From: Cupriavidus basilensis
Lineage (GTDB): Bacteria; Pseudomonadota; Gammaproteobacteria; Burkholderiales; Burkholderiaceae
Reading direction: 5' to 3'
DNA length: 64,000 nt
NCBI RefSeq assembly: GCF_008801925.2
Contig: NZ_CP062803.1
Location: 1,178,001 to 1,242,000 of the forward strand
Part shown: piece by piece, positions 1 through 64,000 of the stretch
Position numbering within the stretch: position 1 is the stretch's first letter
How the letters are laid out: each line of letters opens with the position of its first letter
Notes under the pieces: model-generated
Seen by the model: only the letters and a program-made list of their open reading frames with translations
Database searches by the model: none
Told to the model about the DNA's origin: nothing
Position numbers and translations under genes: made by a program

Positions 1-294
1 GCGGTCGATGGCATGGCGGGTCAACGCCACGGCGTCGCCAATGGCGCAGCAGCCGGTGCCGACCAGCACGCGCTCACCCGGGATGCCGGCATCGATCACG
101 GCATCGACCAGCGCCATGCGCTCCTCGAAGGTCTCCGAGCAGGCTTCGCTATTGGTGCCGGAAATCGCCACGCCGGCGCCGTCGGCCACGAGGCGCTGGC
201 AGTGCGCGACGAAGGCCGGCAGGTTGATCGAGAGATCGTCATTGAAAGGCGTGACCACGGGCGCGAACACGCCGCGCAGTTTGTCTGCTGCCAT
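1..294 (-). CDS. DapA/NanA-family aldolase or dehydratase, C-terminus outside window
   Basis: The 98 visible residues start MAADKLRGVFAPVVTPF, the beta-1 strand and Thr-Pro-Phe turn that open dihydrodipicolinate synthase/N-acetylneuraminate lyase family proteins. They continue with VADGAGVAISGTNSEACSET, where the family usually has a GTTGE-type phosphate or carboxylate-binding motif; here it reads GTNSE. Family members are Schiff-base TIM barrels of about 300 residues acting on pyruvate-type substrates. The catalytic Tyr and Lys lie beyond the window, so the reaction cannot be named. A GGAG ribosome site precedes the ATG. The gene is 26 bp downstream of the esterase gene and looks like a later gene of the operon beginning at 2891. 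A carbohydrate- or hydroxyproline-type dehydratase/aldolase is equally possible. Confidence 0.8.
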   Translation of the reverse strand, partial: MAADKLRGVFAPVVTPFNDDLSINLPAFVAHCQRLVADGAGVAISGTNSEACSETFEERMALVDAVIDAGIPGERVLVGTGCCAIGDAVALTRHAIDR

Positions 295-320
295 GGGAAA
301 GTCTCCTGTCTTGTTGTTGG

Positions 321-1280
321 TTATTTCGAGGCGGCGCGTTGCGTGACGACGGTACCGATGAAGTCGCTCAGCGCATCGGCCAGCGCGGTATCCGCGCTGC
401 CGAGATGCGCCACCACGGAGGTATGGTTGTGGTGCGGCACCTGGACCACGCGCGGCGCGCGCCGCTGCGCCTCGGCGACGCGCGCGGCGTACTGCAGGGC
501 GTAGAGGTCGAGGTAGGGGTTCTCATGCTCGGCGAACACCACCATCAGCGGCACCGTCAGCCGCTGCGCAAACGCCATCGGCGCACGTTGCTGCTGCTGC
601 GCGCTGTCCGCGCCGTAGTAGGCGATGACGCCGCCGGCGTTGGGATTGTCCGGCAACGTGTCGGCCTGCAGGCGCGCGCTGACCAGCACCGCGCCAGCCA
701 CGCCCGCGGCCTTGCCATCGAACAGCGGATCGCTCAATGCGCTGGCCACGTGGCTGCCGCCGGCCGAATGGCCGATGAGCACGATACGCCGCGCGTCACC
801 GCCGTAGGCGCCCACCGACGCGCGCAGCCATGCCAGCGCCGCCACCACATCCTGCGCGCCGGCGGGATAGGGCGCCTGCGGCGCAAGCCGGTATTCCAGG
901 TTCACGCCGACATAGCCCAGCCGTGCGAACAGGCGCGGCACGTTGGCGTAGATGTAGGGGCTGGCGTCCTTGTTGCCACGCAGGAAGGCGCCGCCGTGCA
1001 CGAACACCACCACGGGCAGCGTGCTGGCCGGCGTGGCATCGGGCGGCAGGTAAAGATCGAGCAGCTGGCGCGGATCGCCGCCGTAGGCCAGGCCGTCCAC
1101 GCGCCGCACGCCATCGGCGGGCAGCGCCGCGTGAACGGCGTCATAGATCTCGCAGACCTGCTTGCGGTTGCCCTGGATATCGCGCGCCCAGTCACGCCCC
1201 AGCGCGCGCATGGCATCGCGCTGCGCGGGCGACAGGCCTGGCAGGCGCTGGCCACCTGGCGGGCTGGCACCCTGGCTCAT
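321..1280 (-). CDS. Alpha/beta hydrolase, HSL-type esterase
   Basis: A 319-residue protein with the hormone-sensitive-lipase signature: an oxyanion HGG motif in VVVFVHGGAFLRG (about residues 90-102) and the nucleophile elbow GHSAG (about 169-173). The likely catalytic His is in the C-terminal HHNHTS stretch and an acidic residue lies in the FAEHENPYLD region. No signal peptide is seen, so it is probably cytoplasmic. Its ATG overlaps the stop of the upstream VOC gene by 4 bp, indicating translational coupling. In this context it may cleave an ester or lactone intermediate of the pathway encoded by the cluster; the substrate is unknown. The family assignment is firm, the pathway role is inference. 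Confidence 0.85.
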   Translation of the reverse strand: MSQGASPPGGQRLPGLSPAQRDAMRALGRDWARDIQGNRKQVCEIYDAVHAALPADGVRRVDGLAYGGDPRQLLDLYLPPDATPASTLPVVVFVHGGAFLRGNKDASPYIYANVPRLFARLGYVGVNLEYRLAPQAPYPAGAQDVVAALAWLRASVGAYGGDARRIVLIGHSAGGSHVASALSDPLFDGKAAGVAGAVLVSARLQADTLPDNPNAGGVIAYYGADSAQQQQRAPMAFAQRLTVPLMVVFAEHENPYLDLYALQYAARVAEAQRRAPRVVQVPHHNHTSVVAHLGSADTALADALSDFIGTVVTQRAASK

Positions 1281-1870
1281 GCCGCATCTCCGGCTTGCGG
1301 GTCCGCGGGCTGGTCTTCGTCCTTGGCCGGCTGCTTGCCATGCTTGGCGGCGAGCATGGCGGCGGGTGGGGTCACGACGAAGTGCGCCAGGCGATGGCGG
1401 TCGAAGGATTCGAGGTTGCGTTCCCAGGTTTGCGGCTCGTGCTCGGTATCGGTGGCGATGCGCTCCATGTCGGTGTAGATCTCGACGTTGTTGCCGTCCG
1501 GGTCCTTGAACACCAGGAACCAGTTGCCGCCCGGCCCATGCTGGCCGATGCCGCGCTCGATCACCACGCCGTGGCTGCGCGCCACGTCCACCGCGCGCTT
1601 CATCTCGTCCAGAGACTCCACGTAGTAAGAGAAATGCTCCAGGCCCGGGCGCGTGTAGCGCGGCAGGTCGTCGCGCTCGGCGCTGTCCTCGGGCAGGCGC
1701 GAGAGTGCCAGGTCGTGGTGGTCCTCGCCGGCGCGCAGGAACACCATCTGGTCGGCGATGCGGTCCGAGACCTTGAGGCCCATCACTTCCGTATAGAAGC
1801 GGGTGGATCGTTCCAGGTCGCGCACCATCAGCACCAGGTGGCCCAGCTTGCGGGTACGTATCGGGTTCAT
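1277..1870 (-). CDS. VOC-family extradiol dioxygenase-like protein
   Basis: A 197-residue vicinal-oxygen-chelate protein. Candidate metal ligands in type I extradiol dioxygenase order are H11 (in KLGHLVLMV), H79 (in GLEHFSYYV) and E130 (in DGNNVEIYTD). This is the H-H-E triad that holds Fe(II) in catechol 2,3-dioxygenases. At under 200 residues it is closer to the single-domain-pair VOC enzymes than to two-domain biphenyl-type dioxygenases of about 300. A C-terminal tail after residue 165 is Ala/Pro/Lys rich and looks disordered. It lies between the FAH-family gene and the esterase in an apparent operon, a common arrangement for meta-type ring cleavage. Glyoxalase-like activity is an alternative. 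Confidence 0.8.
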   Translation of the reverse strand: MNPIRTRKLGHLVLMVRDLERSTRFYTEVMGLKVSDRIADQMVFLRAGEDHHDLALSRLPEDSAERDDLPRYTRPGLEHFSYYVESLDEMKRAVDVARSHGVVIERGIGQHGPGGNWFLVFKDPDGNNVEIYTDMERIATDTEHEPQTWERNLESFDRHRLAHFVVTPPAAMLAAKHGKQPAKDEDQPADPQAGDAA

Positions 1871-1952
1871 GCCAGTCTCCTCCAGGTCGCCGTGGCGATG
1901 CGTGTGGGCGCAGTGTGCCTGCGCCGCGCGCGCATTGCCACGGCGGTGGTGT

Positions 1953-2891
1953 TCAACGCGCCGCCAGCGCCTCTAGCGCCACTGCGTTCTTGATCGAGCC
2001 AATGCCTTCGACCCAGGCCACCATGTTGTCGCCGGGTTTCAGGAACACGCCGCGTCCCATGCCGACGCCATCCGGCGTGCCGGTGGCGATCAGGTCGCCC
2101 GGCTGCAGCGTCAGGATGCGCGACAGGTAGGCGATCTGCTCGGCCACGGAGAAGATCATTTGCGAGGTATTGCCGTCCTGCATGGTTTCACCGTTCACGG
2201 TTAGCGACATGCGCAGGTTCTGCGGGTCGGCGATGCAGCCCGCCGGCACCACCCACGGGCCCATGGGGCCGAAGGTATCGAAGCTTTTGCCGCGGAACCA
2301 GTCGTGGGTGAAGGGATAGTCGGTGCGGCGGTTGAGGTCGCGCGCGCTGATGTCGTTGAACACGGTATAGCCGGCAATGACCGATAGCGCGTCTTCCACC
2401 GAAACGTGGCGGCAGCGCTGGCCGATCACCACGCCAAGTTCCACTTCCCAGTCGAGCTTGGCGGTTTCCGGCGGCATCAGCACGGTCGCGCCGGTGGGGA
2501 TCACGCTGGTTTCCGCCTTCATGAAGGCATAAGGCTGGCTCTCGCTGCGCGCTGCCAGCTTGGTGCCCATCTCATCGGCGTGGTCGTAGAAGTTCGACGC
2601 CACGCCAAAGATGCGGCCCGGCTGGTAGGGCACGGCGTAGGTGGCGGCCGCATCCACGGCGGCGAGCTTGCCGCGGGTTGCCAGTTGTGCCGCGCGGCCG
2701 GCCATGTCGGCCAGCAAGGGTGCGTGTTGGACCCACTGGGCAAACACCTGGTTCATGTCGCGGGGCAGGCTGGCGGGATCGATCTCGCACGCACGTCCGA
2801 GCGCGGCCAGGTCATACAGGGTATCTGCGACTACCAGGCCGGCGCGCTTGTCGCCGGCGAGTTCATAGGTTGCGAGGCTGTGCCAGTTCAC
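1953..2891 (-). CDS. Fumarylacetoacetate hydrolase-family protein
   Basis: A 312-residue FAH-superfamily enzyme. The N-terminal about 90 residues form a small cap domain. The catalytic fold follows with FGVASNFYDHADEMG (about 95-109), the metal-binding E-x-E in LDWEVELGVVIG (E149, E151), and FNDISARDLNRR carrying the third acidic ligand near residue 180. The C-terminus contains LQPGDLIATGTPDGVG, diagnostic of the family. Members hydrolyse or isomerise beta-diketone or oxo-acid products of aromatic meta cleavage, or decarboxylate oxo acids. It is the first gene of the leftward operon and its promoter carries the GntR-type palindrome at 2990-3003. The exact substrate cannot be read from sequence. 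Confidence 0.9.
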   Translation of the reverse strand: MNWHSLATYELAGDKRAGLVVADTLYDLAALGRACEIDPASLPRDMNQVFAQWVQHAPLLADMAGRAAQLATRGKLAAVDAAATYAVPYQPGRIFGVASNFYDHADEMGTKLAARSESQPYAFMKAETSVIPTGATVLMPPETAKLDWEVELGVVIGQRCRHVSVEDALSVIAGYTVFNDISARDLNRRTDYPFTHDWFRGKSFDTFGPMGPWVVPAGCIADPQNLRMSLTVNGETMQDGNTSQMIFSVAEQIAYLSRILTLQPGDLIATGTPDGVGMGRGVFLKPGDNMVAWVEGIGSIKNAVALEALAAR

Positions 2892-2977
2892 CTTGTCTCC
2901 TTGTCATTTGTGTTCAGGGTGACGGAGTGCATGGAATGCATCGTTTTTCATTGCCATGCAATTTCGTCTATGTGAAT

Positions 2978-3006
2978 ACTTTAAGTGTTACGTGTATACA
3001 CGTCAA
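2978..3006 (-). promoter_or_regulatory. Promoter of the FAH operon with embedded GntR-type operator
   Basis: Read on the minus strand, a -35 TTGACG (3001-3006) and a -10 TAAAGT (2978-2983) are separated by exactly 17 bp. The spacer is filled by the perfect 14-bp palindrome ACGTGTATACACGT (2990-3003). The same region is the divergent upstream of the hydroxyacid dehydrogenase gene, where GATAAT at 3016-3021 can serve as a rightward -10. A bound repressor would therefore cover both promoters. Confidence 0.65.
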
Positions 3007-3071
3007 CGCCTTCGTGATAATTTTGTTCAACACCGCTTCCAGGCGGATTCGATGACGGAGGAGAAAGGAAG

Positions 3072-4022
3072 ATGGCTGGCGGATTGCATGGCAAACAGCA
3101 GGTACTGGTGTTGACGCGACTGGCGCTGGACGCCGCGTGGCTGGCGGCGCAGGCGCCGCGCTATCGCTTCATGGCGTGGAGCGAGGCCGACGATGGTGCG
3201 CGTGCCGGCGCGCGCGCCGTGCTGACCAATGGCTCGACCGGCTTGTCGGCCGCGGAGCTGGCGGCGCTGCCGGCGCTGGAGCTGGTGGCGAGTTTCGGTG
3301 CTGGCTACGAGAACATCGACCTGGCCGCGGCAAGGGCGCGCGGCGTGCGCGTGTGCCACGCCCCCGACACCAATAGCCAGGTAGTGGCCGACCACGCGCT
3401 CACCCTGATGCTGGCGCTGTCGCGCGGGATTGCCGCGCTCGATCGTGGCGTCAAGTCAGGCCAGTGGGAAAGCCTGCGCGCGCCGCGCCCGGGCGTGCGC
3501 GGCAAGACGCTGGGCATCGTCGGGCTGGGCAATATCGGCGGCAAGCTGGCCGTGCTGGCGCAGGCCATGGGCATGCAGGTGGCCTACCTGCGGCGCAGCG
3601 CGCCGGCCGCAGGGCACTACACGCCGTATGCCGATCCGATCGCGCTGGCGGCCGCAAGCGATGTGCTCGCGCTGACCTGTCCTGGCGGCGCGGCCACGCA
3701 TCATCTGGTCGATGCGGCGGTGCTGCGCGCGCTGGGGCCGCGCGGCCTGCTGGTGAACGTGGCGCGTGGCAGCGTGGTGGATACGGCAGCGCTGGTCGAC
3801 GCGCTGGCGCGCGGGGAAATCGCCGGTGCCGCGCTCGATGTCATCGAGACGGAGCCATTGGTGCCGGCGGCCTTGCGCGAGATGGACCAGGTCATTCTGA
3901 CACCGCACCTGGCCGGCCGCTCCCCCGAAACACGGGTGGCGCAGCACACGGCGCTGGCGGGCAATCTGGATGGATGGTTCCTGCGCGGCGAGCCGGCGCA
4001 TCCGGTGGCATTGCCAGCCTGA
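3072..4022 (+). CDS. D-isomer-specific 2-hydroxyacid dehydrogenase
   Basis: A 316-residue NAD(P)-dependent dehydrogenase of the glyoxylate/hydroxypyruvate reductase group. The Rossmann motif GLGNIG is at 151-156. The catalytic residues are visible in order: R232 in VNVARGSVVD, E261 in ALDVIETEP and H279 in LTPHLAG. The substrate-binding SFGAGYENID loop is near 74-83. The length is typical. AGGAGAAAGG precedes the ATG at a good distance. It is transcribed divergently from the FAH gene across the palindrome at 2990-3003, so it is probably co-regulated and reduces an oxo acid (or oxidises a hydroxy acid) in the same pathway. Substrate unknown. Confidence 0.9.
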   Translation: MAGGLHGKQQVLVLTRLALDAAWLAAQAPRYRFMAWSEADDGARAGARAVLTNGSTGLSAAELAALPALELVASFGAGYENIDLAAARARGVRVCHAPDTNSQVVADHALTLMLALSRGIAALDRGVKSGQWESLRAPRPGVRGKTLGIVGLGNIGGKLAVLAQAMGMQVAYLRRSAPAAGHYTPYADPIALAAASDVLALTCPGGAATHHLVDAAVLRALGPRGLLVNVARGSVVDTAALVDALARGEIAGAALDVIETEPLVPAALREMDQVILTPHLAGRSPETRVAQHTALAGNLDGWFLRGEPAHPVALPA

Positions 4023-4024
4023 AC

Positions 4025-4047
4025 GCGTCCCCGCGGCGCGGGGACGC
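4025..4047. terminator. Hairpin between convergent genes
   Basis: A perfect 10-bp GC-rich stem (GCGTCCCCGC / GCGGGGACGC) with a 3-nt loop immediately follows the dehydrogenase stop and precedes the convergent VOC stop at 4074. There is no T-run, so it may be an imperfect bidirectional terminator or an mRNA-stabilising hairpin. Confidence 0.5.
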
Positions 4048-4073
4048 AAACGTCCAAGGTTGCGGCGAAGCGC

Positions 4074-4547
4074 TTACAGGCCTTCGCGATCCGCCTTGAG
4101 GTCCGGGTTGCGCAGCGCCGGGCCGGCGTCGCCGCCGCTGCCTTCCTTGGACGCGCCGCCCCAGCCGTGATCGGTCAGGTCGATGATGATGTCATGCGGG
4201 TCGCGGTACTTCACCTCGTAGAAGATGTTGCCCTTGACCGGCACTTCGCCCATGTAATAGCGGCCACCTGCTTCTTCCACGGTCTTGCGCGCCTCGGCGA
4301 TGTCGTCGACCCACACGCCGATATGGTGCAGGCCGACGAAGTCCTTGCCACGCTCCTCTCCGGCCGCCTCGTCGCTTTTGTAGTTCAACAGCGCAATGCT
4401 CATGGTCCCGTCCGTCAGGTAGACGCCGCGCGCGAGCGAGGAGTCGGTCTCGCCGACTTTGCGAAAGCCGAACGCCTTTTGGTAGAACTCGGCCGCGGCC
4501 CAGGGATCGGGGACGGACAGGGCGATGTGGCGCAGTTTGCTGGTCAT
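4074..4547 (-). CDS. VOC-family (glyoxalase I-like) protein
   Basis: A 157-residue VOC protein with two beta-alpha-beta-beta-beta modules: KLRHIALSVPDPWAAAEFY at the N-terminus (H7 as first metal ligand) and LHHIGVWVDDIAEARK in the middle (His near 74). The second half ends in IIIDLTDHGWGG, where Asp or Glu would complete the metal site. The start at 4547 is preferred over an in-frame ATG at 4583 because GAGGAGCAC stands just before it, and because 4583 would bring the leader close to the predicted promoter. Likely roles are a lactoylglutathione-lyase-like isomerase or a ring-cleavage accessory enzyme. It is divergent from the GntR gene, and its promoter carries the second TGTATACA operator. 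Confidence 0.8.
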   Translation of the reverse strand: MTSKLRHIALSVPDPWAAAEFYQKAFGFRKVGETDSSLARGVYLTDGTMSIALLNYKSDEAAGEERGKDFVGLHHIGVWVDDIAEARKTVEEAGGRYYMGEVPVKGNIFYEVKYRDPHDIIIDLTDHGWGGASKEGSGGDAGPALRNPDLKADREGL

Positions 4548-4605
4548 GTTTGTGCTCCTCGTTTGGCGATTGATTATCGGCACGGCGTCATTGCCGTTAG
4601 TCTAT

Positions 4606-4635
4606 ATGTATACACGCAATGCAAAGTGTATTCAA
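4606..4635 (-). promoter_or_regulatory. Promoter of VOC gene with GntR-type operator on the -10
   Basis: On the minus strand, -35 TTGAAT (4630-4635) and -10 TATACA (4607-4612) have a 17-bp spacer. The -10 lies inside the palindrome TGTATACA (4607-4614). This is the same architecture as the porin promoter at 6752-6781. Confidence 0.6.
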
Positions 4636-4666
4636 TAGATGTTATCAGGAACATTTTTGGTGCGTC

Positions 4667-4697
4667 TTGATAAGGTCAAGGGTGCGCCGCGTATAAT
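4667..4697 (+). promoter_or_regulatory. Probable promoter of the GntR gene
   Basis: A perfect -10 TATAAT (4692-4697) stands 57 bp upstream of the chosen ATG. A -35-like TTGATA lies at 4667-4672; the 19-bp spacer is longer than ideal. No TGTATACA palindrome overlaps these elements; the nearest is about 55 bp upstream. Confidence 0.5.
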
Positions 4698-4753
4698 TGC
4701 GCCCATATCCCGGGCAACGGCTGCTTTGCGACGCCCCAAACCGGGGGCTTGCC

Positions 4754-5464
4754 ATGCCGAGCGCTTCGATCAAGGACCAGGACACAAGGACAACAGTGAC
4801 CACCACCATTGCCGCCCAAATCAGCCAGAAGCTTGCCGATGAAATCATCGCTGGCACCTTGCCTCCCGGCGAGAGGCTCGAGGAACCCGCGCTGGCGGAG
4901 CGCTTCCAGGTGTCGCGCACGCCGGTGCGCGAGGCGCTGCGCCTGCTGGACGCGCGCGGGCTGATCGAGCTCGTGCCGCGGCGCGGCGGCGTGGTGGCCA
5001 ATGTGGGCGCCGCGCAGCTGGCCGATATGCTGGAGGCGCTGTGCGAGCTGGAGTCGCTGTGCTGCCGCATCGCCACGCAGCGCATGAGCGCCATGCAGCG
5101 CCGCCAGCTGGAACTGCTGCACGAGCAGACCGAGGCGGTGGGCGAGCGCCGCGATGCGCAGGCGTATCTGGAGCTCAACCACCGCTTCCACCAACTGATC
5201 TGCCAGGGCACGCAGAACGAGACGCTGATGGCCGCGGTCGAGAACCTGCGCGACCGGCTGGCACCGTTCCGTGCGGCGCAGTCCGGCGTGGAGCGCCGCT
5301 TCGAGACCTCGCACCGGGAGCACCAGAAGATCGTCGAGGCGATTCTCGCGGGCCAGCCTGAGGAGGCCTACCTGGCGATGCGCAGCCACACGACGCGCCT
5401 CACGCTCAATGTGATGGAGCTGATCGAGGCGCAGCGCGCCGACGGTGCGGCCAAGCGCAACTAG
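4754..5464 (+). CDS. GntR-family transcriptional regulator, FCD (FadR) subfamily
   Basis: A 236-residue regulator. The N-terminal winged helix-turn-helix includes LADEIIAGTLPPGERLEEPALAERF followed by VSRTPVREALRLL, the classic GntR recognition helix. The C-terminal FCD ligand-binding domain (about 85-225) shows the usual metal-coordinating histidines in LNHRFHQLI, SHREHQKIV and RSHTTR, so a carboxylate ligand held by a metal is likely. The ATG at 4754 follows a GGGGG tract; an in-frame TTG at 4697 overlaps the -10 box and is rejected. It is flanked by the genes whose promoters carry the three TGTATACA palindromes, so it is the natural candidate repressor of the cluster, induced by a pathway acid. 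This regulatory assignment is inference. Confidence 0.9.
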   Translation: MPSASIKDQDTRTTVTTTIAAQISQKLADEIIAGTLPPGERLEEPALAERFQVSRTPVREALRLLDARGLIELVPRRGGVVANVGAAQLADMLEALCELESLCCRIATQRMSAMQRRQLELLHEQTEAVGERRDAQAYLELNHRFHQLICQGTQNETLMAAVENLRDRLAPFRAAQSGVERRFETSHREHQKIVEAILAGQPEEAYLAMRSHTTRLTLNVMELIEAQRADGAAKRN

Positions 5465-5493
5465 GCACAGCCAGGCCAGCACCACAGGCAGCA

Positions 5494-5526
5494 GAAAGGG
5501 CGCACCGCATCGTGCGCCCTTTCTTT
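5494..5526. terminator. Bidirectional rho-independent terminator
   Basis: A perfect 12-bp stem GAAAGGGCGCAC / GTGCGCCCTTTC with a 6-nt loop, followed by TTT on the plus strand and preceded by the A-rich GAAA on the other. It sits between the convergent GntR and porin genes and can end both. Confidence 0.8.
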
Positions 5527-5554
5527 ATGCAAGACGGCCGCGCGCGGCCTTGCT

Positions 5555-6694
5555 TCAGAACTTATGCGTGATCCCCAGCCCCACGCCGGTGGCGGAGTCG
5601 CCCGGTTTCAGGCCGGGCACGGAATTGCCGGAGAGGTTGTAGCGCGCCGTCGCGTGGTTCACCAGGCGCGTCCATGCCGCCCACAGTTCGGTCCGCTTCG
5701 ACAGCGTGTACCCGTAGCCCAGCGAAACCTGCCAGGCGCCGGAATCCGTGCCCGGCAGGCCGATGCCGCCTACCGCCGCCGTGCTGCTGCCGTGGGCGTT
5801 GCCGCCCGAGGTGTACGACGCGCGGAACTCATGCGCGCCGATGGCATGCGTTGCCGCGACCTGCCACGCATCGCGCCGCACCGATTGGCCCGGCGCCGGT
5901 TCGTAGGAGAGCCGTTCGTAGGCGCCGCGCAGCTTGGTGCCGCCAAAGGCGTACACCACGCCGAGCCGGTCCGCATGGTCGCGCGAGCCGTTGTAGAAGT
6001 AGTCGCCGTGATACTCGTGCCCCCACGCCACGTACCAGCTCTTATCCTCATAGGACAGCAGGCCGGACCAGGCGATCGGGTTGGTGGTGGGGGTGCGGTC
6101 CTCGGGCATCGACAGGGCCAGCCGTCCAGAGACGCCGCCCCAGTGCGGCGTGCTGTATTGCACCAGGTTTTTCTGGCGACGGTCGAACGATTCCGGCGCG
6201 GCACCGTTGGCGCCCGTGGTGAAACCGTTGCCCATGATGGAGTTCGAGGCAAAGATGCCCGCGGTAAACGGGTCCACCTTGTACACGGAGACATAGCGCA
6301 GCGGCATTTCCCACTGCCCCATCAGGATCTGGCCCCAGGGGCTGCGCAAGCCTACGCCGGTATTGCGGTCACCGATCTGCGACGTGCCGGTGCCATCCAT
6401 GCGCAGGTTGGTCTCGATCTGGAAGAAGGCCTCCAGCCCGCCGCCAAGCGACTCGCGGCCGCGAAAACCCAGCACTGACAGATCGTTCGACAGGCGCGAC
6501 ACCGAAGCGGTACGGCCGTTGCCCGAGAGCCGCACCTGTTCCACGTTTTCCTTGATGAAGCCGTAGATCTGCACGCTGTCGCTCTGTGCCCGGGCGAGCT
6601 CGGGAAACGCACCGGCAAGGGCGGCCAGCGCGGGCAGGGCGGCGAAACGAGAGATGGCGCGCGCGGCGCGCCGGCCAGGGCAGGGCGTGGTCAT
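5555..6694 (-). CDS. Gram-negative porin (beta-proteobacterial Omp32/OmpC type)
   Basis: A 379-residue outer-membrane porin. The signal peptide covers about residues 1-36, ending in ALAGAFPELARAQS with cleavage after ARA. The mature protein starts with SVQIYGFIKENVEQ, alternating beta strands follow, and a constriction-loop region is recognisable from residue 130. The C-terminus GVGLGITHKF ends in Phe, the BAM recognition signal. AAGGAGACACC precedes the ATG. It is convergent with the GntR gene and its promoter holds the third TGTATACA palindrome, so it is probably the uptake channel for the anionic substrate of the pathway. Confidence 0.93.
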   Translation of the reverse strand: MTTPCPGRRAARAISRFAALPALAALAGAFPELARAQSDSVQIYGFIKENVEQVRLSGNGRTASVSRLSNDLSVLGFRGRESLGGGLEAFFQIETNLRMDGTGTSQIGDRNTGVGLRSPWGQILMGQWEMPLRYVSVYKVDPFTAGIFASNSIMGNGFTTGANGAAPESFDRRQKNLVQYSTPHWGGVSGRLALSMPEDRTPTTNPIAWSGLLSYEDKSWYVAWGHEYHGDYFYNGSRDHADRLGVVYAFGGTKLRGAYERLSYEPAPGQSVRRDAWQVAATHAIGAHEFRASYTSGGNAHGSSTAAVGGIGLPGTDSGAWQVSLGYGYTLSKRTELWAAWTRLVNHATARYNLSGNSVPGLKPGDSATGVGLGITHKF

Positions 6695-6751
6695 GGTGTC
6701 TCCTTATTGTTGAAGTACAAATACTATCCGTTTGTAAACATACTGTAATAT

Positions 6752-6781
6752 GTGTATACACTTAGTGGAAAGTGAGTGCAA
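6752..6781 (-). promoter_or_regulatory. Porin promoter with GntR-type operator on the -10
   Basis: On the minus strand, -35 TTGCAC (6776-6781) and -10 TATACA (6753-6758) are 17 bp apart. The perfect palindrome GTGTATACAC (6752-6761) covers the -10, so binding would block RNA polymerase. The arrangement matches the VOC promoter at 4606-4635. Confidence 0.65.
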
Positions 6782-7304
6782 AAGAGATAAAAGTGTGCCG
6801 TGAGGCGCATGGTTCGCGCGTAGCGCTATCGACGCGATGACGGCGGCATGGCTGTGGGCAGGGCTGTGGCACGTAAGAAGAGAAAAGAAAGCGCGGAAAG
6901 AGAAAGGAGAGGGCGAAGCAAGCAGGGGAGCAAGCCGGCAGATCAGCGTTTGCGCCGGACCCGGGCGAGTGTCATTCGCACTCGCCGGAGCGTGCCGGCG
7001 CAACGTCGTTTTTTCAGCGTAAACGAGGCTGTTTTCTCATCGCATGAGGGCGGTGCGGAGGCGCTCGTTCCGCAGTTTCCGGCCATAAATTAAAGGCATC
7101 CCGGAGGCGGAATATTTCATTTTCGCCGCATGCCAGCCCTCTCCATACTGCGGCTGAACACTGCGCAAGAAAGGCCCCAAACAAGCGGGTCGCGCATGAC
7201 CAGGGCACCGGCAAGAGCCAGCCGGTGCAGCCAGCGCCCATGCACGCATGCCCATAGGCAAGTGCAGCGCGACGGCCAACCACAAAAGAGGAAGAGGAGA
7301 GGAA
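6782..7304. other. Intergenic stretch between two divergent porin genes
   Basis: About 520 bp with no convincing gene. It has a purine-rich tract (6874-6935) and one perfect 8-bp stem, GGCGAGTG / CACTCGCC, at 6964-6986 with a 7-nt loop. That stem could be part of the untranslated leader of the rightward porin or a remnant terminator. Promoter elements for the 7305 gene were not confidently identified. Confidence 0.5.
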
Positions 7305-8372
7305 ATGAGAAGAGCTGACAAGGTGTCGTATGCCCGGGCCATGGTGTCCTGCGCGCTGGCGATGGGGGGCGCGCAGGTCTGTGCCGAGGAGTCCTGGGTC
7401 CGGCTCTCAGGCTTCGTCGACATCAGCGTGGAGCGCCTCGCGCAGTCGGGCAAGGGGGGCTCGGTGTATCGCGTGTCCAGCGGCCAACTGAGTTCGTCGC
7501 GGATCAACTTCAGCGGGCAGGAAGTGCTCAGCAGCGACCTGAAGGCCATCTTCACCTACGAGCCGCAATTCTCGGCCGATACCGGCACGGCGGCGGCGCA
7601 GGCGCGCCAGTCGTTTGTCGGGCTGCACAGCAACAATTTCGGCGTACTGACCATGGGTCGCCAGAACACGCCGTCATACTGGATCGCCGGCTATGCAGAC
7701 CCGAGCTTCTCGGCCGATTACAGCATGGTCAGCAACATGCAGTTCTTCTACGCGGCCTACCGTGTGGACAATGCGATCCAGTACAACACGCCGCGCTTCT
7801 ATGGCTTCATGGGACGCTTCATGGTGACCACCGGCCTGGAGGACACCACGCGCGCCGGCCGCTACCTCAGTACCGGCATCGAGTACCGCGACGACAAGCT
7901 CTACGCGGGCTTCGTCAGCGACCTGCGCTATACGCGCAATATCAACAACGCCGGCAGCGTGCCTTCGGCGCGCGACAACTACGCCTCGCTGGCCTACAAG
8001 TTCGGCGATTTCGAGCCAACGCTGGTTTACCACACCTACAACGGCTACTACGCGTATCCGCCCTATGCGGACTTCCAGTCCAAGGGCTGGGATATCCAGA
8101 TCGGCGCGCGCTACAGGCTCAATCCATCGAACCGTTTCTACGCCAGCTTCGTCCATCGCAAGGACGACAACAACACCAAGCTGTCGGACGCCAACGGCTT
8201 CGTGCTGGGCTACATCTACAGCCTGTCCAAGCGCAGCGAGATCTACGCCACGTACGCCCACGTGCAGCACAAGCATGACAGCCCGATCCGCTATCCGGTC
8301 ACGTTCTCCGCCTCGCCCACCAGCCAGCAGAACCCGTCCGGCGTGGCCATCGGCATTCGCCACGCGTTTTGA
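7305..8372 (+). CDS. Gram-negative porin
   Basis: A 355-residue porin related in fold to the 5555-6694 protein. The signal peptide spans about residues 1-27 (ALAMGGAQVCAEE), and the mature N-terminus is SWVRLSGFVDISVERL. The FVGLHSNNFGVLTMGRQNTP segment is the strand and constriction loop typical of Burkholderiales porins, and the C-terminus AIGIRHAF ends in Phe. The ATG at 7305 is chosen because GAGGAGAGGAA stands directly before it; upstream in-frame codons lack this. The next gene, 113 bp downstream in the same direction, encodes a secreted LVIVD-like protein, so the two may form an operon for one substrate. Confidence 0.92.
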   Translation: MRRADKVSYARAMVSCALAMGGAQVCAEESWVRLSGFVDISVERLAQSGKGGSVYRVSSGQLSSSRINFSGQEVLSSDLKAIFTYEPQFSADTGTAAAQARQSFVGLHSNNFGVLTMGRQNTPSYWIAGYADPSFSADYSMVSNMQFFYAAYRVDNAIQYNTPRFYGFMGRFMVTTGLEDTTRAGRYLSTGIEYRDDKLYAGFVSDLRYTRNINNAGSVPSARDNYASLAYKFGDFEPTLVYHTYNGYYAYPPYADFQSKGWDIQIGARYRLNPSNRFYASFVHRKDDNNTKLSDANGFVLGYIYSLSKRSEIYATYAHVQHKHDSPIRYPVTFSASPTSQQNPSGVAIGIRHAF

Positions 8373-8485
8373 GCGCCCGGCCCGGACAGGGTGGCCAGGA
8401 CCGTACCGCTGTCCGCCGGGGTGCGCCCTGCGATGCGCGCAGACCGCGGCGGGCGACGACATTGTTGAGACAAAAGGAGGAAGCC

Positions 8486-10303
8486 ATGCTTCGAATCAGA
8501 ACGTTCAGATCAGTCCTGGCAACAGGTGCAGCTTCGGCGGCCATATTGATGATGGCCTGCGCAAACGCGGACACCGTGCCGGCCACGGCGGCGCCTGGGG
8601 CCCCCGCAACGCAGGGAACGCCGGCAACACCGGGCACGCCCAATGTTCAGGATCCCTATCTCGCCGCCTGGCTGCGGCTGACACCCGATCGCTCGCCCGC
8701 GCCCCTCAAGCCCGGTGTCGACTACGGGATGGATCCGGCCACCGGACAGTTCGTCTGGCCGAAAGCCACGCCCGAAGTGCACCAGGGCCAGCGCTTCCCC
8801 GGTGAAATGACCACTTGGGACAAGAAGAGCTTTGCCAAGAACGTGGAGGTCCTGGCCTTCTATCCTGCCGTTGGCTCACCCTTCCATGCCTGGAACAACA
8901 TTGCCGACTTCGAGGGGCGCCGCTACCTCTACATTCATGACCGGGACTATCTGCGGATCATGGACATCACCGATCCCGCCCATGGCAAGGTGGTCTATTC
9001 CAAGGGCGGTGTCTGGGGACCGAAAGGGTCGAGCGAGAAATACGATCCGCGCAACGTCGACGACTACCTGGGCGGCGCGACCATTGCCTGGAGCAAGACA
9101 CTGGGCAAGCCGGTGCTCGTCGCGTCGTTTGAAATCGGGCGCTATGGCCTGATGACGGACAAGACCCAGCAGCCGGACCAGGTCGCGGCGCAGCGTCGCT
9201 ACAATTCGCTGAAGGGGTTCAAGGTCTTCGCCATGGATGGTCCGCTGCCAAGCCAGTGGCGGCTGCTGGCAACCCGCACCACCGACTACAAGCACCCCGA
9301 TGCGCCGATCGGGCAACAGCAGGGGTCCGGGTCGCTGGATTCGCCTGAATACCATGGCGGCAAGTACATGATCCTGGCGTCGGCGCCGGATGACACGTAT
9401 GGCCTGACCGAGTATCCCAATTATCTTTACTCGCCCGGTTATCAGGTCTGGGACATGTCCGATCCCGCGAATCCGACCTTTGTTTCGCAGATCTCGGTGC
9501 CGGGGCAGATCCTCGGCAACGAAGCCCATGAGCAGGCTTACCTGATGAATCAACGGGCCGGCAACCGTACCTCGTGGATGGGCGCGCGCATTCCCATCTT
9601 CCTGCCCAAGCCATTGGAGGACGGTGGCAAGATCGGCTTCGGCGCGATGGGTGGCCTCGGTCTCTATTCGTTCGACCTTTCCGACCCGGCAAAGCCCAAG
9701 GTGCTCGGCAACGTCAATACGCCGCCCAGCTTCGCCGGTACCGAGTACGACAACGCCGATGTCAGCCAGTACGCGCGCACGGGCTATGTCCTGACCGGCG
9801 GCTATCCGATGAACCGCGATTGCTATGAGCCATACAAGGATATTTTCGTCATCGACGCGCGCGATCCGTCGCACTTGAAGGTGGCCGGAAAGCTGCCGCA
9901 GCCGGAGGTGCCGCAGGGGGCGTCATTCACGAGCTTCTGCCAGCGTGGCGGCAATTTCGGCCCGAAGCGCGCGAACTCCATCGGCCAGCCCGGCCAATGG
10001 CGTCAAGGCATCGTTCCCTATTCTTTCTACAATGCCGGCGTGCAGATTTTTGACGTCAGCCATCCGGAAAAGGCGACGATCGCCGGCTATTTCGTGCCTG
10101 CGCTGGCGGACGAGACGGAGTTGCCGAACTACACGCTCGGCAAAGGCGTGTTCGCGATCTACACCGAGTACGACCGCAATATCATCTGGGCCTTCACCGA
10201 GAACGGCGCCTACGCGTTGTCGACGCCCCTGCTTGGCAAGCCGGTCCTGGGCGCGTCCGCTACGCCCTGGCCATCGCGCAAAGTTGCCGCACGGGCGCAA
10301 TAG
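8486..10303 (+). CDS. Secreted LVIVD-repeat-like protein, function unknown
   Basis: A 605-residue exported protein. A signal peptide (about residues 1-30, ending ANA before DT) is followed by a Pro/Thr/Ala-rich linker and a long domain. That domain contains several short beta-propeller-like repeats built around (I/V)xD(I/V)(S/T/A)DPxxP: RIMDITDPAHGKV, QVWDMSDPANPTF, YSFDLSDPAKPKV, FVIDARDPSHLKV and QIFDVSHPEKATI. These resemble LVIVD repeats. The start at 8486 follows AAAGGAGGAAGCC, an excellent ribosome site. No catalytic motif was recognised. It lies 113 bp after a porin and ends at a strong terminator, so it probably belongs to the same transcription unit. A periplasmic or cell-surface binding role is possible but unproved. 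Confidence 0.8.
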   Translation: MLRIRTFRSVLATGAASAAILMMACANADTVPATAAPGAPATQGTPATPGTPNVQDPYLAAWLRLTPDRSPAPLKPGVDYGMDPATGQFVWPKATPEVHQGQRFPGEMTTWDKKSFAKNVEVLAFYPAVGSPFHAWNNIADFEGRRYLYIHDRDYLRIMDITDPAHGKVVYSKGGVWGPKGSSEKYDPRNVDDYLGGATIAWSKTLGKPVLVASFEIGRYGLMTDKTQQPDQVAAQRRYNSLKGFKVFAMDGPLPSQWRLLATRTTDYKHPDAPIGQQQGSGSLDSPEYHGGKYMILASAPDDTYGLTEYPNYLYSPGYQVWDMSDPANPTFVSQISVPGQILGNEAHEQAYLMNQRAGNRTSWMGARIPIFLPKPLEDGGKIGFGAMGGLGLYSFDLSDPAKPKVLGNVNTPPSFAGTEYDNADVSQYARTGYVLTGGYPMNRDCYEPYKDIFVIDARDPSHLKVAGKLPQPEVPQGASFTSFCQRGGNFGPKRANSIGQPGQWRQGIVPYSFYNAGVQIFDVSHPEKATIAGYFVPALADETELPNYTLGKGVFAIYTEYDRNIIWAFTENGAYALSTPLLGKPVLGASATPWPSRKVAARAQ

Positions 10304-10321
10304 ATGTAATAGGCGCAATGG

Positions 10322-10349
10322 AAAAAGGGACGCCGCGGCGTCCCTTTTT
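10322..10349 (+). terminator. Rho-independent terminator
   Basis: A perfect 28-bp palindrome AAAAAGGGACGCCG / CGGCGTCCCTTTTT directly follows the LVIVD-like gene. With T and A runs on both sides it can also terminate the convergent fbp gene. Confidence 0.85.
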
Positions 10350-10375
10350 CGTCGGATCGATGAAGCCGCCCGCGA

Positions 10376-11392
10376 TCAGCCGGCCGCTTTCTCTTCCTGG
10401 TGGTAGCGGGTTGCGCGTTCCACTTCGTTCTTCGAGCCAAGGATCACCGACACGCGCTGGTGCAGCTTTTCCGGCTGGATGTCGAGAATGCGCTCATGGC
10501 CGTTGGTGGCCGCGCCGCCGGCTTGCTCGACCAGCATCGCCATGGGATTGGCTTCGTACATCAGGCGCAGCTTGCCGGGTTTTTCCGGCTCGCGCTTATC
10601 CCACGGGTACATGAAGATGCCGCCGCGCGTGAGGATGCGGTGTACGTCGGCCACCATCGAGGCGATCCAGCGCATGTTGAAGTTCTTGCCGCGCGGGCCT
10701 TCGTCGCCGGCCAGGCATTCGTCGATATAGCGGCGCACGGGCGGGGCCCAGTGGCGCATGTTGGACATGTTGATCGCGAATTCCTTGGTGTCTTCCGGGA
10801 TCATCACGTCGGATTGCGTCAGCACAAAGCTGCCGGCTTCGCGGTCCAGCGTGAACATGTGCACGCCGTTGCCGACCGTCAGCACCAGCGTGGTCTGCGG
10901 GCCGTACACGGCGTAGCCGGCGGCGACCTGGCGGCTGCCGGCCTGCATGAAGTCGGCCTCGGTCACGGTCTGGCCCGGCTTGGGCATGTGCAGCACCGAG
11001 AAGATGGTGCCGATCGACACGTTCACGTCGATGTTGGACGAGCCGTCGAGCGGATCGAACAGCAGCAGGTATTCGCCCTTGGGATAGCGGTTCGGGATCT
11101 CGTAGAAGCTGTCCATTTCCTCGGACGCCATGGCGGCGAGGTGGCCGCCCCACTCATTGGCGTCGAGCAGGACTTCGTTGGCGATCACGTCCAGCTTTTG
11201 CTGGGTCTCGCCTTGCACGTTGCCGGTGCCTGCCGAGCCGAGGATGCCGGCGAGGGCGCCCTTGCTGACGGAGTTGGAAATGGCCTTGCAGGCGCGCGCC
11301 ACCACTTCGATCAGGAGCCGCAGTTCGGGCTCGATCGTGTTGTGCTTGCGCTGCTCCTCGACCAGGTAGCGGGTGAGGCTGATGCGACTCAT
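10376..11392 (-). CDS. fbp: Class I fructose-1,6-bisphosphatase
   Basis: A 338-residue enzyme that hydrolyses fructose-1,6-bisphosphate to fructose-6-phosphate in gluconeogenesis. The metal-binding signature [20 protein letters not shown] lies at about residues 115-135. The substrate loop RYIDECL, and [21 protein letters not shown] with the C-terminal acidic metal ligand, are also present. Length and N-terminus ([15 protein letters not shown]) are typical for beta-proteobacteria. CAAGGAGAATCCCC precedes the ATG. It lies 135 bp downstream of pepN on the same strand; a pepN-fbp arrangement is common in this group. Confidence 0.97.
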
Positions 11393-11527
11393 GGGGATTC
11401 TCCTTGAATGGCCGCAATTCTACATGGGCGCCAGCCCGCCAGGCCAATGCCACCGGCCTGTGGGGTACGCTCGGGCCGGCCGGGGCACGGGTGCTGCCAG
11501 CCGCGCTCCGGCCAGCCCGGCGCTGCC

Positions 11528-14227
11528 TTACGGCGCCAGCGCCTTGCTCACGATCTCGCGCACGTCGCGGGACAGCTCGCTGGCCGCCGCCACCTGTTCC
11601 AGCGCAGCGCGCATGCGGTCGCGCAGCGGCAGGGCGTACTTCTGCCAGCGATCCATCACCCGCGCCAGGCGGGACGCCACTTGCGGGTTGATGGCGTCCA
11701 GCGCCAGCACCTGCTCGGCCCAGAAGGCGTAGCCCGAGCCATCCTCGGCATGGAATTGGGCCGGGTTGGCCGCGCAGAAGCTGAAGATCAGCGAGCGCGC
11801 GCGGTTGGGGTTGCGCAGGTTGAAGGCGGGATGCTGCATCAGCGCGCGCACCGTGTCGATGGTGTGCTTGCCTTTGTGGCCGGCGCTTTGCGGCCCCACG
11901 GTGCCGCGCTGCGTGCCTTGCAGCGAGAACCATTTGTCGATCACCAGCGGGTCTTGCTCGAAGCGCTGGTAGAAATCGGCCAGCGCGGCCTCGCGGCCGG
12001 GGGCAAAGGTGTTGACCATGGCGCTGAGCGCGGCGAAGCGGTCCGTCATGTTGTCGGCGGCATTGTATTGCGCTTCGGCCAGCGCCTGCATGGCGGCGTC
12101 GCCGCTGTCGGCCAGGTAGCCCAGCGCCAGGTTGCGCAGCGCGCGCTTGCCGGCGGACACCGCATCGGGGCTGTAGGCACCCGGCGTGGCGTTGGCTTCG
12201 AACGCGGCCAGCCAGTCGGCCTTGAGCGCGCGCGCCAGCGCCTCGCGCATGAACTGGCGGGCGCGATGGATGGCGGCCGGATCGGCCACGCCCATGCGCT
12301 CGGCGAGGTAGGCCTCGGCCGGCAGCGTCAGGGCTTGTTCGCGGAAGGCGGGGCTGAGCTGCTGGTCGTTGAGCACGGTGCGCAGCGCGGCCACCAGCGC
12401 CGGGTCGAGCTGGAGCTCGCGGCCGGCCTGGCTCTGGGCCACCAGTTGCAGCAGCGCGCGCGTGGTCAGGCGCTGGCCGGCCTCCCAGCGGTTGAACGGA
12501 TCGCTGTCGTGCGCGAGCAGGAAGGTCAGCTGCGCCTCGCTGTACTCGGCATCGATGATGACCGGCGCGGAGAAGTCGCGCAGCAGCGACGCCAGCGGCG
12601 GCTCGGCTGCGCGCGGCAGGTTGATGAAGCGGAAGGTCTGCTCGGCCTCGGTGAAATCCAGCACGCGCGTGGTGGCGCCGGGCTGGCTTTCCCCCTCGAG
12701 CTGCAGCGCAAGGTCGGCGCCGCTGGCGTCGATCAGGCCCAGTGCGAAGGGGATATGGAAGGGCAGCTTGTCCGGCGTGCCGGGGCGCGTCTCGATGCCG
12801 ACTTTGGGACACGTTTGCGACAGCGTCAGCGCCAGGGTGCCGGTGGCCGCATCCCACGCGGTGCGCACGGCGACCACCGGCGTGCCGGCCTGGCTGTACC
12901 AGCGGCCGAACTGCGTCAGGTCGCGGCCATTGGCGTCGGCCATGGCGGCGCGGAAGTCGTCGCAGGTCACGGCCTGGCCGTCGTGGCGCTGGAAGTACAG
13001 GTCCATGCCCTTGCGGAAACCGTCGCGGCCTAGCAGGGTCTGGTACATGCGCACGACCTCGGCGCCTTTCTCGTACACCGTCACCGTGTAGAAGTTGTTG
13101 ATTTCCTCGTAGCTGTCGGGGCGCACCGGATGCGCCATGGGGCCGGCATCCTCGGGGAACTGCACCTGGCGCAGCATGCGCACGTCCTCGATGCGCTTGA
13201 CCGCGCGCCCGGATTCGGAGCCCATCATGTCGGCCGAGAATTCCTGGTCGCGGAACACCGTCAGGCCTTCCTTGAGCGAGAGCTGGAACCAGTCGCGGCA
13301 GGTCACGCGGTTGCCGGTCCAGTTGTGGAAGTACTCATGCCCGACCACGGATTCGATATTGCCGAAATCGGCATCGGTGGCGGTCTCGGCGTTGGCCAGC
13401 ACGTACTTGGTGTTGAAGATGTTGAGGCCCTTGTTCTCCATCGCGCCCATGTTGAAGTCGCCCACGGCGACGATCATGAAGCGGTCGAGGTCCAGCTCCA
13501 GGCCAAAGCGCTGCTCGTCCCAGCGGATCGAGTGGATCAGCGAATCCATGGCATGGCGGGTCTTGGGCAGGTCTTGCGGCTCCACCCAGACCTGCAGCAA
13601 TTTCTCCTTGCCGGAAGCGGACAGGATCCGCTCCTCGATGCATTCCAGCTTGCTGGCCACCAGTGCGAACAGGTAGGCGGGCTTCTTGAACGGGTCTTCC
13701 CAGATGGCCTCAAAGCGGCCGTCGGGCAGCTCGCGCTCGCTGATCAGGTTGCCGTTGGACAGCAGCACCGGGTAGGCCGCGCGCTGCGCGCGCAACGTGA
13801 CCCGGAAGGTCGACATCACGTCGGGGCGGTCCAGGTAATAGGTAATCTTGCGGAAGCCCTCGGCTTCGCACTGGGTAAAGAAGTTGCCGTTGGAAACGTA
13901 GAGGCCGGACAGCGACGTGTTGGCGGCCGGCTGGCAGGCGGTGACGATTTCCAGCGTGCCTTGCGCGGGCAGCTCGGGCAGCGTCAGGCTGTCGGGCGTC
14001 TGCTGCGCGCCTTCCAGGGGCTTGCCGTCGAGGCGGACCCCGACGAGTTCCAGTGCCTCGCCGGCCAGCACCAGCGGGCCGGGTGCCTGGCGCGTGAAGC
14101 GCAGGATATTGGTGACCACCGTGCGCGCCGGGTCGAGCTCGAGGGTGAGGTCCACGTGCTCAAAAGCGAAGGCCGGCGGAGTATAGTCTTTGCGATGGAC
14201 GGTAACGGGCGTGTCGGTGCGCAGCAT
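11528..14227 (-). CDS. pepN: Aminopeptidase N (M1 family)
   Basis: An 899-residue cytoplasmic zinc aminopeptidase. The exopeptidase motif GAMENKGLN and the zinc site HEYFHNWTGNRVTCRDW followed by LKEGLTVFRDQEF (HExxH with the distal Glu) are complete. The C-terminal helical domain characteristic of bacterial PepN follows. The start at 14227 (MLRTDTPVTVHRKDY) matches the usual PepN N-terminus; a second in-frame ATG at 14275 is possible. The reading frame stays open far upstream, across the antisense of maeB, but this is a composition effect and not a longer protein. It probably acts in peptide turnover. Confidence 0.96.
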   Translation of the reverse strand: MLRTDTPVTVHRKDYTPPAFAFEHVDLTLELDPARTVVTNILRFTRQAPGPLVLAGEALELVGVRLDGKPLEGAQQTPDSLTLPELPAQGTLEIVTACQPAANTSLSGLYVSNGNFFTQCEAEGFRKITYYLDRPDVMSTFRVTLRAQRAAYPVLLSNGNLISERELPDGRFEAIWEDPFKKPAYLFALVASKLECIEERILSASGKEKLLQVWVEPQDLPKTRHAMDSLIHSIRWDEQRFGLELDLDRFMIVAVGDFNMGAMENKGLNIFNTKYVLANAETATDADFGNIESVVGHEYFHNWTGNRVTCRDWFQLSLKEGLTVFRDQEFSADMMGSESGRAVKRIEDVRMLRQVQFPEDAGPMAHPVRPDSYEEINNFYTVTVYEKGAEVVRMYQTLLGRDGFRKGMDLYFQRHDGQAVTCDDFRAAMADANGRDLTQFGRWYSQAGTPVVAVRTAWDAATGTLALTLSQTCPKVGIETRPGTPDKLPFHIPFALGLIDASGADLALQLEGESQPGATTRVLDFTEAEQTFRFINLPRAAEPPLASLLRDFSAPVIIDAEYSEAQLTFLLAHDSDPFNRWEAGQRLTTRALLQLVAQSQAGRELQLDPALVAALRTVLNDQQLSPAFREQALTLPAEAYLAERMGVADPAAIHRARQFMREALARALKADWLAAFEANATPGAYSPDAVSAGKRALRNLALGYLADSGDAAMQALAEAQYNAADNMTDRFAALSAMVNTFAPGREAALADFYQRFEQDPLVIDKWFSLQGTQRGTVGPQSAGHKGKHTIDTVRALMQHPAFNLRNPNRARSLIFSFCAANPAQFHAEDGSGYAFWAEQVLALDAINPQVASRLARVMDRWQKYALPLRDRMRAALEQVAAASELSRDVREIVSKALAP

Positions 14228-14458
14228 GAAGGAATCCTGTCCTCTGAGGGCCACTTGGGGCGGCGTGGTCGCCATGGTCACGGCAGGCGGGCAGGGTGGG
14301 AGCCGCTGCCGGGCCGCATGCCATGGCACTGAAGAACCCATTGTAGCCAAGCGCGGGCGCCCCGGCTCGGGCGCGCGGCGCTGGTGGCCGATCGGGATGG
14401 AATTCCGCCGGCCCGGCACGGTCAGAGTCACACAATGGACAACGAATCGATGAGGGGC

Positions 14459-15184
14459 ATGATGCCGAAACGATGGCTGGCAACGCTCGGGAAGCTGGTG
14501 AAGCTTGGCAAGGATTGGGGCCGGAAAGCCGGCGAAGGCTGGCGTGGCAGCCGCCTGATGGCGGGCGCGGCGCTGCTCGGCGTGGCGCTGCTGTCGGGCT
14601 GCGCCAGCACCGTCACCACCGAGGTGACGGCCTTCCGCCAGGGCGACTGGCAGAACGATCCGCCGCGCACCTATGCCTTCGATCGCACTGGCGGCCAGGA
14701 GACGCAGCTCGAGGACCAGACCTATGAGCAGTGGCTGGCGCAGGCGCTCTCCGGAGTCGGCTTCGAGCAGGTGGCCCGGCCACAGGCGCATTACCTGGTC
14801 AGCATGGAATACGACAGCAACTCGCGGCTGATGCGGATCCAGGAGACCAACTACGTCGACCCGTGGGGCCCCGGCTTTTATCCCGGCCCTTACTGGGGGC
14901 CTTACTACCGCCCCTGGGGCCCGTACGGCTGGGGTGGCCCGGGCTACTGGCCGCCGGTGACCACGGTGCGCGATGTGCCGGTCACCCAGTCCACGCTGCG
15001 CGTGTTCTTCAAGGATGCCGCCAGCGGCCGCCGGGTCTACCAGGTCACGGCGAACCACCGCGCGGAGGGGTCGTCCCTGCAGGCGGCGATGCCTTACCTG
15101 ATCCGCAGCGCCTTCGTGCAGTTCCCGGCGGAGAGCGGCCGGCCAAGGCGGGTGACATTGCCACTGGACCCGAATGACAAGTAG
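14459..15184 (+). CDS. DUF4136-family lipoprotein
   Basis: About 241 residues. A basic N-terminus (PKRWLATLGKLVKLGKDWGRKAGEG) leads to a hydrophobic stretch and the lipobox LLSGC near residue 44, so the mature protein is a lipid-anchored envelope protein. The DUF4136 region follows, with TYAFDR, FEQVARPQAHYLVSMEYDSN and the ending TLRVFFKDAASGRRVYQVTA. In between lies an aromatic Gly/Pro/Tyr/Trp-rich loop (YPGPYWGPYYRPWGPYGWGG). Several starts are possible (14435, 14459, 14462); 14459 is chosen for the GAGGGG just upstream. The gene is divergent from pepN. The function of this family is unknown. Confidence 0.85.
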   Translation: MMPKRWLATLGKLVKLGKDWGRKAGEGWRGSRLMAGAALLGVALLSGCASTVTTEVTAFRQGDWQNDPPRTYAFDRTGGQETQLEDQTYEQWLAQALSGVGFEQVARPQAHYLVSMEYDSNSRLMRIQETNYVDPWGPGFYPGPYWGPYYRPWGPYGWGGPGYWPPVTTVRDVPVTQSTLRVFFKDAASGRRVYQVTANHRAEGSSLQAAMPYLIRSAFVQFPAESGRPRRVTLPLDPNDK

Positions 15185-15190
15185 CAGGTG

Positions 15191-15232
15191 GCAGGCAACA
15201 AGCAGGCAACAAGCAAGGCAACAAGCAAGGCA
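15191..15232. repeat. Short tandem repeat, 11-12 bp units
   Basis: Four units of GCAGGCAACAA or GCAAGGCAACAA run in tandem right after the DUF4136 stop; the last unit is truncated. The repeat looks like replication-slippage DNA. The rest of the 285-bp gap up to maeB shows no gene. Confidence 0.8.
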
Positions 15233-15469
15233 TTGCCTGTGCGGCGGTAAAAACTGAATTGCCCGGCGAAAAGCCTCAAATCCCTGGATGCCCCAGTGGG
15301 AGGGGCTTCGCGCCGGGCTTGGGTGAGCTAGAATGACGGCTCGATTTTTCGGCCCGAGCCGCCGGAGCCCGTCTTTGAATGCTGCAATGGAAGATTCCGG
15401 CAAGCCACGCCGGATACGACCGGCGCAGCCTCGGCGGGCACTGGCAGGGCCACTTCCTGGACGAGCATA

Positions 15470-17791
15470 ATGACCAGCAAGACCGGCGGTGATGCACCGC
15501 AACATGCCCCCAACAGTCCTGAAGCGCAATTGCGCCTGGCCGCGCTGGAATACCACCGCAGCCCGACCAAGGGCAAGATCCAGGTAAACGCGACCAAGGC
15601 GCTGTCCAACCAGCGCGACTTGTCCCTGGCCTACTCCCCGGGCGTGGCCTACGCCTGCGAGGAGATCGCCAAGGATCCCGCGATGGCCGCCGAGTACACC
15701 TCGCGTGGCAACCTGGTGGCAGTGATCACCAACGGTACCGCCGTGCTCGGCATGGGCGACATCGGTCCTCTGGCCGGCAAGCCGGTGATGGAGGGCAAGG
15801 GCTGCCTGTTCAAGAAGTTCGCCGGCATCGACGTGTTCGACATCGAGCTCGATGCGCACGACCCGGACAAGATCGTCGAGATCGTGGCCGCGCTGGAGCC
15901 GACGATCGGCGGCGTGAACCTCGAAGACATCAAGGCGCCCGAGTGCTTCTACATCGAGAAGAAGCTGCGCGAGCGCATGAACATCCCCGTCTTCCACGAT
16001 GACCAGCACGGCACCGCCATCATCTCGGGCGCGGCGCTGCTCAACGGCCTGAAGGTGGTCGGCAAGGATATCGCCAAGGTCAAGCTGGCGGTCTCCGGCG
16101 CCGGCGCCGCGGCCATCGCCTGCCTGGACACCATGGTGAGCCTGGGCGTGACCCGCTCGAACATCTCGGTGGTGGACTCCAAGGGCGTGATCTATGTGGG
16201 CCGCGACGCCAACATGGAGCCCAACAAGGCGCGCTACGCGCAAGACACCTCGAACCGTACCCTGGCCGATATCGTCAATGGCGCCGACGTGTTCCTGGGC
16301 TGCTCGACCGCCGGCGTGCTGACCGCGGAGATGGTCAAGACCATGGCCGACAAGCCCATCATCCTGGCGCTGGCCAACCCCGAGCCGGAAATCCGCCCGG
16401 AAGTGGCCAAGGCCGCGCGTCCGGACTGCATCATCGCCACCGGCCGCTCGGATTACCCGAACCAGGTCAACAACGTGCTGTGCTTCCCGTACATCTTCCG
16501 TGGCGCGCTGGATTGCGGCGCCACCAAGATCACGGAAGCCATGAAGCTGGCCTGCGTCAAGGCCATCGCCGACCTGGCCGAAGCCGAGCTGAACGACGCC
16601 GTTGCCGCCGCCTACGGTGGCCAGGAACTGAAGTTCGGTCCGGACTACATCATCCCGACGCCGTTCGACCAGCGCCTGATCGAGAAGATCGCGCCGGCGG
16701 TGGCCAAGGCCGCCGAGGAGTCCGGCGTGGCCACCCGTCCGATCAAGGACCTGGAAGCCTACCGCCAGCAGCTCACCCAGTACGTCTACCACACCGGCCT
16801 GATCATGAAGCCGGTGTTCACGGCAGCCAAGGCCGCGCCCAAGCGCGTGGTCTATGCCGAGGGCGAAGAAGAGCGCGTGCTGCGCGCGGTGCAGACCGTG
16901 GTGGACGAAGGCCTGGCCCGTCCGATCCTGATCGGCCGCCCGCACGTGATCCAGATGCGCATCGACAAGGCCGGCCTGCGCCTGAAGGCCGGCACGGACT
17001 TCGAGCTGATCAACCCGGAAGACGACCCGCGCTACCGTGCCTACCACGAGGCCTACCACGCCCTGCGCGGCCGCGACGGCGTCACGCCGGACGTGGCCAA
17101 GGTGATGCTGCGCCGCTCCAATACGCTGATCGGCACCATGCTGATGCATATGGGTGACGCCGACGCCATGCTGTGCGGCACCGTGGGCCGCTTCGAAGCC
17201 CACCTGGAGCATGTGCGGGACGTGATCGGCCTGGCGCCGGGCGCCAAGGTGTTCGCCGCGATGAACGCGCTGATGCTCGAGAAGTACACGCTGTTCATCA
17301 CCGACACCTTCGTCAACGACGATCCCACCGCCGAGGAACTCGCTGCCATCACGCAGCTGGCCGCCGAGGAAATCGCGCGTTTTGGCCAGCATCCGAAGGT
17401 GGCGCTGATGTCGCACTCGATGTTCGGCTCGTCGGACCGCCCGTCGGCCAAGAAGATGCGCGCGGCCCATGAGATCCTGGTCCGTGAGGCGCCGCACCTG
17501 GAAGTGGAAGGCGAGATGCAGGGCGACGCCGCCCTGGTCGAGGACGTGCGCCGTCACTTCCTGCCGGGCACCAAGCTGGCCGGCAGCGCCAACCTGCTGG
17601 TCATGCCGACGCTGGATGCGGCCAATATCGCCTTCAACCTGCTCAAGATCACGGGCGGGCAAGGCGTCACCATTGGCCCGATCCTGCTGGGCGCGGCCAA
17701 GCCGGTGCACATTCTCAATCCGCAAGCGACCACCCGCCGCATCGTCAACATGACGGCGGTAGCGGTGGCCGAAGCCAACGCGGTGCGCTGA
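15470..17791 (+). CDS. maeB: NADP-dependent malic enzyme with phosphotransacetylase-like domain
   Basis: A 773-residue multidomain protein. Residues about 20-430 form the malic enzyme: [41 protein letters not shown], the catalytic region [21 protein letters not shown], and the Rossmann segment [14 protein letters not shown]. Residues about 450-770 form a PTA/PTB-like domain ([40 protein letters not shown] end) that in MaeB proteins is regulatory (acetyl-CoA responsive) rather than catalytic. It oxidatively decarboxylates malate to pyruvate with NADPH formation. Length and order are typical. A strong terminator follows at 17833. Confidence 0.96.
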
Positions 17792-17832
17792 TCCGGCGGC
17801 GCGGCCGGCTTGCCGGCCGCCGCCCAATGAGA

Positions 17833-17861
17833 ACGGGGCTCCTCTGGAGCCCCGTTTTTTT
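17833..17861 (+). terminator. Rho-independent terminator of maeB
   Basis: A 10-bp stem ACGGGGCTCC / GGAGCCCCGT with a TCT loop and a run of seven T, 41 bp after the maeB stop. Confidence 0.9.
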
Positions 17862-17941
17862 GACCGGCTTGTGAAGCAGTTCCGCCGGCCCGGAAAACCT
17901 GTCCTGCCCTGATCCCGTTGCCGCTATCGCTGCTATTGCCG

Positions 17942-18187
17942 CTATTGCAGCATGTTGTACTGTTCGCGCATCACGACGATGATGGACTTGGCCGCGGCCA
18001 GCCGGGTTGGCAAATGGTCCTCCTCCTCGCGCGGGAAATCGACTTCCGCGCTCCAGTTGCAGCCGGTGTGGTCAGGCTGGTGAACGCGCATGGCATGCAG
18101 TTCGCACTCGCCGCACTCCGGATTGTTGTTGAGGAACTGGTTCAGGATGGCCATCAACTCCGACCGGGTCTTTGCATCACGCCGCAT
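17942..18187 (-). CDS. Small hypothetical protein
   Basis: An 81-residue acidic soluble protein, not recognised. It starts MRRDAKTRSELMAILNQFLNN and contains ECGECELHAMRVHQ with a Cys-x2-Cys pair, plus a third Cys in HTGCNWSAEV. A small metal site is conceivable but not shown. GAGGTGACTC precedes the ATG at a suitable distance and the codon usage looks like that of its neighbours, which supports a real gene. It is convergent with maeB and divergent from the Rieske gene. Confidence 0.65.
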   Translation of the reverse strand: MRRDAKTRSELMAILNQFLNNNPECGECELHAMRVHQPDHTGCNWSAEVDFPREEEDHLPTRLAAAKSIIVVMREQYNMLQ

Positions 18188-18462
18188 GAGTCACCTCGTC
18201 CGCTGCCGTCTTGTTGCCTGGAACCTAAATCTAGGCACGCAGGCGCAAGCCCGCCAATTGAATCGCCCTATTAAGCGGCGGCTTTCGATCCCGAATTCCG
18301 GTAGTTTGTCTCTATCGCACTGCAACAAATCCATGCTGCGTCGCGGCACTGCCGAAACCCGCGGCGCCCGATCCGGTCGAACCGCCATGGCGCGGCGCGC
18401 CGCGATCCGGCGGCGAGGCTCCCCTCGGCGTCAGCGTCAATACCATCCTCAAGGCAGTCCCG

Positions 18463-19575
18463 ATGCTAAAGAATCTCTGGTATGTGCTGGGCCATTCAAC
18501 GGATGTGCGTGCCGAGCCTGTCATGGTGACCGCGCTTGGCCAGAAGCTGGTGCTGTTTCGCGATAGCGCCGGCCTGGCCTGCGTGCTGTCCGACGTTTGC
18601 GCGCACCGGGGCGGCTCGCTCAGCCATGGCCGCATGGTGGGCGGTGAGGTGGCGTGCCCGTACCACGGCTGGCGCTACGACGGCAACGGCATCTGCACGC
18701 ATATCCCGGCCCAGCCGGGGCTGCGGGTGCCCGCCCGGGCGCGCGTGGACGCCTACCCGACGGTGGAACGCTTTGGCTGGGTCTGGGCCTTCCTGGGCGA
18801 CCTGCCGCCGGCGCAGCGGCCACCGCTGCCGGATCTGTCCTGGGCCGAGGATCCCCGTTTCCGGCTGGTGCGCGGGCATTTCGACTGGGATGCCAGCTGG
18901 GACCGCGTGATGGAGAACGGCCTGGATTTTGCCCACGCGCCATTCGTGCATGGCACGGCCTTCGGCGACCCGGCGCATCCCGAGATCGACGACTTCACGG
19001 TAGAGGCAGGCGAGTGGCAGGGCGAAGCGCGCATGCGCATGTACCGCCCGCGGCGCCGTTCCTGGCCGGCGTGGCTCGCGCGCGGGGCAGCGGATGGCCG
19101 GGTGCCGGTCTACACCACGCCGGGCTACCACTTCTCCGGGCCGTGCACCACGTTGCGGCTCGAGCCCCGTCCCGGCTGGGAGATCCGCATCGTCTCGGCG
19201 CACCTGCCGGTCGACGCCAAACGCACGCGCACCCTGTGGATGATGGGACGTACCTTCATGAAGAGCGCGCTGCTTGACGCGCGCACCCGCCGCAGCAACC
19301 TGCGCATCTTCGAGCAGGACCATGCCGTGCTGTCCCGGGTTTGCCCCCAGCACACGCCCGACGACTGGCAGGAGGAAGTGTCGGTGCGCTCGGACGGCTT
19401 GCAGATCGCCTTTCGCAAGACGCTCAAGGCGCTCCAATCGCGCGGCTGGGAAATCGACCTGGCCCGCATGGCCAGCGAGTTCGCGGGGCGCAAGGCGTGC
19501 GCGATTCCATGCCCGGCGCGGCGTGAATCGTCGGCCTGGGCCATTGCCGGCGTGCCGACCCGGGGAGGCGGCTGA
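18463..19575 (+). CDS. Rieske [2Fe-2S] ring-hydroxylating oxygenase, alpha subunit
   Basis: A 370-residue oxygenase of the vanillate demethylase/phenoxybenzoate dioxygenase type. The Rieske cluster ligands are C46 and H48 (CAHRGG) and C65 and H68 (CPYHGW). The mononuclear iron site is in VMENGLDFAHAPFVHG with H158, H163 and the bridging D155. The third iron ligand should be an acidic residue in the C-terminal half. No reductase or ferredoxin gene lies beside it, so it must borrow an electron donor encoded elsewhere. The N-terminus MLKNLWYVLGHS is typical for this group. The substrate is probably an aromatic or O-methylated compound; this is inference. Confidence 0.9.
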   Translation: MLKNLWYVLGHSTDVRAEPVMVTALGQKLVLFRDSAGLACVLSDVCAHRGGSLSHGRMVGGEVACPYHGWRYDGNGICTHIPAQPGLRVPARARVDAYPTVERFGWVWAFLGDLPPAQRPPLPDLSWAEDPRFRLVRGHFDWDASWDRVMENGLDFAHAPFVHGTAFGDPAHPEIDDFTVEAGEWQGEARMRMYRPRRRSWPAWLARGAADGRVPVYTTPGYHFSGPCTTLRLEPRPGWEIRIVSAHLPVDAKRTRTLWMMGRTFMKSALLDARTRRSNLRIFEQDHAVLSRVCPQHTPDDWQEEVSVRSDGLQIAFRKTLKALQSRGWEIDLARMASEFAGRKACAIPCPARRESSAWAIAGVPTRGGG

Positions 19576-19633
19576 GCGTACCGGGCATCCCCTGCGTCAG
19601 GTAGTCGCTGCAGGTGGACTTGCAGGGGGACTT

Positions 19634-21193
19634 CTAGGCGCAGCGGCCCGCGGGGTCGGCCGCCGCCTGGCGCCCTCGTTTGCCGGGAGCGAACATCATC
19701 AGGCTGAGCAAGGCGAGCACCCAGGCGCCAATTCCGCCATACAGCATCACCCAGCCAAAGCCATGGACCAGCGCCCCATGCAGCGCGGCGCCGGACGCGT
19801 CCAGGGCGGGCAGTTGCGCGAAGGCGTCACCGGGCGCATCCAGGTTGCCGGCGGCAATGCGCTGCGCCAGCGCGCGCAGCTGCAACGCATCGAATGCCCC
19901 CGGAAAGGCACGCTTCAGATACGCAGAGATCCCTGCGACCAGGATGAATCCCATCAGCGCGATATTGACCGCCAGCGAGATCATCCGCGCGCTCATGTCG
20001 ATGCCCGACGCCATGCCCGCGCGGCTGCTGGGGACCGAGCCGGTGGTGGTGTTGGTCACCGGCGTGTTGGTGATGCCCAGGCCGATGCCGGCCAGCAGCG
20101 CGCCCGGGAGCAGGGTCAGCCAGCTTGCCTGCGCCAGGCTGCTGCCGAGCTTCATCAGCATGAAGCCCAGCCCGATCGTGAACAAGCCCAGGGGAATGAC
20201 CCTGCCGGCGCCGTAGCGCAGCGCAAGCCGCTCTCCCAGCGGCGGAAACAACAGCGTGGGCAGTGTGTAAGCCAGCAAGGACAACCCGGCGGCCACGCTG
20301 CCGTAGCCCAGCGCGCCGTGGAAATAAAGCGGCAGGTAAATCATGAACGGCCAGAAGCTGAAGTTCATGCCCATGGAGCCAAGCAGCGCGCCCGAGAAGT
20401 TGCGGCTGCGGAACACAGAAACATCGAACATCGGATGCGGATTGAGTTTTTCCGCGAGCAGGAAAGCCACGAAGCTGGCCGCCGTCGCGGCCGTCATGCC
20501 GATCGCGGCGGCGCGTGAGACGCCGGCCTCCGGGCCCTGCGTGATCAGGTAGGCCAGGCCGAAAACGGCCAGCGACAGCGTGACGATGCCCGCCATATCG
20601 AGCTTGCCCGCCTGCGGATCGCGCGACTCTTCCACGCCCGCGATGACCAGCGCCAAGGTCAGGATGGCCAGCAGGACGTGCACCAGGAACACCCATTGCC
20701 AGCTGGATACGGCAACGATCATGCCGCCCACGATGGGCCCGAAACCCAGGCCGATCCCGAACACGATGCCCCATGCGCCAAAGGCTTTGCTGCGCTCCTT
20801 GCCTTCCTGGAACTGATGCGACAGGATCGCCACCAGGCAGATCAGCATCGCGCCGCCGGCCATGCCCTGGAGGAACCGGCTGGCAATCAGCACGGCGGCG
20901 CTTTGCGCCAGGCCGCAGATCAGGGAGGCGATGCCGAACAAGGCAATGCCGAGGATGAACATGCGCTTGCGGCCAAAGCGGTCGGCCAGCGTGCCGGCCG
21001 CCATCAGCACCGTGGTGCAGGCGATGGTGTAGGCATTCATGATCCATTGCATGTCCTCGAAGCCGCCGTGCAGGACGTGCTCAAGGGTGGGCAGAATGAC
21101 CGGCACACTGGAGATCTCCAGGCCGAACATCAGCGCGGCCAGGCAGACGGCGGCCAATGCCATTTGGTTTTTACGGGAATGAGTGAGGTGCAT
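19634..21193 (-). CDS. MFS transporter, DHA2 (14-TM) family
   Basis: A 519-residue drug:proton antiporter-type transporter. Motif A between TM2 and TM3 is GTLADRFGRKRMF. Motif C-like glycines are in GIGLGFGPIVGGMI in TM5. The ending GAWVLALLSLMMFAPGKRG closes the last helix. About 14 hydrophobic segments are visible. The start at 21193 (MHLTHSRKNQ) is preferred over the upstream in-frame TTG/ATG extension, which is Arg-rich and lacks a ribosome site. Divergent from the LysR gene at 21344, which probably controls it. Likely exports small toxic or aromatic compounds. Confidence 0.9.
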   Translation of the reverse strand: MHLTHSRKNQMALAAVCLAALMFGLEISSVPVILPTLEHVLHGGFEDMQWIMNAYTIACTTVLMAAGTLADRFGRKRMFILGIALFGIASLICGLAQSAAVLIASRFLQGMAGGAMLICLVAILSHQFQEGKERSKAFGAWGIVFGIGLGFGPIVGGMIVAVSSWQWVFLVHVLLAILTLALVIAGVEESRDPQAGKLDMAGIVTLSLAVFGLAYLITQGPEAGVSRAAAIGMTAATAASFVAFLLAEKLNPHPMFDVSVFRSRNFSGALLGSMGMNFSFWPFMIYLPLYFHGALGYGSVAAGLSLLAYTLPTLLFPPLGERLALRYGAGRVIPLGLFTIGLGFMLMKLGSSLAQASWLTLLPGALLAGIGLGITNTPVTNTTTGSVPSSRAGMASGIDMSARMISLAVNIALMGFILVAGISAYLKRAFPGAFDALQLRALAQRIAAGNLDAPGDAFAQLPALDASGAALHGALVHGFGWVMLYGGIGAWVLALLSLMMFAPGKRGRQAAADPAGRCA

Positions 21194-21290
21194 CGAGGGT
21201 GCCTTCCAGGCGAAGCCGGTTGCGGGGAATGGATGGCGTCGTGCTCGACGCCGGTCCTGGCGCACATTGTGGGCGAGTCCTCGCTATGAT

Positions 21291-21308
21291 AGAAATGATC
21301 TAATTTCT
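21291..21308. promoter_or_regulatory. Inverted repeat in LysR/MFS divergent region
   Basis: AGAAAT-N6-ATTTCT, a perfect 6-bp inverted repeat 36 bp before the LysR start codon. Position and spacing fit a LysR-type T-N11-A operator used for autoregulation and control of the divergent transporter. Confidence 0.5.
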
Positions 21309-21343
21309 TCCAATTCATTAGCGCTCATCATCAATAAGGGACC

Positions 21344-22225
21344 ATGGATTTCGATCCGACACTGCTGCGGGCCTTTGTCGCCGTCAAGGAAACCGGCGGC
21401 TTCACGCGCGCGGCGCAGCGGCTGCACCTGACGCAGTCCGCGGTCAGCCATCAGATCCGGCGGCTCGAAGAGCAGGTGGGCCGGCCGCTGCTGTACCGCA
21501 CGACGCGCACCCTGACCCTGACCGAGGACGGCAACGATTTTCTGCAGCACGCGGAGCAGATCCTGGCCTCGCTCGATGCACTTTCGCGCCGGTTCCAGCC
21601 CTCTCCCGTTTGCGGCGTGGTGCGCTTCGGCGTGCCGGAAACCTTCCTGGGCGAGCGGCTGCCGCAACTGCTGTCGCGCTTCGCCCGGGCATTCCCCGCG
21701 GTGCGTCTCGATGTGAACGTGGGCACGTACCTGGACTTGCGCGCGATGATCAAGGCCGGCGAACTGGATCTGGCCGTGGTGTTGTCGGCGCCAGGCGGGG
21801 AGGGCGGCACGGTGTTGCAGCACACGCAGTTCGTGTGGGCCGCCGCCCAGGCCTTCGAGGTCGCACCGGGTGCGTCGTTGCCGCTTGCGTTGTCGCCCTC
21901 GCCGTGCGTCAACCGGCAGGTGGGCATGGCGGCGCTGGAGGGCACCGCCATACCGTGGCACGTGGCGTTTACGTCGCCAAGCCAGGAGGGCATCCGCACC
22001 GCGGTACTGGCGGGGCTCGGCGCCTCGGTGCAGATCCGCGGCGACCTGAAGCCAGGGATGAAGGTGGTCGATGGCCAGTACGGCTTGCCGGCGCTGCCGG
22101 CAGCGGATTTTGCGCTGATCTGGAGCGACGGCGAGAAGACGCCGGCCGCGCGCGAGTTCGGGCGGTTGCTGGTGAGCCTGCAGGCGCCGCCGCCAAAGCC
22201 CGGGCGACGGCTCAAGAATCCCTAG
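21344..22225 (+). CDS. LysR-family transcriptional regulator
   Basis: A 293-residue LTTR. The helix-turn-helix is FVAVKETGGFTRAAQRLHLTQ followed by SAVSHQIRRLEEQVGRPLLYR (residues about 10-50). The effector domain begins near residue 90 (GVVRFGVPETFLGERLPQLL). CAATAAGGGACC precedes the ATG. It is transcribed divergently from the DHA2 transporter with the inverted repeat 21291-21308 between them, the standard arrangement in which the regulator activates the adjacent transporter on sensing its substrate. Confidence 0.93.
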   Translation: MDFDPTLLRAFVAVKETGGFTRAAQRLHLTQSAVSHQIRRLEEQVGRPLLYRTTRTLTLTEDGNDFLQHAEQILASLDALSRRFQPSPVCGVVRFGVPETFLGERLPQLLSRFARAFPAVRLDVNVGTYLDLRAMIKAGELDLAVVLSAPGGEGGTVLQHTQFVWAAAQAFEVAPGASLPLALSPSPCVNRQVGMAALEGTAIPWHVAFTSPSQEGIRTAVLAGLGASVQIRGDLKPGMKVVDGQYGLPALPAADFALIWSDGEKTPAAREFGRLLVSLQAPPPKPGRRLKNP

Positions 22226-22243
22226 CGCTCGCGGCGCGGCGCG

Positions 22244-23440
22244 CTAGGCTACGCCGGGCCGCGCCGGGAACCCATGCCCGCGCGAGCCCCACGCAATCAA
22301 CAGCCCCACAACCAGCAACGCAAGCAGCGCCCACGGGAACGCGCCGGCGCCGTGCGTCTCCAGCAGGACGCCGCCGACGATGCCGCCGGCCGCAATGGCG
22401 AGGTTCCAGGTGGTGACGAGCATCGATTGCGCGACATCCGCGCCGGGCCCTGCCGCCTCGGCGGATGCGGTCTGCAGCAAGGCGGGGGCGCCGCCGAAGG
22501 TCAGGCCCCAGGTCACGACGGCCAGATAGACCACGACCGGATGGCTGCCGCCGATGGCGAGCGCCAGCGAGGCCATGGCGAATAGCCCAAGGCTTGCCAG
22601 CACCAGCACGCGCAGCATGCGGTCGATCAGCAGGCCGCTGACCCATACGCCGCCCAGCGATGCCACGCCGAACACCAGCAGCACGATATCCACCTGCCCG
22701 GCCAGCCCGGCTGGCACAAGAAAGGGCATGACATAGGTGTAGAGAATGTTGTGGGCCATTACCCACAAGGCCAGTACCGCCAGGACTGGCCGCACGCCCG
22801 GGGTCGAGAATACCCGGCGCACCGGCATGTGCTTGCCCGCCGCCTGGCCAGGGTAATCCGGCGCTCTCAGCGCGACCCACGCCATCACGGCCAGCGCCAG
22901 GACCGACATCGCGCCAAACGCGGCGCGCCAGCCCAGCGTGTTGCCCAGCAGCGTGCCGAACGGCATGCCCAGGCACATCGCCAGCGGCGCGCCGACGCCG
23001 GCCACGGCCAGTGCGCGGCCCTTGAGGTGATCCGGCACCATGCGCCGCGCATAGCCTGCGAGCATGCCCCAGATCAGGCCGCCCGCCATGCCCGCCAGGA
23101 AGCGCGCCACCAGCGCCACCGCGTAGCCGGGCGCCAGCGCGGTGAGCGTATTGAAGGCCAGCAGCCCGGCCAGCGCGGCCAGCAGCAACGGCCGGCGGCG
23201 CCAGCCTTGCGTGGCCGCCGTGAGCGGGATGGCCGCCACCAGCGAGCCGATGGCATAGAGGCTCACGAACTGGCCCGCGAGCGCCTCGGATACCCCCATC
23301 CCCTCGCTGATGCGGGAGAGCATGCCGGCGGGGATGGTCTCCGTGAGCAGCGTCAGGAAGCCCGCCATGGCAAGCGCAAGCAGGGCCGGCAGCGGCAGGC
23401 GGTCTGTGCCTGCCACCGCGGTGTTGTTCATTGTCAGCAT
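22244..23440 (-). CDS. MFS transporter, AraJ/DHA1-type efflux permease
   Basis: About 398 residues with 12 hydrophobic segments. The TM1 motif GFLTLLTETIPAGML and the segments LYAIGSLVAAIPLTAATQGWRRRP and RFLAGMAGGLIWGMLAGYARR are typical of the sugar-efflux/arabinose-polymer transporter branch. Starts at 23476, 23452, 23440 and 23431 are all in frame; 23440 is chosen because GAGAAG lies 7-12 nt before it. It ends 18 bp from the convergent LysR stop and is divergent from the second LysR gene at 23619, its likely regulator. Confidence 0.88.
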   Translation of the reverse strand: MLTMNNTAVAGTDRLPLPALLALAMAGFLTLLTETIPAGMLSRISEGMGVSEALAGQFVSLYAIGSLVAAIPLTAATQGWRRRPLLLAALAGLLAFNTLTALAPGYAVALVARFLAGMAGGLIWGMLAGYARRMVPDHLKGRALAVAGVGAPLAMCLGMPFGTLLGNTLGWRAAFGAMSVLALAVMAWVALRAPDYPGQAAGKHMPVRRVFSTPGVRPVLAVLALWVMAHNILYTYVMPFLVPAGLAGQVDIVLLVFGVASLGGVWVSGLLIDRMLRVLVLASLGLFAMASLALAIGGSHPVVVYLAVVTWGLTFGGAPALLQTASAEAAGPGADVAQSMLVTTWNLAIAAGGIVGGVLLETHGAGAFPWALLALLVVGLLIAWGSRGHGFPARPGVA

Positions 23441-23539
23441 GTTGGTTCTTCTCATTTCTTCCCATTTCCCGGGCAACAGAATGGGGCGAGTATTGTCTGT
23501 GCGGGACTAATGAACAATGGGCTATAGTTCCAAACATAT

Positions 23540-23571
23540 CTGACAGATCAGTCAGCAATCAAGTCTGTCAG
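23540..23571. promoter_or_regulatory. CTGACAG/CTGTCAG inverted repeat
   Basis: CTGACAG (23540-23546) and its exact inverse CTGTCAG (23565-23571) flank an additional GATCAGTCAG. They lie 48-79 bp upstream of the LysR start and between it and the divergent MFS gene. Probably the LysR binding region. Confidence 0.45.
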
Positions 23572-23618
23572 CCGTCGAAGTTTTCGAAGTCATCGAAGCC
23601 ATCATCGGGAGGTCGGCA

Positions 23619-24512
23619 ATGGATAGCCTGGGTTCGCTTGGCGTGTTCGTCAGGGCTGGGGAAGCCCGCAGCTTCACCGTGGCGGGCCAGCAACTGGGCA
23701 TCTCGTCCTCGGCGGTCAGCAAGGCAATCGTGCGGCTGGAGGCGCGCCTTGGCGTGCGGCTGTTCCATCGCTCCACCCGTAACGTCAGCCTGACCCCGGA
23801 GGGCGCGCTGTTTCTCGAGCGCTGCCGGCGCATCCTTGGCGAGGTCGAGGCGGCGGAGATGGAGCTCTCGCAGACGCAGAGCGCGCCGCGCGGCAAGCTG
23901 AGGATCAGCCTGCCGTCGATCGGCACCCCGTTCATGAACCGGCTCGCCGAGTTCAAGCGGCGCTATCCCGAGGTCGAACTGGAGATCGATTGCACGGACC
24001 GGCTGGTGGAGGTGATCGAGGAAGGCTTCGATGCGGTGATCCGCACGGGAGAGCCCAACGATTCCCGCTTGATGTCGCGCACCATCGGCTCGTTCCGGCT
24101 GGTGATGGTCGGCTCGCCGGACTATTTCCGGCGAGCGGGGCTGCCGCGCGAGCCCGAGGATCTCGCCGGCCATGACCGCCTGCTGTATCGCTACCCCAAC
24201 ACCGGCAAGCTGCAGCCGTGGCCGCTGTGCCGCGATGGCCAGCCGGCCGGGATCGGGGCCGAGCGGCAGGCCAGCATGGTGACCAACACGCTGGAGCCGC
24301 AGGTGTGCTTCGCCGAGCAGGGCCTGGGCATCGCCTGCGTGCCGGATATTTCCATCCGGCGCCAGCTCGACGATGGCACGCTTGTCAGCGTGCTGGACGA
24401 CTACAACCAGGACCGCACGATGCTGCGGGTGCTGTGGCCGTCCAGCCGCCAGCTGTCACCCAAGCTCCGGGCCTTTGTGGACTTCATCGCCGGGAGCCCG
24501 CTTGCCGCCTGA
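23619..24512 (+). CDS. LysR-family transcriptional regulator (AaeR/DsdC-like subgroup)
   Basis: A 297-residue LTTR. Its N-terminus MDSLGSLGVFVRAGEARSFT with VAGQQLGISSSAVSKAIVRLE is the helix-turn-helix of the large group beginning with MDxLxxxxxFVxVxExxSF. The effector domain starts near residue 90 (PRGKLRISLPSIGTPFM). GGGAGGTCGGCA precedes the ATG. It is divergent from the 22244-23440 MFS gene. The ligand is unknown. Confidence 0.92.
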   Translation: MDSLGSLGVFVRAGEARSFTVAGQQLGISSSAVSKAIVRLEARLGVRLFHRSTRNVSLTPEGALFLERCRRILGEVEAAEMELSQTQSAPRGKLRISLPSIGTPFMNRLAEFKRRYPEVELEIDCTDRLVEVIEEGFDAVIRTGEPNDSRLMSRTIGSFRLVMVGSPDYFRRAGLPREPEDLAGHDRLLYRYPNTGKLQPWPLCRDGQPAGIGAERQASMVTNTLEPQVCFAEQGLGIACVPDISIRRQLDDGTLVSVLDDYNQDRTMLRVLWPSSRQLSPKLRAFVDFIAGSPLAA

Positions 24513-24535
24513 GCACGGCGAGTTGGCGGGACATG

Positions 24536-24560
24536 AAAAAACCCGCCAGAAGGGCGGGTT
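24536..24560 (-). terminator. Terminator of the downstream porin gene
   Basis: A stem AACCCGCC / GGCGGGTT with a short AGAAG loop. The A-run at 24536-24541 is a U-run on the minus transcript, so it ends the porin mRNA that comes from 25700. It also lies just after the LysR stop. Confidence 0.75.
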
Positions 24561-24614
24561 GGGCGGGTCGGGCGGGAGGGCGGATAGCCGCTCCCCGCTG
24601 ACAAGGGGAAAGCG

Positions 24615-25700
24615 TCAGAACTTGTGGCGCAGGCCCACACCGAAGGTGTCGCCGTGCGACAGGTCGGTGATCTTGTCGTAGAAGTAAGCGGCGTAGACGT
24701 CGGTGCGCTTGGACAGGTTGTAGTCGTAAGCGACCGCCACCGTGTTGCGCTTGAAGTCCGCGACCGAGTTCTTGGTCTTGTCGTAGGCGTAGGACGCCAG
24801 GATATTGCCATTGCCGACCGGCACCGAAACGCCGACCTGGCCGTTGGTGTGTTTGATGTCGCCGTTGACGTTGTTGTTGATGTCCGACTTGATGTACTGG
24901 CCTTGCGCGAACAGCTTGACGATCTTGAAGTCGTAGCTCACGCCGCCCTGCACGGCATTTTGCTTGCTGAAGCCGACCAGCAGCGGGCTGGTCGACGCGG
25001 TCACGTCACCCGGCGTGCTGTCGAACTTGACCTGCTGGAAGGCCAGCGTGGCAGCGAACGGGCCGTTGAAGTACATCAGGTTGCCGCCCCACTTGTTCTG
25101 GCCGGTTGCGCCAGCTTTCTCGCCAAACGAATAGATCACGTTGGCGGTCAGGCCGCCGAAGTTCGGCGTGGAGTACAGCAGCGAGTTGTTCCAGCCCGAA
25201 TCGCCGATGATGCCCGGGTCGTTCACGCGGGCCGTGGAGGCGCCGAAATAGGTGTGGAACACCATCGGCGAGAACACGTAGGAGTCGATCAGCGGGTTGA
25301 ACAGGATGGTCGACACGAAGTAAGGCGTGGTGTTGCGGCCCAGCTTGATGGTGCCCAGCTTGTCGTTCTGCAGGCCCACGAATGCATTGCGGCTGAACAT
25401 CGAGTCACCGTTGAAGCGGCCCGAGGAGCCACTGTCGGTGCGGAAGAAGCCGTTCAGGTCGAAGATGGCCTTGGTGCCGCCACCCAGGTCTTCGGTGCCC
25501 TTGATGCCCCAGTACGAGGTCTGCATGCCGCCCGAATTGGCGACATAGGCGCGGTTGGCGGCGCCGACGTTCTTGACACCGCCGACGAACATGTCGGCCT
25601 GGCCGTACAGCGTGACGCTGGATTGCGCCATGGCCGCGCCGCTGAAAAGGGCTGCCGCCATCGCTGCCAGCTTGAGGGCCGGCTTGATCTGCTTATGCAT
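24615..25700 (-). CDS. Gram-negative porin (Omp32 type)
   Basis: A 361-residue porin. The signal peptide is residues 1-25 (AAMAAALFSGAAMAQ, cleavage before SSVTLYGQADMFVGG). SVTLYGQAD is the canonical first strand of Burkholderiales general porins, the loop-3 region follows at FVGLQNDKLGTIKLGRNTTP, and the C-terminus TFGVGLRHKF ends in Phe. This is the most typical general porin of the three in the window. Monocistronic, with its own terminator at 24536. Its codon choice (aag, aac, ttc rich) suggests high expression. Confidence 0.95.
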   Translation of the reverse strand: MHKQIKPALKLAAMAAALFSGAAMAQSSVTLYGQADMFVGGVKNVGAANRAYVANSGGMQTSYWGIKGTEDLGGGTKAIFDLNGFFRTDSGSSGRFNGDSMFSRNAFVGLQNDKLGTIKLGRNTTPYFVSTILFNPLIDSYVFSPMVFHTYFGASTARVNDPGIIGDSGWNNSLLYSTPNFGGLTANVIYSFGEKAGATGQNKWGGNLMYFNGPFAATLAFQQVKFDSTPGDVTASTSPLLVGFSKQNAVQGGVSYDFKIVKLFAQGQYIKSDINNNVNGDIKHTNGQVGVSVPVGNGNILASYAYDKTKNSVADFKRNTVAVAYDYNLSKRTDVYAAYFYDKITDLSHGDTFGVGLRHKF

Positions 25701-25943
25701 TGTGGGTTTCTCCGTGGTTGATCCGTTGCGTTCTTTGTGTACTGGGTCCCTGACGGGTTCTATTAGCTTTCTTCGCGCTACGCGCTTGATTTGGTGCCAG
25801 GCAGGCGCCGGACCTGGGCTCGGTCCGGCCTCTGCCCGTTACAGCAGCATGGGTAAGTCAGCGGTTAATCAGTGGTCAATCGGTGGTAAAGCGGTGGTAC
25901 GACAGAGGTAACGCAGGGCTAACGAACCCGCTGCTTTTTTGGC
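25701..25943. other. Intergenic region with degenerate repeats
   Basis: This 243-bp gap holds the porin promoter region and the 3' flank of uraD. At about 25860-25900 there are four degenerate units of the type CGGTGGTAA or GTGGTCAATC in near tandem. No gene and no clear terminator were seen. Confidence 0.4.
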
Positions 25944-26462
25944 TCAGCCGGATACTAAGTCGTTCAGGCGGAATTGCGCAATGCGGTGGATCTGGTTGAT
26001 GCAAGTTTGCAACTCTGTGGCCGGTTCGTTGTTCACGCGCCTTGCGAACTCGTCGATGATGCCGGCGCGGTCGTAGCCGCGCACCGCCAGGATGAAGGGG
26101 AAGCCGAATTTCTCGTTGTACTGGCGGTTGAGCGACTGCAGTTGCTCGAACTGCGCCGCGGAGCACTGGTCCAGGCCGGCGCCGCTTTGCTCGCGGGTGG
26201 ATTCGGCGGTCAGCTCGCCGCGCACGGCCGCCTTGCCGGCCAGCTCCGGGTGGGCGCGCACCAGCTTGATCTGGGCGGCATCGCCCGCGCCGTCCACGAT
26301 GGCGCGCATGGCGTCGGCCAGCGCGGCAGCATGGGCGAAGGGGCGCTGCGCGGCGGCGGCTTGCGCCACCCACGCGGAGTGTTCATAGATGCCGCCGAGC
26401 GCCTGGATGAAGTCGGCGGCCGGCATGGCATTGAGTTGGTCGAGGGTGTAGGTCTGGCTCAT
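25944..26462 (-). CDS. uraD: 2-oxo-4-hydroxy-4-carboxy-5-ureidoimidazoline (OHCU) decarboxylase
   Basis: A 172-residue enzyme catalysing the third step of urate breakdown, OHCU to S-allantoin. The signature HPELAGKAA with ELTAESTREQSGAGLDQC following, and EKFGFPFILAVRGYD, are the family hallmarks. The last segment NNEPATELQTCINQIHRIAQFRLNDLV is the terminal helix. The start at 26462 (MSQTYTLDQLNAMPAADF) is certain by homology, although the site before it is weak and lies in 12-bp repeats. It follows puuE by 20 bp, so the two are one operon. Confidence 0.95.
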   Translation of the reverse strand: MSQTYTLDQLNAMPAADFIQALGGIYEHSAWVAQAAAAQRPFAHAAALADAMRAIVDGAGDAAQIKLVRAHPELAGKAAVRGELTAESTREQSGAGLDQCSAAQFEQLQSLNRQYNEKFGFPFILAVRGYDRAGIIDEFARRVNNEPATELQTCINQIHRIAQFRLNDLVSG

Positions 26463-26464
26463 GG

Positions 26465-26500
26465 TTCGGCTTATCGTTTGGCTTATCGTTCGGCTTGGGC
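26465..26500. repeat. Three 12-bp tandem repeats at the puuE/uraD junction
   Basis: Units TTCGGCTTATCG (26465-26476), TTTGGCTTATCG (26477-26488) and TTCGGCTTGGGC (26489-26500). They contain the puuE stop codon (26483-26485) and the whole uraD ribosome-binding region, where no good Shine-Dalgarno sequence is seen. Confidence 0.85.
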
Positions 26501-27454
26501 GTGGTTCTGTGCGGAGTAGGGATGGGTTTCGGCCCAGTGGCGCGCGATATCCACGCGCCGGCAGATCCAGACCTTGTCGTGTCCCTGCACGTAGTCGAGA
26601 AAGCGCTGCAGCCCGCGCATGCGGCCCGGGCGGCCCAGCAGGCGGCAATGCATGCCCACCGACAGCATCTTGGGGCGGTCCAGCCCCTGCGGATCGCCCT
26701 CGGCGTAGAGCACGTCGAAGGCGTCCTTGAGGTACTGGAAGAACTGCTCGCCGGTGTTGAAGCCTTGCGGCGTGGCAAAGCGCATGTCGTTGGAGTCGAG
26801 CGTATAGGGCACCACCAGGTGAGGCTTCTTCTCGCCGCCGGTGACTTCCACCTCGGTCCAGAAGGGCAGGTCGTCGCCGTAGTAGTCAGAGTCGTACAGC
26901 AGGCCGCCGTGCTCCACCACCAGGCGGCGCGTGTTGGGGCTGTCGCGGCCGGTGTACCAGCCCAGCGGCAGCGATCCGGTCAGCTCCTTGATGATCTGCA
27001 CGCCGATGCGCATGTGCTCGCGCTCGGTGGCTTCATCCACGCCCTGGTAATGGATCCAGCGCCAGCCGTGGCAGGCGATCTCATGGCCAAGCTCGACGAA
27101 CGCGCGGGTCAGCTCCGGATGGCGCTGCAATGCCATTGACACGCCAAAGATCGTCAGCGGCAGCCCGCGCTGCTCGAACTCGCGCAGGATGCGCCAGACG
27201 CCGGCGCGCGAGCCGTACTCGTACACGCCCTCCATGCTCATGTGGCGGTCGGGGTAAGCCGCCGCGCCGATGATCTCGGAGAGGAACTGCTCGGAGCCGG
27301 CATCGCCGTGCAGCACGTTGTTTTCGCCGCCCTCTTCGTAGTTGAGGACGAACTGCAGCGCAATGCGCGCGCCGCCCGGCCAGCGGGCGTGCGGCGGCTG
27401 GCTGCCGTAACCGATCAGATCGCGTGGATAGTTGTGGCTTGTCATCAGGGTCAT
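26483..27454 (-). CDS. puuE: Allantoinase, PuuE type (polysaccharide-deacetylase fold)
   Basis: A 323-residue metal-independent or weakly metal-binding allantoinase of the carbohydrate esterase-4 fold. It shows IALQFVLNYEEGGENNVLHGD, SMEGVYEYGSRAGVWRILREF, GHEIACHGWRWIHYQGVDE and the DSPNTRRLV / LLYDSDYYGDDLPFW motifs that separate PuuE from true deacetylases. It opens the hydantoin ring of allantoin to allantoate. CCTGAAGAACC precedes the ATG. It lies between the NCS2 permease gene and uraD, all on the minus strand. Confidence 0.95.
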   Translation of the reverse strand: MTLMTSHNYPRDLIGYGSQPPHARWPGGARIALQFVLNYEEGGENNVLHGDAGSEQFLSEIIGAAAYPDRHMSMEGVYEYGSRAGVWRILREFEQRGLPLTIFGVSMALQRHPELTRAFVELGHEIACHGWRWIHYQGVDEATEREHMRIGVQIIKELTGSLPLGWYTGRDSPNTRRLVVEHGGLLYDSDYYGDDLPFWTEVEVTGGEKKPHLVVPYTLDSNDMRFATPQGFNTGEQFFQYLKDAFDVLYAEGDPQGLDRPKMLSVGMHCRLLGRPGRMRGLQRFLDYVQGHDKVWICRRVDIARHWAETHPYSAQNHAQAER

Positions 27455-27493
27455 GGTTCTTCAGGAAACTGTGCCGGCCGCCGCCGGCTGGAC

Positions 27494-28900
27494 TTATTCC
27501 GTGCCGTGCGAGTTGGCCGCGGCGTTGCGCATGGCTTCTTCACGCGACTGGATGCCGTTGAAGAAGACATTGAGCACGACTGCCACGATGGTGCCCAGCA
27601 CGATGCCGCTGTGGGTGAACGGGTCGGTCCACTTGGGCAGGTACTGGAAGAAGGTCGGCGCCAGCGTCGGGATCATGCCAAAGCCGATCGAGATGGCGAC
27701 GATGAACAGGTTGAAACGGTTGCGGTTGAAATCGCACGAGCCCAGGATGCGGATGCCGGTGGCGGCCACCATGCCGAACATCACGATGCCCGCGCCGCCG
27801 AGCACGAACTGCGGCACCGAGGCCACGATGTGCGCCATCTTCGGGAACAGGCCCAGGCCGATCAGGATGATGCCGCCGGCCACCGCCACATAGCGCGAGC
27901 GCACGCCGGTCACCGTCACCAGGCCCACGTTCTGCGAGAACGAGGTGTAGGGGAAGGTATTGAACACGCCGCCGATCACGGTGCCAAGGCCGTCCGCGCG
28001 CAGGCCGCGGGTCAGGTCCTCGTTGGACAGGCGCTTGCCGGTGATGTCGGCCAGCGCGAGGAACATGCCGGTGGATTCCACCAGCGTGATCAGCATCACC
28101 ACGCACATCGACAGGATGGCCGGAAGGTCGAAGGTCGGGATGCCGAAGTGCAGCGGCGTGATCAGCGCGATCGCGCTGGCGTCGCTAAGGCCTTCGAAGG
28201 AAACCTTGCCCAGCGCCATCGCCACCAGGGTGCCGATCACGATGCCAAGCAGCACCGCGCAGTTGGAGATCAGGCCGCGGCCATACTTGCTCAGCAACAG
28301 GATCGCCACCAGCACCAGCGCCGCGATGCCCAGGTTGCCCAGGTCGCCATAGGCGAGGTTCGGCACATCCTTGACCACGCCGTCGATCACGGCACGGGTG
28401 GTGGGCTGGCCGCCGGCCGCCCAGTTGATGCCCACCCGCATCAGCGACACCCCGATCAGCGTGATCACCGTGCCGGTGACGACAGGCGGGAACAGGCCCA
28501 GCATGCGTCCCATCAGCGGCGCCACCAGGATGCCGAACACCCCGGCGGCAATCACCGCGCCGTAGATGCCCAGCAGGCCCACGTTGGGGTCGGAGCCGAT
28601 GGCGATCATCGGCGCCACCGAGGCAAAGGTCACCCCCATCATGACCGGCATGCGGATACCGAACTTCCAGAAGCCGAACGCCTGGATCAGCGTGGCCAGG
28701 CCCGCCGCGAACAGGTCGGCATTGATCAGGAAGGCGAGCTGATCCTTGGGCAGCTTGAGCGCGCCGCCGATGATCAGCGGCACCGCGACGGTACCGGCAT
28801 ACATCACCAGCACGTGCTGCAGGCCGAGCGCAAGCAGCCGGCCCGAAGGCAGCCGCTCGTTGGTTTGGTCCGTTGTGACCGTGGTGCTAGCGCTAGTCAT
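27494..28900 (-). CDS. NCS2-family xanthine/urate:H+ symporter
   Basis: A 468-residue permease with about 14 hydrophobic segments. The N-terminus LALGLQHVLVMYAGTVAVPLIIGGAL is the first helix with the conserved QH. The substrate-binding region is in ESTGMFLALADITGKRLSNEDL, and SFSQNVGLVTVTGVRSRYV is the NCS2 signature. The context with puuE, uraD and puuD makes urate or xanthine the likely substrate rather than uracil. It lies 39 bp upstream of puuE, in the same operon, and 150 bp downstream of the GntR gene. Confidence 0.92.
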   Translation of the reverse strand: MTSASTTVTTDQTNERLPSGRLLALGLQHVLVMYAGTVAVPLIIGGALKLPKDQLAFLINADLFAAGLATLIQAFGFWKFGIRMPVMMGVTFASVAPMIAIGSDPNVGLLGIYGAVIAAGVFGILVAPLMGRMLGLFPPVVTGTVITLIGVSLMRVGINWAAGGQPTTRAVIDGVVKDVPNLAYGDLGNLGIAALVLVAILLLSKYGRGLISNCAVLLGIVIGTLVAMALGKVSFEGLSDASAIALITPLHFGIPTFDLPAILSMCVVMLITLVESTGMFLALADITGKRLSNEDLTRGLRADGLGTVIGGVFNTFPYTSFSQNVGLVTVTGVRSRYVAVAGGIILIGLGLFPKMAHIVASVPQFVLGGAGIVMFGMVAATGIRILGSCDFNRNRFNLFIVAISIGFGMIPTLAPTFFQYLPKWTDPFTHSGIVLGTIVAVVLNVFFNGIQSREEAMRNAAANSHGTE

Positions 28901-29025
28901 GGATGTGTCTCCTCTCCTTTGGATTTGATGGGAACGCTGCCGGGCGGGGTGGCTCTCGGTATGTGACTCCGGCTTCGCGCATCGTCGGGGACGCGTTTCT
29001 CATGAGCAGGAATCGGGCCTTGGCC

Positions 29026-29051
29026 GCAGGTTGGCAGCGGGAACAACCTGC
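29026..29051 (-). terminator. Inverted repeat after the GntR gene
   Basis: GCAGGTTG / CAACCTGC, an 8-bp stem with a 10-nt loop overlapping the GntR stop codon. There is no T-run, so attenuation between the regulator and the permease is possible but not certain. Confidence 0.35.
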
Positions 29052-29794
29052 TAGGTGGAGTGACCCAGCACGCTGCGAAGATCGAAATTGCCCGGTTCAT
29101 CGGGCTGCACACGGTCGGCGCAAGCGCCGAGATGGTGCGCCATGCGGCTCTGGGCCAGGGCGGCATCGCCCTGTTCCAGTGCGTCGAGGATCTCTTCGTG
29201 TTCGTCGAAGGAGCAGGCGTTATTGCCCGGCGCCTCGACGCTGGCGATCATCAGCGTGGTGCGCGACACCAGCCGGCGCATCATGGTGACCAGCAGCGCG
29301 TTGCCCGAAAGCTCGGCCAGCGCGGTATGGAACTCGGCCGACAGGCGGATCCACTTGGGCCGCTCATTGGTGAGAAAGGCCTGGCGCTCGGCCTGCACCA
29401 TCTTGCGCAGCGGCGCGATCACGCGCTTGACGTCGCGCATGCCGGCGAGCTTCTCCAGTACCGCACGCTCCAGCATCTGGCGCAGCTCGAACATGTCGTG
29501 CGCCTCGTCGGTGGAGGGGCTGGCGATGAAGGCGCCGCGGTTAGGCTCCAGGTCCACCATGCCGTCGGCGGCCAGGTGCGCCAGCACCTTGCGCACCGTG
29601 TGGCGCGCGGTGGCATAGATTTCGCACAGCGAGTGCTCGGTCAGCTTGGTGCGCGGGGGCAGACGGTGCTCCATGATCGCGTCATAGATCTCGTGATACA
29701 TGCGCTCCTCGACGGAACCCTTGCGGGCGGGCTTGATTTCGGTCGGGGCGGCGGTGTCATCGGCACCGGCGATCAGCTTGAGACTCTTGGACAT
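29051..29794 (-). CDS. GntR-family regulator (FCD) of the urate locus
   Basis: A 247-residue FCD-type GntR regulator. The winged HTH is VEERMYHEIYDAIMEHRLPP plus TEHSLCEIYATARHTVRKVLAHLA. The FCD domain has the conserved polar/metal site with histidines in LSAEFHTAL, FDEHEEIL and RMAHHLG. The start at 29794 (MSKSLKLIAG) is preferred; an open frame extends to 29989 but runs through the operator region and lacks a ribosome site. It heads the operon with the permease, puuE and uraD, and is divergent from uraH-puuD. The TTGT-N2-ACAA sites at 29871-29936 are its probable operators; a purine catabolite would be the inducer. Confidence 0.9.
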   Translation of the reverse strand: MSKSLKLIAGADDTAAPTEIKPARKGSVEERMYHEIYDAIMEHRLPPRTKLTEHSLCEIYATARHTVRKVLAHLAADGMVDLEPNRGAFIASPSTDEAHDMFELRQMLERAVLEKLAGMRDVKRVIAPLRKMVQAERQAFLTNERPKWIRLSAEFHTALAELSGNALLVTMMRRLVSRTTLMIASVEAPGNNACSFDEHEEILDALEQGDAALAQSRMAHHLGACADRVQPDEPGNFDLRSVLGHST

Positions 29795-29870
29795 CTTGGC
29801 ACCAGCGTATCGGTGAGGAGGGGAGCAGCGCGCCGTGTCAGCGGGGTGAAGCAGGGTGGCGCGCCCCAAA

Positions 29871-29936
29871 AATTGTTGACAATTATTTGGTTGGCACGGC
29901 AATATTGTCAACAAAACCGAGCTAGGTTTTCGACAA
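29871..29936. promoter_or_regulatory. Cluster of TTGT-N2-ACAA operators in the urate divergent promoter
   Basis: AATTGT-TG-ACAATT at 29871-29884 and TTGT-CA-ACAA at 29905-29914 are hyphenated palindromes with centres 32 bp apart (about three helical turns). A degenerate TTTT-CG-ACAA lies at 29927-29936, 22 bp further on (about two turns). Same-face spacing suggests cooperative binding of the adjacent GntR regulator between the two divergent operons. Confidence 0.65.
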
Positions 29937-30107
29937 GTCAGGGTAATTCCTGAGTTGCCATCCGGAGTGGTGCGAAGCATTGTCGCCATGCACCAGTCCA
30001 GCGCCGGGATGCGTTAGAAATACGTACCGAGCGGGCACCATTCCCACAAATGGTGCTAGTGAAGGCAGCGGCGCCTCTCACAACCCAAAGCCCTAAGGAA
30101 TAACAGG

Positions 30108-30461
30108 ATGGGACGCTTGACCACACATGTACTCGACACCGCAGCCGGCACGCCCGGCGCCGGTATGTCGATTACCCTGCATAAAATTGTCGACAATCGT
30201 AAGGAGACGCTGAAGACAGTCGTCACCAACCACGATGGCCGTTGCGACCAGCCCCTGCTGGATGGCGACACCATGGCGGTCGGGGTGTACGAGCTCGAAT
30301 TCGGCGCCGGCGATTATTTCCGCACCCAGGGCACCAAGGTGCCCGAGCCGGCTTTCCTCGACGTGGTGACGCTGCGTTTCGGCATTGCCGACACCAGCGC
30401 GCATTACCACGTGCCGCTGCTGGTCTCCCCCTGGTCGTACTCGACCTACCGTGGCAGCTAA
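30108..30461 (+). CDS. uraH: 5-hydroxyisourate hydrolase (transthyretin-like)
   Basis: A 117-residue protein with both family end motifs: the N-terminal [14 protein letters not shown] (catalytic His) and the C-terminal [18 protein letters not shown] (catalytic Tyr-Arg-Gly-Ser tetrapeptide). It hydrolyses 5-hydroxyisourate to OHCU, upstream of UraD. No signal peptide. AAGGAATAACAGG precedes the ATG. It is 31 bp before puuD, in the same operon. A perfect GntR-type palindrome lies inside its coding sequence at 30186-30197. Confidence 0.97.
30186..30197. promoter_or_regulatory. Intragenic operator-like palindrome in uraH
   Basis: ATTGTCGACAAT is a perfect 12-bp palindrome with the same TTGT-N2-ACAA pattern as the sites at 29871-29936. 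It encodes residues about 27-30 of UraH (KIVDN). It could be an auxiliary roadblock or looping site; coding constraint alone is the alternative. Confidence 0.4.
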
Positions 30462-30492
30462 GCACGGCAACGGGCAATAAAGGAGACAAGAC

Positions 30493-31698
30493 ATGGAAGG
30501 CTATATCCTCGACTGGGCCAATCTGCTGCTGCGCTGGGTGCACGTCATCACGGCGATCGCGTGGATCGGTTCCTCGTTCTATTTCGTCTGGCTGGACAAC
30601 AGCCTGACCCGTCCCGACGACCCCGACCTGCAGGAGAAGGGCGTGGGCGGCGAACTGTGGGCGGTGCACGGCGGCGGGTTCTACAACCCGCAGAAATACC
30701 TGAGCGCGCCCAAGACGCTGCCGGAGAACCTGCACTGGTTCTACTGGGAGTCCTATTCCACCTGGATGACCGGCTTCGGCCTGCTGGTGGTGCTGTACCT
30801 GTTCAACGCCAGCACGTTCCTGATCGACAAGAACGTGATGGACATGTCGCCGGGCGCAGCGATCGGGTTTGCGCTGTCGTATCTTGGCGTGGGCTGGGTG
30901 GTGTACGACTGCATCTGCCGCTTGTTCGGCAAGAGCGACCGCACCGTCGGCATCCTGGTGGCGATCTACGTGGCGGCGGCCGCGTTCGTGGCCTGCCACG
31001 TGTTCTCGGGCCGCGCGGCATTCCTGCTGACCGGCGCGATGATCGCGACCATCATGAGCGCCAACGTGCTGGTGTGGATCATCCCGGGGCAGCGCAAGGT
31101 GGTTGCCGCGCTGCGCGCGGGCGACCCGGTGGATCCGGTGCATGGCAAGAACGCCAAGCAGCGCAGCGTGCACAACACGTACTTCACGCTGCCGGTGCTG
31201 TTCGCCATGCTGTCGAACCACTACAGCATGACCTACAGCTACAAGTACAACTGGGCCGTGCTGGTGCTGATCATGCTGGCCGGCGTGCTGATTCGCCAGT
31301 TCTTCATCCTCAAGCACAAGGGCAAGATCAACGTCGCATGGCCGGCTGCCGGCGTGGCCGTGCTGGCGGTGGTCGCGGTGATGATCGCGCCGGTGCCGCG
31401 CGAGGTGGTCGCCAGCAAGGACGGTGCGGCGCCCGCGCAGGTGAGCTTCACCCAGGTGCAGGAAGTCATCAATTCGCGCTGCATCCAGTGCCATGCCGCG
31501 GCGCCAAAGATGATGCCGAGCGCCGCCAAGGGCATCAAGCTCGATACCGCCGACGAGATCAAGGCGCATGCGCAGATGATCTACCAGCAGGCGGTGCAGC
31601 AAAAGGCCATGCCGCTTGGCAATGTCACGCAGATCACGGATGACGAGCGCGCGCTGCTGGGCCAGTGGTTCGAGGCAGGCGCCAAGACGACCAACTGA
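30493..31698 (+). CDS. puuD: Membrane urate oxidase/dehydrogenase PuuD with C-terminal cytochrome c domain
   Basis: A 401-residue inner-membrane protein. The N-terminal about 300 residues carry roughly eight transmembrane helices, starting DWANLLLRWVHVITAIAWIG and including conserved residues in YFVWLDNSL and EGYSTWMTGFGLLVVLYLF-like helices. The C-terminal about 90 residues are periplasmic and contain one heme c site CIQCH (near residue 330) with a distal Met candidate in KAMPLGNVTQ. The protein oxidises urate to 5-hydroxyisourate and passes electrons to cytochrome c rather than to O2. It substitutes for a soluble uricase, which is not seen in the window. It is the second gene of the rightward urate operon. 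Confidence 0.95.
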   Translation: MEGYILDWANLLLRWVHVITAIAWIGSSFYFVWLDNSLTRPDDPDLQEKGVGGELWAVHGGGFYNPQKYLSAPKTLPENLHWFYWESYSTWMTGFGLLVVLYLFNASTFLIDKNVMDMSPGAAIGFALSYLGVGWVVYDCICRLFGKSDRTVGILVAIYVAAAAFVACHVFSGRAAFLLTGAMIATIMSANVLVWIIPGQRKVVAALRAGDPVDPVHGKNAKQRSVHNTYFTLPVLFAMLSNHYSMTYSYKYNWAVLVLIMLAGVLIRQFFILKHKGKINVAWPAAGVAVLAVVAVMIAPVPREVVASKDGAAPAQVSFTQVQEVINSRCIQCHAAAPKMMPSAAKGIKLDTADEIKAHAQMIYQQAVQQKAMPLGNVTQITDDERALLGQWFEAGAKTTN

Positions 31699-31942
31699 GT
31701 TGATAGAGATCAATCGGGCCCGGCCGGGAGGCCGGCCTGTTACCGAGCATCGGTGATCGGCGGTCCGGTGGCTATGTTGTTGATGGCCGGAGGTCCGGAC
31801 CGACGAGGGTTTGAACGGGGCGCAAGTCCCGTTTTTTTATTTGAGAATTGGTAATTTTTGGGGGGCGCTGTTTATTTCATCGGCGTTGGTTATTGCACCC
31901 AAAGGCCATACGACATTGCCCTTTTGGGTTGGTCGCTATTTT

Positions 31943-32757
31943 TTTGAGCGGCGTTGGTTTTTGGACCCAAGGGCCATACGACATCCCCCTGCGGGGGCTG
32001 CCGGTCACTTTTCTTTGACCGGCAAAGAAAACTAACGAAAAGAAAGCCGCCCTGCCGGGGGCAGAGCAATCAGGCTGTTTTTGCCTCTGTGGTTGCGTCG
32101 TACGGCCCGGAGTGTTGGCTGGCGGATCCTACCGGTCCAAAGGACATCGTACTTGCATGACCTACGGGTTACGTGGTGCGGCCCCTGACCTCGTGTGCGG
32201 TGACCATTCCCACATCTGCCGTTCGCGGGGCGAAGTGCTGCGCCGTTTCGGGCGTTACTGGTTTCGTGGTTTTGTCTCAGAGGACGAGCGCGGTGAGAGG
32301 GTGCAAGCGCGGACCTTGCGGACGGGCCACGGTGCCCACCGCGAAACCAGAGGGGGGTGAAGCAAGGTGCCGCTCGCGCCGGTACGGCAGGGCATCAAAT
32401 ACCCGAGCGCCCGCCGCCAGAGACAAAACCACGAAACCACCGAGGCAGGCAGGATCGTGGCGCTAAGCACCGCGAACGGCAGATGCCCGAACGCGCACCG
32501 AGCAAAGCGATCAGGGGCTGCACGACGTAACCCACGGGTCATGCAAAAATGATGCCCTTTGGGCCGGTAGGATCGGCTAGCCAACACTCCGGGCCGCACG
32601 ACGCAACCACCGCCCCACATAAGCCTTATTGCTCTGCCCCCGGCAGGGTCGGCTTTCTTCTCGTTAGTCTTCTTTGCCGACGCAAAGAAGAGTGACCGGC
32701 AGCCCCCGCAGGGGGATGTCGTACGGCTGTTGGGTGCAAGAGCCAACAGCGCTCAAA
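31943..32757. repeat. Large imperfect inverted repeat (mirror element) in a 1.1-kb non-coding gap
   Basis: The left arm is 31943-32278 and the right arm 32420-32757 (about 336 bp each), inverted, around a 141-bp centre. They match almost end to end; for example TTTCGTGGTTTTGTCTC at 32262-32278 is the exact inverse of 32420-32436. CCCGGAGTGTTGGCT, GCCCCTGA and CATCTGCCGTTCGCGG also occur in both arms. Each arm tip holds nested hairpins (CCCCCTGCGGGGG, and GCCGGTCA / TGACCGGC at 32000-32023). A partial direct copy of the tip lies at 31882-31916. Short open frames in both arms would start with the same GHTTSPCGGCRSLFF-like peptide but are probably not genes. The gap lies between convergent puuD and the cytochrome c gene. 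Confidence 0.85.
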
Positions 32758-32810
32758 CAAACACCGACCACCCCCGCATAGCAATGCCCCCCCAGCCCCC
32801 CAAAAAAAAC

Positions 32811-33428
32811 CTACTGCAAATTAGCAATATAACTAGCAAGATTCTGAATATCCGCATCCGACAGCCCGCGCGCCACGCTAGTCATGCTCCCCGCATCATT
32901 CGTCCGCTTGCGCGAGCGAAAGTCTTCAAGCTGCTTGACGATATACGCATACTGCTGCCCCGCCACGCGGGGAATTTCATTCTGCCCGGTAAAGCCGCCG
33001 AGATGGCACATGGTGCATAGCACTTCCTCTGCCTTCTTCCTGCCGGCTTCCACTTTTTGCCCGTCGGCCTTGAACTGCGAGGCGATGGGTTTTTGCGCGG
33101 CAAAGTACTCGCCCAGGTCGAGCATGTCCTCGCGCGACAGCGGCGCCGCCATCGGCGTCATCATCGGGTCGCTGCGCCGGCCTTCCTTGAAATCCTTCAG
33201 TTCCAGGTAGATGTAGCGCGCGGTCTGGCCGGCCAGCACCGGATAGAGTGGATTGCTGGCGTTGCCCATCGGGCCATGGCAGGCGACGCACGATTCGGCC
33301 TTGCGCTTGCCGGCGTCGGGATCGGCGTGCACGCTGCTGGCGACGGCTGCCAGCAGTAGGCCCGCCAGAAGCGCCGGCCCCGGCAGCGCTTGCCGCCGGG
33401 GCCGGGCCAGATAGGACGGAATACGCAT
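32811..33428 (-). CDS. Di-heme c-type cytochrome (c4 type)
   Basis: A 205-residue periplasmic cytochrome. The signal peptide (LARPRRQALPGPALLAGLLLAAVASSVHA) is cleaved before DPDAG. Two heme sites, CVACH (C47, C50, H51) and CTMCH in the second half, mark a c4/c553-like duplication. The start at 33428 is chosen because it gives a proper signal peptide; the longer frame to 33557 overlaps the dehydrogenase gene. It is 10 bp downstream of the PQQ dehydrogenase stop and should be its electron acceptor. Confidence 0.9.
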   Translation of the reverse strand: MRIPSYLARPRRQALPGPALLAGLLLAAVASSVHADPDAGKRKAESCVACHGPMGNASNPLYPVLAGQTARYIYLELKDFKEGRRSDPMMTPMAAPLSREDMLDLGEYFAAQKPIASQFKADGQKVEAGRKKAEEVLCTMCHLGGFTGQNEIPRVAGQQYAYIVKQLEDFRSRKRTNDAGSMTSVARGLSDADIQNLASYIANLQ

Positions 33429-33438
33429 CCCTATTGCC

Positions 33439-35187
33439 CTATTGCACCGCGAACACCAGCACGCTGTTGCCGCGCTTGAAGTCCAGTTGCGTGTTGCCGC
33501 CGGCTGCCACCGCGATGTACTGCTTGCCGCCGACCATGTAGGACACCGCCGGCGCATTCACGCCCGCGCCGCACTGGTACTCCCACAGCTTCTTGCCGGT
33601 GGCGGCGTCGAAGGCGCGGAACAGGCCGTTGCCTTCACCATTGAAGACCAGCCCGCCGGCTGTCGCGAGCACGCCGCCGATCAGCGGCTGGTCGGTCTTG
33701 TAGTCCCACACCACCTTGCCGGTGTCGATGTTCACCGCGGAGAGCTTGCCCCACTGCGCCTCCGCCGGGATGGTCTTGAAGGCGCCGCCTAGCCAGAGCT
33801 TGCCGCCCGGGTAGGGGGAGGCTTCCACCTGGTACGTCATGGGCTGGTGCAGGTTGGCGGCATAGGCCATCCGCGTCTTCGGGTTGAAGGCCATCGGTGA
33901 CCATTCCACGCCGCCGTTGGCGCCTGGCAGCATGCGCGCGCCATTGGCCGTGGGCAGGGTCCACATGTCTTCCTGCGGGATCATGGCTTGCGAGAAGCGG
34001 ATAAGCCGGCCGTCGCGGCGGTCATGCACATAGACGTGGCCGGTCTTGCCGCCGTGGATCACGCCGGGGATCATCTGGCCGTTCTTGTCGCGCACGTCGA
34101 CCAGGATCGGCGGGCTCACGGCGTCCAGGTCCCAGACGTCATGGGCGATGTACTGCGAGTGCCATTTGTAGGCGCCGGTATCCAGGTCCACCGCGACCAT
34201 CGAGTCCGTATAGAGGTTGTCTCCTGGGCGGATGGCGCCATACAAGTCGGGCGAGGGATTGCCCACCACGAAGATCGCCATCTTGTTCTTGCGGTCGATT
34301 GCCGGTGGCATCCACACGCCGCCGCCGAGCGCCTTATAGAAATCGCCGCCCTTGTCCGCAAGCTGCTTTTTCTCCGCCGCGATATCGCGCTTCATGTCGC
34401 GCCCGGTGGCGTCCTTGGTGGCCCACACGCCTTCATGGCCCTTTTCGGGGATGGTGTAGAAGGTCCACAGCAGCTTGCCGTCGGTGGCGCTATACGCCTT
34501 GAGAAAGCCTCGGATGCCGTATTCGCCGCCATTGGTGCCGATCAGGATCTTGTCGTCGACCACCACCGGCGCCATGGTTTCCGAGTAGCCCAGCTCGGGA
34601 TCGGCGATCTGCGTTTCCCATAGCAGCTTGCCGGTCCTGGCGTCCAGCGCGACCAGCTTGGCGTCGAGCGTGCCCATGAAGAGGCGGTCGCCGGAGACGG
34701 CCACGCCACGGTTGTTCGGGCCGCAGCAGAAGGTCGTGATCGGCCCCATCTTGTGCTTGTAGTGCCAGAACTCCTTGCCGGTCACCGCATCGATGGCATA
34801 GACGTGGTTATAGGACGTGGTCAGGAACATCACGCCGTTGACCACGATCGGCGCGGTCTCCATGGACTCGAGCACGGCGGTCTGGAACAGGAACGCGGGT
34901 TTGAGCTTTGCCACATTCTTGGTGTTGATCTGGCTGCCCGGGTAGTAGCGCGTCTGCAAGTAGGAGCCATTCGAATGCACCCAGTCGTTCGCGTTGTTGC
35001 CGGCCGCGTCGAGCTGTGCCTGCGTCACCGGCGGGAGGGGCCGCGTCATGGCCGCGCCCGGGGTGGTGGCGCCGCCCTGGATTTCGTCCGCGCCGAAGGC
35101 TGCGGGAATCAGCGCGGCTGCCGCGGCGGCCAGTGCAAGCAACAGCAAGGGGAGGGTAGCCCGGACATGGCTGCGGGATGAGAGCAT
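33439..35187 (-). CDS. PQQ-dependent alcohol dehydrogenase (methanol/ethanol family)
   Basis: A 582-residue periplasmic quinoprotein. The signal peptide ([21 protein letters not shown]) ends before ADEIQ. The eight-bladed propeller shows W-motif repeats such as [32 protein letters not shown] and [14 protein letters not shown]. The vicinal disulfide cysteines that cap PQQ are C154-C155 in [11 protein letters not shown]. The protein lacks a C-terminal cytochrome c domain, so it is a type I-like enzyme that needs the separate cytochrome encoded 10 bp downstream. The ATG has AGGAG upstream. Substrate unknown. Confidence 0.93.
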
Positions 35188-35474
35188 GGGAAGCTCCTTT
35201 CTTGAATTTTTTCGTGCCCCGGCTTTCCCAGGGCGAAAGGGTGAGCTTGTCGCACACTGTGGCGGCCCGGGTCACAAGCAGTATAGGCAAGAGTGCCGGC
35301 AAAACAACCCGCATCGCGGCGCGTGTCAGATCGGTGTTCGCCGCGCCGCAGCATGCCCGCCGACGCGCCTTGAAATTGCGCGTCTTACCCTCCACACTTA
35401 GCTCCAGATTTAGCCAGCGAAGTGGTCGCGGCGAGACTGGCAACGTAGTCAACGGCAGCGGGTGGGGGACGGAC
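35188..35474. other. Divergent regulatory region
   Basis: A 287-bp region between the PQQ dehydrogenase and the ankyrin gene. No palindrome or terminator was recognised here. Both promoters must lie in it. Confidence 0.4.
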
Positions 35475-36143
35475 ATGAACGGACGGACTGGATGGCGCGC
35501 GGGGCTTGCCGCTGCGTTGTTATGTGGCATGGGAATGCTGTGCCTGCCGGCCAGGGCCGACGACGACATCAGCCTCAATGCCCGCCTGCTTGCGGCCGCC
35601 CGGGCCGGCGACGCGGCGGCGGTGAGCGCAGCGCTGCAGCAGGGCGCGGCTGTGAATGCGCGCAACCGCATCGGCGATACGGCGCTGCTCACCGCAGCCA
35701 AGCGCGGGCTGACCGAGATGGCGCGCACGCTGGTCGAGCATGGCGCCGACGTCAGCCAGGCCAACGTGCAGGGCGTGACGCCGCTGATGGCCGCGGCCTT
35801 CGGCGGCTTTGACGAGATTGTGGCCATGCTGCTGGCGCGCCATGCGGAGCTGGCCGCCACGGATCGGGTCGACAAGACCGCCATGATCTACGCGGCCGGC
35901 GAGGGCCATGCCGGCGTGGTGCGGCAACTGCTGGACGCCGGCGTGGACGTCAACACCGTCTACGCCAACGGGCTCACCGCGCTGATGTGGGCGGCGGGCT
36001 ACGACAAGGTCGATACGGTGCGCCTGCTGCTGTCCAGGGGCGCCCGGCCCGAACTGCGCGACAACCGCGGGCTGAGCGCGCAGGAGATCGCCGATCAGGC
36101 CGGCGCGAAGACGGTGGCCGGCTTGCTGAGCGTACAGCATTGA
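35475..36143 (+). CDS. Periplasmic ankyrin-repeat protein
   Basis: A 222-residue protein with a signal peptide (GLAAALLCGMGMLCLPARA, cleaved before DDDIS). Five ankyrin repeats follow, each with the ending G(A/V)xVNxxxxxGxTALxxAA: ALQQGAAVNARNRIGDTALL, LVEHGADVSQANVQGVTPLM, LLARHAELAATDRVDKTAMI, LLDAGVDVNTVYANGLTALM and LLSRGARPELRDNRGLSAQE. The start at 35475 is chosen because a GGGGGACGG site lies directly before it. It is divergent from the PQQ dehydrogenase and may act with it as a periplasmic interaction or folding partner; this is inference. Confidence 0.88.
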   Translation: MNGRTGWRAGLAAALLCGMGMLCLPARADDDISLNARLLAAARAGDAAAVSAALQQGAAVNARNRIGDTALLTAAKRGLTEMARTLVEHGADVSQANVQGVTPLMAAAFGGFDEIVAMLLARHAELAATDRVDKTAMIYAAGEGHAGVVRQLLDAGVDVNTVYANGLTALMWAAGYDKVDTVRLLLSRGARPELRDNRGLSAQEIADQAGAKTVAGLLSVQH

Positions 36144-36213
36144 AGACCGCGGATTGCGGCTGCAACGGCACACGCTGTTGCCGCGTTGTTCCCTGTCCCC
36201 CTCTCCCCGCTTG

Positions 36214-36229
36214 TTAGACCAAAGTCCCA
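36214..36229. promoter_or_regulatory. DosR-like inverted repeat A
   Basis: TTAGACCAAAGTCCCA, 85 bp upstream of the receiver-only regulator gene at 36314. It matches sites B (36726) and C (51125) at 13-15 of 16 positions. Core GAC-N4-GTC. Confidence 0.6.
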
Positions 36230-36313
36230 TATCTGCGGTCAGGCAACTGTCATACGCTCAACCTAGCGTCGAATCAGGCTGGGTGCCGCGCTGCCTGTGT
36301 GGGGAATGTCGCC

Positions 36314-36694
36314 ATGAGCAAAGTCAAGCCGTTCGTCGCAGTGGTAGATGACGACGAATCGGTGCGCCGCGCCATCAAACGGCTCCTGCGCTCCGTCGGC
36401 TTGTCAGCGGACACGTTCAAGAGCGGGGATGAGTTCCTGGACATGTTCGACGCGATACCGGCATATCGTCCGGACTGCATCGTGCTCGATATCCAGATGC
36501 CGGGCCTGAACGGGCTTGAGGTGCAACGCCGGCTCGCGGGCAGCGGCATTCCCGTGATCTTCATCACGGCACACGACGAGATCGGCATTCGCGAACAGGC
36601 CTTGGCCGCCGGCGCGGCGGCCTATCTGCGCAAGCCGTTCGACGACGAGATTCTCATCCGGGTCGTGCGTGCGGCCATCCATCCACCTCCGTAG
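36314..36694 (+). CDS. Single-domain response regulator (receiver only)
   Basis: A 126-residue CheY-like receiver without output domain. The acidic pocket is VVDDDESV (D12-D14), the phosphorylation site is D59 in VLDIQMPG, the Thr/Ser switch is in FITAHDE and the conserved Lys is in LRKPF. By motif (LDIQMPGLNG, LRKPF) it belongs to the FixJ receiver subfamily. The start at 36314 has GGGGAA before it; a GTG at 36299 is possible. Its promoter carries DosR-like box A. It may act as a phosphate sink or competitor for the kinase encoded at 49321-50745, which shares the boxes. No kinase gene is adjacent. Confidence 0.88.
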   Translation: MSKVKPFVAVVDDDESVRRAIKRLLRSVGLSADTFKSGDEFLDMFDAIPAYRPDCIVLDIQMPGLNGLEVQRRLAGSGIPVIFITAHDEIGIREQALAAGAAAYLRKPFDDEILIRVVRAAIHPPP

Positions 36695-36725
36695 CGCGGC
36701 AGCCACCGCGGCGGTCTGGCGGCTA

Positions 36726-36741
36726 TTGGACCAAGGTCCCA
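36726..36741. promoter_or_regulatory. DosR-like inverted repeat B
   Basis: TTGGACCAAGGTCCCA, 117 bp upstream of the SYLF lipoprotein gene and just after the receiver gene. Core GGAC-N4-GTCC with a perfect 6-bp inverted repeat around AA. Placed to control the operon that runs into the RND and Pqi genes. Confidence 0.65.
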
Positions 36742-36857
36742 TTGTTTTAGCCGGTTCCGGATATCACTATGGATCAGACCCCGGAAGAATGCTCGGTGGG
36801 CCTGCGCTTTACACCGTGTCGTCAGTGTCGTTAATTCTCATGCCTGGAGCATGCACC

Positions 36858-37418
36858 ATGATCAAGATCCTTCGGCTTATTCTCGCGATTCCCCTGCTGC
36901 TGGTCGCGGTGGCTTGTTCGACCGAGCAGACGTCCACCGTGGGGAACAGTCCGGAGCTCGAAGCGAGTGCGCGCAGTGCTCTGCAAAAGCTCAATGACAC
37001 GAATCCCAAGACCAAGGATCTCCAGGCGCGTTCCAAGGGGGTTCTCGTGTTCCCGGACATCATGAAAGCGGGCTTTCTCGTGGGCGCGCAAGGCGGCAAT
37101 GGGGTGATGTTCGGCCCGGATGGCACGGTGCTGGGCTACTACAACGCGTCGGCGGTGTCGTATGGCCTGCAGGCGGGCGCCCAGACCTTCTCGGAGGCGA
37201 TGTTCTTCATGAGCGACTCGGCCTTGCGGGATCTCAACGATAGCGACGGGCTGTCGGTCGGTGTCGGGCCGAGCGTGGTTGTGGTGGATGAGGGCATTGG
37301 CAAATCCATGACCAGCTCGCAGCTCACATCGGATCTCTACGTCTTTATCTACGGGCAGCAGGGCTTGATGGCCGGTCTTGGCGTGCAAGGCCAGAAGATC
37401 TCCAAGCTCAGCCGCTGA
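36858..37418 (+). CDS. SYLF/Ysc84-domain lipoprotein
   Basis: A 186-residue lipoprotein. The signal sequence ends in the lipobox VAVACSTE near residue 18. The SYLF domain (lipid-binding, Ysc84 type) follows, with SKGVLVFPDIMKAGFLVGAQGGNGVMF, YNASAVSYGLQAGAQTFSEAMFFM and the C-terminal SDLYVFIYGQQGLMAGLGVQGQKIS. Eukaryotic homologues bind phosphoinositides; the bacterial role is unknown, probably at the envelope. The start at 36858 gives the correct signal peptide and has GGAG upstream. Followed 14 bp later by the glycine-zipper gene. Confidence 0.9.
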   Translation: MIKILRLILAIPLLLVAVACSTEQTSTVGNSPELEASARSALQKLNDTNPKTKDLQARSKGVLVFPDIMKAGFLVGAQGGNGVMFGPDGTVLGYYNASAVSYGLQAGAQTFSEAMFFMSDSALRDLNDSDGLSVGVGPSVVVVDEGIGKSMTSSQLTSDLYVFIYGQQGLMAGLGVQGQKISKLSR

Positions 37419-37432
37419 CCTGGCAGACGACC

Positions 37433-37906
37433 ATGCAACGCACGCAGCGAATCGCACTTGGCCTGATGATATGCGCCCTGGCGTCAGCCGCCGGCGCGCA
37501 GCAACCCATCATCTATCCCGCCAAGGGGCAGAGCCCGCAGAAGCAGAGTTCGGACACCGCCGCGTGCCAGCAGTGGGCCAAGCAGACCACGGGTGTGGAT
37601 CCGGTGGCCATCGCGCAGCAATCCGGCCAGCCTGCCGCGCCGCCGCAGCAAGGCGGACGCGTCAGGGGCGCGGCCGGTGGCGCAGCGGCCGGCGCGGCGA
37701 TTGGCGCGATTGCCGGCGATGCAGGCAAGGGCGCCGCGATCGGGGCGGTCACCGGCACGGCCGCCGGCGGCGTGCGCCAGCGCCGCAAGAACGAGGCCGC
37801 GGCCGAGCAGCAGCAGGCGGGGCAGCAACAGGTCTCCCAGGAAATGGCGACATTCAACCGGGCGGTGGGGGCGTGCATGACCGGACGCGGATACACCGTT
37901 CAGTAG
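37433..37906 (+). CDS. Glycine-zipper (YMGG/OmpA-like) secreted protein
   Basis: A 157-residue protein with a signal peptide (IALGLMICALASAAGA, before QQPII). Its centre is a long glycine zipper, RGAAGGAAAGAAIGAIAGDAGKGAAIGAVTGTAAGGV, expected to form a membrane-inserted helical hairpin. The ends are Gln-rich, and the C-terminus FNRAVGACMTGRGYTVQ resembles the tail found in related lipoproteins. Two cysteines (about 45 and near the C-terminus) could form a disulfide. Function unknown; the linkage to the SYLF gene suggests an envelope stress role. Confidence 0.85.
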   Translation: MQRTQRIALGLMICALASAAGAQQPIIYPAKGQSPQKQSSDTAACQQWAKQTTGVDPVAIAQQSGQPAAPPQQGGRVRGAAGGAAAGAAIGAIAGDAGKGAAIGAVTGTAAGGVRQRRKNEAAAEQQQAGQQQVSQEMATFNRAVGACMTGRGYTVQ

Positions 37907-37955
37907 AGAACGCAGCAGATGTAGAAGAAGGGCGCGGTCAGCTGGGGATCCAGAG

Positions 37956-39212
37956 ATGGCAACGAAACTGATTTCACCTCTGCGGATTGCAGCCGTCGGG
38001 CGCGTGCGCAGCCGCGCCTGGTTGCCGTTCGCGTTTGCCGGTGCAGCGTTGTTGCTGCTTGCCGCTTGCCACAAACCGGCGAACGAGTTGCCGCGTGCGA
38101 CCACCGAGGTGACGGTCATGACCGTGTCGCAGCGCGACACCCCGGTCGACTTCGAATTCACCGCCCAGACGCAAAGCTCGCGCGAGGTCGAGATTCGTGC
38201 TCGCGTCGACGGCTTCCTGGACAAGCGCGTCTATACCGAGGGGCAACTGGTGCATGCCGGGCAGGTGCTCTTCGTGATGGACACCGCGCCGTTCGAAGCG
38301 GCGCTGCAGTCGGCCAAGGGCCAGCTTGCACAGCAGGAGGCCAGGCTCACCGTGACCAAGGCCAATCTTGCCCGCGTGATTCCGCTCGCCGCCCAGAACG
38401 CACTCAGCCAGAAGGATCTCGATAACGCAACGGGCAACGAGAAGGAGGCGGAGGCCGCCGTGATCGCGGCCAAGGGCCAGGTCCGGACCGCCGAGCTCAA
38501 CCTGAGCTACACCACGATCAAGTCCCCGCTCACCGGCTTGTCGAGCTTTGCACGGCAGCAGGACGGCAGCTACGTGACCGCGGCGGCAACGGGCTTGCTG
38601 ACCTATATCTACCAGCTTGACCCCATGTGGGTGAACTTCAGCATCTCCGAGAATGAGTTGCTGACCTACCGGGACCAGGTGGAGAAAGGCCAGTTGCGGT
38701 TTCCGGCGAATAACGATTTCGAGGTGGCGGTCGTGCTTGCCGACGGCAATGTGTTCCCGGGCCGCGGGCATATCAACTTCACCAACCCTGCGTTCAACAC
38801 GCAGACCGGCACCTTCCTCGTGCGGGCCTCGTTCGCCAACCCGCAAGGCACCCTGCGCCCCGGACAGTTCGTGCGCGCGCGGGTTTCTGGCGCGGTGCGC
38901 CCGAATGCGGTTTTGGTGCCGCGCCGCGCGGTATTGCAGGGATCGAAAAGCCACTTCGTCTGGACCGTCGACAAGGATGCGAAAGGCCATCAGCGGGTGG
39001 TCGAAGTCGGAGAGTGGCACGGCGATGACTGGTTCATCACCGAGGGCCTCAAGCCCGGGGAGCGGATCGTCGTCGACGGCGCCATTCGCGTGGTTGCCGA
39101 TACGCCGCTGAAGATCACCCAGGCGCCGGCCAAGAGTGCCGACGCCGCGCAGCCGCGCAGCGAAGCGCAGAGCCTCTCGCAGCGGCAGTCTGCCCCTGGC
39201 GCGACGAACTGA
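37956..39212 (+). CDS. RND efflux periplasmic adaptor (MexA/AcrA family)
   Basis: A 418-residue membrane-fusion protein. The lipobox-like LLLLAACHKPAN (near residue 38) indicates a lipid anchor. The lipoyl halves are EIRARVDGFLDKRVYTEGQLVHAGQVLFVMD and LSYTTIKSPLTGLSSF, separated by the alpha-hairpin (AKGQLAQQEARLTVTKANLARV). The beta-barrel domain follows (GRGHINFTNPAFNTQTGTFLVRASFANP and RPGQFVRARV). It bridges the inner-membrane pump and the outer-membrane channel. It is 13 bp upstream of the pump gene. Confidence 0.94.
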   Translation: MATKLISPLRIAAVGRVRSRAWLPFAFAGAALLLLAACHKPANELPRATTEVTVMTVSQRDTPVDFEFTAQTQSSREVEIRARVDGFLDKRVYTEGQLVHAGQVLFVMDTAPFEAALQSAKGQLAQQEARLTVTKANLARVIPLAAQNALSQKDLDNATGNEKEAEAAVIAAKGQVRTAELNLSYTTIKSPLTGLSSFARQQDGSYVTAAATGLLTYIYQLDPMWVNFSISENELLTYRDQVEKGQLRFPANNDFEVAVVLADGNVFPGRGHINFTNPAFNTQTGTFLVRASFANPQGTLRPGQFVRARVSGAVRPNAVLVPRRAVLQGSKSHFVWTVDKDAKGHQRVVEVGEWHGDDWFITEGLKPGERIVVDGAIRVVADTPLKITQAPAKSADAAQPRSEAQSLSQRQSAPGATN

Positions 39213-39225
39213 CCGGGCAGGCCAC

Positions 39226-42200
39226 ATGAATATCTCCCACTTCTGCATTGAACGGCCGATCTTCGCGTCGGTCATCTCGATCGTGATCACGCTTGGCGGC
39301 GCGCTGGCCATGCTAAGCCTGCCCATCGCGCAGTATCCGGACATCACGCCACCGCAGATCACGATTTCGGCGACATACCCGGGCGCCACCGGCGACGTGG
39401 TCGCCAACAATGTCGCCGCGCCGATCGAGCAGCAGGTCAATGGCGCGGACAACATGATCTATATGAACTCATCGAGTTCATCGACCGGCAACTTCACGCT
39501 CAATGTCTTCTTCCAGATCGGCACCAACCCGGAGCTTGCGCAGGTCGATGTGCAGAACCGCGTGAACCTGGCGCTGCCGCAACTGCCGTCGTCGGTGCAG
39601 GCGCAGGGCATCCAGGTGCAGAAGAAATCATCGGCGTTCATGATGGTCATCGCCATCTATTCGCCCAACGATCGCTACGACTCGACCTACATCGCCAACT
39701 ACGCCAATATCTACGTGCTCGATGCGCTCAAGCGCGTGCCCGGCGCGAACCAGTCCAGCATCTTCGGCAACCCGGACTACGCCATGCGCATCTGGCTCAA
39801 GCCTGACCGCATGGCGCAGCTCGGCATCACGGCCTCCGACGTGCAGAAGGCCGTCGCCAACCAGAACCAGCAGTTCGCGGTCGGCAGCATCGGCCAGTCG
39901 CCAACCGGCGCGGCGGTCGAGCAATCCTTTGCCGTCACCACCACCGGCCGCCTGAGCGATCCGGCCGAGTTCGAGAACATCATCCTGCGCGCGGCAAACG
40001 GTGAGGCGGCGATCGTGCGCCTCAAGGACATCGGCCGTGCCGAACTCGGCCGCAAGGACTACTCGATCCGCAGCAAGTTCCAGGGCAAGCCGGCAACGGT
40101 CATCGCCGTCTACCAGCAGCCGGGCGCCAATGCGCTCGACGTGTCGAACCAGGTGCGCAAGACGCTGGCGGAGATGAAGAAATCGTTTCCCGAAGGCCTT
40201 GAATACAGCATCGCGATGGACACGACCGAGTTCACGCGCGCGTCGATCTCGGACGTCATCCACACGTTCTTCGAAGCCCTCGTGCTGGTCGTGATCGTGG
40301 TCTTTGTCTTCCTGCAGAGCCTGCGTGCCACGTTGATCCCGGTGCTGGCGGTGCCGGTGTCGATCGTCGGCACGTTCATGGGCATGCTCTTGCTCGGATT
40401 CTCGATCAACATGCTGACGCTGTTCGGCATGGTGCTGGCCATCGGCATCGTGGTGGACGATGCCATTGTCGTGATCGAGAACGTCGAGCGAAACATGAAC
40501 GTCCACAAGCTGAGCCCGAAGGATGCCGCCAAACGGGCCATGGACGAGGTCTCGGGGCCGGTGGTGGCGATCGTGCTGGTCATGTGCGCGGTGTTCGTGC
40601 CGGTCGCCTTCCTTGGCGGCATCACCGGGCAACTGTACAAGCAGTTCGCCATCACCATTGCCATCTCGGTGGTGTTCTCCGGGCTGGTCGCGCTGACCCT
40701 GTCGCCAGCGCTGGCGGCATTGTTGCTCAAGCCCGGGCACCACGAAAAGAAAGGCTTCTTCAAGTGGTTCGAAAATGCGTTCGCGCGGATGACCGCTGGC
40801 TATACGCGCATGGTGAAGCTGATCATCAAGCGCTTCGTGGTGGCGCTGCTGCTGTTCGCCGGCATGATCGTGCTTGCGGTGTTCATGATGCGCTCGATCC
40901 CGACCTCGTTCCTGCCGCCGGAGGACCAGGGTTACCTGCTCGGCGCGGTGATCATGCCGGACGCGGCCAGCCTGGATCGCACCGGCGCGGTTTCCCAGCA
41001 TGTGACCGACTACTTCATGAAGCAGCCGGCGGTGAGCAGCGTCACGGTAGTCGACGGCTTCAGCTTGCTCGATAGCCAGAACAAGAACAACGCCGGGGCG
41101 TTCTTTATCGGCTTCAAGAGCTTCGACGAGCGCTATAAATTCGCCAATATCAAGACGCAGAACGCCCGTGCCGTGCTGATCGGTGCGTACGAGAACCTGT
41201 CCCAGGTCAAGGAGGGGATCATCCTGCCGGTCAATCCGCCGTCGATCCCGGGGCTCGGCACGACTGGCGGCACCGAGATGTGGATCCAGAGCAAGGGAGA
41301 TGCCAGCATTCCCCAACTCGCGGGCGTGGTGAACGACTTCATGGCCAAGGCCAAGCTGCGGCCCGAGCTTGCTCGCGTGACCTCGACCTTCAATGCGGCG
41401 TCCCAGCAATTGCTGGTCAGCGTGGACCGCGACAAGGCGGAGACCCTGGGCGTGCCGATCGAGGAGGTGTACAGCGCCATGCAGACCATGTTCGGCTCGC
41501 TGTACGTGTCGCAGTTCAACCGCTCGAGCCGGCTGTGGCAGGTCATCCTGCAAGCGGAGCCTTCGTACCGGCTCAAGCCCGGGGACCTCGACCAGATCTT
41601 CGTGCGCAGCAGGACCAACAGCATGGTCCCGCTCAAGGCCGTGGTGAGCACCAAGTTCGTCACCGGTCCGGACCTGGTGACGCGCTTCAACAACTTCCCG
41701 GCGGTCAAGATTACCGCTAACGCCGCGCCGGGCTACAGCTCCGGACAGGTCCTGTCCACGCTGGAATCGGTGGCCGACGAGGTGATGCCGCCTGACTACG
41801 GCGTGGGGTGGAGCGGCGAAGCCTACGAAGCCAGGCAGGCTGGCAGTACGTCGGGGCTGGTGTTCGTGTTTGGCCTGATCATGGTGTTCCTGATCCTTGC
41901 CGCGCAATACGAGAAGTGGAGCTTGCCGGTCGGTGTGCTGATGGCGGTGCCGTTCGCGCTGTTTGGCGCATTGCTGGCCATCCTGCTGCGCGGCCTCGAG
42001 AACGATGTCTACTTCCAGATCGGCCTGACGATGCTGGTCGCGCTGGCCGCCAAGAACGCCATCCTGATCTTCGAGTTCGCGGTGCTCAACCGCGAGGCGG
42101 GTGCGTCGGTCTACGACTCCGCCGTCACGGCGGCGGCCGAGCGGCTGCGCCCGATCGTGATGACTTCGCTGGCCTTCATCCTCGGCTGCGTGCCGCTGGC

Positions 42201-42462
42201 CATTGCGCTTGGCGCGTCGGCCAACAGCCGGCACTCGATCGGCACCGGCGTCATTGGCGGCATGCTTGGCGCGACGGCGATCGCGGTGTTCTTCATCCCG
42301 ATGTTCTACTACGCGCTCGAGTCGATGTCGGAGCGCTCCGGCGGGGGCAAGAAGACCCCGGGCCCGCAGGGCGGTGCGCCCGGCGCGCCGCCGTCGGGCC
42401 CCACCGGCGTGGGACCGGGGACCCCGGCGGCTACGCCGTCCGCCAGGCACGAGGGCGACTGA
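39226..42462 (+). CDS. RND efflux pump, HAE1 (MexB/AcrB) family
   Basis: A 1078-residue inner-membrane proton antiporter. The N-terminus MNISHFCIERPIFASVISIVI is canonical. The proton relay pair is in GIVVDDAIVVIENVERNM (two consecutive Asp in TM4), and the Lys/Thr counterparts are in the second half (LVALAAKNAILIFEFA). The start at 39226 is fixed by homology; an upstream frame opening at 39136 overlaps the adaptor. A 40-residue Pro/Gly/Ala tail (PQGGAPGAPPSGPTGVGPG) extends beyond the usual about 1040 residues and is probably disordered. Likely a multidrug or solvent pump. Confidence 0.96.
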   Translation: MNISHFCIERPIFASVISIVITLGGALAMLSLPIAQYPDITPPQITISATYPGATGDVVANNVAAPIEQQVNGADNMIYMNSSSSSTGNFTLNVFFQIGTNPELAQVDVQNRVNLALPQLPSSVQAQGIQVQKKSSAFMMVIAIYSPNDRYDSTYIANYANIYVLDALKRVPGANQSSIFGNPDYAMRIWLKPDRMAQLGITASDVQKAVANQNQQFAVGSIGQSPTGAAVEQSFAVTTTGRLSDPAEFENIILRAANGEAAIVRLKDIGRAELGRKDYSIRSKFQGKPATVIAVYQQPGANALDVSNQVRKTLAEMKKSFPEGLEYSIAMDTTEFTRASISDVIHTFFEALVLVVIVVFVFLQSLRATLIPVLAVPVSIVGTFMGMLLLGFSINMLTLFGMVLAIGIVVDDAIVVIENVERNMNVHKLSPKDAAKRAMDEVSGPVVAIVLVMCAVFVPVAFLGGITGQLYKQFAITIAISVVFSGLVALTLSPALAALLLKPGHHEKKGFFKWFENAFARMTAGYTRMVKLIIKRFVVALLLFAGMIVLAVFMMRSIPTSFLPPEDQGYLLGAVIMPDAASLDRTGAVSQHVTDYFMKQPAVSSVTVVDGFSLLDSQNKNNAGAFFIGFKSFDERYKFANIKTQNARAVLIGAYENLSQVKEGIILPVNPPSIPGLGTTGGTEMWIQSKGDASIPQLAGVVNDFMAKAKLRPELARVTSTFNAASQQLLVSVDRDKAETLGVPIEEVYSAMQTMFGSLYVSQFNRSSRLWQVILQAEPSYRLKPGDLDQIFVRSRTNSMVPLKAVVSTKFVTGPDLVTRFNNFPAVKITANAAPGYSSGQVLSTLESVADEVMPPDYGVGWSGEAYEARQAGSTSGLVFVFGLIMVFLILAAQYEKWSLPVGVLMAVPFALFGALLAILLRGLENDVYFQIGLTMLVALAAKNAILIFEFAVLNREAGASVYDSAVTAAAERLRPIVMTSLAFILGCVPLAIALGASANSRHSIGTGVIGGMLGATAIAVFFIPMFYYALESMSERSGGGKKTPGPQGGAPGAPPSGPTGVGPGTPAATPSARHEGD

Positions 42463-42463
42463 C

Positions 42464-43942
42464 ATGCGGACTTCTGCGCTCTCGCTCATCGCCTTGCTGA
42501 CGCTCAGCGGCTGCCTGCTCGGACCCAACTACCAGCGGCCCGCCGTCGACACGCCGCCGGCCTTCCGTTTTTCCGACGCGCAGGCCAAGGATGTCGTCAA
42601 TACGACGTGGTGGGTACAGTTCCAGGATCCCGTGCTCAACGACCTGATCACGATCGCGCTGGCCGAGAACAAGGACGTGAAGATCGCGGCGGCGCGCGTG
42701 GACCAGTTCCTCGGGCAGTTCCAGAGCACCCGCTCGCAGTTGTTCCCGCAGGTTTCCGCGCTCGCCAACGCCCAGCGTGAGCGCGTGCCCGTCGGCTCAG
42801 CGCTGTTGCCGCCCGGGGTCGGGCCGGTCATCAACCAGTACCAGGCGACACTCTCGGCATCGTGGGAGCTTGATGTCTTCGGCAAGGTGCGCCGCCAGAC
42901 GGAATCCGCGCGTGCAAGCTTGCTGGCGAGCGAGGAGGGCCGGCGCGCGACCATCCTGACGCTGGTGGCTTCCGTTGCTTCGTCGTATGTGAACCTGCTG
43001 TCTCTAGACCGGCAAATGGAAATCGCCAAGGCCACCGTGGCCAGCCGGGCAGACTCGGTACACGTATTCCAGCTGCGCTATAGCGGCGGGGAGGTGTCGC
43101 AGATGGAGCTGGCGCAGAGCCAGTCTGAGTACGAGTCCTCGCTGGCGACCATTCCGCAGATCGAGCTCCAGATCGCGCAACAGGAGGACGCGCTGTCGAT
43201 CCTGCTGGGGCAGAATCCCCAGCCGATCCTGCGTGGCCGCGGACTGGACGACCTGGCCTTGCCCATGGTGCCGGCTGGCCTGCCCTCCGAATTGCTCACG
43301 CGCCGCCCGGACCTGCGCCAGGCCGAGCAGGACCTGATCGCCGCCAACGCGCTGATCGGCGCGGCGCGCGCGCTCTACTTCCCGTCGATCTCCCTGACCG
43401 GCGTGTTCGGCACGGCAAGCGGCCAGTTCTCGTCGCTCTTCACCGGCCCGGCCCGGCTATGGTCATACGCCGGCGCAGTGACGGTGCCGATCTTCACCGC
43501 GGGTAACATCAGCGGGCAGGTCAGGCAGGCCGAGGCGCAGCAGCAGCAGGCGCTGTTCGCTTACCAGAAGGCGATTCAGGTCGCGTTCCAGGAGGTCGAG
43601 GACGCGCTGGTGTCGCTGCAGAAGACGCGCGAGAAGCTTGTCGTGCAGGGCCGCCAGGTCGAAGCGCTGCGGACCTACGCGCGGCTCGCGCGGCTGCGCT
43701 ACGAGGGTGGATACACCAGCTACATCGAAGTGCTGGATGCCGAGCGCAGCCTGTTCAACGCGCAGCTCAGCTATGCGCAGGCGCAGGGGACGGTGTTCGC
43801 CTCCAGCGTTGCGCTCTACAAGGCGATGGGGGGCGGCTGGGTGGTCGACGCCGAGCGCATGACCGCGGTAGCGTACGGCGATGGCGGTGCGCCCTTGCCG
43901 CCAGGGGAGCCCGCCGCCAGATCCGCCCAGCCGCAGCCATGA
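42464..43942 (+). CDS. Outer-membrane efflux lipoprotein (OprM/NodT family)
   Basis: A 492-residue channel protein. The lipobox LTLSGCLLGPNYQRP is near residue 17. The first segment WWVQFQDPVLNDLITIALAENKDVKIAAARV and the repeat EQDLIAANALIGAARALYFPSISLTGVFG are diagnostic of the OprM group. The C-terminal helices include YTSYIEVLDAERSLFNAQLSYAQAQG. It starts 1 bp after the pump stop codon, so translation is coupled. It forms the channel of the pump and possibly also serves the downstream Pqi system. Confidence 0.94.
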   Translation: MRTSALSLIALLTLSGCLLGPNYQRPAVDTPPAFRFSDAQAKDVVNTTWWVQFQDPVLNDLITIALAENKDVKIAAARVDQFLGQFQSTRSQLFPQVSALANAQRERVPVGSALLPPGVGPVINQYQATLSASWELDVFGKVRRQTESARASLLASEEGRRATILTLVASVASSYVNLLSLDRQMEIAKATVASRADSVHVFQLRYSGGEVSQMELAQSQSEYESSLATIPQIELQIAQQEDALSILLGQNPQPILRGRGLDDLALPMVPAGLPSELLTRRPDLRQAEQDLIAANALIGAARALYFPSISLTGVFGTASGQFSSLFTGPARLWSYAGAVTVPIFTAGNISGQVRQAEAQQQQALFAYQKAIQVAFQEVEDALVSLQKTREKLVVQGRQVEALRTYARLARLRYEGGYTSYIEVLDAERSLFNAQLSYAQAQGTVFASSVALYKAMGGGWVVDAERMTAVAYGDGGAPLPPGEPAARSAQPQP

Positions 43943-45201
43943 CGACCGCGCGCCTGATCGCCTGCCACGAGTGCGACCTGCTGCAGCGCGAAGCGGCGCT
44001 GCCGGCTGGCGGCGTAGCGCGCTGCCGGCGCTGTGACGCGGAGCTCTACCGGAGCCGGCCGCAGAGCCTGGATCGCGCGCTGGCGTTCACGTTTGCGGCC
44101 ATGGTCATGTTTGGCGTGGCGAATGCGTACCCGGTGGTGGGGTTGTCGGTGAACGGCGACCTTGTCCAGAGCACGCTGTTCGGCGCGGTCCGGATACTGT
44201 ATCGCGACGGCATGTGGCCACTGGCCGGCCTGGTGTTCGTCACCACGCTCATGATGCCGCTGCTGAGAATGGCGGCGATGGCGTACCTGTTGCTGCCGCT
44301 GCGGCTGCAAAGGCTCCCGCGCTGGCCCGACCAGGCGTTTCGCGTCCTGGACATCGCGGCGCCGTGGGGCATGACAGAAGTCCTGATCCTCGGCATGCTG
44401 GTCGCACTCGTCAAGCTCTCGCATATCGCTACCGTGGTGCCCGGCGTCGCGCTTTGGGCGTTCGGGGGCGTGATGCTGCTGCTTGCCGGCGCCGCCGCCG
44501 CATTCGATCCGCGCGACCTGTGGGCCCGGATCGAAGCGGCGTCGCCCGTGGGCGCGCAGGCCGGCGTGACCACGGCATCGGCCGCCACGGCGGCCAGGGC
44601 GGGCCTGCTCGTATGCCATGGTTGCGGGATGCTGTCCCGGCCCGCGCCGCATGCCCACGAAGGCAGCTGCCCGCGCTGTGGTGCGCACCTGCACTTTCGC
44701 AAGCCAGCCAGCATCGCGCGCACCTGGGCGTTCCTGATTGCCGCGATGATCCTGTATATCCCGGCCAATATGCTGCCCGTCATGGACACCAGCTCGCTGT
44801 TCGGCGCGCAGCAGGACACGATCCTGAGCGGCGTGGTCTATCTCTGGACCTCGGACGCCAAGCTGTTGGCCGCCGTCGTGTTCATTGCCAGCATCGCGGT
44901 GCCGATGCTCAAGATCATCGCGCTGCTGTTTCTCGTCATCTCGGCCCAGTTCCACTCGCCGTGGCTGCATGAGAAAAAGACGCGCATCTATCGCCTGGTG
45001 GAGCTGGTGGGGCGCTGGTCGATGCTGGACATCTACGTCATCACGCTCCTGGTGGCACTTGTGCAGTTCAGCGCGCTGGCGACGATCAAGGCCGGCCCGG
45101 CCGCGGTGGCGTTCGGCGCGGTCGTTGTGCTGACGATGTTCGCCGCGATGTCGTTCGATCCGCGCTTGATCTGGGACGCCACGGAGAAAGATCATGGTTG
45201 A
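43939..45201 (+). CDS. pqiA: Paraquat-inducible protein A (PqiA)
   Basis: A 420-residue inner-membrane protein made of two PqiA modules. Each begins with a zinc-ribbon-like Cys-x2-Cys pair: CHECDLLQREAALPAGGVARCRRC, then CHGCGMLSRPAPHAHEGSCPRC near residue 215. Each module then has four hydrophobic helices. In E. coli PqiA is the inner-membrane partner of the PqiB MCE tunnel. The start overlaps the OprM stop by 4 bp (ATGA). Fusion to an RND operon is unusual. Confidence 0.93.
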   Translation: MTTARLIACHECDLLQREAALPAGGVARCRRCDAELYRSRPQSLDRALAFTFAAMVMFGVANAYPVVGLSVNGDLVQSTLFGAVRILYRDGMWPLAGLVFVTTLMMPLLRMAAMAYLLLPLRLQRLPRWPDQAFRVLDIAAPWGMTEVLILGMLVALVKLSHIATVVPGVALWAFGGVMLLLAGAAAAFDPRDLWARIEAASPVGAQAGVTTASAATAARAGLLVCHGCGMLSRPAPHAHEGSCPRCGAHLHFRKPASIARTWAFLIAAMILYIPANMLPVMDTSSLFGAQQDTILSGVVYLWTSDAKLLAAVVFIASIAVPMLKIIALLFLVISAQFHSPWLHEKKTRIYRLVELVGRWSMLDIYVITLLVALVQFSALATIKAGPAAVAFGAVVVLTMFAAMSFDPRLIWDATEKDHG

Positions 45202-46822
45202 GCCGCCCGAACGGCGCGACGAGCCGGGTTCGCCTGATTTTCCCGAAGCGGTGGTCAAGCCGCGCTCGCGCTGGCGCCTGCAACTGGTCTGGCTGGTGCC
45301 GCTGATCGCGGTGCTGATCGGCGGCTGGCTTGCGGTGCAGGCGGTCCTGCAAAAAGGCCCGACCATCACCATCAGCTTCAAGACGGGCGAGGGGATCGAG
45401 GCCGGCAAGACCAAGATCAAGTACAAGGACGTGGACATCGGCGTGGTCAGGAGCGTGGTGCTGTCCAAGGACCACCGCGGCGTGATTGCCAGCGCCGAAC
45501 TGGCCAAGGACGCCACCTCCCTGCTGGTCGACGACACCCGCTTCTGGGTGGTGCGCCCGCGCGTGTCCGGCGGCACCGTATCCGGGCTCGGCACGCTGCT
45601 GTCCGGCTCGTTCATAGGCACGGATGTCGGCACGCAGGCCAAGGAGCGGCGTGACTTCGTCGGCCTTGAGACTCCTCCCGCCGTCGCCAAGGACGTCCCC
45701 GGGCGGGAGTTCGTGCTCAAGAGCGAGGACATGGGCTCGCTCGATGTGGGAACGCCCGTCTTCTTCAGGCGCTTGCAGGTCGGCCAGATTACGGCATACA
45801 CCCTCGACGCGGATGGCAATGGGGTCACGCTGCGCGTCTTCATCAATGCACCCTACGACAAGTATGTGCGGGCCGATACGCGCTTCTGGCATGCCAGCGG
45901 CGTGGATGTGTCGCTGGACACGACTGGCGTGAAGGTCAATACGCAATCGATGGTGGCCATCCTGATTGGTGGCATCGCATTTCAATCGCCCCCGGAGTCG
46001 CCGGGGGGCGCGCCGGCGCAGGCCAACGCCGAGTTCGATCTGTTCCACGACCGTGCGGAGGCGATGAGGCGCCATGACCGTATTGCCGATACCTACGTGC
46101 TGATCTTCAAGGAATCCGTGCGCGGGCTAACAGTCGGGGCGCCGGTTGATTTTCGCGGCATCGTGGTCGGGGAGGTCACGGCGATCTATACGCGTTTCGA
46201 CCGGGCCAAGAAGGAGTTCAACATTCCGGTCGAAGTGCGCGTTTATCCTGAGCGCTTTACCTCGCGCTACGAGACGGGAAAGAAGGGAGGCAGACTGTCG
46301 GACAACCCGCACGAGCTTGCCGTGTTCTTGTTCGATCACGGATTCCGCGGCCAGCTGAGAACCGGCAACCTGCTGACCGGGCAGCTCTACGTCGCCCTGG
46401 ATTTTTTCCCGGGGGCGCCCAAGGCCAAGGTGGACTGGGACGCGAAGCCGCCCGAATTCCCGACCGTGCCGGGCGGCCTGCAATCGCTGCAAGACTCGGT
46501 GACGGCCTTGGTTGCCAAGCTCAACAAGGTGCCGTTCGAGGGGATTGGCGATGATCTGCGCAAGTCCCTGCAGCAAGCGGATGGGTTGCTCAAGACACTC
46601 AACACCGACGTGGCGCCGGAGGCGCGCGCCGCCATGGTCTCCGCGCGCGCGGCGCTCGACTCGGCCAACAACGCGCTGGCGCCGGACTCCACGCTGACGC
46701 AAAGCACGGCGGAGACGATGCGCGAGCTGTCGCGCACGGCGGCATCGCTCAGGGCGCTTGCGGACTACCTCGAGAGCCATCCTGAAGCGCTGCTTCGCGG
46801 CAAGACGGAGGAGAAAAAGTGA
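45194..46822 (+). CDS. pqiB: MCE-domain intermembrane transport protein PqiB
   Basis: A 542-residue protein anchored by one N-terminal helix (LQLVWLVPLIAVLIGGWLAV) with three MCE domains beginning near residues 45 (GPTITISFKTGEGIEAGKTKIKYKDV), 165 and 285 (LTVGAPVDFRGIVVGEVTAIY). A long C-terminal helical region follows, used to build the needle. MCE proteins form a hexameric tunnel for lipid transport between the membranes. The start overlaps pqiA by 8 bp; GAGAAAG precedes it. Confidence 0.94.
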   Translation: MVEPPERRDEPGSPDFPEAVVKPRSRWRLQLVWLVPLIAVLIGGWLAVQAVLQKGPTITISFKTGEGIEAGKTKIKYKDVDIGVVRSVVLSKDHRGVIASAELAKDATSLLVDDTRFWVVRPRVSGGTVSGLGTLLSGSFIGTDVGTQAKERRDFVGLETPPAVAKDVPGREFVLKSEDMGSLDVGTPVFFRRLQVGQITAYTLDADGNGVTLRVFINAPYDKYVRADTRFWHASGVDVSLDTTGVKVNTQSMVAILIGGIAFQSPPESPGGAPAQANAEFDLFHDRAEAMRRHDRIADTYVLIFKESVRGLTVGAPVDFRGIVVGEVTAIYTRFDRAKKEFNIPVEVRVYPERFTSRYETGKKGGRLSDNPHELAVFLFDHGFRGQLRTGNLLTGQLYVALDFFPGAPKAKVDWDAKPPEFPTVPGGLQSLQDSVTALVAKLNKVPFEGIGDDLRKSLQQADGLLKTLNTDVAPEARAAMVSARAALDSANNALAPDSTLTQSTAETMRELSRTAASLRALADYLESHPEALLRGKTEEKK

Positions 46823-47418
46823 TGCGCCCCATTCGTTCGATGGCCGCGGTGCTTGGGTTGGCAGTGCTTGGCGGCTGCGCGAGCTCGCCCCAGCCGACTT
46901 TCTATACGCTGACCTCCGCGCGGGCGCAGGAACGCACCCACGCCGATGTGCCGGCGGCCATCGCGATCGGGCCGGTGGCGGTGCCGGAGATGGTCGACCG
47001 CCCGCAACTGGTGCTGCGCGTTAGCGCGACCCAGGTCAGGCTCGACGAGTTCGCCCGCTGGGCAGAGCCGCTGAAGCGGCAGATCCCGGCCGTGCTCAGT
47101 GCGGACCTGGCCCAGTTCTTCCCGGGGGCGCTCGTGTCCAGCTATCCGCAGTGGGCCGATCCGGGGACGGCGTACCTGGTGTCGGTCGACGTCCAGACGT
47201 TCGACTCGGCCCCCGGCGACGCGGCCGTCATCTCGGTAGTGTGGTCCGTACGGCCGCCAAAGCAGGGGCCACTGGTGAGCGGGCGCAGCGACGTGCGGGA
47301 GCCCGCCGGCGCTGCGGGGTATGACGCGCTCGTCGATGCGCACAGCCGGGCGCTGGCGGCTGTCAGCCGCGACATTGCCGGCGCGATACGTGCGGCAGGC
47401 ACGGCACGTCCACAGTGA
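46822..47418 (+). CDS. pqiC: PqiC-like outer-membrane lipoprotein
   Basis: A 198-residue lipoprotein of the ABC-type transport auxiliary family. The lipobox LAVLGGCASSPQPTFYTL is near residue 16. The conserved segments IAIGPVAVPEMVDRPQLVLR and WAEPLKRQIPAVLSADLAQFFPG are typical of PqiC (YmbA). It forms the outer-membrane dock of the PqiB needle. The ATG at 46822 shares one base with the pqiB stop (TGATG) and follows GGAGGAGAAAA. Confidence 0.92.
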   Translation: MRPIRSMAAVLGLAVLGGCASSPQPTFYTLTSARAQERTHADVPAAIAIGPVAVPEMVDRPQLVLRVSATQVRLDEFARWAEPLKRQIPAVLSADLAQFFPGALVSSYPQWADPGTAYLVSVDVQTFDSAPGDAAVISVVWSVRPPKQGPLVSGRSDVREPAGAAGYDALVDAHSRALAAVSRDIAGAIRAAGTARPQ

Positions 47419-47479
47419 CGGCGCAGCGCGGCCGGGGTGGAGGCTGGCGCCGCCGTATCGCGGCAACAGGGGGTGAGAC

Positions 47480-48241
47480 ATGAACCACCTCGTCATCGCC
47501 TTGATCGTGTTCGCCTGTGTTTTCGGCAGTTCACTGCTTGGCATGTGGGCGCGCGCCATGCTGCCTGAACACCACCTCAGCGATCAGTCCATCGGCGTGG
47601 TCAAGATGGCGACGGGCCTGATCGCCACGATGGCGGCGTTGGTGCTCGGGTTGCTGGTGTCGTCGGCCAAAGGCACGTTCGACACCGTGAGCAGCGAGCT
47701 TGTGCAGAATTCCGCCAGCGTCATCCAGCTCGATCGGGTACTGGCCAAATATGGCCCGGACGCGCAGCAGGTTCGCGTTTTGCTCAAGCGTGTCTACGCC
47801 GAAAAGATCCAGATACTCGACTCCGGGGACGAGGCGCAGATGGCAAAGCTCGGCAATGCCGAATCTGTCAGCCAACTGGAAGCCTTTCAGCGCAAGCTGG
47901 AGTCGCTTGCGCCGCGCGACGACGAGCACGTTCAACTGAAGGCGAAGGCCATGCAGATTGTCGAGAGCGTGTTCGCGGCGCGCTGGCTCGCGTTGCTGCA
48001 GACAAAATCCTCGATCCCGATCTCCTTGCTGATCGTGCTGGTGCTGTGGCTGTCCATCGTATTCGGCACGTTCGGGCTGTTCGCCGAGCGCAACGGGACC
48101 ATCGTCGCCGCGTTGATGATGTGCGCCTTGTCGACTTCCGGGGCCATCTTCCTGATCGAGGAAATGAGCACGCCACTCTATGGGCTGGTCAGCGTGTCGC
48201 TTGCACCCATGCACGACGCGTTTGCCCATCTTGGCCGGTAG
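47480..48241 (+). CDS. DUF4239 (bestrophin-like) membrane protein
   Basis: A 253-residue protein with four hydrophobic segments: residues about 3-24 (LVIALIVFACVFGSSLLGMW), 43-63 (MATGLIATMAALVLGLLVSSA), 185-206 and 212-232. A central soluble domain of about 120 residues contains ELVQNSASVIQLDRVLAKYG. This is the arrangement of the bestrophin-like DUF4239 family. Ion or signalling roles are unknown. It lies 61 bp after pqiC on the same strand, so it is probably the end of the operon. Confidence 0.82.
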   Translation: MNHLVIALIVFACVFGSSLLGMWARAMLPEHHLSDQSIGVVKMATGLIATMAALVLGLLVSSAKGTFDTVSSELVQNSASVIQLDRVLAKYGPDAQQVRVLLKRVYAEKIQILDSGDEAQMAKLGNAESVSQLEAFQRKLESLAPRDDEHVQLKAKAMQIVESVFAARWLALLQTKSSIPISLLIVLVLWLSIVFGTFGLFAERNGTIVAALMMCALSTSGAIFLIEEMSTPLYGLVSVSLAPMHDAFAHLGR

Positions 48242-48337
48242 CGCACAAGGCGCCGCGCTCGGCGCCATGCTGACCTACTCTTGAGCAGGGCACGCGCCGG
48301 CGTGAGGTGTTTGTGCCGGCCACAACAAGGAGTCGTG

Positions 48338-48622
48338 ATGAAGATCCTAGCCAGTTTGGCATGCGTCATGCTGTGCGCGAACGCGTATGCCGAATGCACC
48401 ACCAACGCGCGCGGGGCTGTGGTTTGCAACAACGGAGAATCGGCCGCCGGGTACAACCGGAACACGGGTAACGGCTTTACGTCGGAGAAAAACCAGAACG
48501 GCGTGACGACGACGCAGACCACCAAGGGCGGGGAGGCCAAGACCAAGGATGGCAAGGGGGTCTATACGAGCCCGAGCGGAAAGACCTGCGCCAGGACAGC
48601 CCGCCATCAGGGCTGCAACTGA
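48338..48622 (+). CDS. Small secreted cysteine-containing protein
   Basis: A 94-residue protein with a signal peptide (MKILASLACVMLCANAYA, cleaved before ECTT). The mature about 76 residues are Lys/Thr/Gly-rich and hydrophilic, with four cysteines (ECTTN, VVCNN, KTCAR, QGCN) that could pair in two disulfides. AAGGAGTCG precedes the ATG. No family recognised. It lies 96 bp after the DUF4239 gene on the same strand and is convergent with the FixJ-type regulator gene. Confidence 0.75.
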   Translation: MKILASLACVMLCANAYAECTTNARGAVVCNNGESAAGYNRNTGNGFTSEKNQNGVTTTQTTKGGEAKTKDGKGVYTSPSGKTCARTARHQGCN

Positions 48623-48658
48623 AGCGCGGCGGCTGGCTTCAGGCACGCCCAGGCCAGG

Positions 48659-49324
48659 TCATGGTGCCGTGGCAGCGGGTGCGCCCGGACCGGGGTGAAG
48701 GAGCGGATGAGCGATGCCGGCCTTGTCGGTGATGCGCACCAGTTCGGCCAGGGAGTGAGCCTCCATCTTTCTCATCACGCGGGCGCGGTGGACTTTGATG
48801 GTCTTTTCCGCCGTGCCCAGTTCACAAGCCATCTGCTTGTTCAGGCGGCCTTCGACGACCAGCGTGAGCACTTCGCGCTCGCGCGGTGTGAGGCGGTCTA
48901 TGCGGCTGTAGATCGCTTCGATCTCGATGCGGCTCGCGCGTGCTTGCGACGCCCGCCCCAATGCGGCTTCGATCGCGTTCAGCAGATCGCTCTCACTGAC
49001 CGGCTTGACCAGGAAGTCCGTCGCGCCGGCTTTCATGGCGCGCACGCTGGCGGGGATATCGCCATGTCCGGTAATGAAGACGATCGGCAGCGGCCTGCCT
49101 GCTCCATTGAGCTCACGTTGCAATTCCAATCCGTTCAGATCGGGGAGTTGCAAGTCGAGCACCAGGCAGGCGTTGCACTCGGCAGGCGAGCCGCTGTCGA
49201 GGAACGCGCGCGCGCAGCCGAATCCCTCAACAAGGTAGCCGGCGCCGCGGATCAGGCGCATCAGCGCCTGGCGTACCGCGTCGTCATCATCCACCACGAA
49301 GACGGTTGGTGTGGGGTTGTTCAT
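48659..49324 (-). CDS. FixJ/NarL-family two-component response regulator
   Basis: A 221-residue regulator. The receiver has VVDDDDAVRQ, the phosphorylation site D57 in LVLDLQLPD and K107 in FLVKPVSES. The LuxR-type output domain (about 150-210) has LTPREREVLTLVVEGRLNKQMACELGTAEKTIKVHRARVMRKM. Its ATG overlaps the kinase stop by 4 bp. NarL/FixJ output domains bind short inverted repeats. The DosR-like boxes A, B and C in this region are plausible targets of this protein. Confidence 0.93.
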   Translation of the reverse strand: MNNPTPTVFVVDDDDAVRQALMRLIRGAGYLVEGFGCARAFLDSGSPAECNACLVLDLQLPDLNGLELQRELNGAGRPLPIVFITGHGDIPASVRAMKAGATDFLVKPVSESDLLNAIEAALGRASQARASRIEIEAIYSRIDRLTPREREVLTLVVEGRLNKQMACELGTAEKTIKVHRARVMRKMEAHSLAELVRITDKAGIAHPLLHPGPGAPAATAP

Positions 49325-50745
49325 GGGTGTTCCCCCGAATGTGCGGGCTCTGTGTTCGCTGCGACCGGCAACGTGAAATAGAAAGTGGCACCTTGGTCGC
49401 TATTGTTCTCGGCCCATATGCGTCCGCCGTGCATTTCCACGATGGAGCGGCTGATGGACAGCCCGAGGCCAAGCCCTTCGCGCTTTGAGGTGAAGAATGG
49501 CTTGAAGATCTGGTCGAGGTTGTCCGCGCTCAGGCCGGGGCCACGGTCCCGCACCGCCACGCGCACCATGCCGGCGCCTTCGCGCGTGGCGTCAACCATG
49601 ACCACGCGGTCCCGCGCCGGGCGGGACTCGACTGCGTGGAAGGCGTTAAGCAGCAGATTCAGCACGACTTGCTGCACCTGGACGCTATCGCCCTGCGCGG
49701 TGGGCAGCGTGGGTTCGGTGTGCTGGACCACGCGGATGCCGCGTACGATCGCGTCGCTGTGGACCAGGAGCGCCACGTCGCCGATGACGCGCTCAAGACT
49801 GAGGGGCGCGGCTTCGAGGTCGCCCTTCTTGACCAGCCTGCGAATCCTGCGGATCACTTCGCTCGCGCGGTGGTTGTCCTCGACGATATCCTGCAGGATC
49901 TCACGCACTTCGGCCAGGTTGACAGGCTGCGTCGACATGAAGCGTTGAGCGGCCTGCGCGTTGCTCAAGATCGCCGTCAGCGGCTGATTCAACTCGTGCG
50001 CGAGTGAGCTCGCCAGCTCGCCCAGCGTGGAGACACGCGTCAGATGGGCAAGCTCCTGCCGGTTACGCTGTAGCTCGTAGCGCTCGGTCCGGTCGATGAC
50101 GACGGTCAGCATGAGCGGCGCCCCGTCGAACGAAGCGTCCTTAGCGGTGATTTCCGCCGGGAACTCGGTGCCGTCCTTGCGGCGCGCAAACTGGTCATGC
50201 GTGCCGCCTGCCGGCCTGCACAAGCGCACGGCCCTGGTGTCGCCCTGCCATCCTGGTATGAGCGCGTCGGCAGATGCGCCGATCAGTTCATCCTGGCGGT
50301 AGCCGAAGAGCTTCTCCGCGCCAGCATTGGCCAAGAGGATCTGGCCGCGCGGATTCGTCAACAGAATGGCAAACGGCAACAAGGCCAGCATGCCGCGCAC
50401 GCTTTCATCATGCTGCAATGCCCGCGCGGAGCCGGGGACTCCGTCGGGGGTATCGCCGCGGGGGGCCAGAGGCCCATCCCGTGGCTCCGGGCGCATGGCG
50501 GTGCGCTGGACGAGGCCAGGGGAGAGCATGCCAAGGCGTGCGCCAATGGGGCGCCAGCCCTGACGCCAGGACTGGCGAAATCTCGGCCCCCTGGCAGGGT
50601 GTGGCTGTGCTGCGGGGGCGTCCGCCGCCGGGTAGCGCCACGCTGCATCATTGGCCCGCGCGCGCCGGAATTGCAGCAGCAGCAGCAACAACAGCAGCGC
50701 GATGAACGCTGCCTCCAGGAAGGCAGCAGTGCGGATGATGGTCAT
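49321..50745 (-). CDS. PAS-domain sensor histidine kinase (FixL-like)
   Basis: A 474-residue kinase. One N-terminal membrane helix (FLEAAFIALLLLLLLLQF) is followed by a disordered linker and a PAS domain at about 115-220 (MLALLPFAILLTNPRGQILLANAGAEKLFGYRQ). The HisKA H-box is LAHELNQPLTAIL with H250. The ATPase N box is VVLNLLLNAFHAVE and the G boxes are RDRGPGLS and GLGLGLSISRSIVEMHGG. The PAS domain lacks the heme-binding histidine in the position seen in FixL as far as can be judged, so the signal is unknown. The ATG at 50745 is chosen because GGGAG precedes it; the longer frame to 50826 has no site. Co-translated with the FixJ-type regulator. Confidence 0.92.
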   Translation of the reverse strand: MTIIRTAAFLEAAFIALLLLLLLLQFRRARANDAAWRYPAADAPAAQPHPARGPRFRQSWRQGWRPIGARLGMLSPGLVQRTAMRPEPRDGPLAPRGDTPDGVPGSARALQHDESVRGMLALLPFAILLTNPRGQILLANAGAEKLFGYRQDELIGASADALIPGWQGDTRAVRLCRPAGGTHDQFARRKDGTEFPAEITAKDASFDGAPLMLTVVIDRTERYELQRNRQELAHLTRVSTLGELASSLAHELNQPLTAILSNAQAAQRFMSTQPVNLAEVREILQDIVEDNHRASEVIRRIRRLVKKGDLEAAPLSLERVIGDVALLVHSDAIVRGIRVVQHTEPTLPTAQGDSVQVQQVVLNLLLNAFHAVESRPARDRVVMVDATREGAGMVRVAVRDRGPGLSADNLDQIFKPFFTSKREGLGLGLSISRSIVEMHGGRIWAENNSDQGATFYFTLPVAANTEPAHSGEHP

Positions 50746-51124
50746 GGCGCCGTGCTCCCTGTCAGTGGTTCGCACGCACGCATGCGAACCCGGCGCCGTC
50801 GGCAAGCCGGCGAGCGATTGAGCCATTCAGCGTGCATGCGCCGGCATTGGGCAACTGCGCCATGGCAGCGCGTTGCTCCCCATCGCATACCTGCGCTGGG
50901 CTGATCAGCGGACCCGTCTTAAATGCTTCCTCGCGCCCCCGCGCCCAGGTGGGTGAAACGTCACTGGCGGGGCAGGCGGCCCCACGATCATGTGGCATGG
51001 AGCAAAAAAAGTGTAGGCGCTGGCGTTGCTTTGTAAAAGACATAAGTCGCGATTGTGGAACTTACCATGCGCGGATTCGCGCACGGCGCGTCGCCTCGCC
51101 GGCGGCGCGATCCCGTGATGGAAA

Positions 51125-51140
51125 TGGGACCAAGGTCCCA
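51125..51140. promoter_or_regulatory. DosR-like inverted repeat C
   Basis: TGGGACCAAGGTCCCA, a perfect 7-bp inverted repeat around AA. It lies in the 555-bp divergent region between the kinase gene (start 50745) and the patatin gene (start 51301), 160 bp before the latter. The rest of this intergenic region (50746-51300) shows no gene. Confidence 0.7.
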
Positions 51141-51300
51141 TTGCCGGTGGCCGGTGCGCGGGCTATTCCTTTAGTTGAGCGGCGTCGGGCAGCGCTGAGC
51201 GCCGCCGCGCGGCTGCAAGCCGCAAGTTCGCATTCCGGATTCACGCAATGGATCCGATGTGGCCCGATGCTGATCGGGAAAGATCCCCCAGGGAGCCATC

Positions 51301-52446
51301 ATGGCGCAGCCACGCAAAGCGACACCTTCCAATGCGGCGGCGCACGGGGCGAAGTTCGACCATACGGTGCTCGTCCTGCAGGGCGGGGGCGCACTGGGCG
51401 CCTACCAGGCCGGCATCTACGCCGGTCTCGCGGACGCCGGCATTGCCCCGGACTGGATTGCAGGGGTATCCATCGGGGCGATCAACGCTGCGCTGATCGC
51501 CGGCAATCCACCAGAGCGCCGCGTGGAACGCCTGGGCGAGTTCTGGGACCGCATATCCGCGCATACCCCTTTCATGCCGCCCGCCTACCTGGAGCATCTG
51601 CGCCCGATGATGAATGCCTTCAGCGCGGCATCCGCAGTCACGTTCGGCGTGCCGGGCTTCTTCTCGCCACGGGTGCCGCCGCCCTTCCTGTCGCCCGACG
51701 GCAGCATCGAGGCGCTGAGCTTCTACGATACGCGCCCGCTCAGGGACACGCTTGAGCAGCTGGTGGACTTCGACCTGATCAGCCGGAAGGACGTCCGGCT
51801 CTCGCTGGGCGCGGTCAATGTGCGCTCCGGGAACTCGGTGTATTTCGACAACACGCAGATGCGGCTCGGCCCGGAGCACGTGATGGCCAGCGGCGCGCTG
51901 CCGCCGGGATTCCCGCCGGTGGAGGTGGGCGGGGAGCTGTACTGGGATGGCGGGATCGTCTCGAACACCCCGCTGTGGTACGTCGTCGACGAGGGCTACC
52001 GGATGAATGCGCTGGTCCTGCAGGTCGACGTATTCAGCGGCGCGGGCGAGATGCCGCAGAACCTGCGCGAGGCCCAGGAGCGGGTCAAGGACATCCAGTA
52101 TGCAAGCAAGACGCGTTTCAACTCGACCCGGATCCGGGAGATCGAAGAACTTCGCGGCGCGCTGCACCGCGTCATCGCCAAGCTGCCGGCGGCGCTCAAG
52201 TCCGACCCGGATGTGCGCCAGCTCACCGCGGTCAGCACGCGCGGCGCCGTGGCGCTGCTGCACTTCATCAACCGGCACAACACGCATTCCGCCAACTTCA
52301 AGGACTACGAGTTCTCGCGGGCTACCGTGACCGATCTGTGGAATGGCGGCCTGGAAGACGCACGCCGCGCCGTTGCCAGCCCGAAATGGCAGGAAGCGAT
52401 GGCGCTGGCGAGCGGGATCGGCATTTACGACATGACTATCCGTTGA
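51301..52446 (+). CDS. Patatin-like phospholipase (with DUF3734)
   Basis: A 381-residue lipid acyl hydrolase. The oxyanion motif is LQGGGALGAYQAGIY (27-41), the nucleophile is S57 in GVSIGAIN, and the catalytic Asp is in DGGIVSNTP (about 206). The C-terminal third (RVKDIQYASKTRFNSTRIRE) is the DUF3734 extension. No signal peptide. It hydrolyses membrane or storage lipids. A GGGAGCCATC tract precedes the ATG. It is 36 bp upstream of the acetoacetate decarboxylase gene, an arrangement seen in Cupriavidus-like genomes. Confidence 0.93.
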   Translation: MAQPRKATPSNAAAHGAKFDHTVLVLQGGGALGAYQAGIYAGLADAGIAPDWIAGVSIGAINAALIAGNPPERRVERLGEFWDRISAHTPFMPPAYLEHLRPMMNAFSAASAVTFGVPGFFSPRVPPPFLSPDGSIEALSFYDTRPLRDTLEQLVDFDLISRKDVRLSLGAVNVRSGNSVYFDNTQMRLGPEHVMASGALPPGFPPVEVGGELYWDGGIVSNTPLWYVVDEGYRMNALVLQVDVFSGAGEMPQNLREAQERVKDIQYASKTRFNSTRIREIEELRGALHRVIAKLPAALKSDPDVRQLTAVSTRGAVALLHFINRHNTHSANFKDYEFSRATVTDLWNGGLEDARRAVASPKWQEAMALASGIGIYDMTIR

Positions 52447-52482
52447 CATCCGTTGACGCGCAAAAAAACAGGAGCCCACGCC

Positions 52483-53223
52483 ATGACTGAAGCTGACATA
52501 AAGGCGCACGCGTTCGCGATGCCGCTCACGAGTCCGGCATTCCCGTGCGGCCCCTATCGCTTTGTCAATCGCGAGTTCCTGATCATCACCTACCGCACCG
52601 ACCCCGACGCACTGGCAGCCGTGATACCCGCGCCGCTGGAGATGACCGAGCCGATCGTCAAGTTCGAGTTCATCCGCATGCCCGATTCAACCGGCTTCGG
52701 CGACTACACGGAAAGCGGCCAGGTCATTCCGGTGCGATTCAAGGGCGAGCACGGCGGCTACGTGCACGCCATGTTTCTCGACGATGGCTCGCCGATCGCG
52801 GCGGGCCGCGAAATCTGGGGCTTTCCCAAGAAGCTGGCCTCGCCGCAGCTACGCATCGAGAAGGACACGATCGGCGGCGTGCTGCGCTACGGTCCGGTCC
52901 CGATCGCCGTGGCGACGATGGGCTACAAGCACAAGACGCTTGCCCACGACAAGATCCTGGCATCGCTATGCGCGCCCAACTTCCTGCTCAAGATCATTCC
53001 GCACGTGGACGGGACGGCGCGCATCTGCGAACTGGTGCGCTACTTCTGCGAAGACATCACCGTGAAAGGCGCCTGGGAGGGGCCGGCGGGGCTCGAGCTG
53101 TTTCATCACGCGCTCGCGCCGGTCGCGGCGCTGCCGGTGCTCGAGGTGATTTCGGGCGTGCATATCCTCACCGACCTGACGCTGGGCCTGGGGACGGTTG
53201 TCCATGACTATCTGGCTGCGTGA
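52483..53223 (+). CDS. adc: Acetoacetate decarboxylase
   Basis: A 246-residue enzyme converting acetoacetate to acetone and CO2 through a Schiff base. The active-site lysine pair is K116-K117 in [10 protein letters not shown] and the conserved acid is in [10 protein letters not shown] (E77). The N-terminus ([14 protein letters not shown]) matches the family. CAGGAGCCCACGCC precedes the ATG at 52483. It is coupled to the patatin gene, linking lipid hydrolysis to ketone handling; in polyhydroxybutyrate producers acetoacetate is an intermediate of polymer turnover. Confidence 0.94.
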
Positions 53224-53227
53224 GCCC

Positions 53228-54568
53228 TCAGCGCATCCAACGCGAAAGCACGATGACATAGATCGCCGACGCGGTGAGCTGGGCCACGGTGACCGGCAGT
53301 CCAAAGCGCATGAACGTGGCGAACGTAACGGGCTTGCCGTGGCGCGCGCAGATGCCGGCGGACACGATGTTGGCTGATGCGCCGATGAGGGTGGCGTTGC
53401 CACCGAGCGTTGCGCCGAACATCATGCCGACGAACACCGGTATCGTGGCTGCGGGCCACTGGGTGAACAGCGCGCCAAGCGCGGCATCGGGCACGACCTC
53501 CGCCGCCACCAGGTAGCCCTTGATCATCAGGATCGACGCGGCCGCCACCGGGACGTTAGCCAGCAGGCTGGAGAGCAGGCCGATGACGGCAATCATCACC
53601 AGGGCAACGAGCGTCAGCTGGGTGCCGAACAACGCGTACAGCTTCAGCGCCATGACCTGCAGCAGCCCGGTCTTGGTCACCGCCTGCACGAGGCAGAAGA
53701 TGCACCCCAGGAACAACAGCGTCTTCCAGTCGACGTCCCGCAGCACGTCGTCGGTTGGCTCGAAGCGGGCTTCGTACCCGACCAGCAGCGCCAGGGCGCT
53801 GGCGATCAGCGCGACCATGGGCGGCACCAGCCGGGTGGGCAGGTGCTCGCCGAAAATGAACAGCGCCACCATCGTCAGCAGGACGGCGAGCGAGAGCCCC
53901 GCATAGACGGGGCGCTCGAGCCGTTTGTGTGGCCGGCGCTGCGGCAAGGCACGCCGCATCCGCCACAGGTCCGGCATCAGCAGCGGCAACAGCGGAACGA
54001 TGACGAGCAGGGCGATCACGCCGCCCAGGCTGACGCGGCGCAGGTACTCGCCGAATGTCATGCCGATCGCGCTGCCGACGAGGAAGGTCGCCGGGTCGCC
54101 GACCAGCGTGAGCAGGCCGGCGGAATTGCTCACGATGGCGGTCAGCACCATCGGCCCGACAAAGTCCACCTCCAGGGCCATGGCCACACGGATGATGATG
54201 GGGGCGATCAGGATCACCGTGGTCGCGTTCGGCAAGAAGGCACACAAGGGCGCAACCATGGCGATCAGCAACAACAGGAAACGCTTGCCGCTGCCACCCG
54301 TGGCGCTCAGGTACACGTCGCCGAGGCGGTCGAACAGGCCCGTGGTGGACAGGATGCGCGCCACCACCATGCCACCAAACAGCAAGCTGATGGGGCCGCC
54401 GGAGGTGCGGGTGGCGCTCAGCAGATCCTGTTCGTTGAGGATCCCCAGCGCGATCAGCACGCACACGCCGATCAGGGCTGCCACCGCCATGTCCATCAGG
54501 TTCAAGGCGATGACCAGGATCACGGCCCCGAAGACGCCAAGGACGATATAGATCTGCAGATCACTCAT
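53228..54568 (-). CDS. ArsB/SLC13-type ion transporter superfamily permease
   Basis: A 446-residue membrane protein with about 11-12 helices. The paired hairpin motifs of the superfamily are SNSAGLLTLVGDPATFLVGSA and ATLGGNATLIGASANIVSAG, placed symmetrically in the two halves. The central charged loop is RALPQRRPHKRLERP. Possible substrates are dicarboxylates, arsenite or sodium/proton exchange; the sequence does not decide. It is convergent with adc, 4 bp apart. Confidence 0.9.
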   Translation of the reverse strand: MSDLQIYIVLGVFGAVILVIALNLMDMAVAALIGVCVLIALGILNEQDLLSATRTSGGPISLLFGGMVVARILSTTGLFDRLGDVYLSATGGSGKRFLLLLIAMVAPLCAFLPNATTVILIAPIIIRVAMALEVDFVGPMVLTAIVSNSAGLLTLVGDPATFLVGSAIGMTFGEYLRRVSLGGVIALLVIVPLLPLLMPDLWRMRRALPQRRPHKRLERPVYAGLSLAVLLTMVALFIFGEHLPTRLVPPMVALIASALALLVGYEARFEPTDDVLRDVDWKTLLFLGCIFCLVQAVTKTGLLQVMALKLYALFGTQLTLVALVMIAVIGLLSSLLANVPVAAASILMIKGYLVAAEVVPDAALGALFTQWPAATIPVFVGMMFGATLGGNATLIGASANIVSAGICARHGKPVTFATFMRFGLPVTVAQLTASAIYVIVLSRWMR

Positions 54569-54629
54569 GCGGCGACCTCCGCGGCCCGTTGCACCTATCT
54601 CACCTATCTCACCGATCCCGCCATCGTCC

Positions 54630-55679
54630 CTACCGCATGGGCGGCGCGTACATCAGTCCGCCCTGCGTCCACGGCCGGTTGAGGCCGCGCTCCAGCTTGA
54701 GCGGGCTTTGCGCGCCAAGATTGCGCTCGAACATCTCGCCGTAGTTGCCCACGCTTTGCACCGCGCGCACGGCCCAGCCCGGGTCTACGCCAAGCGCCTT
54801 GCTGGCGTCGTCGCCGGGCTCGAGGGCGGCGCCAGGCAACGGATCGCGCATGCGCTCGCGCACGTTGGATTGCGTGATCCCGTTCTCTTCGGCGGCAATG
54901 AGCGAGAAAAGTACCCAGCGGACCAGTGTCAGCCACTGCTGGTCGTCGTTGCGCACGACCGGTCCGAGCGGCTCCTTGGAGATCCGCTCCGGCAGGATGA
55001 CGTAGGCTTGCGATCCCTCCCGGCCCCGCAGGCGCACGGCTGCGAGATGCGAGGCATCCGCGGTGTAGGCGAGGCAGCGGCCCGCAAAGAAGGCGTCGGC
55101 CACTTCGGTTGCGGAGTCCACGGCGAGCGGGCTCATGCTCAACCGCTTCGCCGCGAAATAGGCGGCCAGATGTTCTTCGCTCGATGTCCCTTTCTCGACG
55201 CAGACGGTGGCGCGGTCAAGCGCGGCAATCGACTTCGGCGCGCCTCGCTGCGGCACCATGAAGGCCTGGCCATCATAAAAGAGGATGCCGGCAAACTGCA
55301 CGCCCAGCGTGCTCTCACGCGCGAGGGTCCACGTGGTGTTGCGGCTGATCAGGTCCACCACGCCGGTGCGCAGGGCCGGAAACCTGGCTGAAGCCTTCAG
55401 CGCGACGAAGGTGACCTTGTCAGCCCTGCCCAGCGCCGCCGCCGCCACGGCGCGACAGAAATCGACGTCAAGGCCAGACCAGCGGCCCGCCGCGTCCTTC
55501 GCCGAAAACCCCGCAATGCCCTCGCTGACACCGCAGCGCAGCGTGCCGCGCGACCTGGCCTGCGCCAGCGTATCGCCATCCGCGGCATGGGCCGGCAAGC
55601 CGGCGGCGGCGAGCAACGGCAACGTTCCCAGCCACAGTCGTTTGACGATGCGCCGGACGATATGCCGAAGGTGGATCAT
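54630..55679 (-). CDS. Amino-acid ABC transporter substrate-binding protein
   Basis: A 349-residue periplasmic protein of solute-binding family 3 (general L-amino acid, AapJ-like branch). The signal peptide (LWLGTLPLLAAAGLPAHA) is cleaved before ADGDT. The core has LRCGVSEGIAGFSAKDAAGRWSGLDVDFCRAVAAAAL and LISRNTTWTLARESTLGVQFAG. No permease or ATPase gene is next to it, so it is an orphan binding protein. The ATG at 55679 has GGGGGC at the right distance. It is 61 bp from the permease gene upstream in the same orientation, but no functional link is evident. Confidence 0.88.
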   Translation of the reverse strand: MIHLRHIVRRIVKRLWLGTLPLLAAAGLPAHAADGDTLAQARSRGTLRCGVSEGIAGFSAKDAAGRWSGLDVDFCRAVAAAALGRADKVTFVALKASARFPALRTGVVDLISRNTTWTLARESTLGVQFAGILFYDGQAFMVPQRGAPKSIAALDRATVCVEKGTSSEEHLAAYFAAKRLSMSPLAVDSATEVADAFFAGRCLAYTADASHLAAVRLRGREGSQAYVILPERISKEPLGPVVRNDDQQWLTLVRWVLFSLIAAEENGITQSNVRERMRDPLPGAALEPGDDASKALGVDPGWAVRAVQSVGNYGEMFERNLGAQSPLKLERGLNRPWTQGGLMYAPPMR

Positions 55680-55835
55680 GCTTGCCCCCAAGCCAGGCGC
55701 GGCAGCGCGCCGCGGCTGCCGACAGATTCACTCTGGCAGCGATCTCCTGGGGCGTCAATTGGCCTTTCGTCGTACGGGCAAGGGAGAGGGTGGGGGACAC
55801 CACGTCCGGCCAATATGCAATATGGGAGACTTGCA

Positions 55836-55988
55836 ATGAGGCGCTTGACGATCACCGACATGCCTGCTGCTGAGGAACGCGATCGGGACGGGTCCGAGCG
55901 CCTTTTCTGTCTTGCGTGGACCAAAAGGGCGGCTACGCTATTAGGTGTCCCCCGAGAATTCGCAAACCTTCGACCTACGCTCGTCTGA
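55836..55988 (+). CDS. Possible small ORF, uncertain
   Basis: A 50-codon frame starting MRRLTITDMPAAEERDRDG with GGGAG 8 nt before the ATG. It lies in the 408-bp gap between the binding-protein and TPR genes. The product is not recognised; the second half (FCLAWTKRAATLLGV) is mildly hydrophobic. It may be spurious. The rest of the gap shows no other gene. Confidence 0.2.
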   Translation: MRRLTITDMPAAEERDRDGSERLFCLAWTKRAATLLGVPREFANLRPTLV

Positions 55989-56087
55989 TCTGCGCTGTGG
56001 TCCGCCATGCCGGCGGCGGCGAGCCATCCACCACGGATGGCGGCAAATGACAGGCAGTACCGCCTGGCCCGGCCCAAGGAGACGCCA

Positions 56088-57725
56088 ATGATGAAAGCAA
56101 TCGGACAGTTTTCTCGCCTCGGCGCGCTGATGGCCGTGCTGGCTCTGCCGTCCTTTGCAAATGCGCAGGCAGTCCAGGCTACCCAGGGCAACGAGAAATT
56201 CGGCACGGTTCATTTTCCGACCTCGTGCAACCCGGCGGCCCAGCGGCAGTTCGAGCACGCGCTGGCAATGCTGCACTCCTTTTACTATCCAAATACCGTT
56301 TCGGCATTCAAATCCGTACTTGAGGACGATCCACAATGCGCCATTGCCTATTGGGGCATTGCGATGAGCCAACGTCCCAATCCATTGCTGACACCCTTTG
56401 ACGAGACCAGCCTGAAAAACGGGCTGGAAGCGTCGCAAAGGGGCCTGGCGCTTGGTCCGAAGACGGAACGGGAAGCCGACTGGCTGCGCGCGATTGATCT
56501 GTTCTACAAGGACTACCGCACGGTCAGCCAGCAGCAGCGCACGCTGGCGTACGAGCAAGCGATGGCGAAGCTCTCCGCCAAATATCCACGAGATACCGAG
56601 GCCGCCATTTTCTACGCGCTCGCCCTGAACGAGGCTGCATCGCACAGTGATAAAACTTACGCCAGGCAGCTTAAGGCAGGCGCCATTCTGGAGAGGATCT
56701 ATCACGCGCAACCAGACCATCCAGGGGTTGCCCACTACCTGATTCACAGCTACGACTGTTCAGCGCTTGCGCAGCGCGGCCTGCCCTTCGCCGAGAAGTA
56801 TGCGTCGATTGCTCCCGACGCGCCCCACGCGCTCCACATGCCTTCGCATACCTATTCGATGCTGGGGATGTGGCCGGAGTCCGTCAAATCGAACGAGGCC
56901 GCCCTGATTGTCATGGTTGGGGATGCCGCCAGAGCCTGGCCCGGGGCGACACATCCAAACGCCCCGCACTCGTGGGACTTCATGGAGTACGCGTACCTGC
57001 AGATGGGAATGGATCGGCGCGCTTCCAGCGTGCGGGATCAGGCAGAGGCGGCACGGAAGTTCCCCTTTGAGCGGCCCGCGCTATACACGGCGCTTGCCGC
57101 CATCCCTGCGCGCTATGCGCTGGAGCGCGGTGCATGGCAGGAGGCCGCGGCGCTGCAACCGCGCGGCAGCAGCTATGCGCAGGCCGAGGCGATCACGTAT
57201 TTCACGCGGGCACTTGGCGCCGCACGCAGCGGCGATCCGCAAGCCGCGCAGGCCGACATCGAGAAGCTGCGCGAACTGCGCGCGAACCTCGAGAAGTCAA
57301 GGCAAGCCTACTGGGTCGAGCAGGGCGACGCGCAAATCCTCGCTGCAAGCGCCTGGGTCGAGCTGGACATGGGCAGGAATGAGGAAGCCGTGAGCCATAT
57401 GCGGCAGGCGGCCAAGCTCGAAGACGCGAGCGAGAAGGATGTGGCCATGGAAAACCGTCTGTATCCGATGCGCGAGCTCCTGGGCGATATGCTGCTGGGA
57501 CTGCACCAGCCTGGCGCTGCATTGCAGGAATATGAGACTTCCCTGAAGTCCACCCCGAACCGGCTGCGAGGACTGTATGGCGCGGCAAAGTCAGCGCAGA
57601 TGCTGCACGACGATGCGAAGGCGGCCAACTACTTCAAAAGGCTGGTCTTGCTGACGGCCAATGCCGATGCCACCAGGACCGAGATCCAGGAGGCCAGAGG
57701 CTATCGCGACAACGCGAAACCGTAA
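56088..57725 (+). CDS. Periplasmic tetratricopeptide-repeat protein
   Basis: A 545-residue protein with a signal peptide (MMKAIGQFSRLGALMAVLALPSFANA). TPR-like helix pairs cover the length: PAAQRQFEHALAMLHSFYYPNTVSAFKSVLEDDPQCAIAYWGIAM at the start and EAVSHMRQAAKLEDASEK and GAALQEYETSLKSTPNRLRGLYGAAKSAQ towards the end. It resembles large secreted TPR proteins found next to metal or copper genes in Burkholderiales, but no catalytic motif is seen. AAGGAGACGCCA precedes the ATG pair at 56088/56091. Convergent with the YVTN gene, 11 bp apart. Confidence 0.88.
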   Translation: MMKAIGQFSRLGALMAVLALPSFANAQAVQATQGNEKFGTVHFPTSCNPAAQRQFEHALAMLHSFYYPNTVSAFKSVLEDDPQCAIAYWGIAMSQRPNPLLTPFDETSLKNGLEASQRGLALGPKTEREADWLRAIDLFYKDYRTVSQQQRTLAYEQAMAKLSAKYPRDTEAAIFYALALNEAASHSDKTYARQLKAGAILERIYHAQPDHPGVAHYLIHSYDCSALAQRGLPFAEKYASIAPDAPHALHMPSHTYSMLGMWPESVKSNEAALIVMVGDAARAWPGATHPNAPHSWDFMEYAYLQMGMDRRASSVRDQAEAARKFPFERPALYTALAAIPARYALERGAWQEAAALQPRGSSYAQAEAITYFTRALGAARSGDPQAAQADIEKLRELRANLEKSRQAYWVEQGDAQILAASAWVELDMGRNEEAVSHMRQAAKLEDASEKDVAMENRLYPMRELLGDMLLGLHQPGAALQEYETSLKSTPNRLRGLYGAAKSAQMLHDDAKAANYFKRLVLLTANADATRTEIQEARGYRDNAKP

Positions 57726-57736
57726 GGATCGTATTG

Positions 57737-58789
57737 TCAAGGCGCATCGAGCGTCCCGGGGCTCTTCGGGTAGGTGACAATGCCCCAGCTCAGCGCCACG
57801 CCGGCCACTTCGCGCAGCGGCTGGTAGGTCCGCGCGTCCACCACATAGACGGCGTTCGAGCGGCCGCAGGCGATCAGCAGCCGCGCGTCGTCGGGGGTGA
57901 AGCTGAAGTGCCAGCAGCGTTTGCCGGTGGCGATGTTGGCGATGTTCTCATAGCTGCCGGCATCGAATACCTGGATGGTGTCCGCCCGCGACGCGGCCAC
58001 GAACAGGCGTTTGCCGGCACGGTCGAAGGCGGCTCCGTAGGGCCCGCTGCGCGTCGGCACCGTGCGCAGGATGTGGTAGTCGGCCGCATCGAGCACCAGG
58101 AACGCACTGGCTGACTCCAGCGTGACGATATAGCGCTGTCCGTCGGGGCTCACCTTGATGCCGCGCGGCCGCGACCCGGGCGGTGTCTTGATCAGGTTGA
58201 GGCGGCGGCCGCTGGCGCGCTCGTAGACCGACACCGTATCGTCGCCCTCGTTGGTGACCAGCAGCAGGCGCGCGTCCGGCGAGAATTCGATGCCTTCGGT
58301 CTCCAGGCCGCTAGGGATCGCGCGCGTGACGCGCCAGTCCTTGAGGTCGATCACGGCGATCTGCGCCGGGACCGGTGCGTCGTCGCCAGCCTTGCCCGGC
58401 TCGCCGGGCTCATAGGTGACGAAAGCCTGCCCGCCGGACACGCGCACGAATTCCGGGTTCTTGCCGATCGGGATGCGCCTGGCCAGTTGGCCATCGCGTG
58501 TGTCGATGACGGTAAGGTCGCCGGTTCCCTTGTTGGCGGCCAGCAGGTATCGTCCATCCGTACTGATGGCGATGCCGCGCGGGCCCTTGCCGCCGGTGTC
58601 GAGCGTGCTTGTGATGTCGAGCCGGTCGAGGTCGATCACCGCGATGCCGCCGCTCTCGCTCGACACATAGGCCTTGGCCGCCTGAGCGCCTCGCGGCGCC
58701 GCGCCTGGCGCGCAAGCGGCGCAGGCCAGCGCGGCGCATAGCGCCAGCATGATCCGGCCAGATTGGCCATTGCCCTGTCTCGTCGCCAT
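57737..58789 (-). CDS. YVTN beta-propeller lipoprotein (PQQ-associated type)
   Basis: A 350-residue lipoprotein with the lipobox ALACAACAPG near residue 23. It is a seven-bladed propeller with repeats of about 42 residues, each having a D-G-(R/K)-x-L-x-(V/A)-(A/T)-N pattern: GPRGIAISTDGRYLLAANKG, EGIEFSPDARLLLVTNEGD, RGIKVSPDGQRYIVTLESA, YGAAFDRAGKRLFVAASRA. The family includes proteins linked to PQQ-dependent alcohol catabolism. It lies 118 bp downstream of a TonB receptor on the same strand, so the two form an apparent operon. GGGAGGC precedes the ATG. Confidence 0.88.
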   Translation of the reverse strand: MATRQGNGQSGRIMLALCAALACAACAPGAAPRGAQAAKAYVSSESGGIAVIDLDRLDITSTLDTGGKGPRGIAISTDGRYLLAANKGTGDLTVIDTRDGQLARRIPIGKNPEFVRVSGGQAFVTYEPGEPGKAGDDAPVPAQIAVIDLKDWRVTRAIPSGLETEGIEFSPDARLLLVTNEGDDTVSVYERASGRRLNLIKTPPGSRPRGIKVSPDGQRYIVTLESASAFLVLDAADYHILRTVPTRSGPYGAAFDRAGKRLFVAASRADTIQVFDAGSYENIANIATGKRCWHFSFTPDDARLLIACGRSNAVYVVDARTYQPLREVAGVALSWGIVTYPKSPGTLDAP

Positions 58790-58907
58790 GCACGCCTCCC
58801 GTTTTTTGCGTTGCTTGCCGTTGTTCCCGGCCCGATCCCATCCGGCTGCCTTTCATTCTTGGCGACGGCGCGGCAACTGCCAAGGATTTCCCACATGCCT
58901 GCCGCCG

Positions 58908-61262
58908 CTAGCGCCCGCCCCATTCATAGCGCACGCCCACCAGAAAAAGGCGCGGCGCGCCCGGTGCGACGAAGCGCTCGATCGGCACGGCCGCGCCGGG
59001 CTGCAGCAGGGTGCCGCCGGGAAACACGTTGAGGCCCGCCTGCCCATAGGTTTCATATCGGCGGTCGAACACATTGTCGATGCGCGCGTAGAGCTGCCAG
59101 CGCGCATCGACCTGCCAGCTCGCCCGCAGGTTGAACAGCACGAAGCCGGCGGTGCGCGCCAGGCGCGGATCCTGCGCGCTCAGCGCGCCGTCCTCATTGC
59201 CGGCCACCGGGCGCGACGACGATACGACCATGGCGCCGCCGAGCGTGACCGACTCGGTGGCACGCCAGTCACCGCTGAGCTTGAAGCTGTGCAGCGGCAC
59301 GCCCGCCATGCGCGTGCCGGGGCGCACATTGACGGGCGCCGCGAACGGCGTCTGGATCTGGCCGTCTGCCTGGTAGGTGGCTTGCAGGTAGCTGTAGCTG
59401 ACGCGCAGCATCACCCGCCCCAGCCGCTGGCGCAGCCCAAGTTCCAGCCCCTGGCTGCGGGTCTTGGGGAAGTTGGTGAAGTAGCCAAGCGGGCTGACCG
59501 GCGAGCGCTGGAACAGGATGTCGTCGCGGTTGTCGCTGCGGTACAGCGCGAGCGTGAGCTCGGTGGCATCAGCGGCCTTCCAGCGCCCGCCGAACTCCAC
59601 CGTGCGCGCTACCACCTGGCGCAGGTACGGATCCGCCTGCAGGCCGGTGGGCAGCTGGCAGGCGTTGGCCGGATCCGCGCAGCCCAGCTCGATGGCGGTC
59701 GGCATGCGCGTGCCTTGCGAGGCCGAGGCAAAGACCGTGAGGCCGCTGCGCAACTGGTGCGAGAGCCCAAGCGAAGGATTGAGCTTCGAGAACGTGAAGC
59801 GTTCGTCGGATGCATTCGGCAAGGTCAGCACCGTGTGCGTGCTCGAGGTGTTCCAGCGCGCGCTCGCGGTGAGGTAGCTGTGCGGCAAGAGCTTGACGGT
59901 ATCGGAGGCATACAGGCTGACGGTGCTGGTGCGTCCATCGAGCGAGGCGTTGGTGCCGGGCGTGGCGCCGGGGTCCGCCACCGCCACGCGATCGTCGCTG
60001 AAGCTGGCGGGCTGCGTGTCCTGGCGATACGATGCGCGGCTTAGCGCAAAGGCGGCGCCCAGTACTGCGCTGTGGATGTCGCCCGTATGGGACCACTGCC
60101 CGGACAGCCCGTAGTCATGCGTGTTGACGGTCGAGGTGTTGAACACCGCGCTGGCCGGCGCGGCGCCGGGCTCGCAACCCGCGTTGCCGGCATTGCCCTG
60201 GCAGCCAAGCAAGGTGCCGAGGTAGTCGTCGCTGACATCCCCGGTGCTGGCCTTTGCGTGCCCCAGGCGAGCATAAGCCGTCAGCGCGATCTGGTCCTCG
60301 GCGTTGAGCTGGTGCGTGCCGTTGAGCGTGACCTGCAGCGAGCGCGTGCGGGTGAGGTCGGGCGCGGTGTAGATGGCATTGCGCTGGCTGCCGTAGATGC
60401 TGTCTGGCAGCAGGCCATTGCCGGACAGGCTGCTGCTGCTGCCCGCCACGCTCACGCTCCATTGCGTATCGGTGGTCGAGCGGCCGACCTTGGCGAACAG
60501 GTTGCCCAGGCTGCTGCCGGACAGCTGGCGCCAGCCGTCCTCGCGAAAGCCCGTGCCCGCCACGAAGGCGTGCCAGCCATCGCCAAGCAGCTTTCCCCCG
60601 CTCACGTCGAGCCGCGCGCGGCCGTGGCTGCCGAGGCTCAGGTCGGCCTCCACGCCGGGATGCGTCTCGCCGGACTTGGTGGTCAGCGCCAGCGCGCCGC
60701 CGAGCGCGTTGAGGCCGTAGAGCGGGTTGCTGCCGGGCACCAGCGTGATGGTGCTGATGGCAGCCTCGGGGATCGCCGTCCAGTCGACCACATCGCCCAG
60801 CGCGCCATTCTGGCGCACCCCGTCCAGGTAGAGCGCGATGCCCTGCGCCGCGCCCAGGGTGGAGGACAGGCGGTAGCCGCGATAGAGAATGTCCTTCTGG
60901 AACGGGTTGCCCTGTACGTCGTTGATCACCACGCTGTCCATGGTCTCGCCCAGGAACGAGGACAGGTTGCCGGACTTGGCGCGCTCCATGTCGGCGTCCG
61001 TCGCGGTTTGCACATTGCCGGCAAACGCCTCGCGCGGGATGGAGAACGACGGCAGCGGCGCGGGCGCGACCACGGTGACCTCGCGCAGGTTGTGGACCTC
61101 GTCGCCAGGCGCGGCGGGCGGCGCCTGGGCGGCCACGCCTGCCGCTGCGCCCGCAGCCAGCGCCGCCAGGGCCACCCTCGCCACCTGCGCCCATGCGGCT
61201 GCCCTACGTTGCGCGGCGGGCGCGAGCCTTGAGCGGCGCGGACAGGGGAGGGCGGAGGCCAT
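58908..61262 (-). CDS. TonB-dependent outer-membrane receptor
   Basis: A 784-residue receptor. The signal region is residues 1-45. A TonB box-like EVTVVAPAP follows near residue 60. The plug domain has NLSSFLGETMDSVVINDVQGNPFQKDILYRGYR and IALYLDGVRQNGALGDVVDWTAIPEAAISTITLVPGSNPLYGLNALGGAL. The barrel contains the conserved LNPSLGLSHQLRSGLTVFASASQGTRMPTAIEL region, and the C-terminus ends LVGVRYEWGGR. The ligand (siderophore, cobalamin or metal-organic complex) is unknown. Confidence 0.95.
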   Translation of the reverse strand: MASALPCPRRSRLAPAAQRRAAAWAQVARVALAALAAGAAAGVAAQAPPAAPGDEVHNLREVTVVAPAPLPSFSIPREAFAGNVQTATDADMERAKSGNLSSFLGETMDSVVINDVQGNPFQKDILYRGYRLSSTLGAAQGIALYLDGVRQNGALGDVVDWTAIPEAAISTITLVPGSNPLYGLNALGGALALTTKSGETHPGVEADLSLGSHGRARLDVSGGKLLGDGWHAFVAGTGFREDGWRQLSGSSLGNLFAKVGRSTTDTQWSVSVAGSSSSLSGNGLLPDSIYGSQRNAIYTAPDLTRTRSLQVTLNGTHQLNAEDQIALTAYARLGHAKASTGDVSDDYLGTLLGCQGNAGNAGCEPGAAPASAVFNTSTVNTHDYGLSGQWSHTGDIHSAVLGAAFALSRASYRQDTQPASFSDDRVAVADPGATPGTNASLDGRTSTVSLYASDTVKLLPHSYLTASARWNTSSTHTVLTLPNASDERFTFSKLNPSLGLSHQLRSGLTVFASASQGTRMPTAIELGCADPANACQLPTGLQADPYLRQVVARTVEFGGRWKAADATELTLALYRSDNRDDILFQRSPVSPLGYFTNFPKTRSQGLELGLRQRLGRVMLRVSYSYLQATYQADGQIQTPFAAPVNVRPGTRMAGVPLHSFKLSGDWRATESVTLGGAMVVSSSRPVAGNEDGALSAQDPRLARTAGFVLFNLRASWQVDARWQLYARIDNVFDRRYETYGQAGLNVFPGGTLLQPGAAVPIERFVAPGAPRLFLVGVRYEWGGR

Positions 61263-61324
61263 GACCGATTCCGTGGGGACAAGGACGCAAGGGCGGAGGA
61301 TCGCGGGTGATGCAAGTGCTACTT

Positions 61325-61353
61325 ACTGTAGTGCACAGGGTGGCAAGCGCCAA
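61325..61353 (-). promoter_or_regulatory. Probable promoter of the TonB receptor operon
   Basis: On the minus strand, -35 TTGGCG (61348-61353) and -10 TACAGT (61325-61330) with a 17-bp spacer. The receptor start lies 63 bp from the -10. No operator with known sequence was recognised. Confidence 0.45.
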
Positions 61354-61517
61354 ATCGATCACGCGGCAGCAGCGGGGCAGCGGGGTGGCGGCGCGCGCTG
61401 CATTTTTCGCCTAGAGTTTGAAGGCGTGCCAAGCGCACCGCACCCGCTTGCCGTGTTGCTGTGTTGCTGTATTGCAGCATCACGATGTCTGATGTTCATC
61501 GGATCGAGGAGTCCGCC

Positions 61518-62309
61518 ATGCCGTTTCCAGAGCGCATCGAAACCATCGACCGGCAGCGCCGCCTGCTCAGCGGCAGCGTGAGCCTGGCCTTGCTGGCGAT
61601 GTGGCTGGGGATCTCCCCCTCGCGCCTGCGCGCGCAGGCTAGCCGGGAAGGCACTCCCATGCCCATCGGCGTGATCGGGTCGGGCCGCATCGGCGGCACG
61701 TTGGGCGGGCTGTGGGTGAAGGCAGGCCATCCCGTCCTGTTCTCCTCGCGTCACCCGGATGAACTCAAGCCGCTGGTCGAGAAACTTGGCCCGCTTGCCC
61801 GCGCGGGCACGGTGGCCGAGGCGCTGGCGTTTTCCAATGTGATTTTTCTTGCCGTTCCTTACAAGGCCTTGCCTGAGATATCGGCGGAGTATGGCAAGGC
61901 CTTTGCCGGCAAAGTGGTGGTGGATGCGACCAACGCCGTGCTTACGCGCGATGGCGCCATCGCCGAAGAGGCGATGCGCAAGGGCATCGGCATCACCACG
62001 GCAAAGTACCTGCACGGCGCGCGTATCGTGCGCGCCTTCAATTTCATGGGCGCCACCAACTTCGCCAGTCAGAACCACCGGGCCGAGGGCCTGATCGCGG
62101 TGCCGATCGCCGCCGACGATCCCAAGGCCCTGCGCATCGGCGAGCAACTGGTGCGCGATGCCGGCTTCGAGCCGGTGGTGGTCGGCCGGCTTGCCACGGC
62201 CGATAGCTTCGCCCCGGGCGGGCCGCTGTTCCATCAGATCGGCTCGGCCGACGCCATGCGCGCGCGCATGGCGGAGCAGGGCGGCAAGATGGTGGAGACG
62301 CCTAAATGA
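61518..62309 (+). CDS. F420-type NADP oxidoreductase-like protein with Tat-like leader
   Basis: A 263-residue Rossmann protein. Residues 45-60 carry the dinucleotide motif PIGVIGSGRIGGTLGGLWVKAGHPVLFSSRHPDEL, typical of the F420-dependent NADP oxidoreductase/dinucleotide-binding family. The N-terminal 40 residues (IDRQRRLLSGSVSLALLAMWLGISPSRLRAQA) look like an export signal with a twin-arginine-like RR in front of a hydrophobic core. GAGGAG precedes the ATG at 61518. It is divergent from the TonB receptor. The presence of a signal peptide on a NAD(P)-binding enzyme is unusual. Confidence 0.8.
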   Translation: MPFPERIETIDRQRRLLSGSVSLALLAMWLGISPSRLRAQASREGTPMPIGVIGSGRIGGTLGGLWVKAGHPVLFSSRHPDELKPLVEKLGPLARAGTVAEALAFSNVIFLAVPYKALPEISAEYGKAFAGKVVVDATNAVLTRDGAIAEEAMRKGIGITTAKYLHGARIVRAFNFMGATNFASQNHRAEGLIAVPIAADDPKALRIGEQLVRDAGFEPVVVGRLATADSFAPGGPLFHQIGSADAMRARMAEQGGKMVETPK

Positions 62310-62335
62310 AGGGAAGCGGTTCTGGCCAGGTGCGC

Positions 62336-62368
62336 GGCCTTGGCCGTACGCGTGGTACGGCCAAGGCC
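62336..62368. terminator. Long hairpin between convergent genes
   Basis: A perfect 14-bp stem GGCCTTGGCCGTAC / GTACGGCCAAGGCC with a GCGTG loop, between the convergent oxidoreductase and lipoprotein genes. No T-run follows; it may act as a bidirectional terminator or cruciform. Confidence 0.6.
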
Positions 62369-62402
62369 GAGCAACGACGCCAGAATCTGTCTGAGTGGCC
62401 GC

Positions 62403-62831
62403 TTAGCCGTGCCAGGCGCCCTTCATCCAGACCCAGCCGCCGCCCTCGAAACGCCAGACCCAGTGTCCGGGCACCCAGTAGGCGTGTGCTGCGGGGGCGA
62501 CGGTGATCTGTTCCACGATCACGGGCGGCATCACCGGCACCGGCTGCTGGACCCAGCGGCCGTGCACCCAGAACCAGTCGTTGCCTTCCCACTTCCAGTG
62601 GCCCGGCACCCAGTTCCAGCCGTAGGCAGGCGCGGGGCCGCGGTCTTCGTGCACCGGCGGTGGCATGTTGCGGACCACCTGGTGGGGTGGCGCAGGCGCC
62701 GGCTGGCGTACTACCACGCGCTCGGTCACGCAACCGGCCAGGCTGCCAAGCACCGCCAGCGAGGCGAGCGCCGGCAGGGCGGCGCGGAGCAGGCGGCGGC
62801 GTGCGGGCGCATGGGGTTTGCTGATTGCCAT
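62403..62831 (-). CDS. WxPGHW-repeat lipoprotein
   Basis: A 142-residue lipoprotein (lipobox LAVLGSLAGCVTER near residue 34). The mature part has Trp-rich repeats: NWVPGHWKWEGNDWFWVHGRWV and YWVPGHWVWRFEGGGWVWMKGAW. They resemble the YXWGXW/BcpO-related repeat families. The middle is Pro/Val-rich. Function unknown; such small proteins are probably attached to the outer membrane. The gene is leftward and convergent with the oxidoreductase. Confidence 0.82.
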   Translation of the reverse strand: MAISKPHAPARRRLLRAALPALASLAVLGSLAGCVTERVVVRQPAPAPPHQVVRNMPPPVHEDRGPAPAYGWNWVPGHWKWEGNDWFWVHGRWVQQPVPVMPPVIVEQITVAPAAHAYWVPGHWVWRFEGGGWVWMKGAWHG

Positions 62832-63063
62832 TTGTCTTTGTCCTGTTTGTCCTGTCGGCGCTGATTTGCGCTCGGGCGTTGTCCAAGGGGCGGCCCCGGG
62901 TCGGGATGTGCAATGACCCTGGGACCGATACCTTGCTTAACGAGGCAAGCGCCGCTGCGCGGGACAAGCGCGCGGAAAGATTTTGTAATTGAGTATTACG
63001 CGCCCCAAAAGACAAAGCGCAGCCAGGGCGGCTGCGGCAGGGGGTGGGGGGGAGGATGGTGGG
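62832..63063. other. Intergenic region, no gene seen
   Basis: A 232-bp stretch between the lipoprotein promoter side and the end of the desaturase gene. It includes an A/T-rich segment (62978-63004) and a G-run (63041-63061), and nothing recognisable as a gene or site. Confidence 0.4.
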
Positions 63064-64000
63064 TTATGCCGGCACTGGCGCGTTGGCGCTGGTCTGGCGG
63101 CCGCGGAAGTCCGTCCAGCAGAGCGCCTTGAAGTCGTACAGCTTGCAGCGGCGCGCGGTATCGAAATACCAGCGCCAGGTGAAGTTCTGGATGATGATGC
63201 GGCCCGGCAGCGCATGCTCCAGCAGCGCCTGGGCGCGCTTGAGGCGGTACAGCGGCACGCTCATGTCCACGTGGTGCGCGGTGTGCTCCATGATGTGGTG
63301 CAGCGCCGCGCCGATGCCATAGCGAAAGCGCAGGTGCACGGTGGTGGAGACGAAGGGCTGGGCGCGCGCCCACATGGCCTTGGTGTCGTACCAGGCCACG
63401 CTGGTGTGGGTGTGGTGCACGTAGAGCACGAAGCCCACCGTGAAATTCCAGACCAGGAACGGCAGCACGAAGCCCAGCCCGACCAGCAGCGCCACCGACT
63501 GCCCCGTGGCGATGGCCAGCCACGCCAGCGCACCGATCCAGGCCACGCCGAAGAGCGCCACCAGCGTGCAGTCCCACATGAAGACGGCGCGGCGCGTGGG
63601 CATCTGGCGGCGGCTGGGGAAGAACATCTTGAACCACCAGATCTCGACCAGGTAGTACAGGCCCGCGCCAAAGCCGGTGCGGTAGACCCGCTCCAGCGCG
63701 CGGCGCCAGCGCGGCAGGGCCTGGAATTCCTCGAGCGAGTAAGGCTGCCAGACGAAGTCGAAGCCCTTGAGGTTGGAGTAACCGTGGTGGACCACGTTAT
63801 GGCCCACTTCCCACAGGCTGTAAGGCGTGAGCGACGGCAGGAAGGTCAGCCGGCCCAGCCATTTGTTCAGGCCGCGCCGGGGCGTCAGGCTCTGGTGGCA
63901 GGCATCGTGGCCGATGATGAACAGGCGGGCGATGATCAGCCCCGTTGCCACGCTGGCGGCCAGCTTGGCGAGCCAGTGGGAGAACAGCACCACCCCGGCC
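63064..64000 (-). CDS. Membrane fatty acid desaturase, N-terminus outside window
   Basis: The 312 visible residues are in an open frame that continues past the right edge. The His boxes of membrane di-iron desaturases are all present: GHDACHQSL (H-x3-H), VGHNVVHHGY (H-x3-HH) and HTAHHVDM (H-x2-HH). Hydrophobic segments before box 1, between boxes 2 and 3 (LVALFGVAWIGALAWLAIATG and LVGLGFVLPFLVWNFTVGFVLYV), fit the fold. Box 1 lies at visible residue about 31 whereas family members usually have it near 80-90, so the true start is upstream of the window. It probably introduces double bonds into membrane acyl chains. Confidence 0.92.
   Translation of the reverse strand, partial: AGVVLFSHWLAKLAASVATGLIIARLFIIGHDACHQSLTPRRGLNKWLGRLTFLPSLTPYSLWEVGHNVVHHGYSNLKGFDFVWQPYSLEEFQALPRWRRALERVYRTGFGAGLYYLVEIWWFKMFFPSRRQMPTRRAVFMWDCTLVALFGVAWIGALAWLAIATGQSVALLVGLGFVLPFLVWNFTVGFVLYVHHTHTSVAWYDTKAMWARAQPFVSTTVHLRFRYGIGAALHHIMEHTAHHVDMSVPLYRLKRAQALLEHALPGRIIIQNFTWRWYFDTARRCKLYDFKALCWTDFRGRQTSANAPVPA

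Follow-up and report, generated by a model that had tools for sequence, protein, structure and literature searches.

Three near-identical palindromic boxes (A, B, and C) in a 64,000-nucleotide stretch of Cupriavidus basilensis DNA (contig NZ_CP062803.1; hereafter the window) are, judging from sequence, very probably switch sites through which a neighboring sensor-regulator pair activates envelope and transport genes. In the mechanism that we propose, and that we judge likely as a whole, a PAS histidine kinase would phosphorylate a FixJ/StyR-type response regulator, and a dimer of the phosphorylated regulator would bind an extended palindrome (GCTATTGGACCAAGGTCCAATAGC, with the core GGACYWWRGTCC) that lies right next to a poor –35 region, at a fixed distance upstream of a –10 hexamer. 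Acting as a class II activator rather than a repressor, the bound dimer would then recruit sigma-70 RNA polymerase. Three targets in the window would be switched on. The first is a receiver-only regulator that probably provides feedback. The second, a long gene run presumably co-transcribed through PqiC, encodes a SYLF lipoprotein and a glycine-zipper protein, followed by an RND pump and the PqiABC lipid-transport system; the third comprises patatin and acetoacetate decarboxylase. Through two distant genome sites, with targets at C2:1898820 and C1:1717161, the regulon would extend to a periplasmic protein of 196 aa and, probably, to a beta-carbonic anhydrase. The motif, its rarity, its co-occurrence with the regulator, the gene order, the –10 spacing, and the association with a helix of the regulator are established computationally.

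Boxes, neighboring genes, and rarity of the motif

The original prediction placed boxes at 36214, 36726, and 51125, beside a receiver-only regulator, a SYLF-RND-Pqi run, a kinase/regulator pair, and patatin-Adc genes. All three boxes are present, their pairwise identities are 13, 14, and 15 of 16 bases as claimed, and domain scans confirmed the neighboring genes (Table 1). The probable role of the receiver-only gene as a feedback target is an addition to what had been claimed. Control of PqiABC, which had also been proposed, is favored by the single gene run behind box B, and the Pqi genes have no box of their own.

Table 1. Boxes, predicted promoter elements, and genes in the window.
Feature	Position	Strand	Remarks
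Box A, TTAGACCAAAGTCCCA	36214..36229	+	One mismatch to TKGGACYWWRGTCCMA; 5' of receiver-only regulator
Predicted –10 hexamer of box A, TACGCT	36253..36258	+	Predicted start near 36265
Receiver-only response regulator, 126 aa	36314..36694	+	Pfam Response_reg; ATG 36314, GTG 36299 alternative
Box B, TTGGACCAAGGTCCCA	36726..36741	+	Exact; 5' of SYLF-RND-Pqi run
Predicted –10 hexamer of box B, CACTAT	36765..36770	+	Predicted start near 36777
SYLF-domain (Ysc84/BPSL1445-like) lipoprotein	36858..37418	+	Pfam; NCBIfam BPSL1445 134.6 bits, below cut-off of 200
Glycine-zipper protein	37433..37906	+	Pfam
HlyD-type membrane-fusion protein	37956..39212	+	Pfam
RND efflux permease	39226..42462	+	Pfam; NCBIfam RND_permease_1 above cut-off
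Outer membrane efflux protein	42464..43942	+	Pfam OEP
PqiA	43939..45201	+	Pfam; NCBIfam TIGR00155 above cut-off
PqiB-type MlaD-domain protein	45194..46822	+	Pfam MlaD; scan began at 45251
PqiC-type auxiliary lipoprotein	46819..47418	+	Pfam ABC_trans_aux; scan began at 46840
Bestrophin-like membrane protein	47480..48241	+	Pfam; 61-bp gap to preceding gene; possible last member of the run
FixJ/StyR-type response regulator, proposed box binder	48659..49324	–	Asp57; helix EKTIK with K174, K177
PAS histidine kinase	49321..50745	–	4-bp overlap with regulator gene; start 50826 alternative
Box C, TGGGACCAAGGTCCCA	51125..51140	+	Exact; between kinase and patatin
Predicted –10 hexamer of box C, TATTCC	51164..51169	+	Faces patatin; last base violates [TC]AnnnT rule; predicted start near 51176
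Patatin-like phospholipase with DUF3734	51301..52446	+	Pfam
Acetoacetate decarboxylase	52483..53223	+	Pfam; NCBIfam above cut-off

The motif is rare. With up to three mismatches allowed, the window contains four matches, one of which is box C on the opposite strand, compared to a mean of 0.34 in shuffled sequences; none of 100 shuffles reached four. Across the whole genome, TNNGACCAANGTCCCA has four matches and the reversed control none, and the symmetric motif TKGGACYWWRGTCCMA has four exact sites (0.07 expected from base composition) and one site with one mismatch, for a total of five in 8.94 Mb. At two or fewer mismatches, TKGGACYWWRGTCCMA showed no genome-wide enrichment (22 sites vs 32 for the control). 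None of the five sites with one mismatch or fewer falls within a called gene, with the qualification that the frame of the carbonic anhydrase gene stays open across its box (L154), so that the start of this gene and the placement of its site are uncertain. An order-wide search found sites in 4 of 200 genomes, namely the genome studied here and three others (two sites in G496, one each in G539 and G564).

Many unrelated occurrences inside genes, which would have counted against the original prediction, were not seen. In collected loci, most of them chosen because they hold boxes, 123 of 125 sites are intergenic although 79% of the DNA was called coding by a simple purpose-made gene caller that misplaces some starts. 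The two intragenic sites are L019:9150, in a gene that clusters with DUF3300, and L141:571.

Co-occurrence with the regulator

We searched 398 family genomes, 64 of which were scored as regulator-positive (homologue of the window's regulator at E ≤ 1e-60) and 334 as regulator-negative. At least two exact sites occurred in 24 genomes, and the regulator was present in all 24; the corresponding number among regulator-negative genomes was 0 of 334. The Fisher tests carry no correction for kinship. No exact site was found in 34 of the 64 regulator-positive genomes, some of which have degenerate sites. In the locus stretches examined, no site with two or fewer mismatches was detected in a Paraburkholderia-type subgroup carrying EKTIK or in L127, L128, and L129, whose regulators are 62–67% identical. 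In three genomes (G345, G361, and G284), no box is present at the regulator locus, and the boxes are found elsewhere.

Among 44 loci around regulator matches, all 27 core sites were intergenic, and in 25 cases a –10 hexamer stood at the same fixed offset, compared to 1, 0, and 0 for three control palindromes. The recurring gene order is kinase, regulator, box, receiver-only gene, box, and efflux genes. This switch design is shared by many related bacteria and a few distant ones. In other genomes, boxes precede PPK2, ion-channel, and AI-2E-family genes. The proposed 'envelope' regulon is too narrow in scope to cover these additional genes and, in the genome studied here, probably carbonic anhydrase.

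The box is also associated with one residue of the regulator. Among 80 relatives, 16 of the 26 with a lysine at position 174 had a box (10 did not), as opposed to 1 of the 54 without this lysine. Within the genome itself, seven of 46 candidates passed E ≤ 1e-6 as related HTHs, and the EKT.K helix is present in one of the seven, the window's regulator.

We considered whether some other NarL/LuxR-type regulator binds the boxes, with the neighboring FixJ-type protein being a bystander or itself a target. Genome G035, which carries one exact box plus others that deviate at a single base, and only a ~50% regulator homologue on another contig, would fit such a binder, as would 11 regulator-negative genomes with one exact site each and the partly similar motif of the LuxR-type regulator CrbR, for example TACGACTAAAGTCTAAA (available portion of PMC5715377). 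The reversed control pattern, however, also matches 11 genomes once, no regulator-negative genome has two sites, the box immediately follows the regulator gene at many loci, including those of other phyla, and the remaining related HTHs found in the genome lack EKT.K. We regard a different binder as unlikely. Co-occurrence, gene order, distance to the –10 hexamer, and the helix-box association comparatively support the originally proposed candidate, the FixJ/StyR-type protein encoded at 48659.

Promoter geometry

Eighty-nine promoters could be oriented when only boxes with a gene start 55–260 bp away were taken in, and 69 were kept after the removal of 20 for similarity above 60% or insufficient length. 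A –10 pattern occupied box positions 40–45 in 55 of these 69 non-redundant promoters and occurred five times or fewer at any other offset; on the mirror side of the box it was found in 10 of 68. The fixed offset held for 24 of 24 SYLF sites and 21 of 22 receiver-gene sites. The box abuts the –35 position, where the hexamer is poor, and its center would lie ~43.5 bp upstream of the predicted start, consistent with the layout of a class II activator. A standard sigma-70 scan of 35800–53500 returned two promoter-like sites (2.5 expected), none of them at the boxes. A poor –35 element and the lack of a detectable sigma-70 promoter at the boxes are expected where an activator is needed. A terminator scan of the same region gave no usable excess (13 vs 9.3 expected).

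Because the box abuts the –35 position, bound protein could also hinder polymerase, and the regulator might mainly repress by blocking –35, with the signal relieving repression. We consider this arrangement very unlikely, as the weak promoter elements are those expected of an activator-dependent promoter and the box stands at one fixed distance upstream of the –10 hexamer, not over it. That the boxes are chance occurrences or a mobile palindromic repeat with no regulatory role, as a box preceding an IS transposase-like gene in genome G058 (L017:1796; named by eye) might hint, is extremely improbable and can be dismissed given the shuffles, the rarity of sites relative to expectation, their intergenic placement, the –10 spacing compared to control palindromes, and promoter flanks that vary while box and –10 persist.

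Relation to known regulators and significance

The proposed activator scores above the Pfam cut-offs for Response_reg and GerE, retains Asp57 and Lys107, and thus classifies as a NarL/FixJ-type regulator. Against solved relatives it gave 191 bits for StyR (1yio), 155 for FixJ, 65 for NarL, and 64 for DevR, and by sequence it is StyR/FixJ-like rather than a DosR protein. Its pairing with a FixL-like PAS kinase adds to the likeness. Membership in FixLJ proper was rejected, as the regulator scored 206.3 bits against an NCBIfam FixJ cut-off of 255 and the kinase 230.8 against 850 for FixL. A PAS histidine of FixL binds heme. In an alignment with FixL, this histidine is absent from the PAS stretch of the kinase, and no histidine there is conserved in orthologues; heme-based oxygen sensing by the kinase therefore finds no support.

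DosR (DevR) of Mycobacterium tuberculosis is a NarL/FixJ regulator that recognizes GGGAC-N4-GTCCC. The boxes, originally called DosR-like, share the spacing of this consensus, with an exact match in box C and partial matches in A and B. Overall similarity of the protein to DosR is low. DosR contacts DNA through the core residues K179, K182, and N183 (available portion of PMC5999986); as placed by match ends, the two lysines correspond to K174 and K177 and the asparagine is a valine, V178, so that only two of the three are kept. Its partner kinase and targets also differ from those described here.

The HTH of EL222 from Erythrobacter litoralis, with the helix SEKTVKMHR, gave one of the two highest-scoring matches to a solved structure (52.0 bits). 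The StyR (AEVTVKVHR) and FixJ (SPRTI/VEV) helices lack EKT.K. The 12-bp EL222 consensus RGNCYWWRGNCY (available portion of PMC10521638) covers the box core GGACYWWRGTCC, and box A with AGACCAAAGTCC fits as well. EL222, however, is a one-component blue-light LOV protein with neither receiver nor kinase, and the window's regulator has a receiver in place of LOV; the accessible part of PMC10521638 gives a single consensus and no regulon of the present kind. OsdR of Streptomyces coelicolor, a response regulator resembling DevR, likewise has a palindromic site of 16 bp, but its consensus, AGGGCCGATCGGCCCT, is not that of our box (accessible text of PMC5069765). CrbR of Pseudomonas fluorescens is a LuxR-type response regulator that requires an imperfect inverted repeat, and one listed match, TACGACTAAAGTCTAAA, resembles the box at its center, but CrbR has acetate-utilization targets, a kinase of another family, and weaker symmetry (accessible text of PMC5715377).

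A search of the open-licence literature with the box cores returned DosR as the sole bacterial regulator among the matches listed, and no printed description of this regulon was found there. Both half-sites occur in an open-licence paper on Helicobacter ArsRS/NikR.

Together, these comparisons suggest that FixJ/StyR-type regulators in this family and a few other phyla use a DosR/EL222-type site. More broadly, we put at even chances a joint reading in which a FixLJ-like class spread over several phyla combines an EKT[IV]K helix with a GGACYWWRGTCC box behind the regulator gene, the box is often followed by a receiver-only regulator through which a feedback loop closes, and the marked stress regulon spans envelope, ion-transport, and energy genes (SYLF, RND-Pqi, DUF3300, PPK2, SulP, bestrophin-like, and carbonic anhydrase), with one helix-site code serving kinase-driven (the present regulator and DosR) and light-driven (EL222) proteins. 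Because such a code would be common to both kinds of protein, the site could be used to find the regulon in unstudied genomes. For an unstudied two-component system of the Burkholderiaceae, the analysis narrows the targets to a short list and supplies a promoter geometry as well as a recognition code that can be tested. If the mechanism is correct, a single switch would govern RND efflux, intermembrane lipid transport by Pqi, and lipid hydrolysis by patatin.

Boxes and regulator across genomes

The three DosR-like boxes were confirmed in the window sequence at the positions originally given. A genome scan with a looser pattern than the one first proposed, TNNGACCAANGTCCCA, returned four matches in 8.94 Mb, three in the window and one on contig C2 of the same genome, and the reversed control of TNNGACCAANGTCCCA had no match in these 8.94 Mb. 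A symmetric motif, TKGGACYWWRGTCCMA, which we wrote from box variants seen in the loci of relatives, had four exact sites in this genome, compared to 0.07 expected from its base composition, and one additional site with a single mismatch. Outside the window, one site was 65 bp upstream of the gene for a 196-aa periplasmic protein and another preceded a carbonic anhydrase gene (Pfam Pro_CA; fetched locus L154), whose start is uncertain because the reading frame is open through the box.

Boxes, two-component pair, and neighboring features in the window and in fetched loci of relatives.
Feature	Position	Predicted -10 hexamer	Linked genes or description
Box A	36214-36229	TACGCT	receiver-only regulator
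Box B	36726-36741	CACTAT	SYLF, glycine zipper, HlyD, RND, outer membrane factor, PqiA, PqiB, PqiC
Box C	51125-51140	TATTCC	patatin, acetoacetate decarboxylase
48659 regulator	48659..49324 (-)		FixJ/StyR-type response regulator
Partner kinase	49321..50745 (-)		PAS histidine kinase
Small protein	48281-48622		113 aa as called from TTG
Periplasm-type protein	L018:5112-5420		about 100 aa
Close box pair (genome G058)	L149:11344-11452		two boxes 93 bp apart, upstream of a periplasmic-protein gene
Split box pair (genome G058)	L017:1796-3237		like pair, split by an IS-transposase-like gene (by eye)

Genome comparisons support well the proposal that the 48659 protein binds these boxes and would control efflux, lipid transport, and lipid hydrolysis. 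First, among the matches listed for 60 genomes of the genus, regulator homologues of at least 77% identity were found in G000, G058, and G040; the originally proposed motif occurred in four genomes of the genus, these three and G035, where the regulator homologue is only about 50% identical. Second, at least one exact site was present in 41 of 398 family genomes and the regulator (E<=1e-60) in 64. All 24 family genomes with two or more exact sites were regulator-positive at this cut (Fisher p 1.3e-21 over the 398 genomes, kinship ignored), and the 17 with a single exact site comprised six positive and 11 negative genomes. The reversed control pattern had a single match in each of 11 family genomes, and the lone sites in the 11 regulator-negative genomes therefore look like chance. 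Exact sites were absent from 34 of the 64 regulator-positive family genomes. In an order-wide sample, the site was present in 4 of 200 genomes, the one studied here counted. Named carriers of regulator homologues included Caballeronia, Paraburkholderia, and Burkholderia lata.

Gene order and promoter geometry

Genes in stretches fetched around boxes and regulator matches were called with our own script. Many stretches shared the order kinase, regulator, box, receiver-only gene, box, SYLF and/or glycine zipper, HlyD, RND, and outer membrane factor. The window and 102 fetched loci, which have a called coding share of 79%, hold 125 sites that differ from the motif at no more than one base, and 123 of these were intergenic. 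Several genomes without exact sites, such as G232, G290, G091, and G097, had degenerate sites in the same two positions relative to the regulator, about 360 and 875 bp from its centre. Speaking against this pattern, no box with up to two mismatches was found at the regulator locus of G361, G345, and G284 (stretches L131, L132, L133), which carry boxes elsewhere in the genome; in all three, the kinase-regulator pair lies close to a gene of about 1620 codons. At the same tolerance, no site was found in stretches L127, L128, and L129 or in those of a regulator subgroup with NKLVADELGAAEKTIKIHRARVM (L158-L162, L164, L166, L168, L169, L173), whose site may have drifted. The subgroup kinases match at 38-41%, with PqiC-like and often PqiB-like genes adjoining.

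As a less biased test, we used 44 loci fetched around a regulator match; four (in G034, G035, G009, and G046) fell below the E<=1e-60 cut. The genomes of the 44 loci had no exact site, except one each in G249, G219, G292, G035, G338, and G293. The core GGACYWWRGTCC occurred 27 times in these loci, always between genes, and in 25 cases [TC]AnnnT stood on one side of it, at a constant distance; three control palindromes occurred 1, 0, and 0 times. All 103 stretches together contained 135 cores, of which 133 were intergenic and 117 had the -10, whereas eight control palindromes had between zero and two occurrences each.

When 69 non-redundant promoters were aligned on the box, the palindrome extended to GCTATTGGACCAAGGTCCAATAGC, and a hexamer was evident at box positions 40-45. 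[TC]AnnnT fell there in 55 of 69 promoters; no other offset between 17 and 99 had it in more than five, and the mirror side had it in 10 of 68. If the spacer is 17 bp, the -35 element would be TWGC.., directly behind the box; the start would be about 7 nt past the -10, and the box centre would therefore lie near -43.5, the place of a class II activator. The -10 was present at 24/24 SYLF sites (22 genomes), 21/22 receiver-gene sites (20 genomes), and 5/9 glycine-zipper sites. The box C hexamer violates [TC]AnnnT at its final base, and the G040 patatin promoter has TATTTT at the equivalent position. On the kinase side of box C, no such hexamer was found.

Recognition helix and known systems

This kind of machine is already known. 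The best solved matches of the regulator's HTH were StyR, EL222, and FixJ; StyR and FixJ are nearest to the regulator and DevR is far. The EL222 helix, SEKTVKMHR, shares EKT with the 48659 protein, and PMC10521638 prints the EL222 consensus as RGNCYWWRGNCY. The core DNA-binding residues of DosR named in PMC5999986, K182, N183, and K179, fall on K177, V178, and K174 as placed by match ends. The regulator did not reach the FixJ threshold of NCBIfam. The kinase resembles FixL, yet scored below the FixL cut-off, lacks the haem-histidine stretch, and has a PAS domain that varies among orthologues. A search of open-licence papers found no printed description of the box-regulator pairing, promoter geometry, or regulon.

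The helix carried EKT in 30 of 31 aligned family homologues, and the exception, G274, also lacks exact sites. Among 80 named relatives, a box was nearby in 16 of 26 with lysine at position 174 and 1 of 54 without it (p 2.9e-9, kinship ignored). Only the 48659 protein has EKT.K among seven related HTHs found in its own genome. The regulator gene also ended next to a box in one bin each of Desulfobacteraceae, Desulfobacterales, and Phycisphaerae, in two Bacillota bins that are nearly identical, and, with one mismatch, in an Acidobacterium strain. A 60% homologue is encoded on a conjugative symbiotic plasmid of Paraburkholderia phenoliruptrix (L270, NC_018696.1), with two one-mismatch boxes and TerC and TrkA-domain genes nearby.

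Genes behind the boxes

Gaps along the SYLF-to-PqiC run are 14, 49, 13, 1, -4, -8, and -4 bp. Boxes of relatives also precede genes for PPK2, an ion channel, AI-2E-family transporters, a cytochrome bd subunit, and small periplasmic proteins, and stand farther from DUF3300, NhaA, and GltS genes; in a Desulfobacteraceae bin, DUF3300-, SulP-, and PPK2-like genes (named by eye) come after the regulator and its box. In 5/5 genomes, the gene for the L018 periplasm-type protein, which has no Pfam match, follows a box that has a matching -10. The split pair in G058 gives the impression that an element inserted itself between the two boxes. The small protein in the window also has no Pfam match, and its homologues adjoin the kinase-regulator pair in G058 (87% identity) and G040 (79%). 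Finally, the receiver-only protein retains, by eye, the Asp, Thr, and Lys expected in a functional receiver, and may draw phosphate away, which would constitute feedback.
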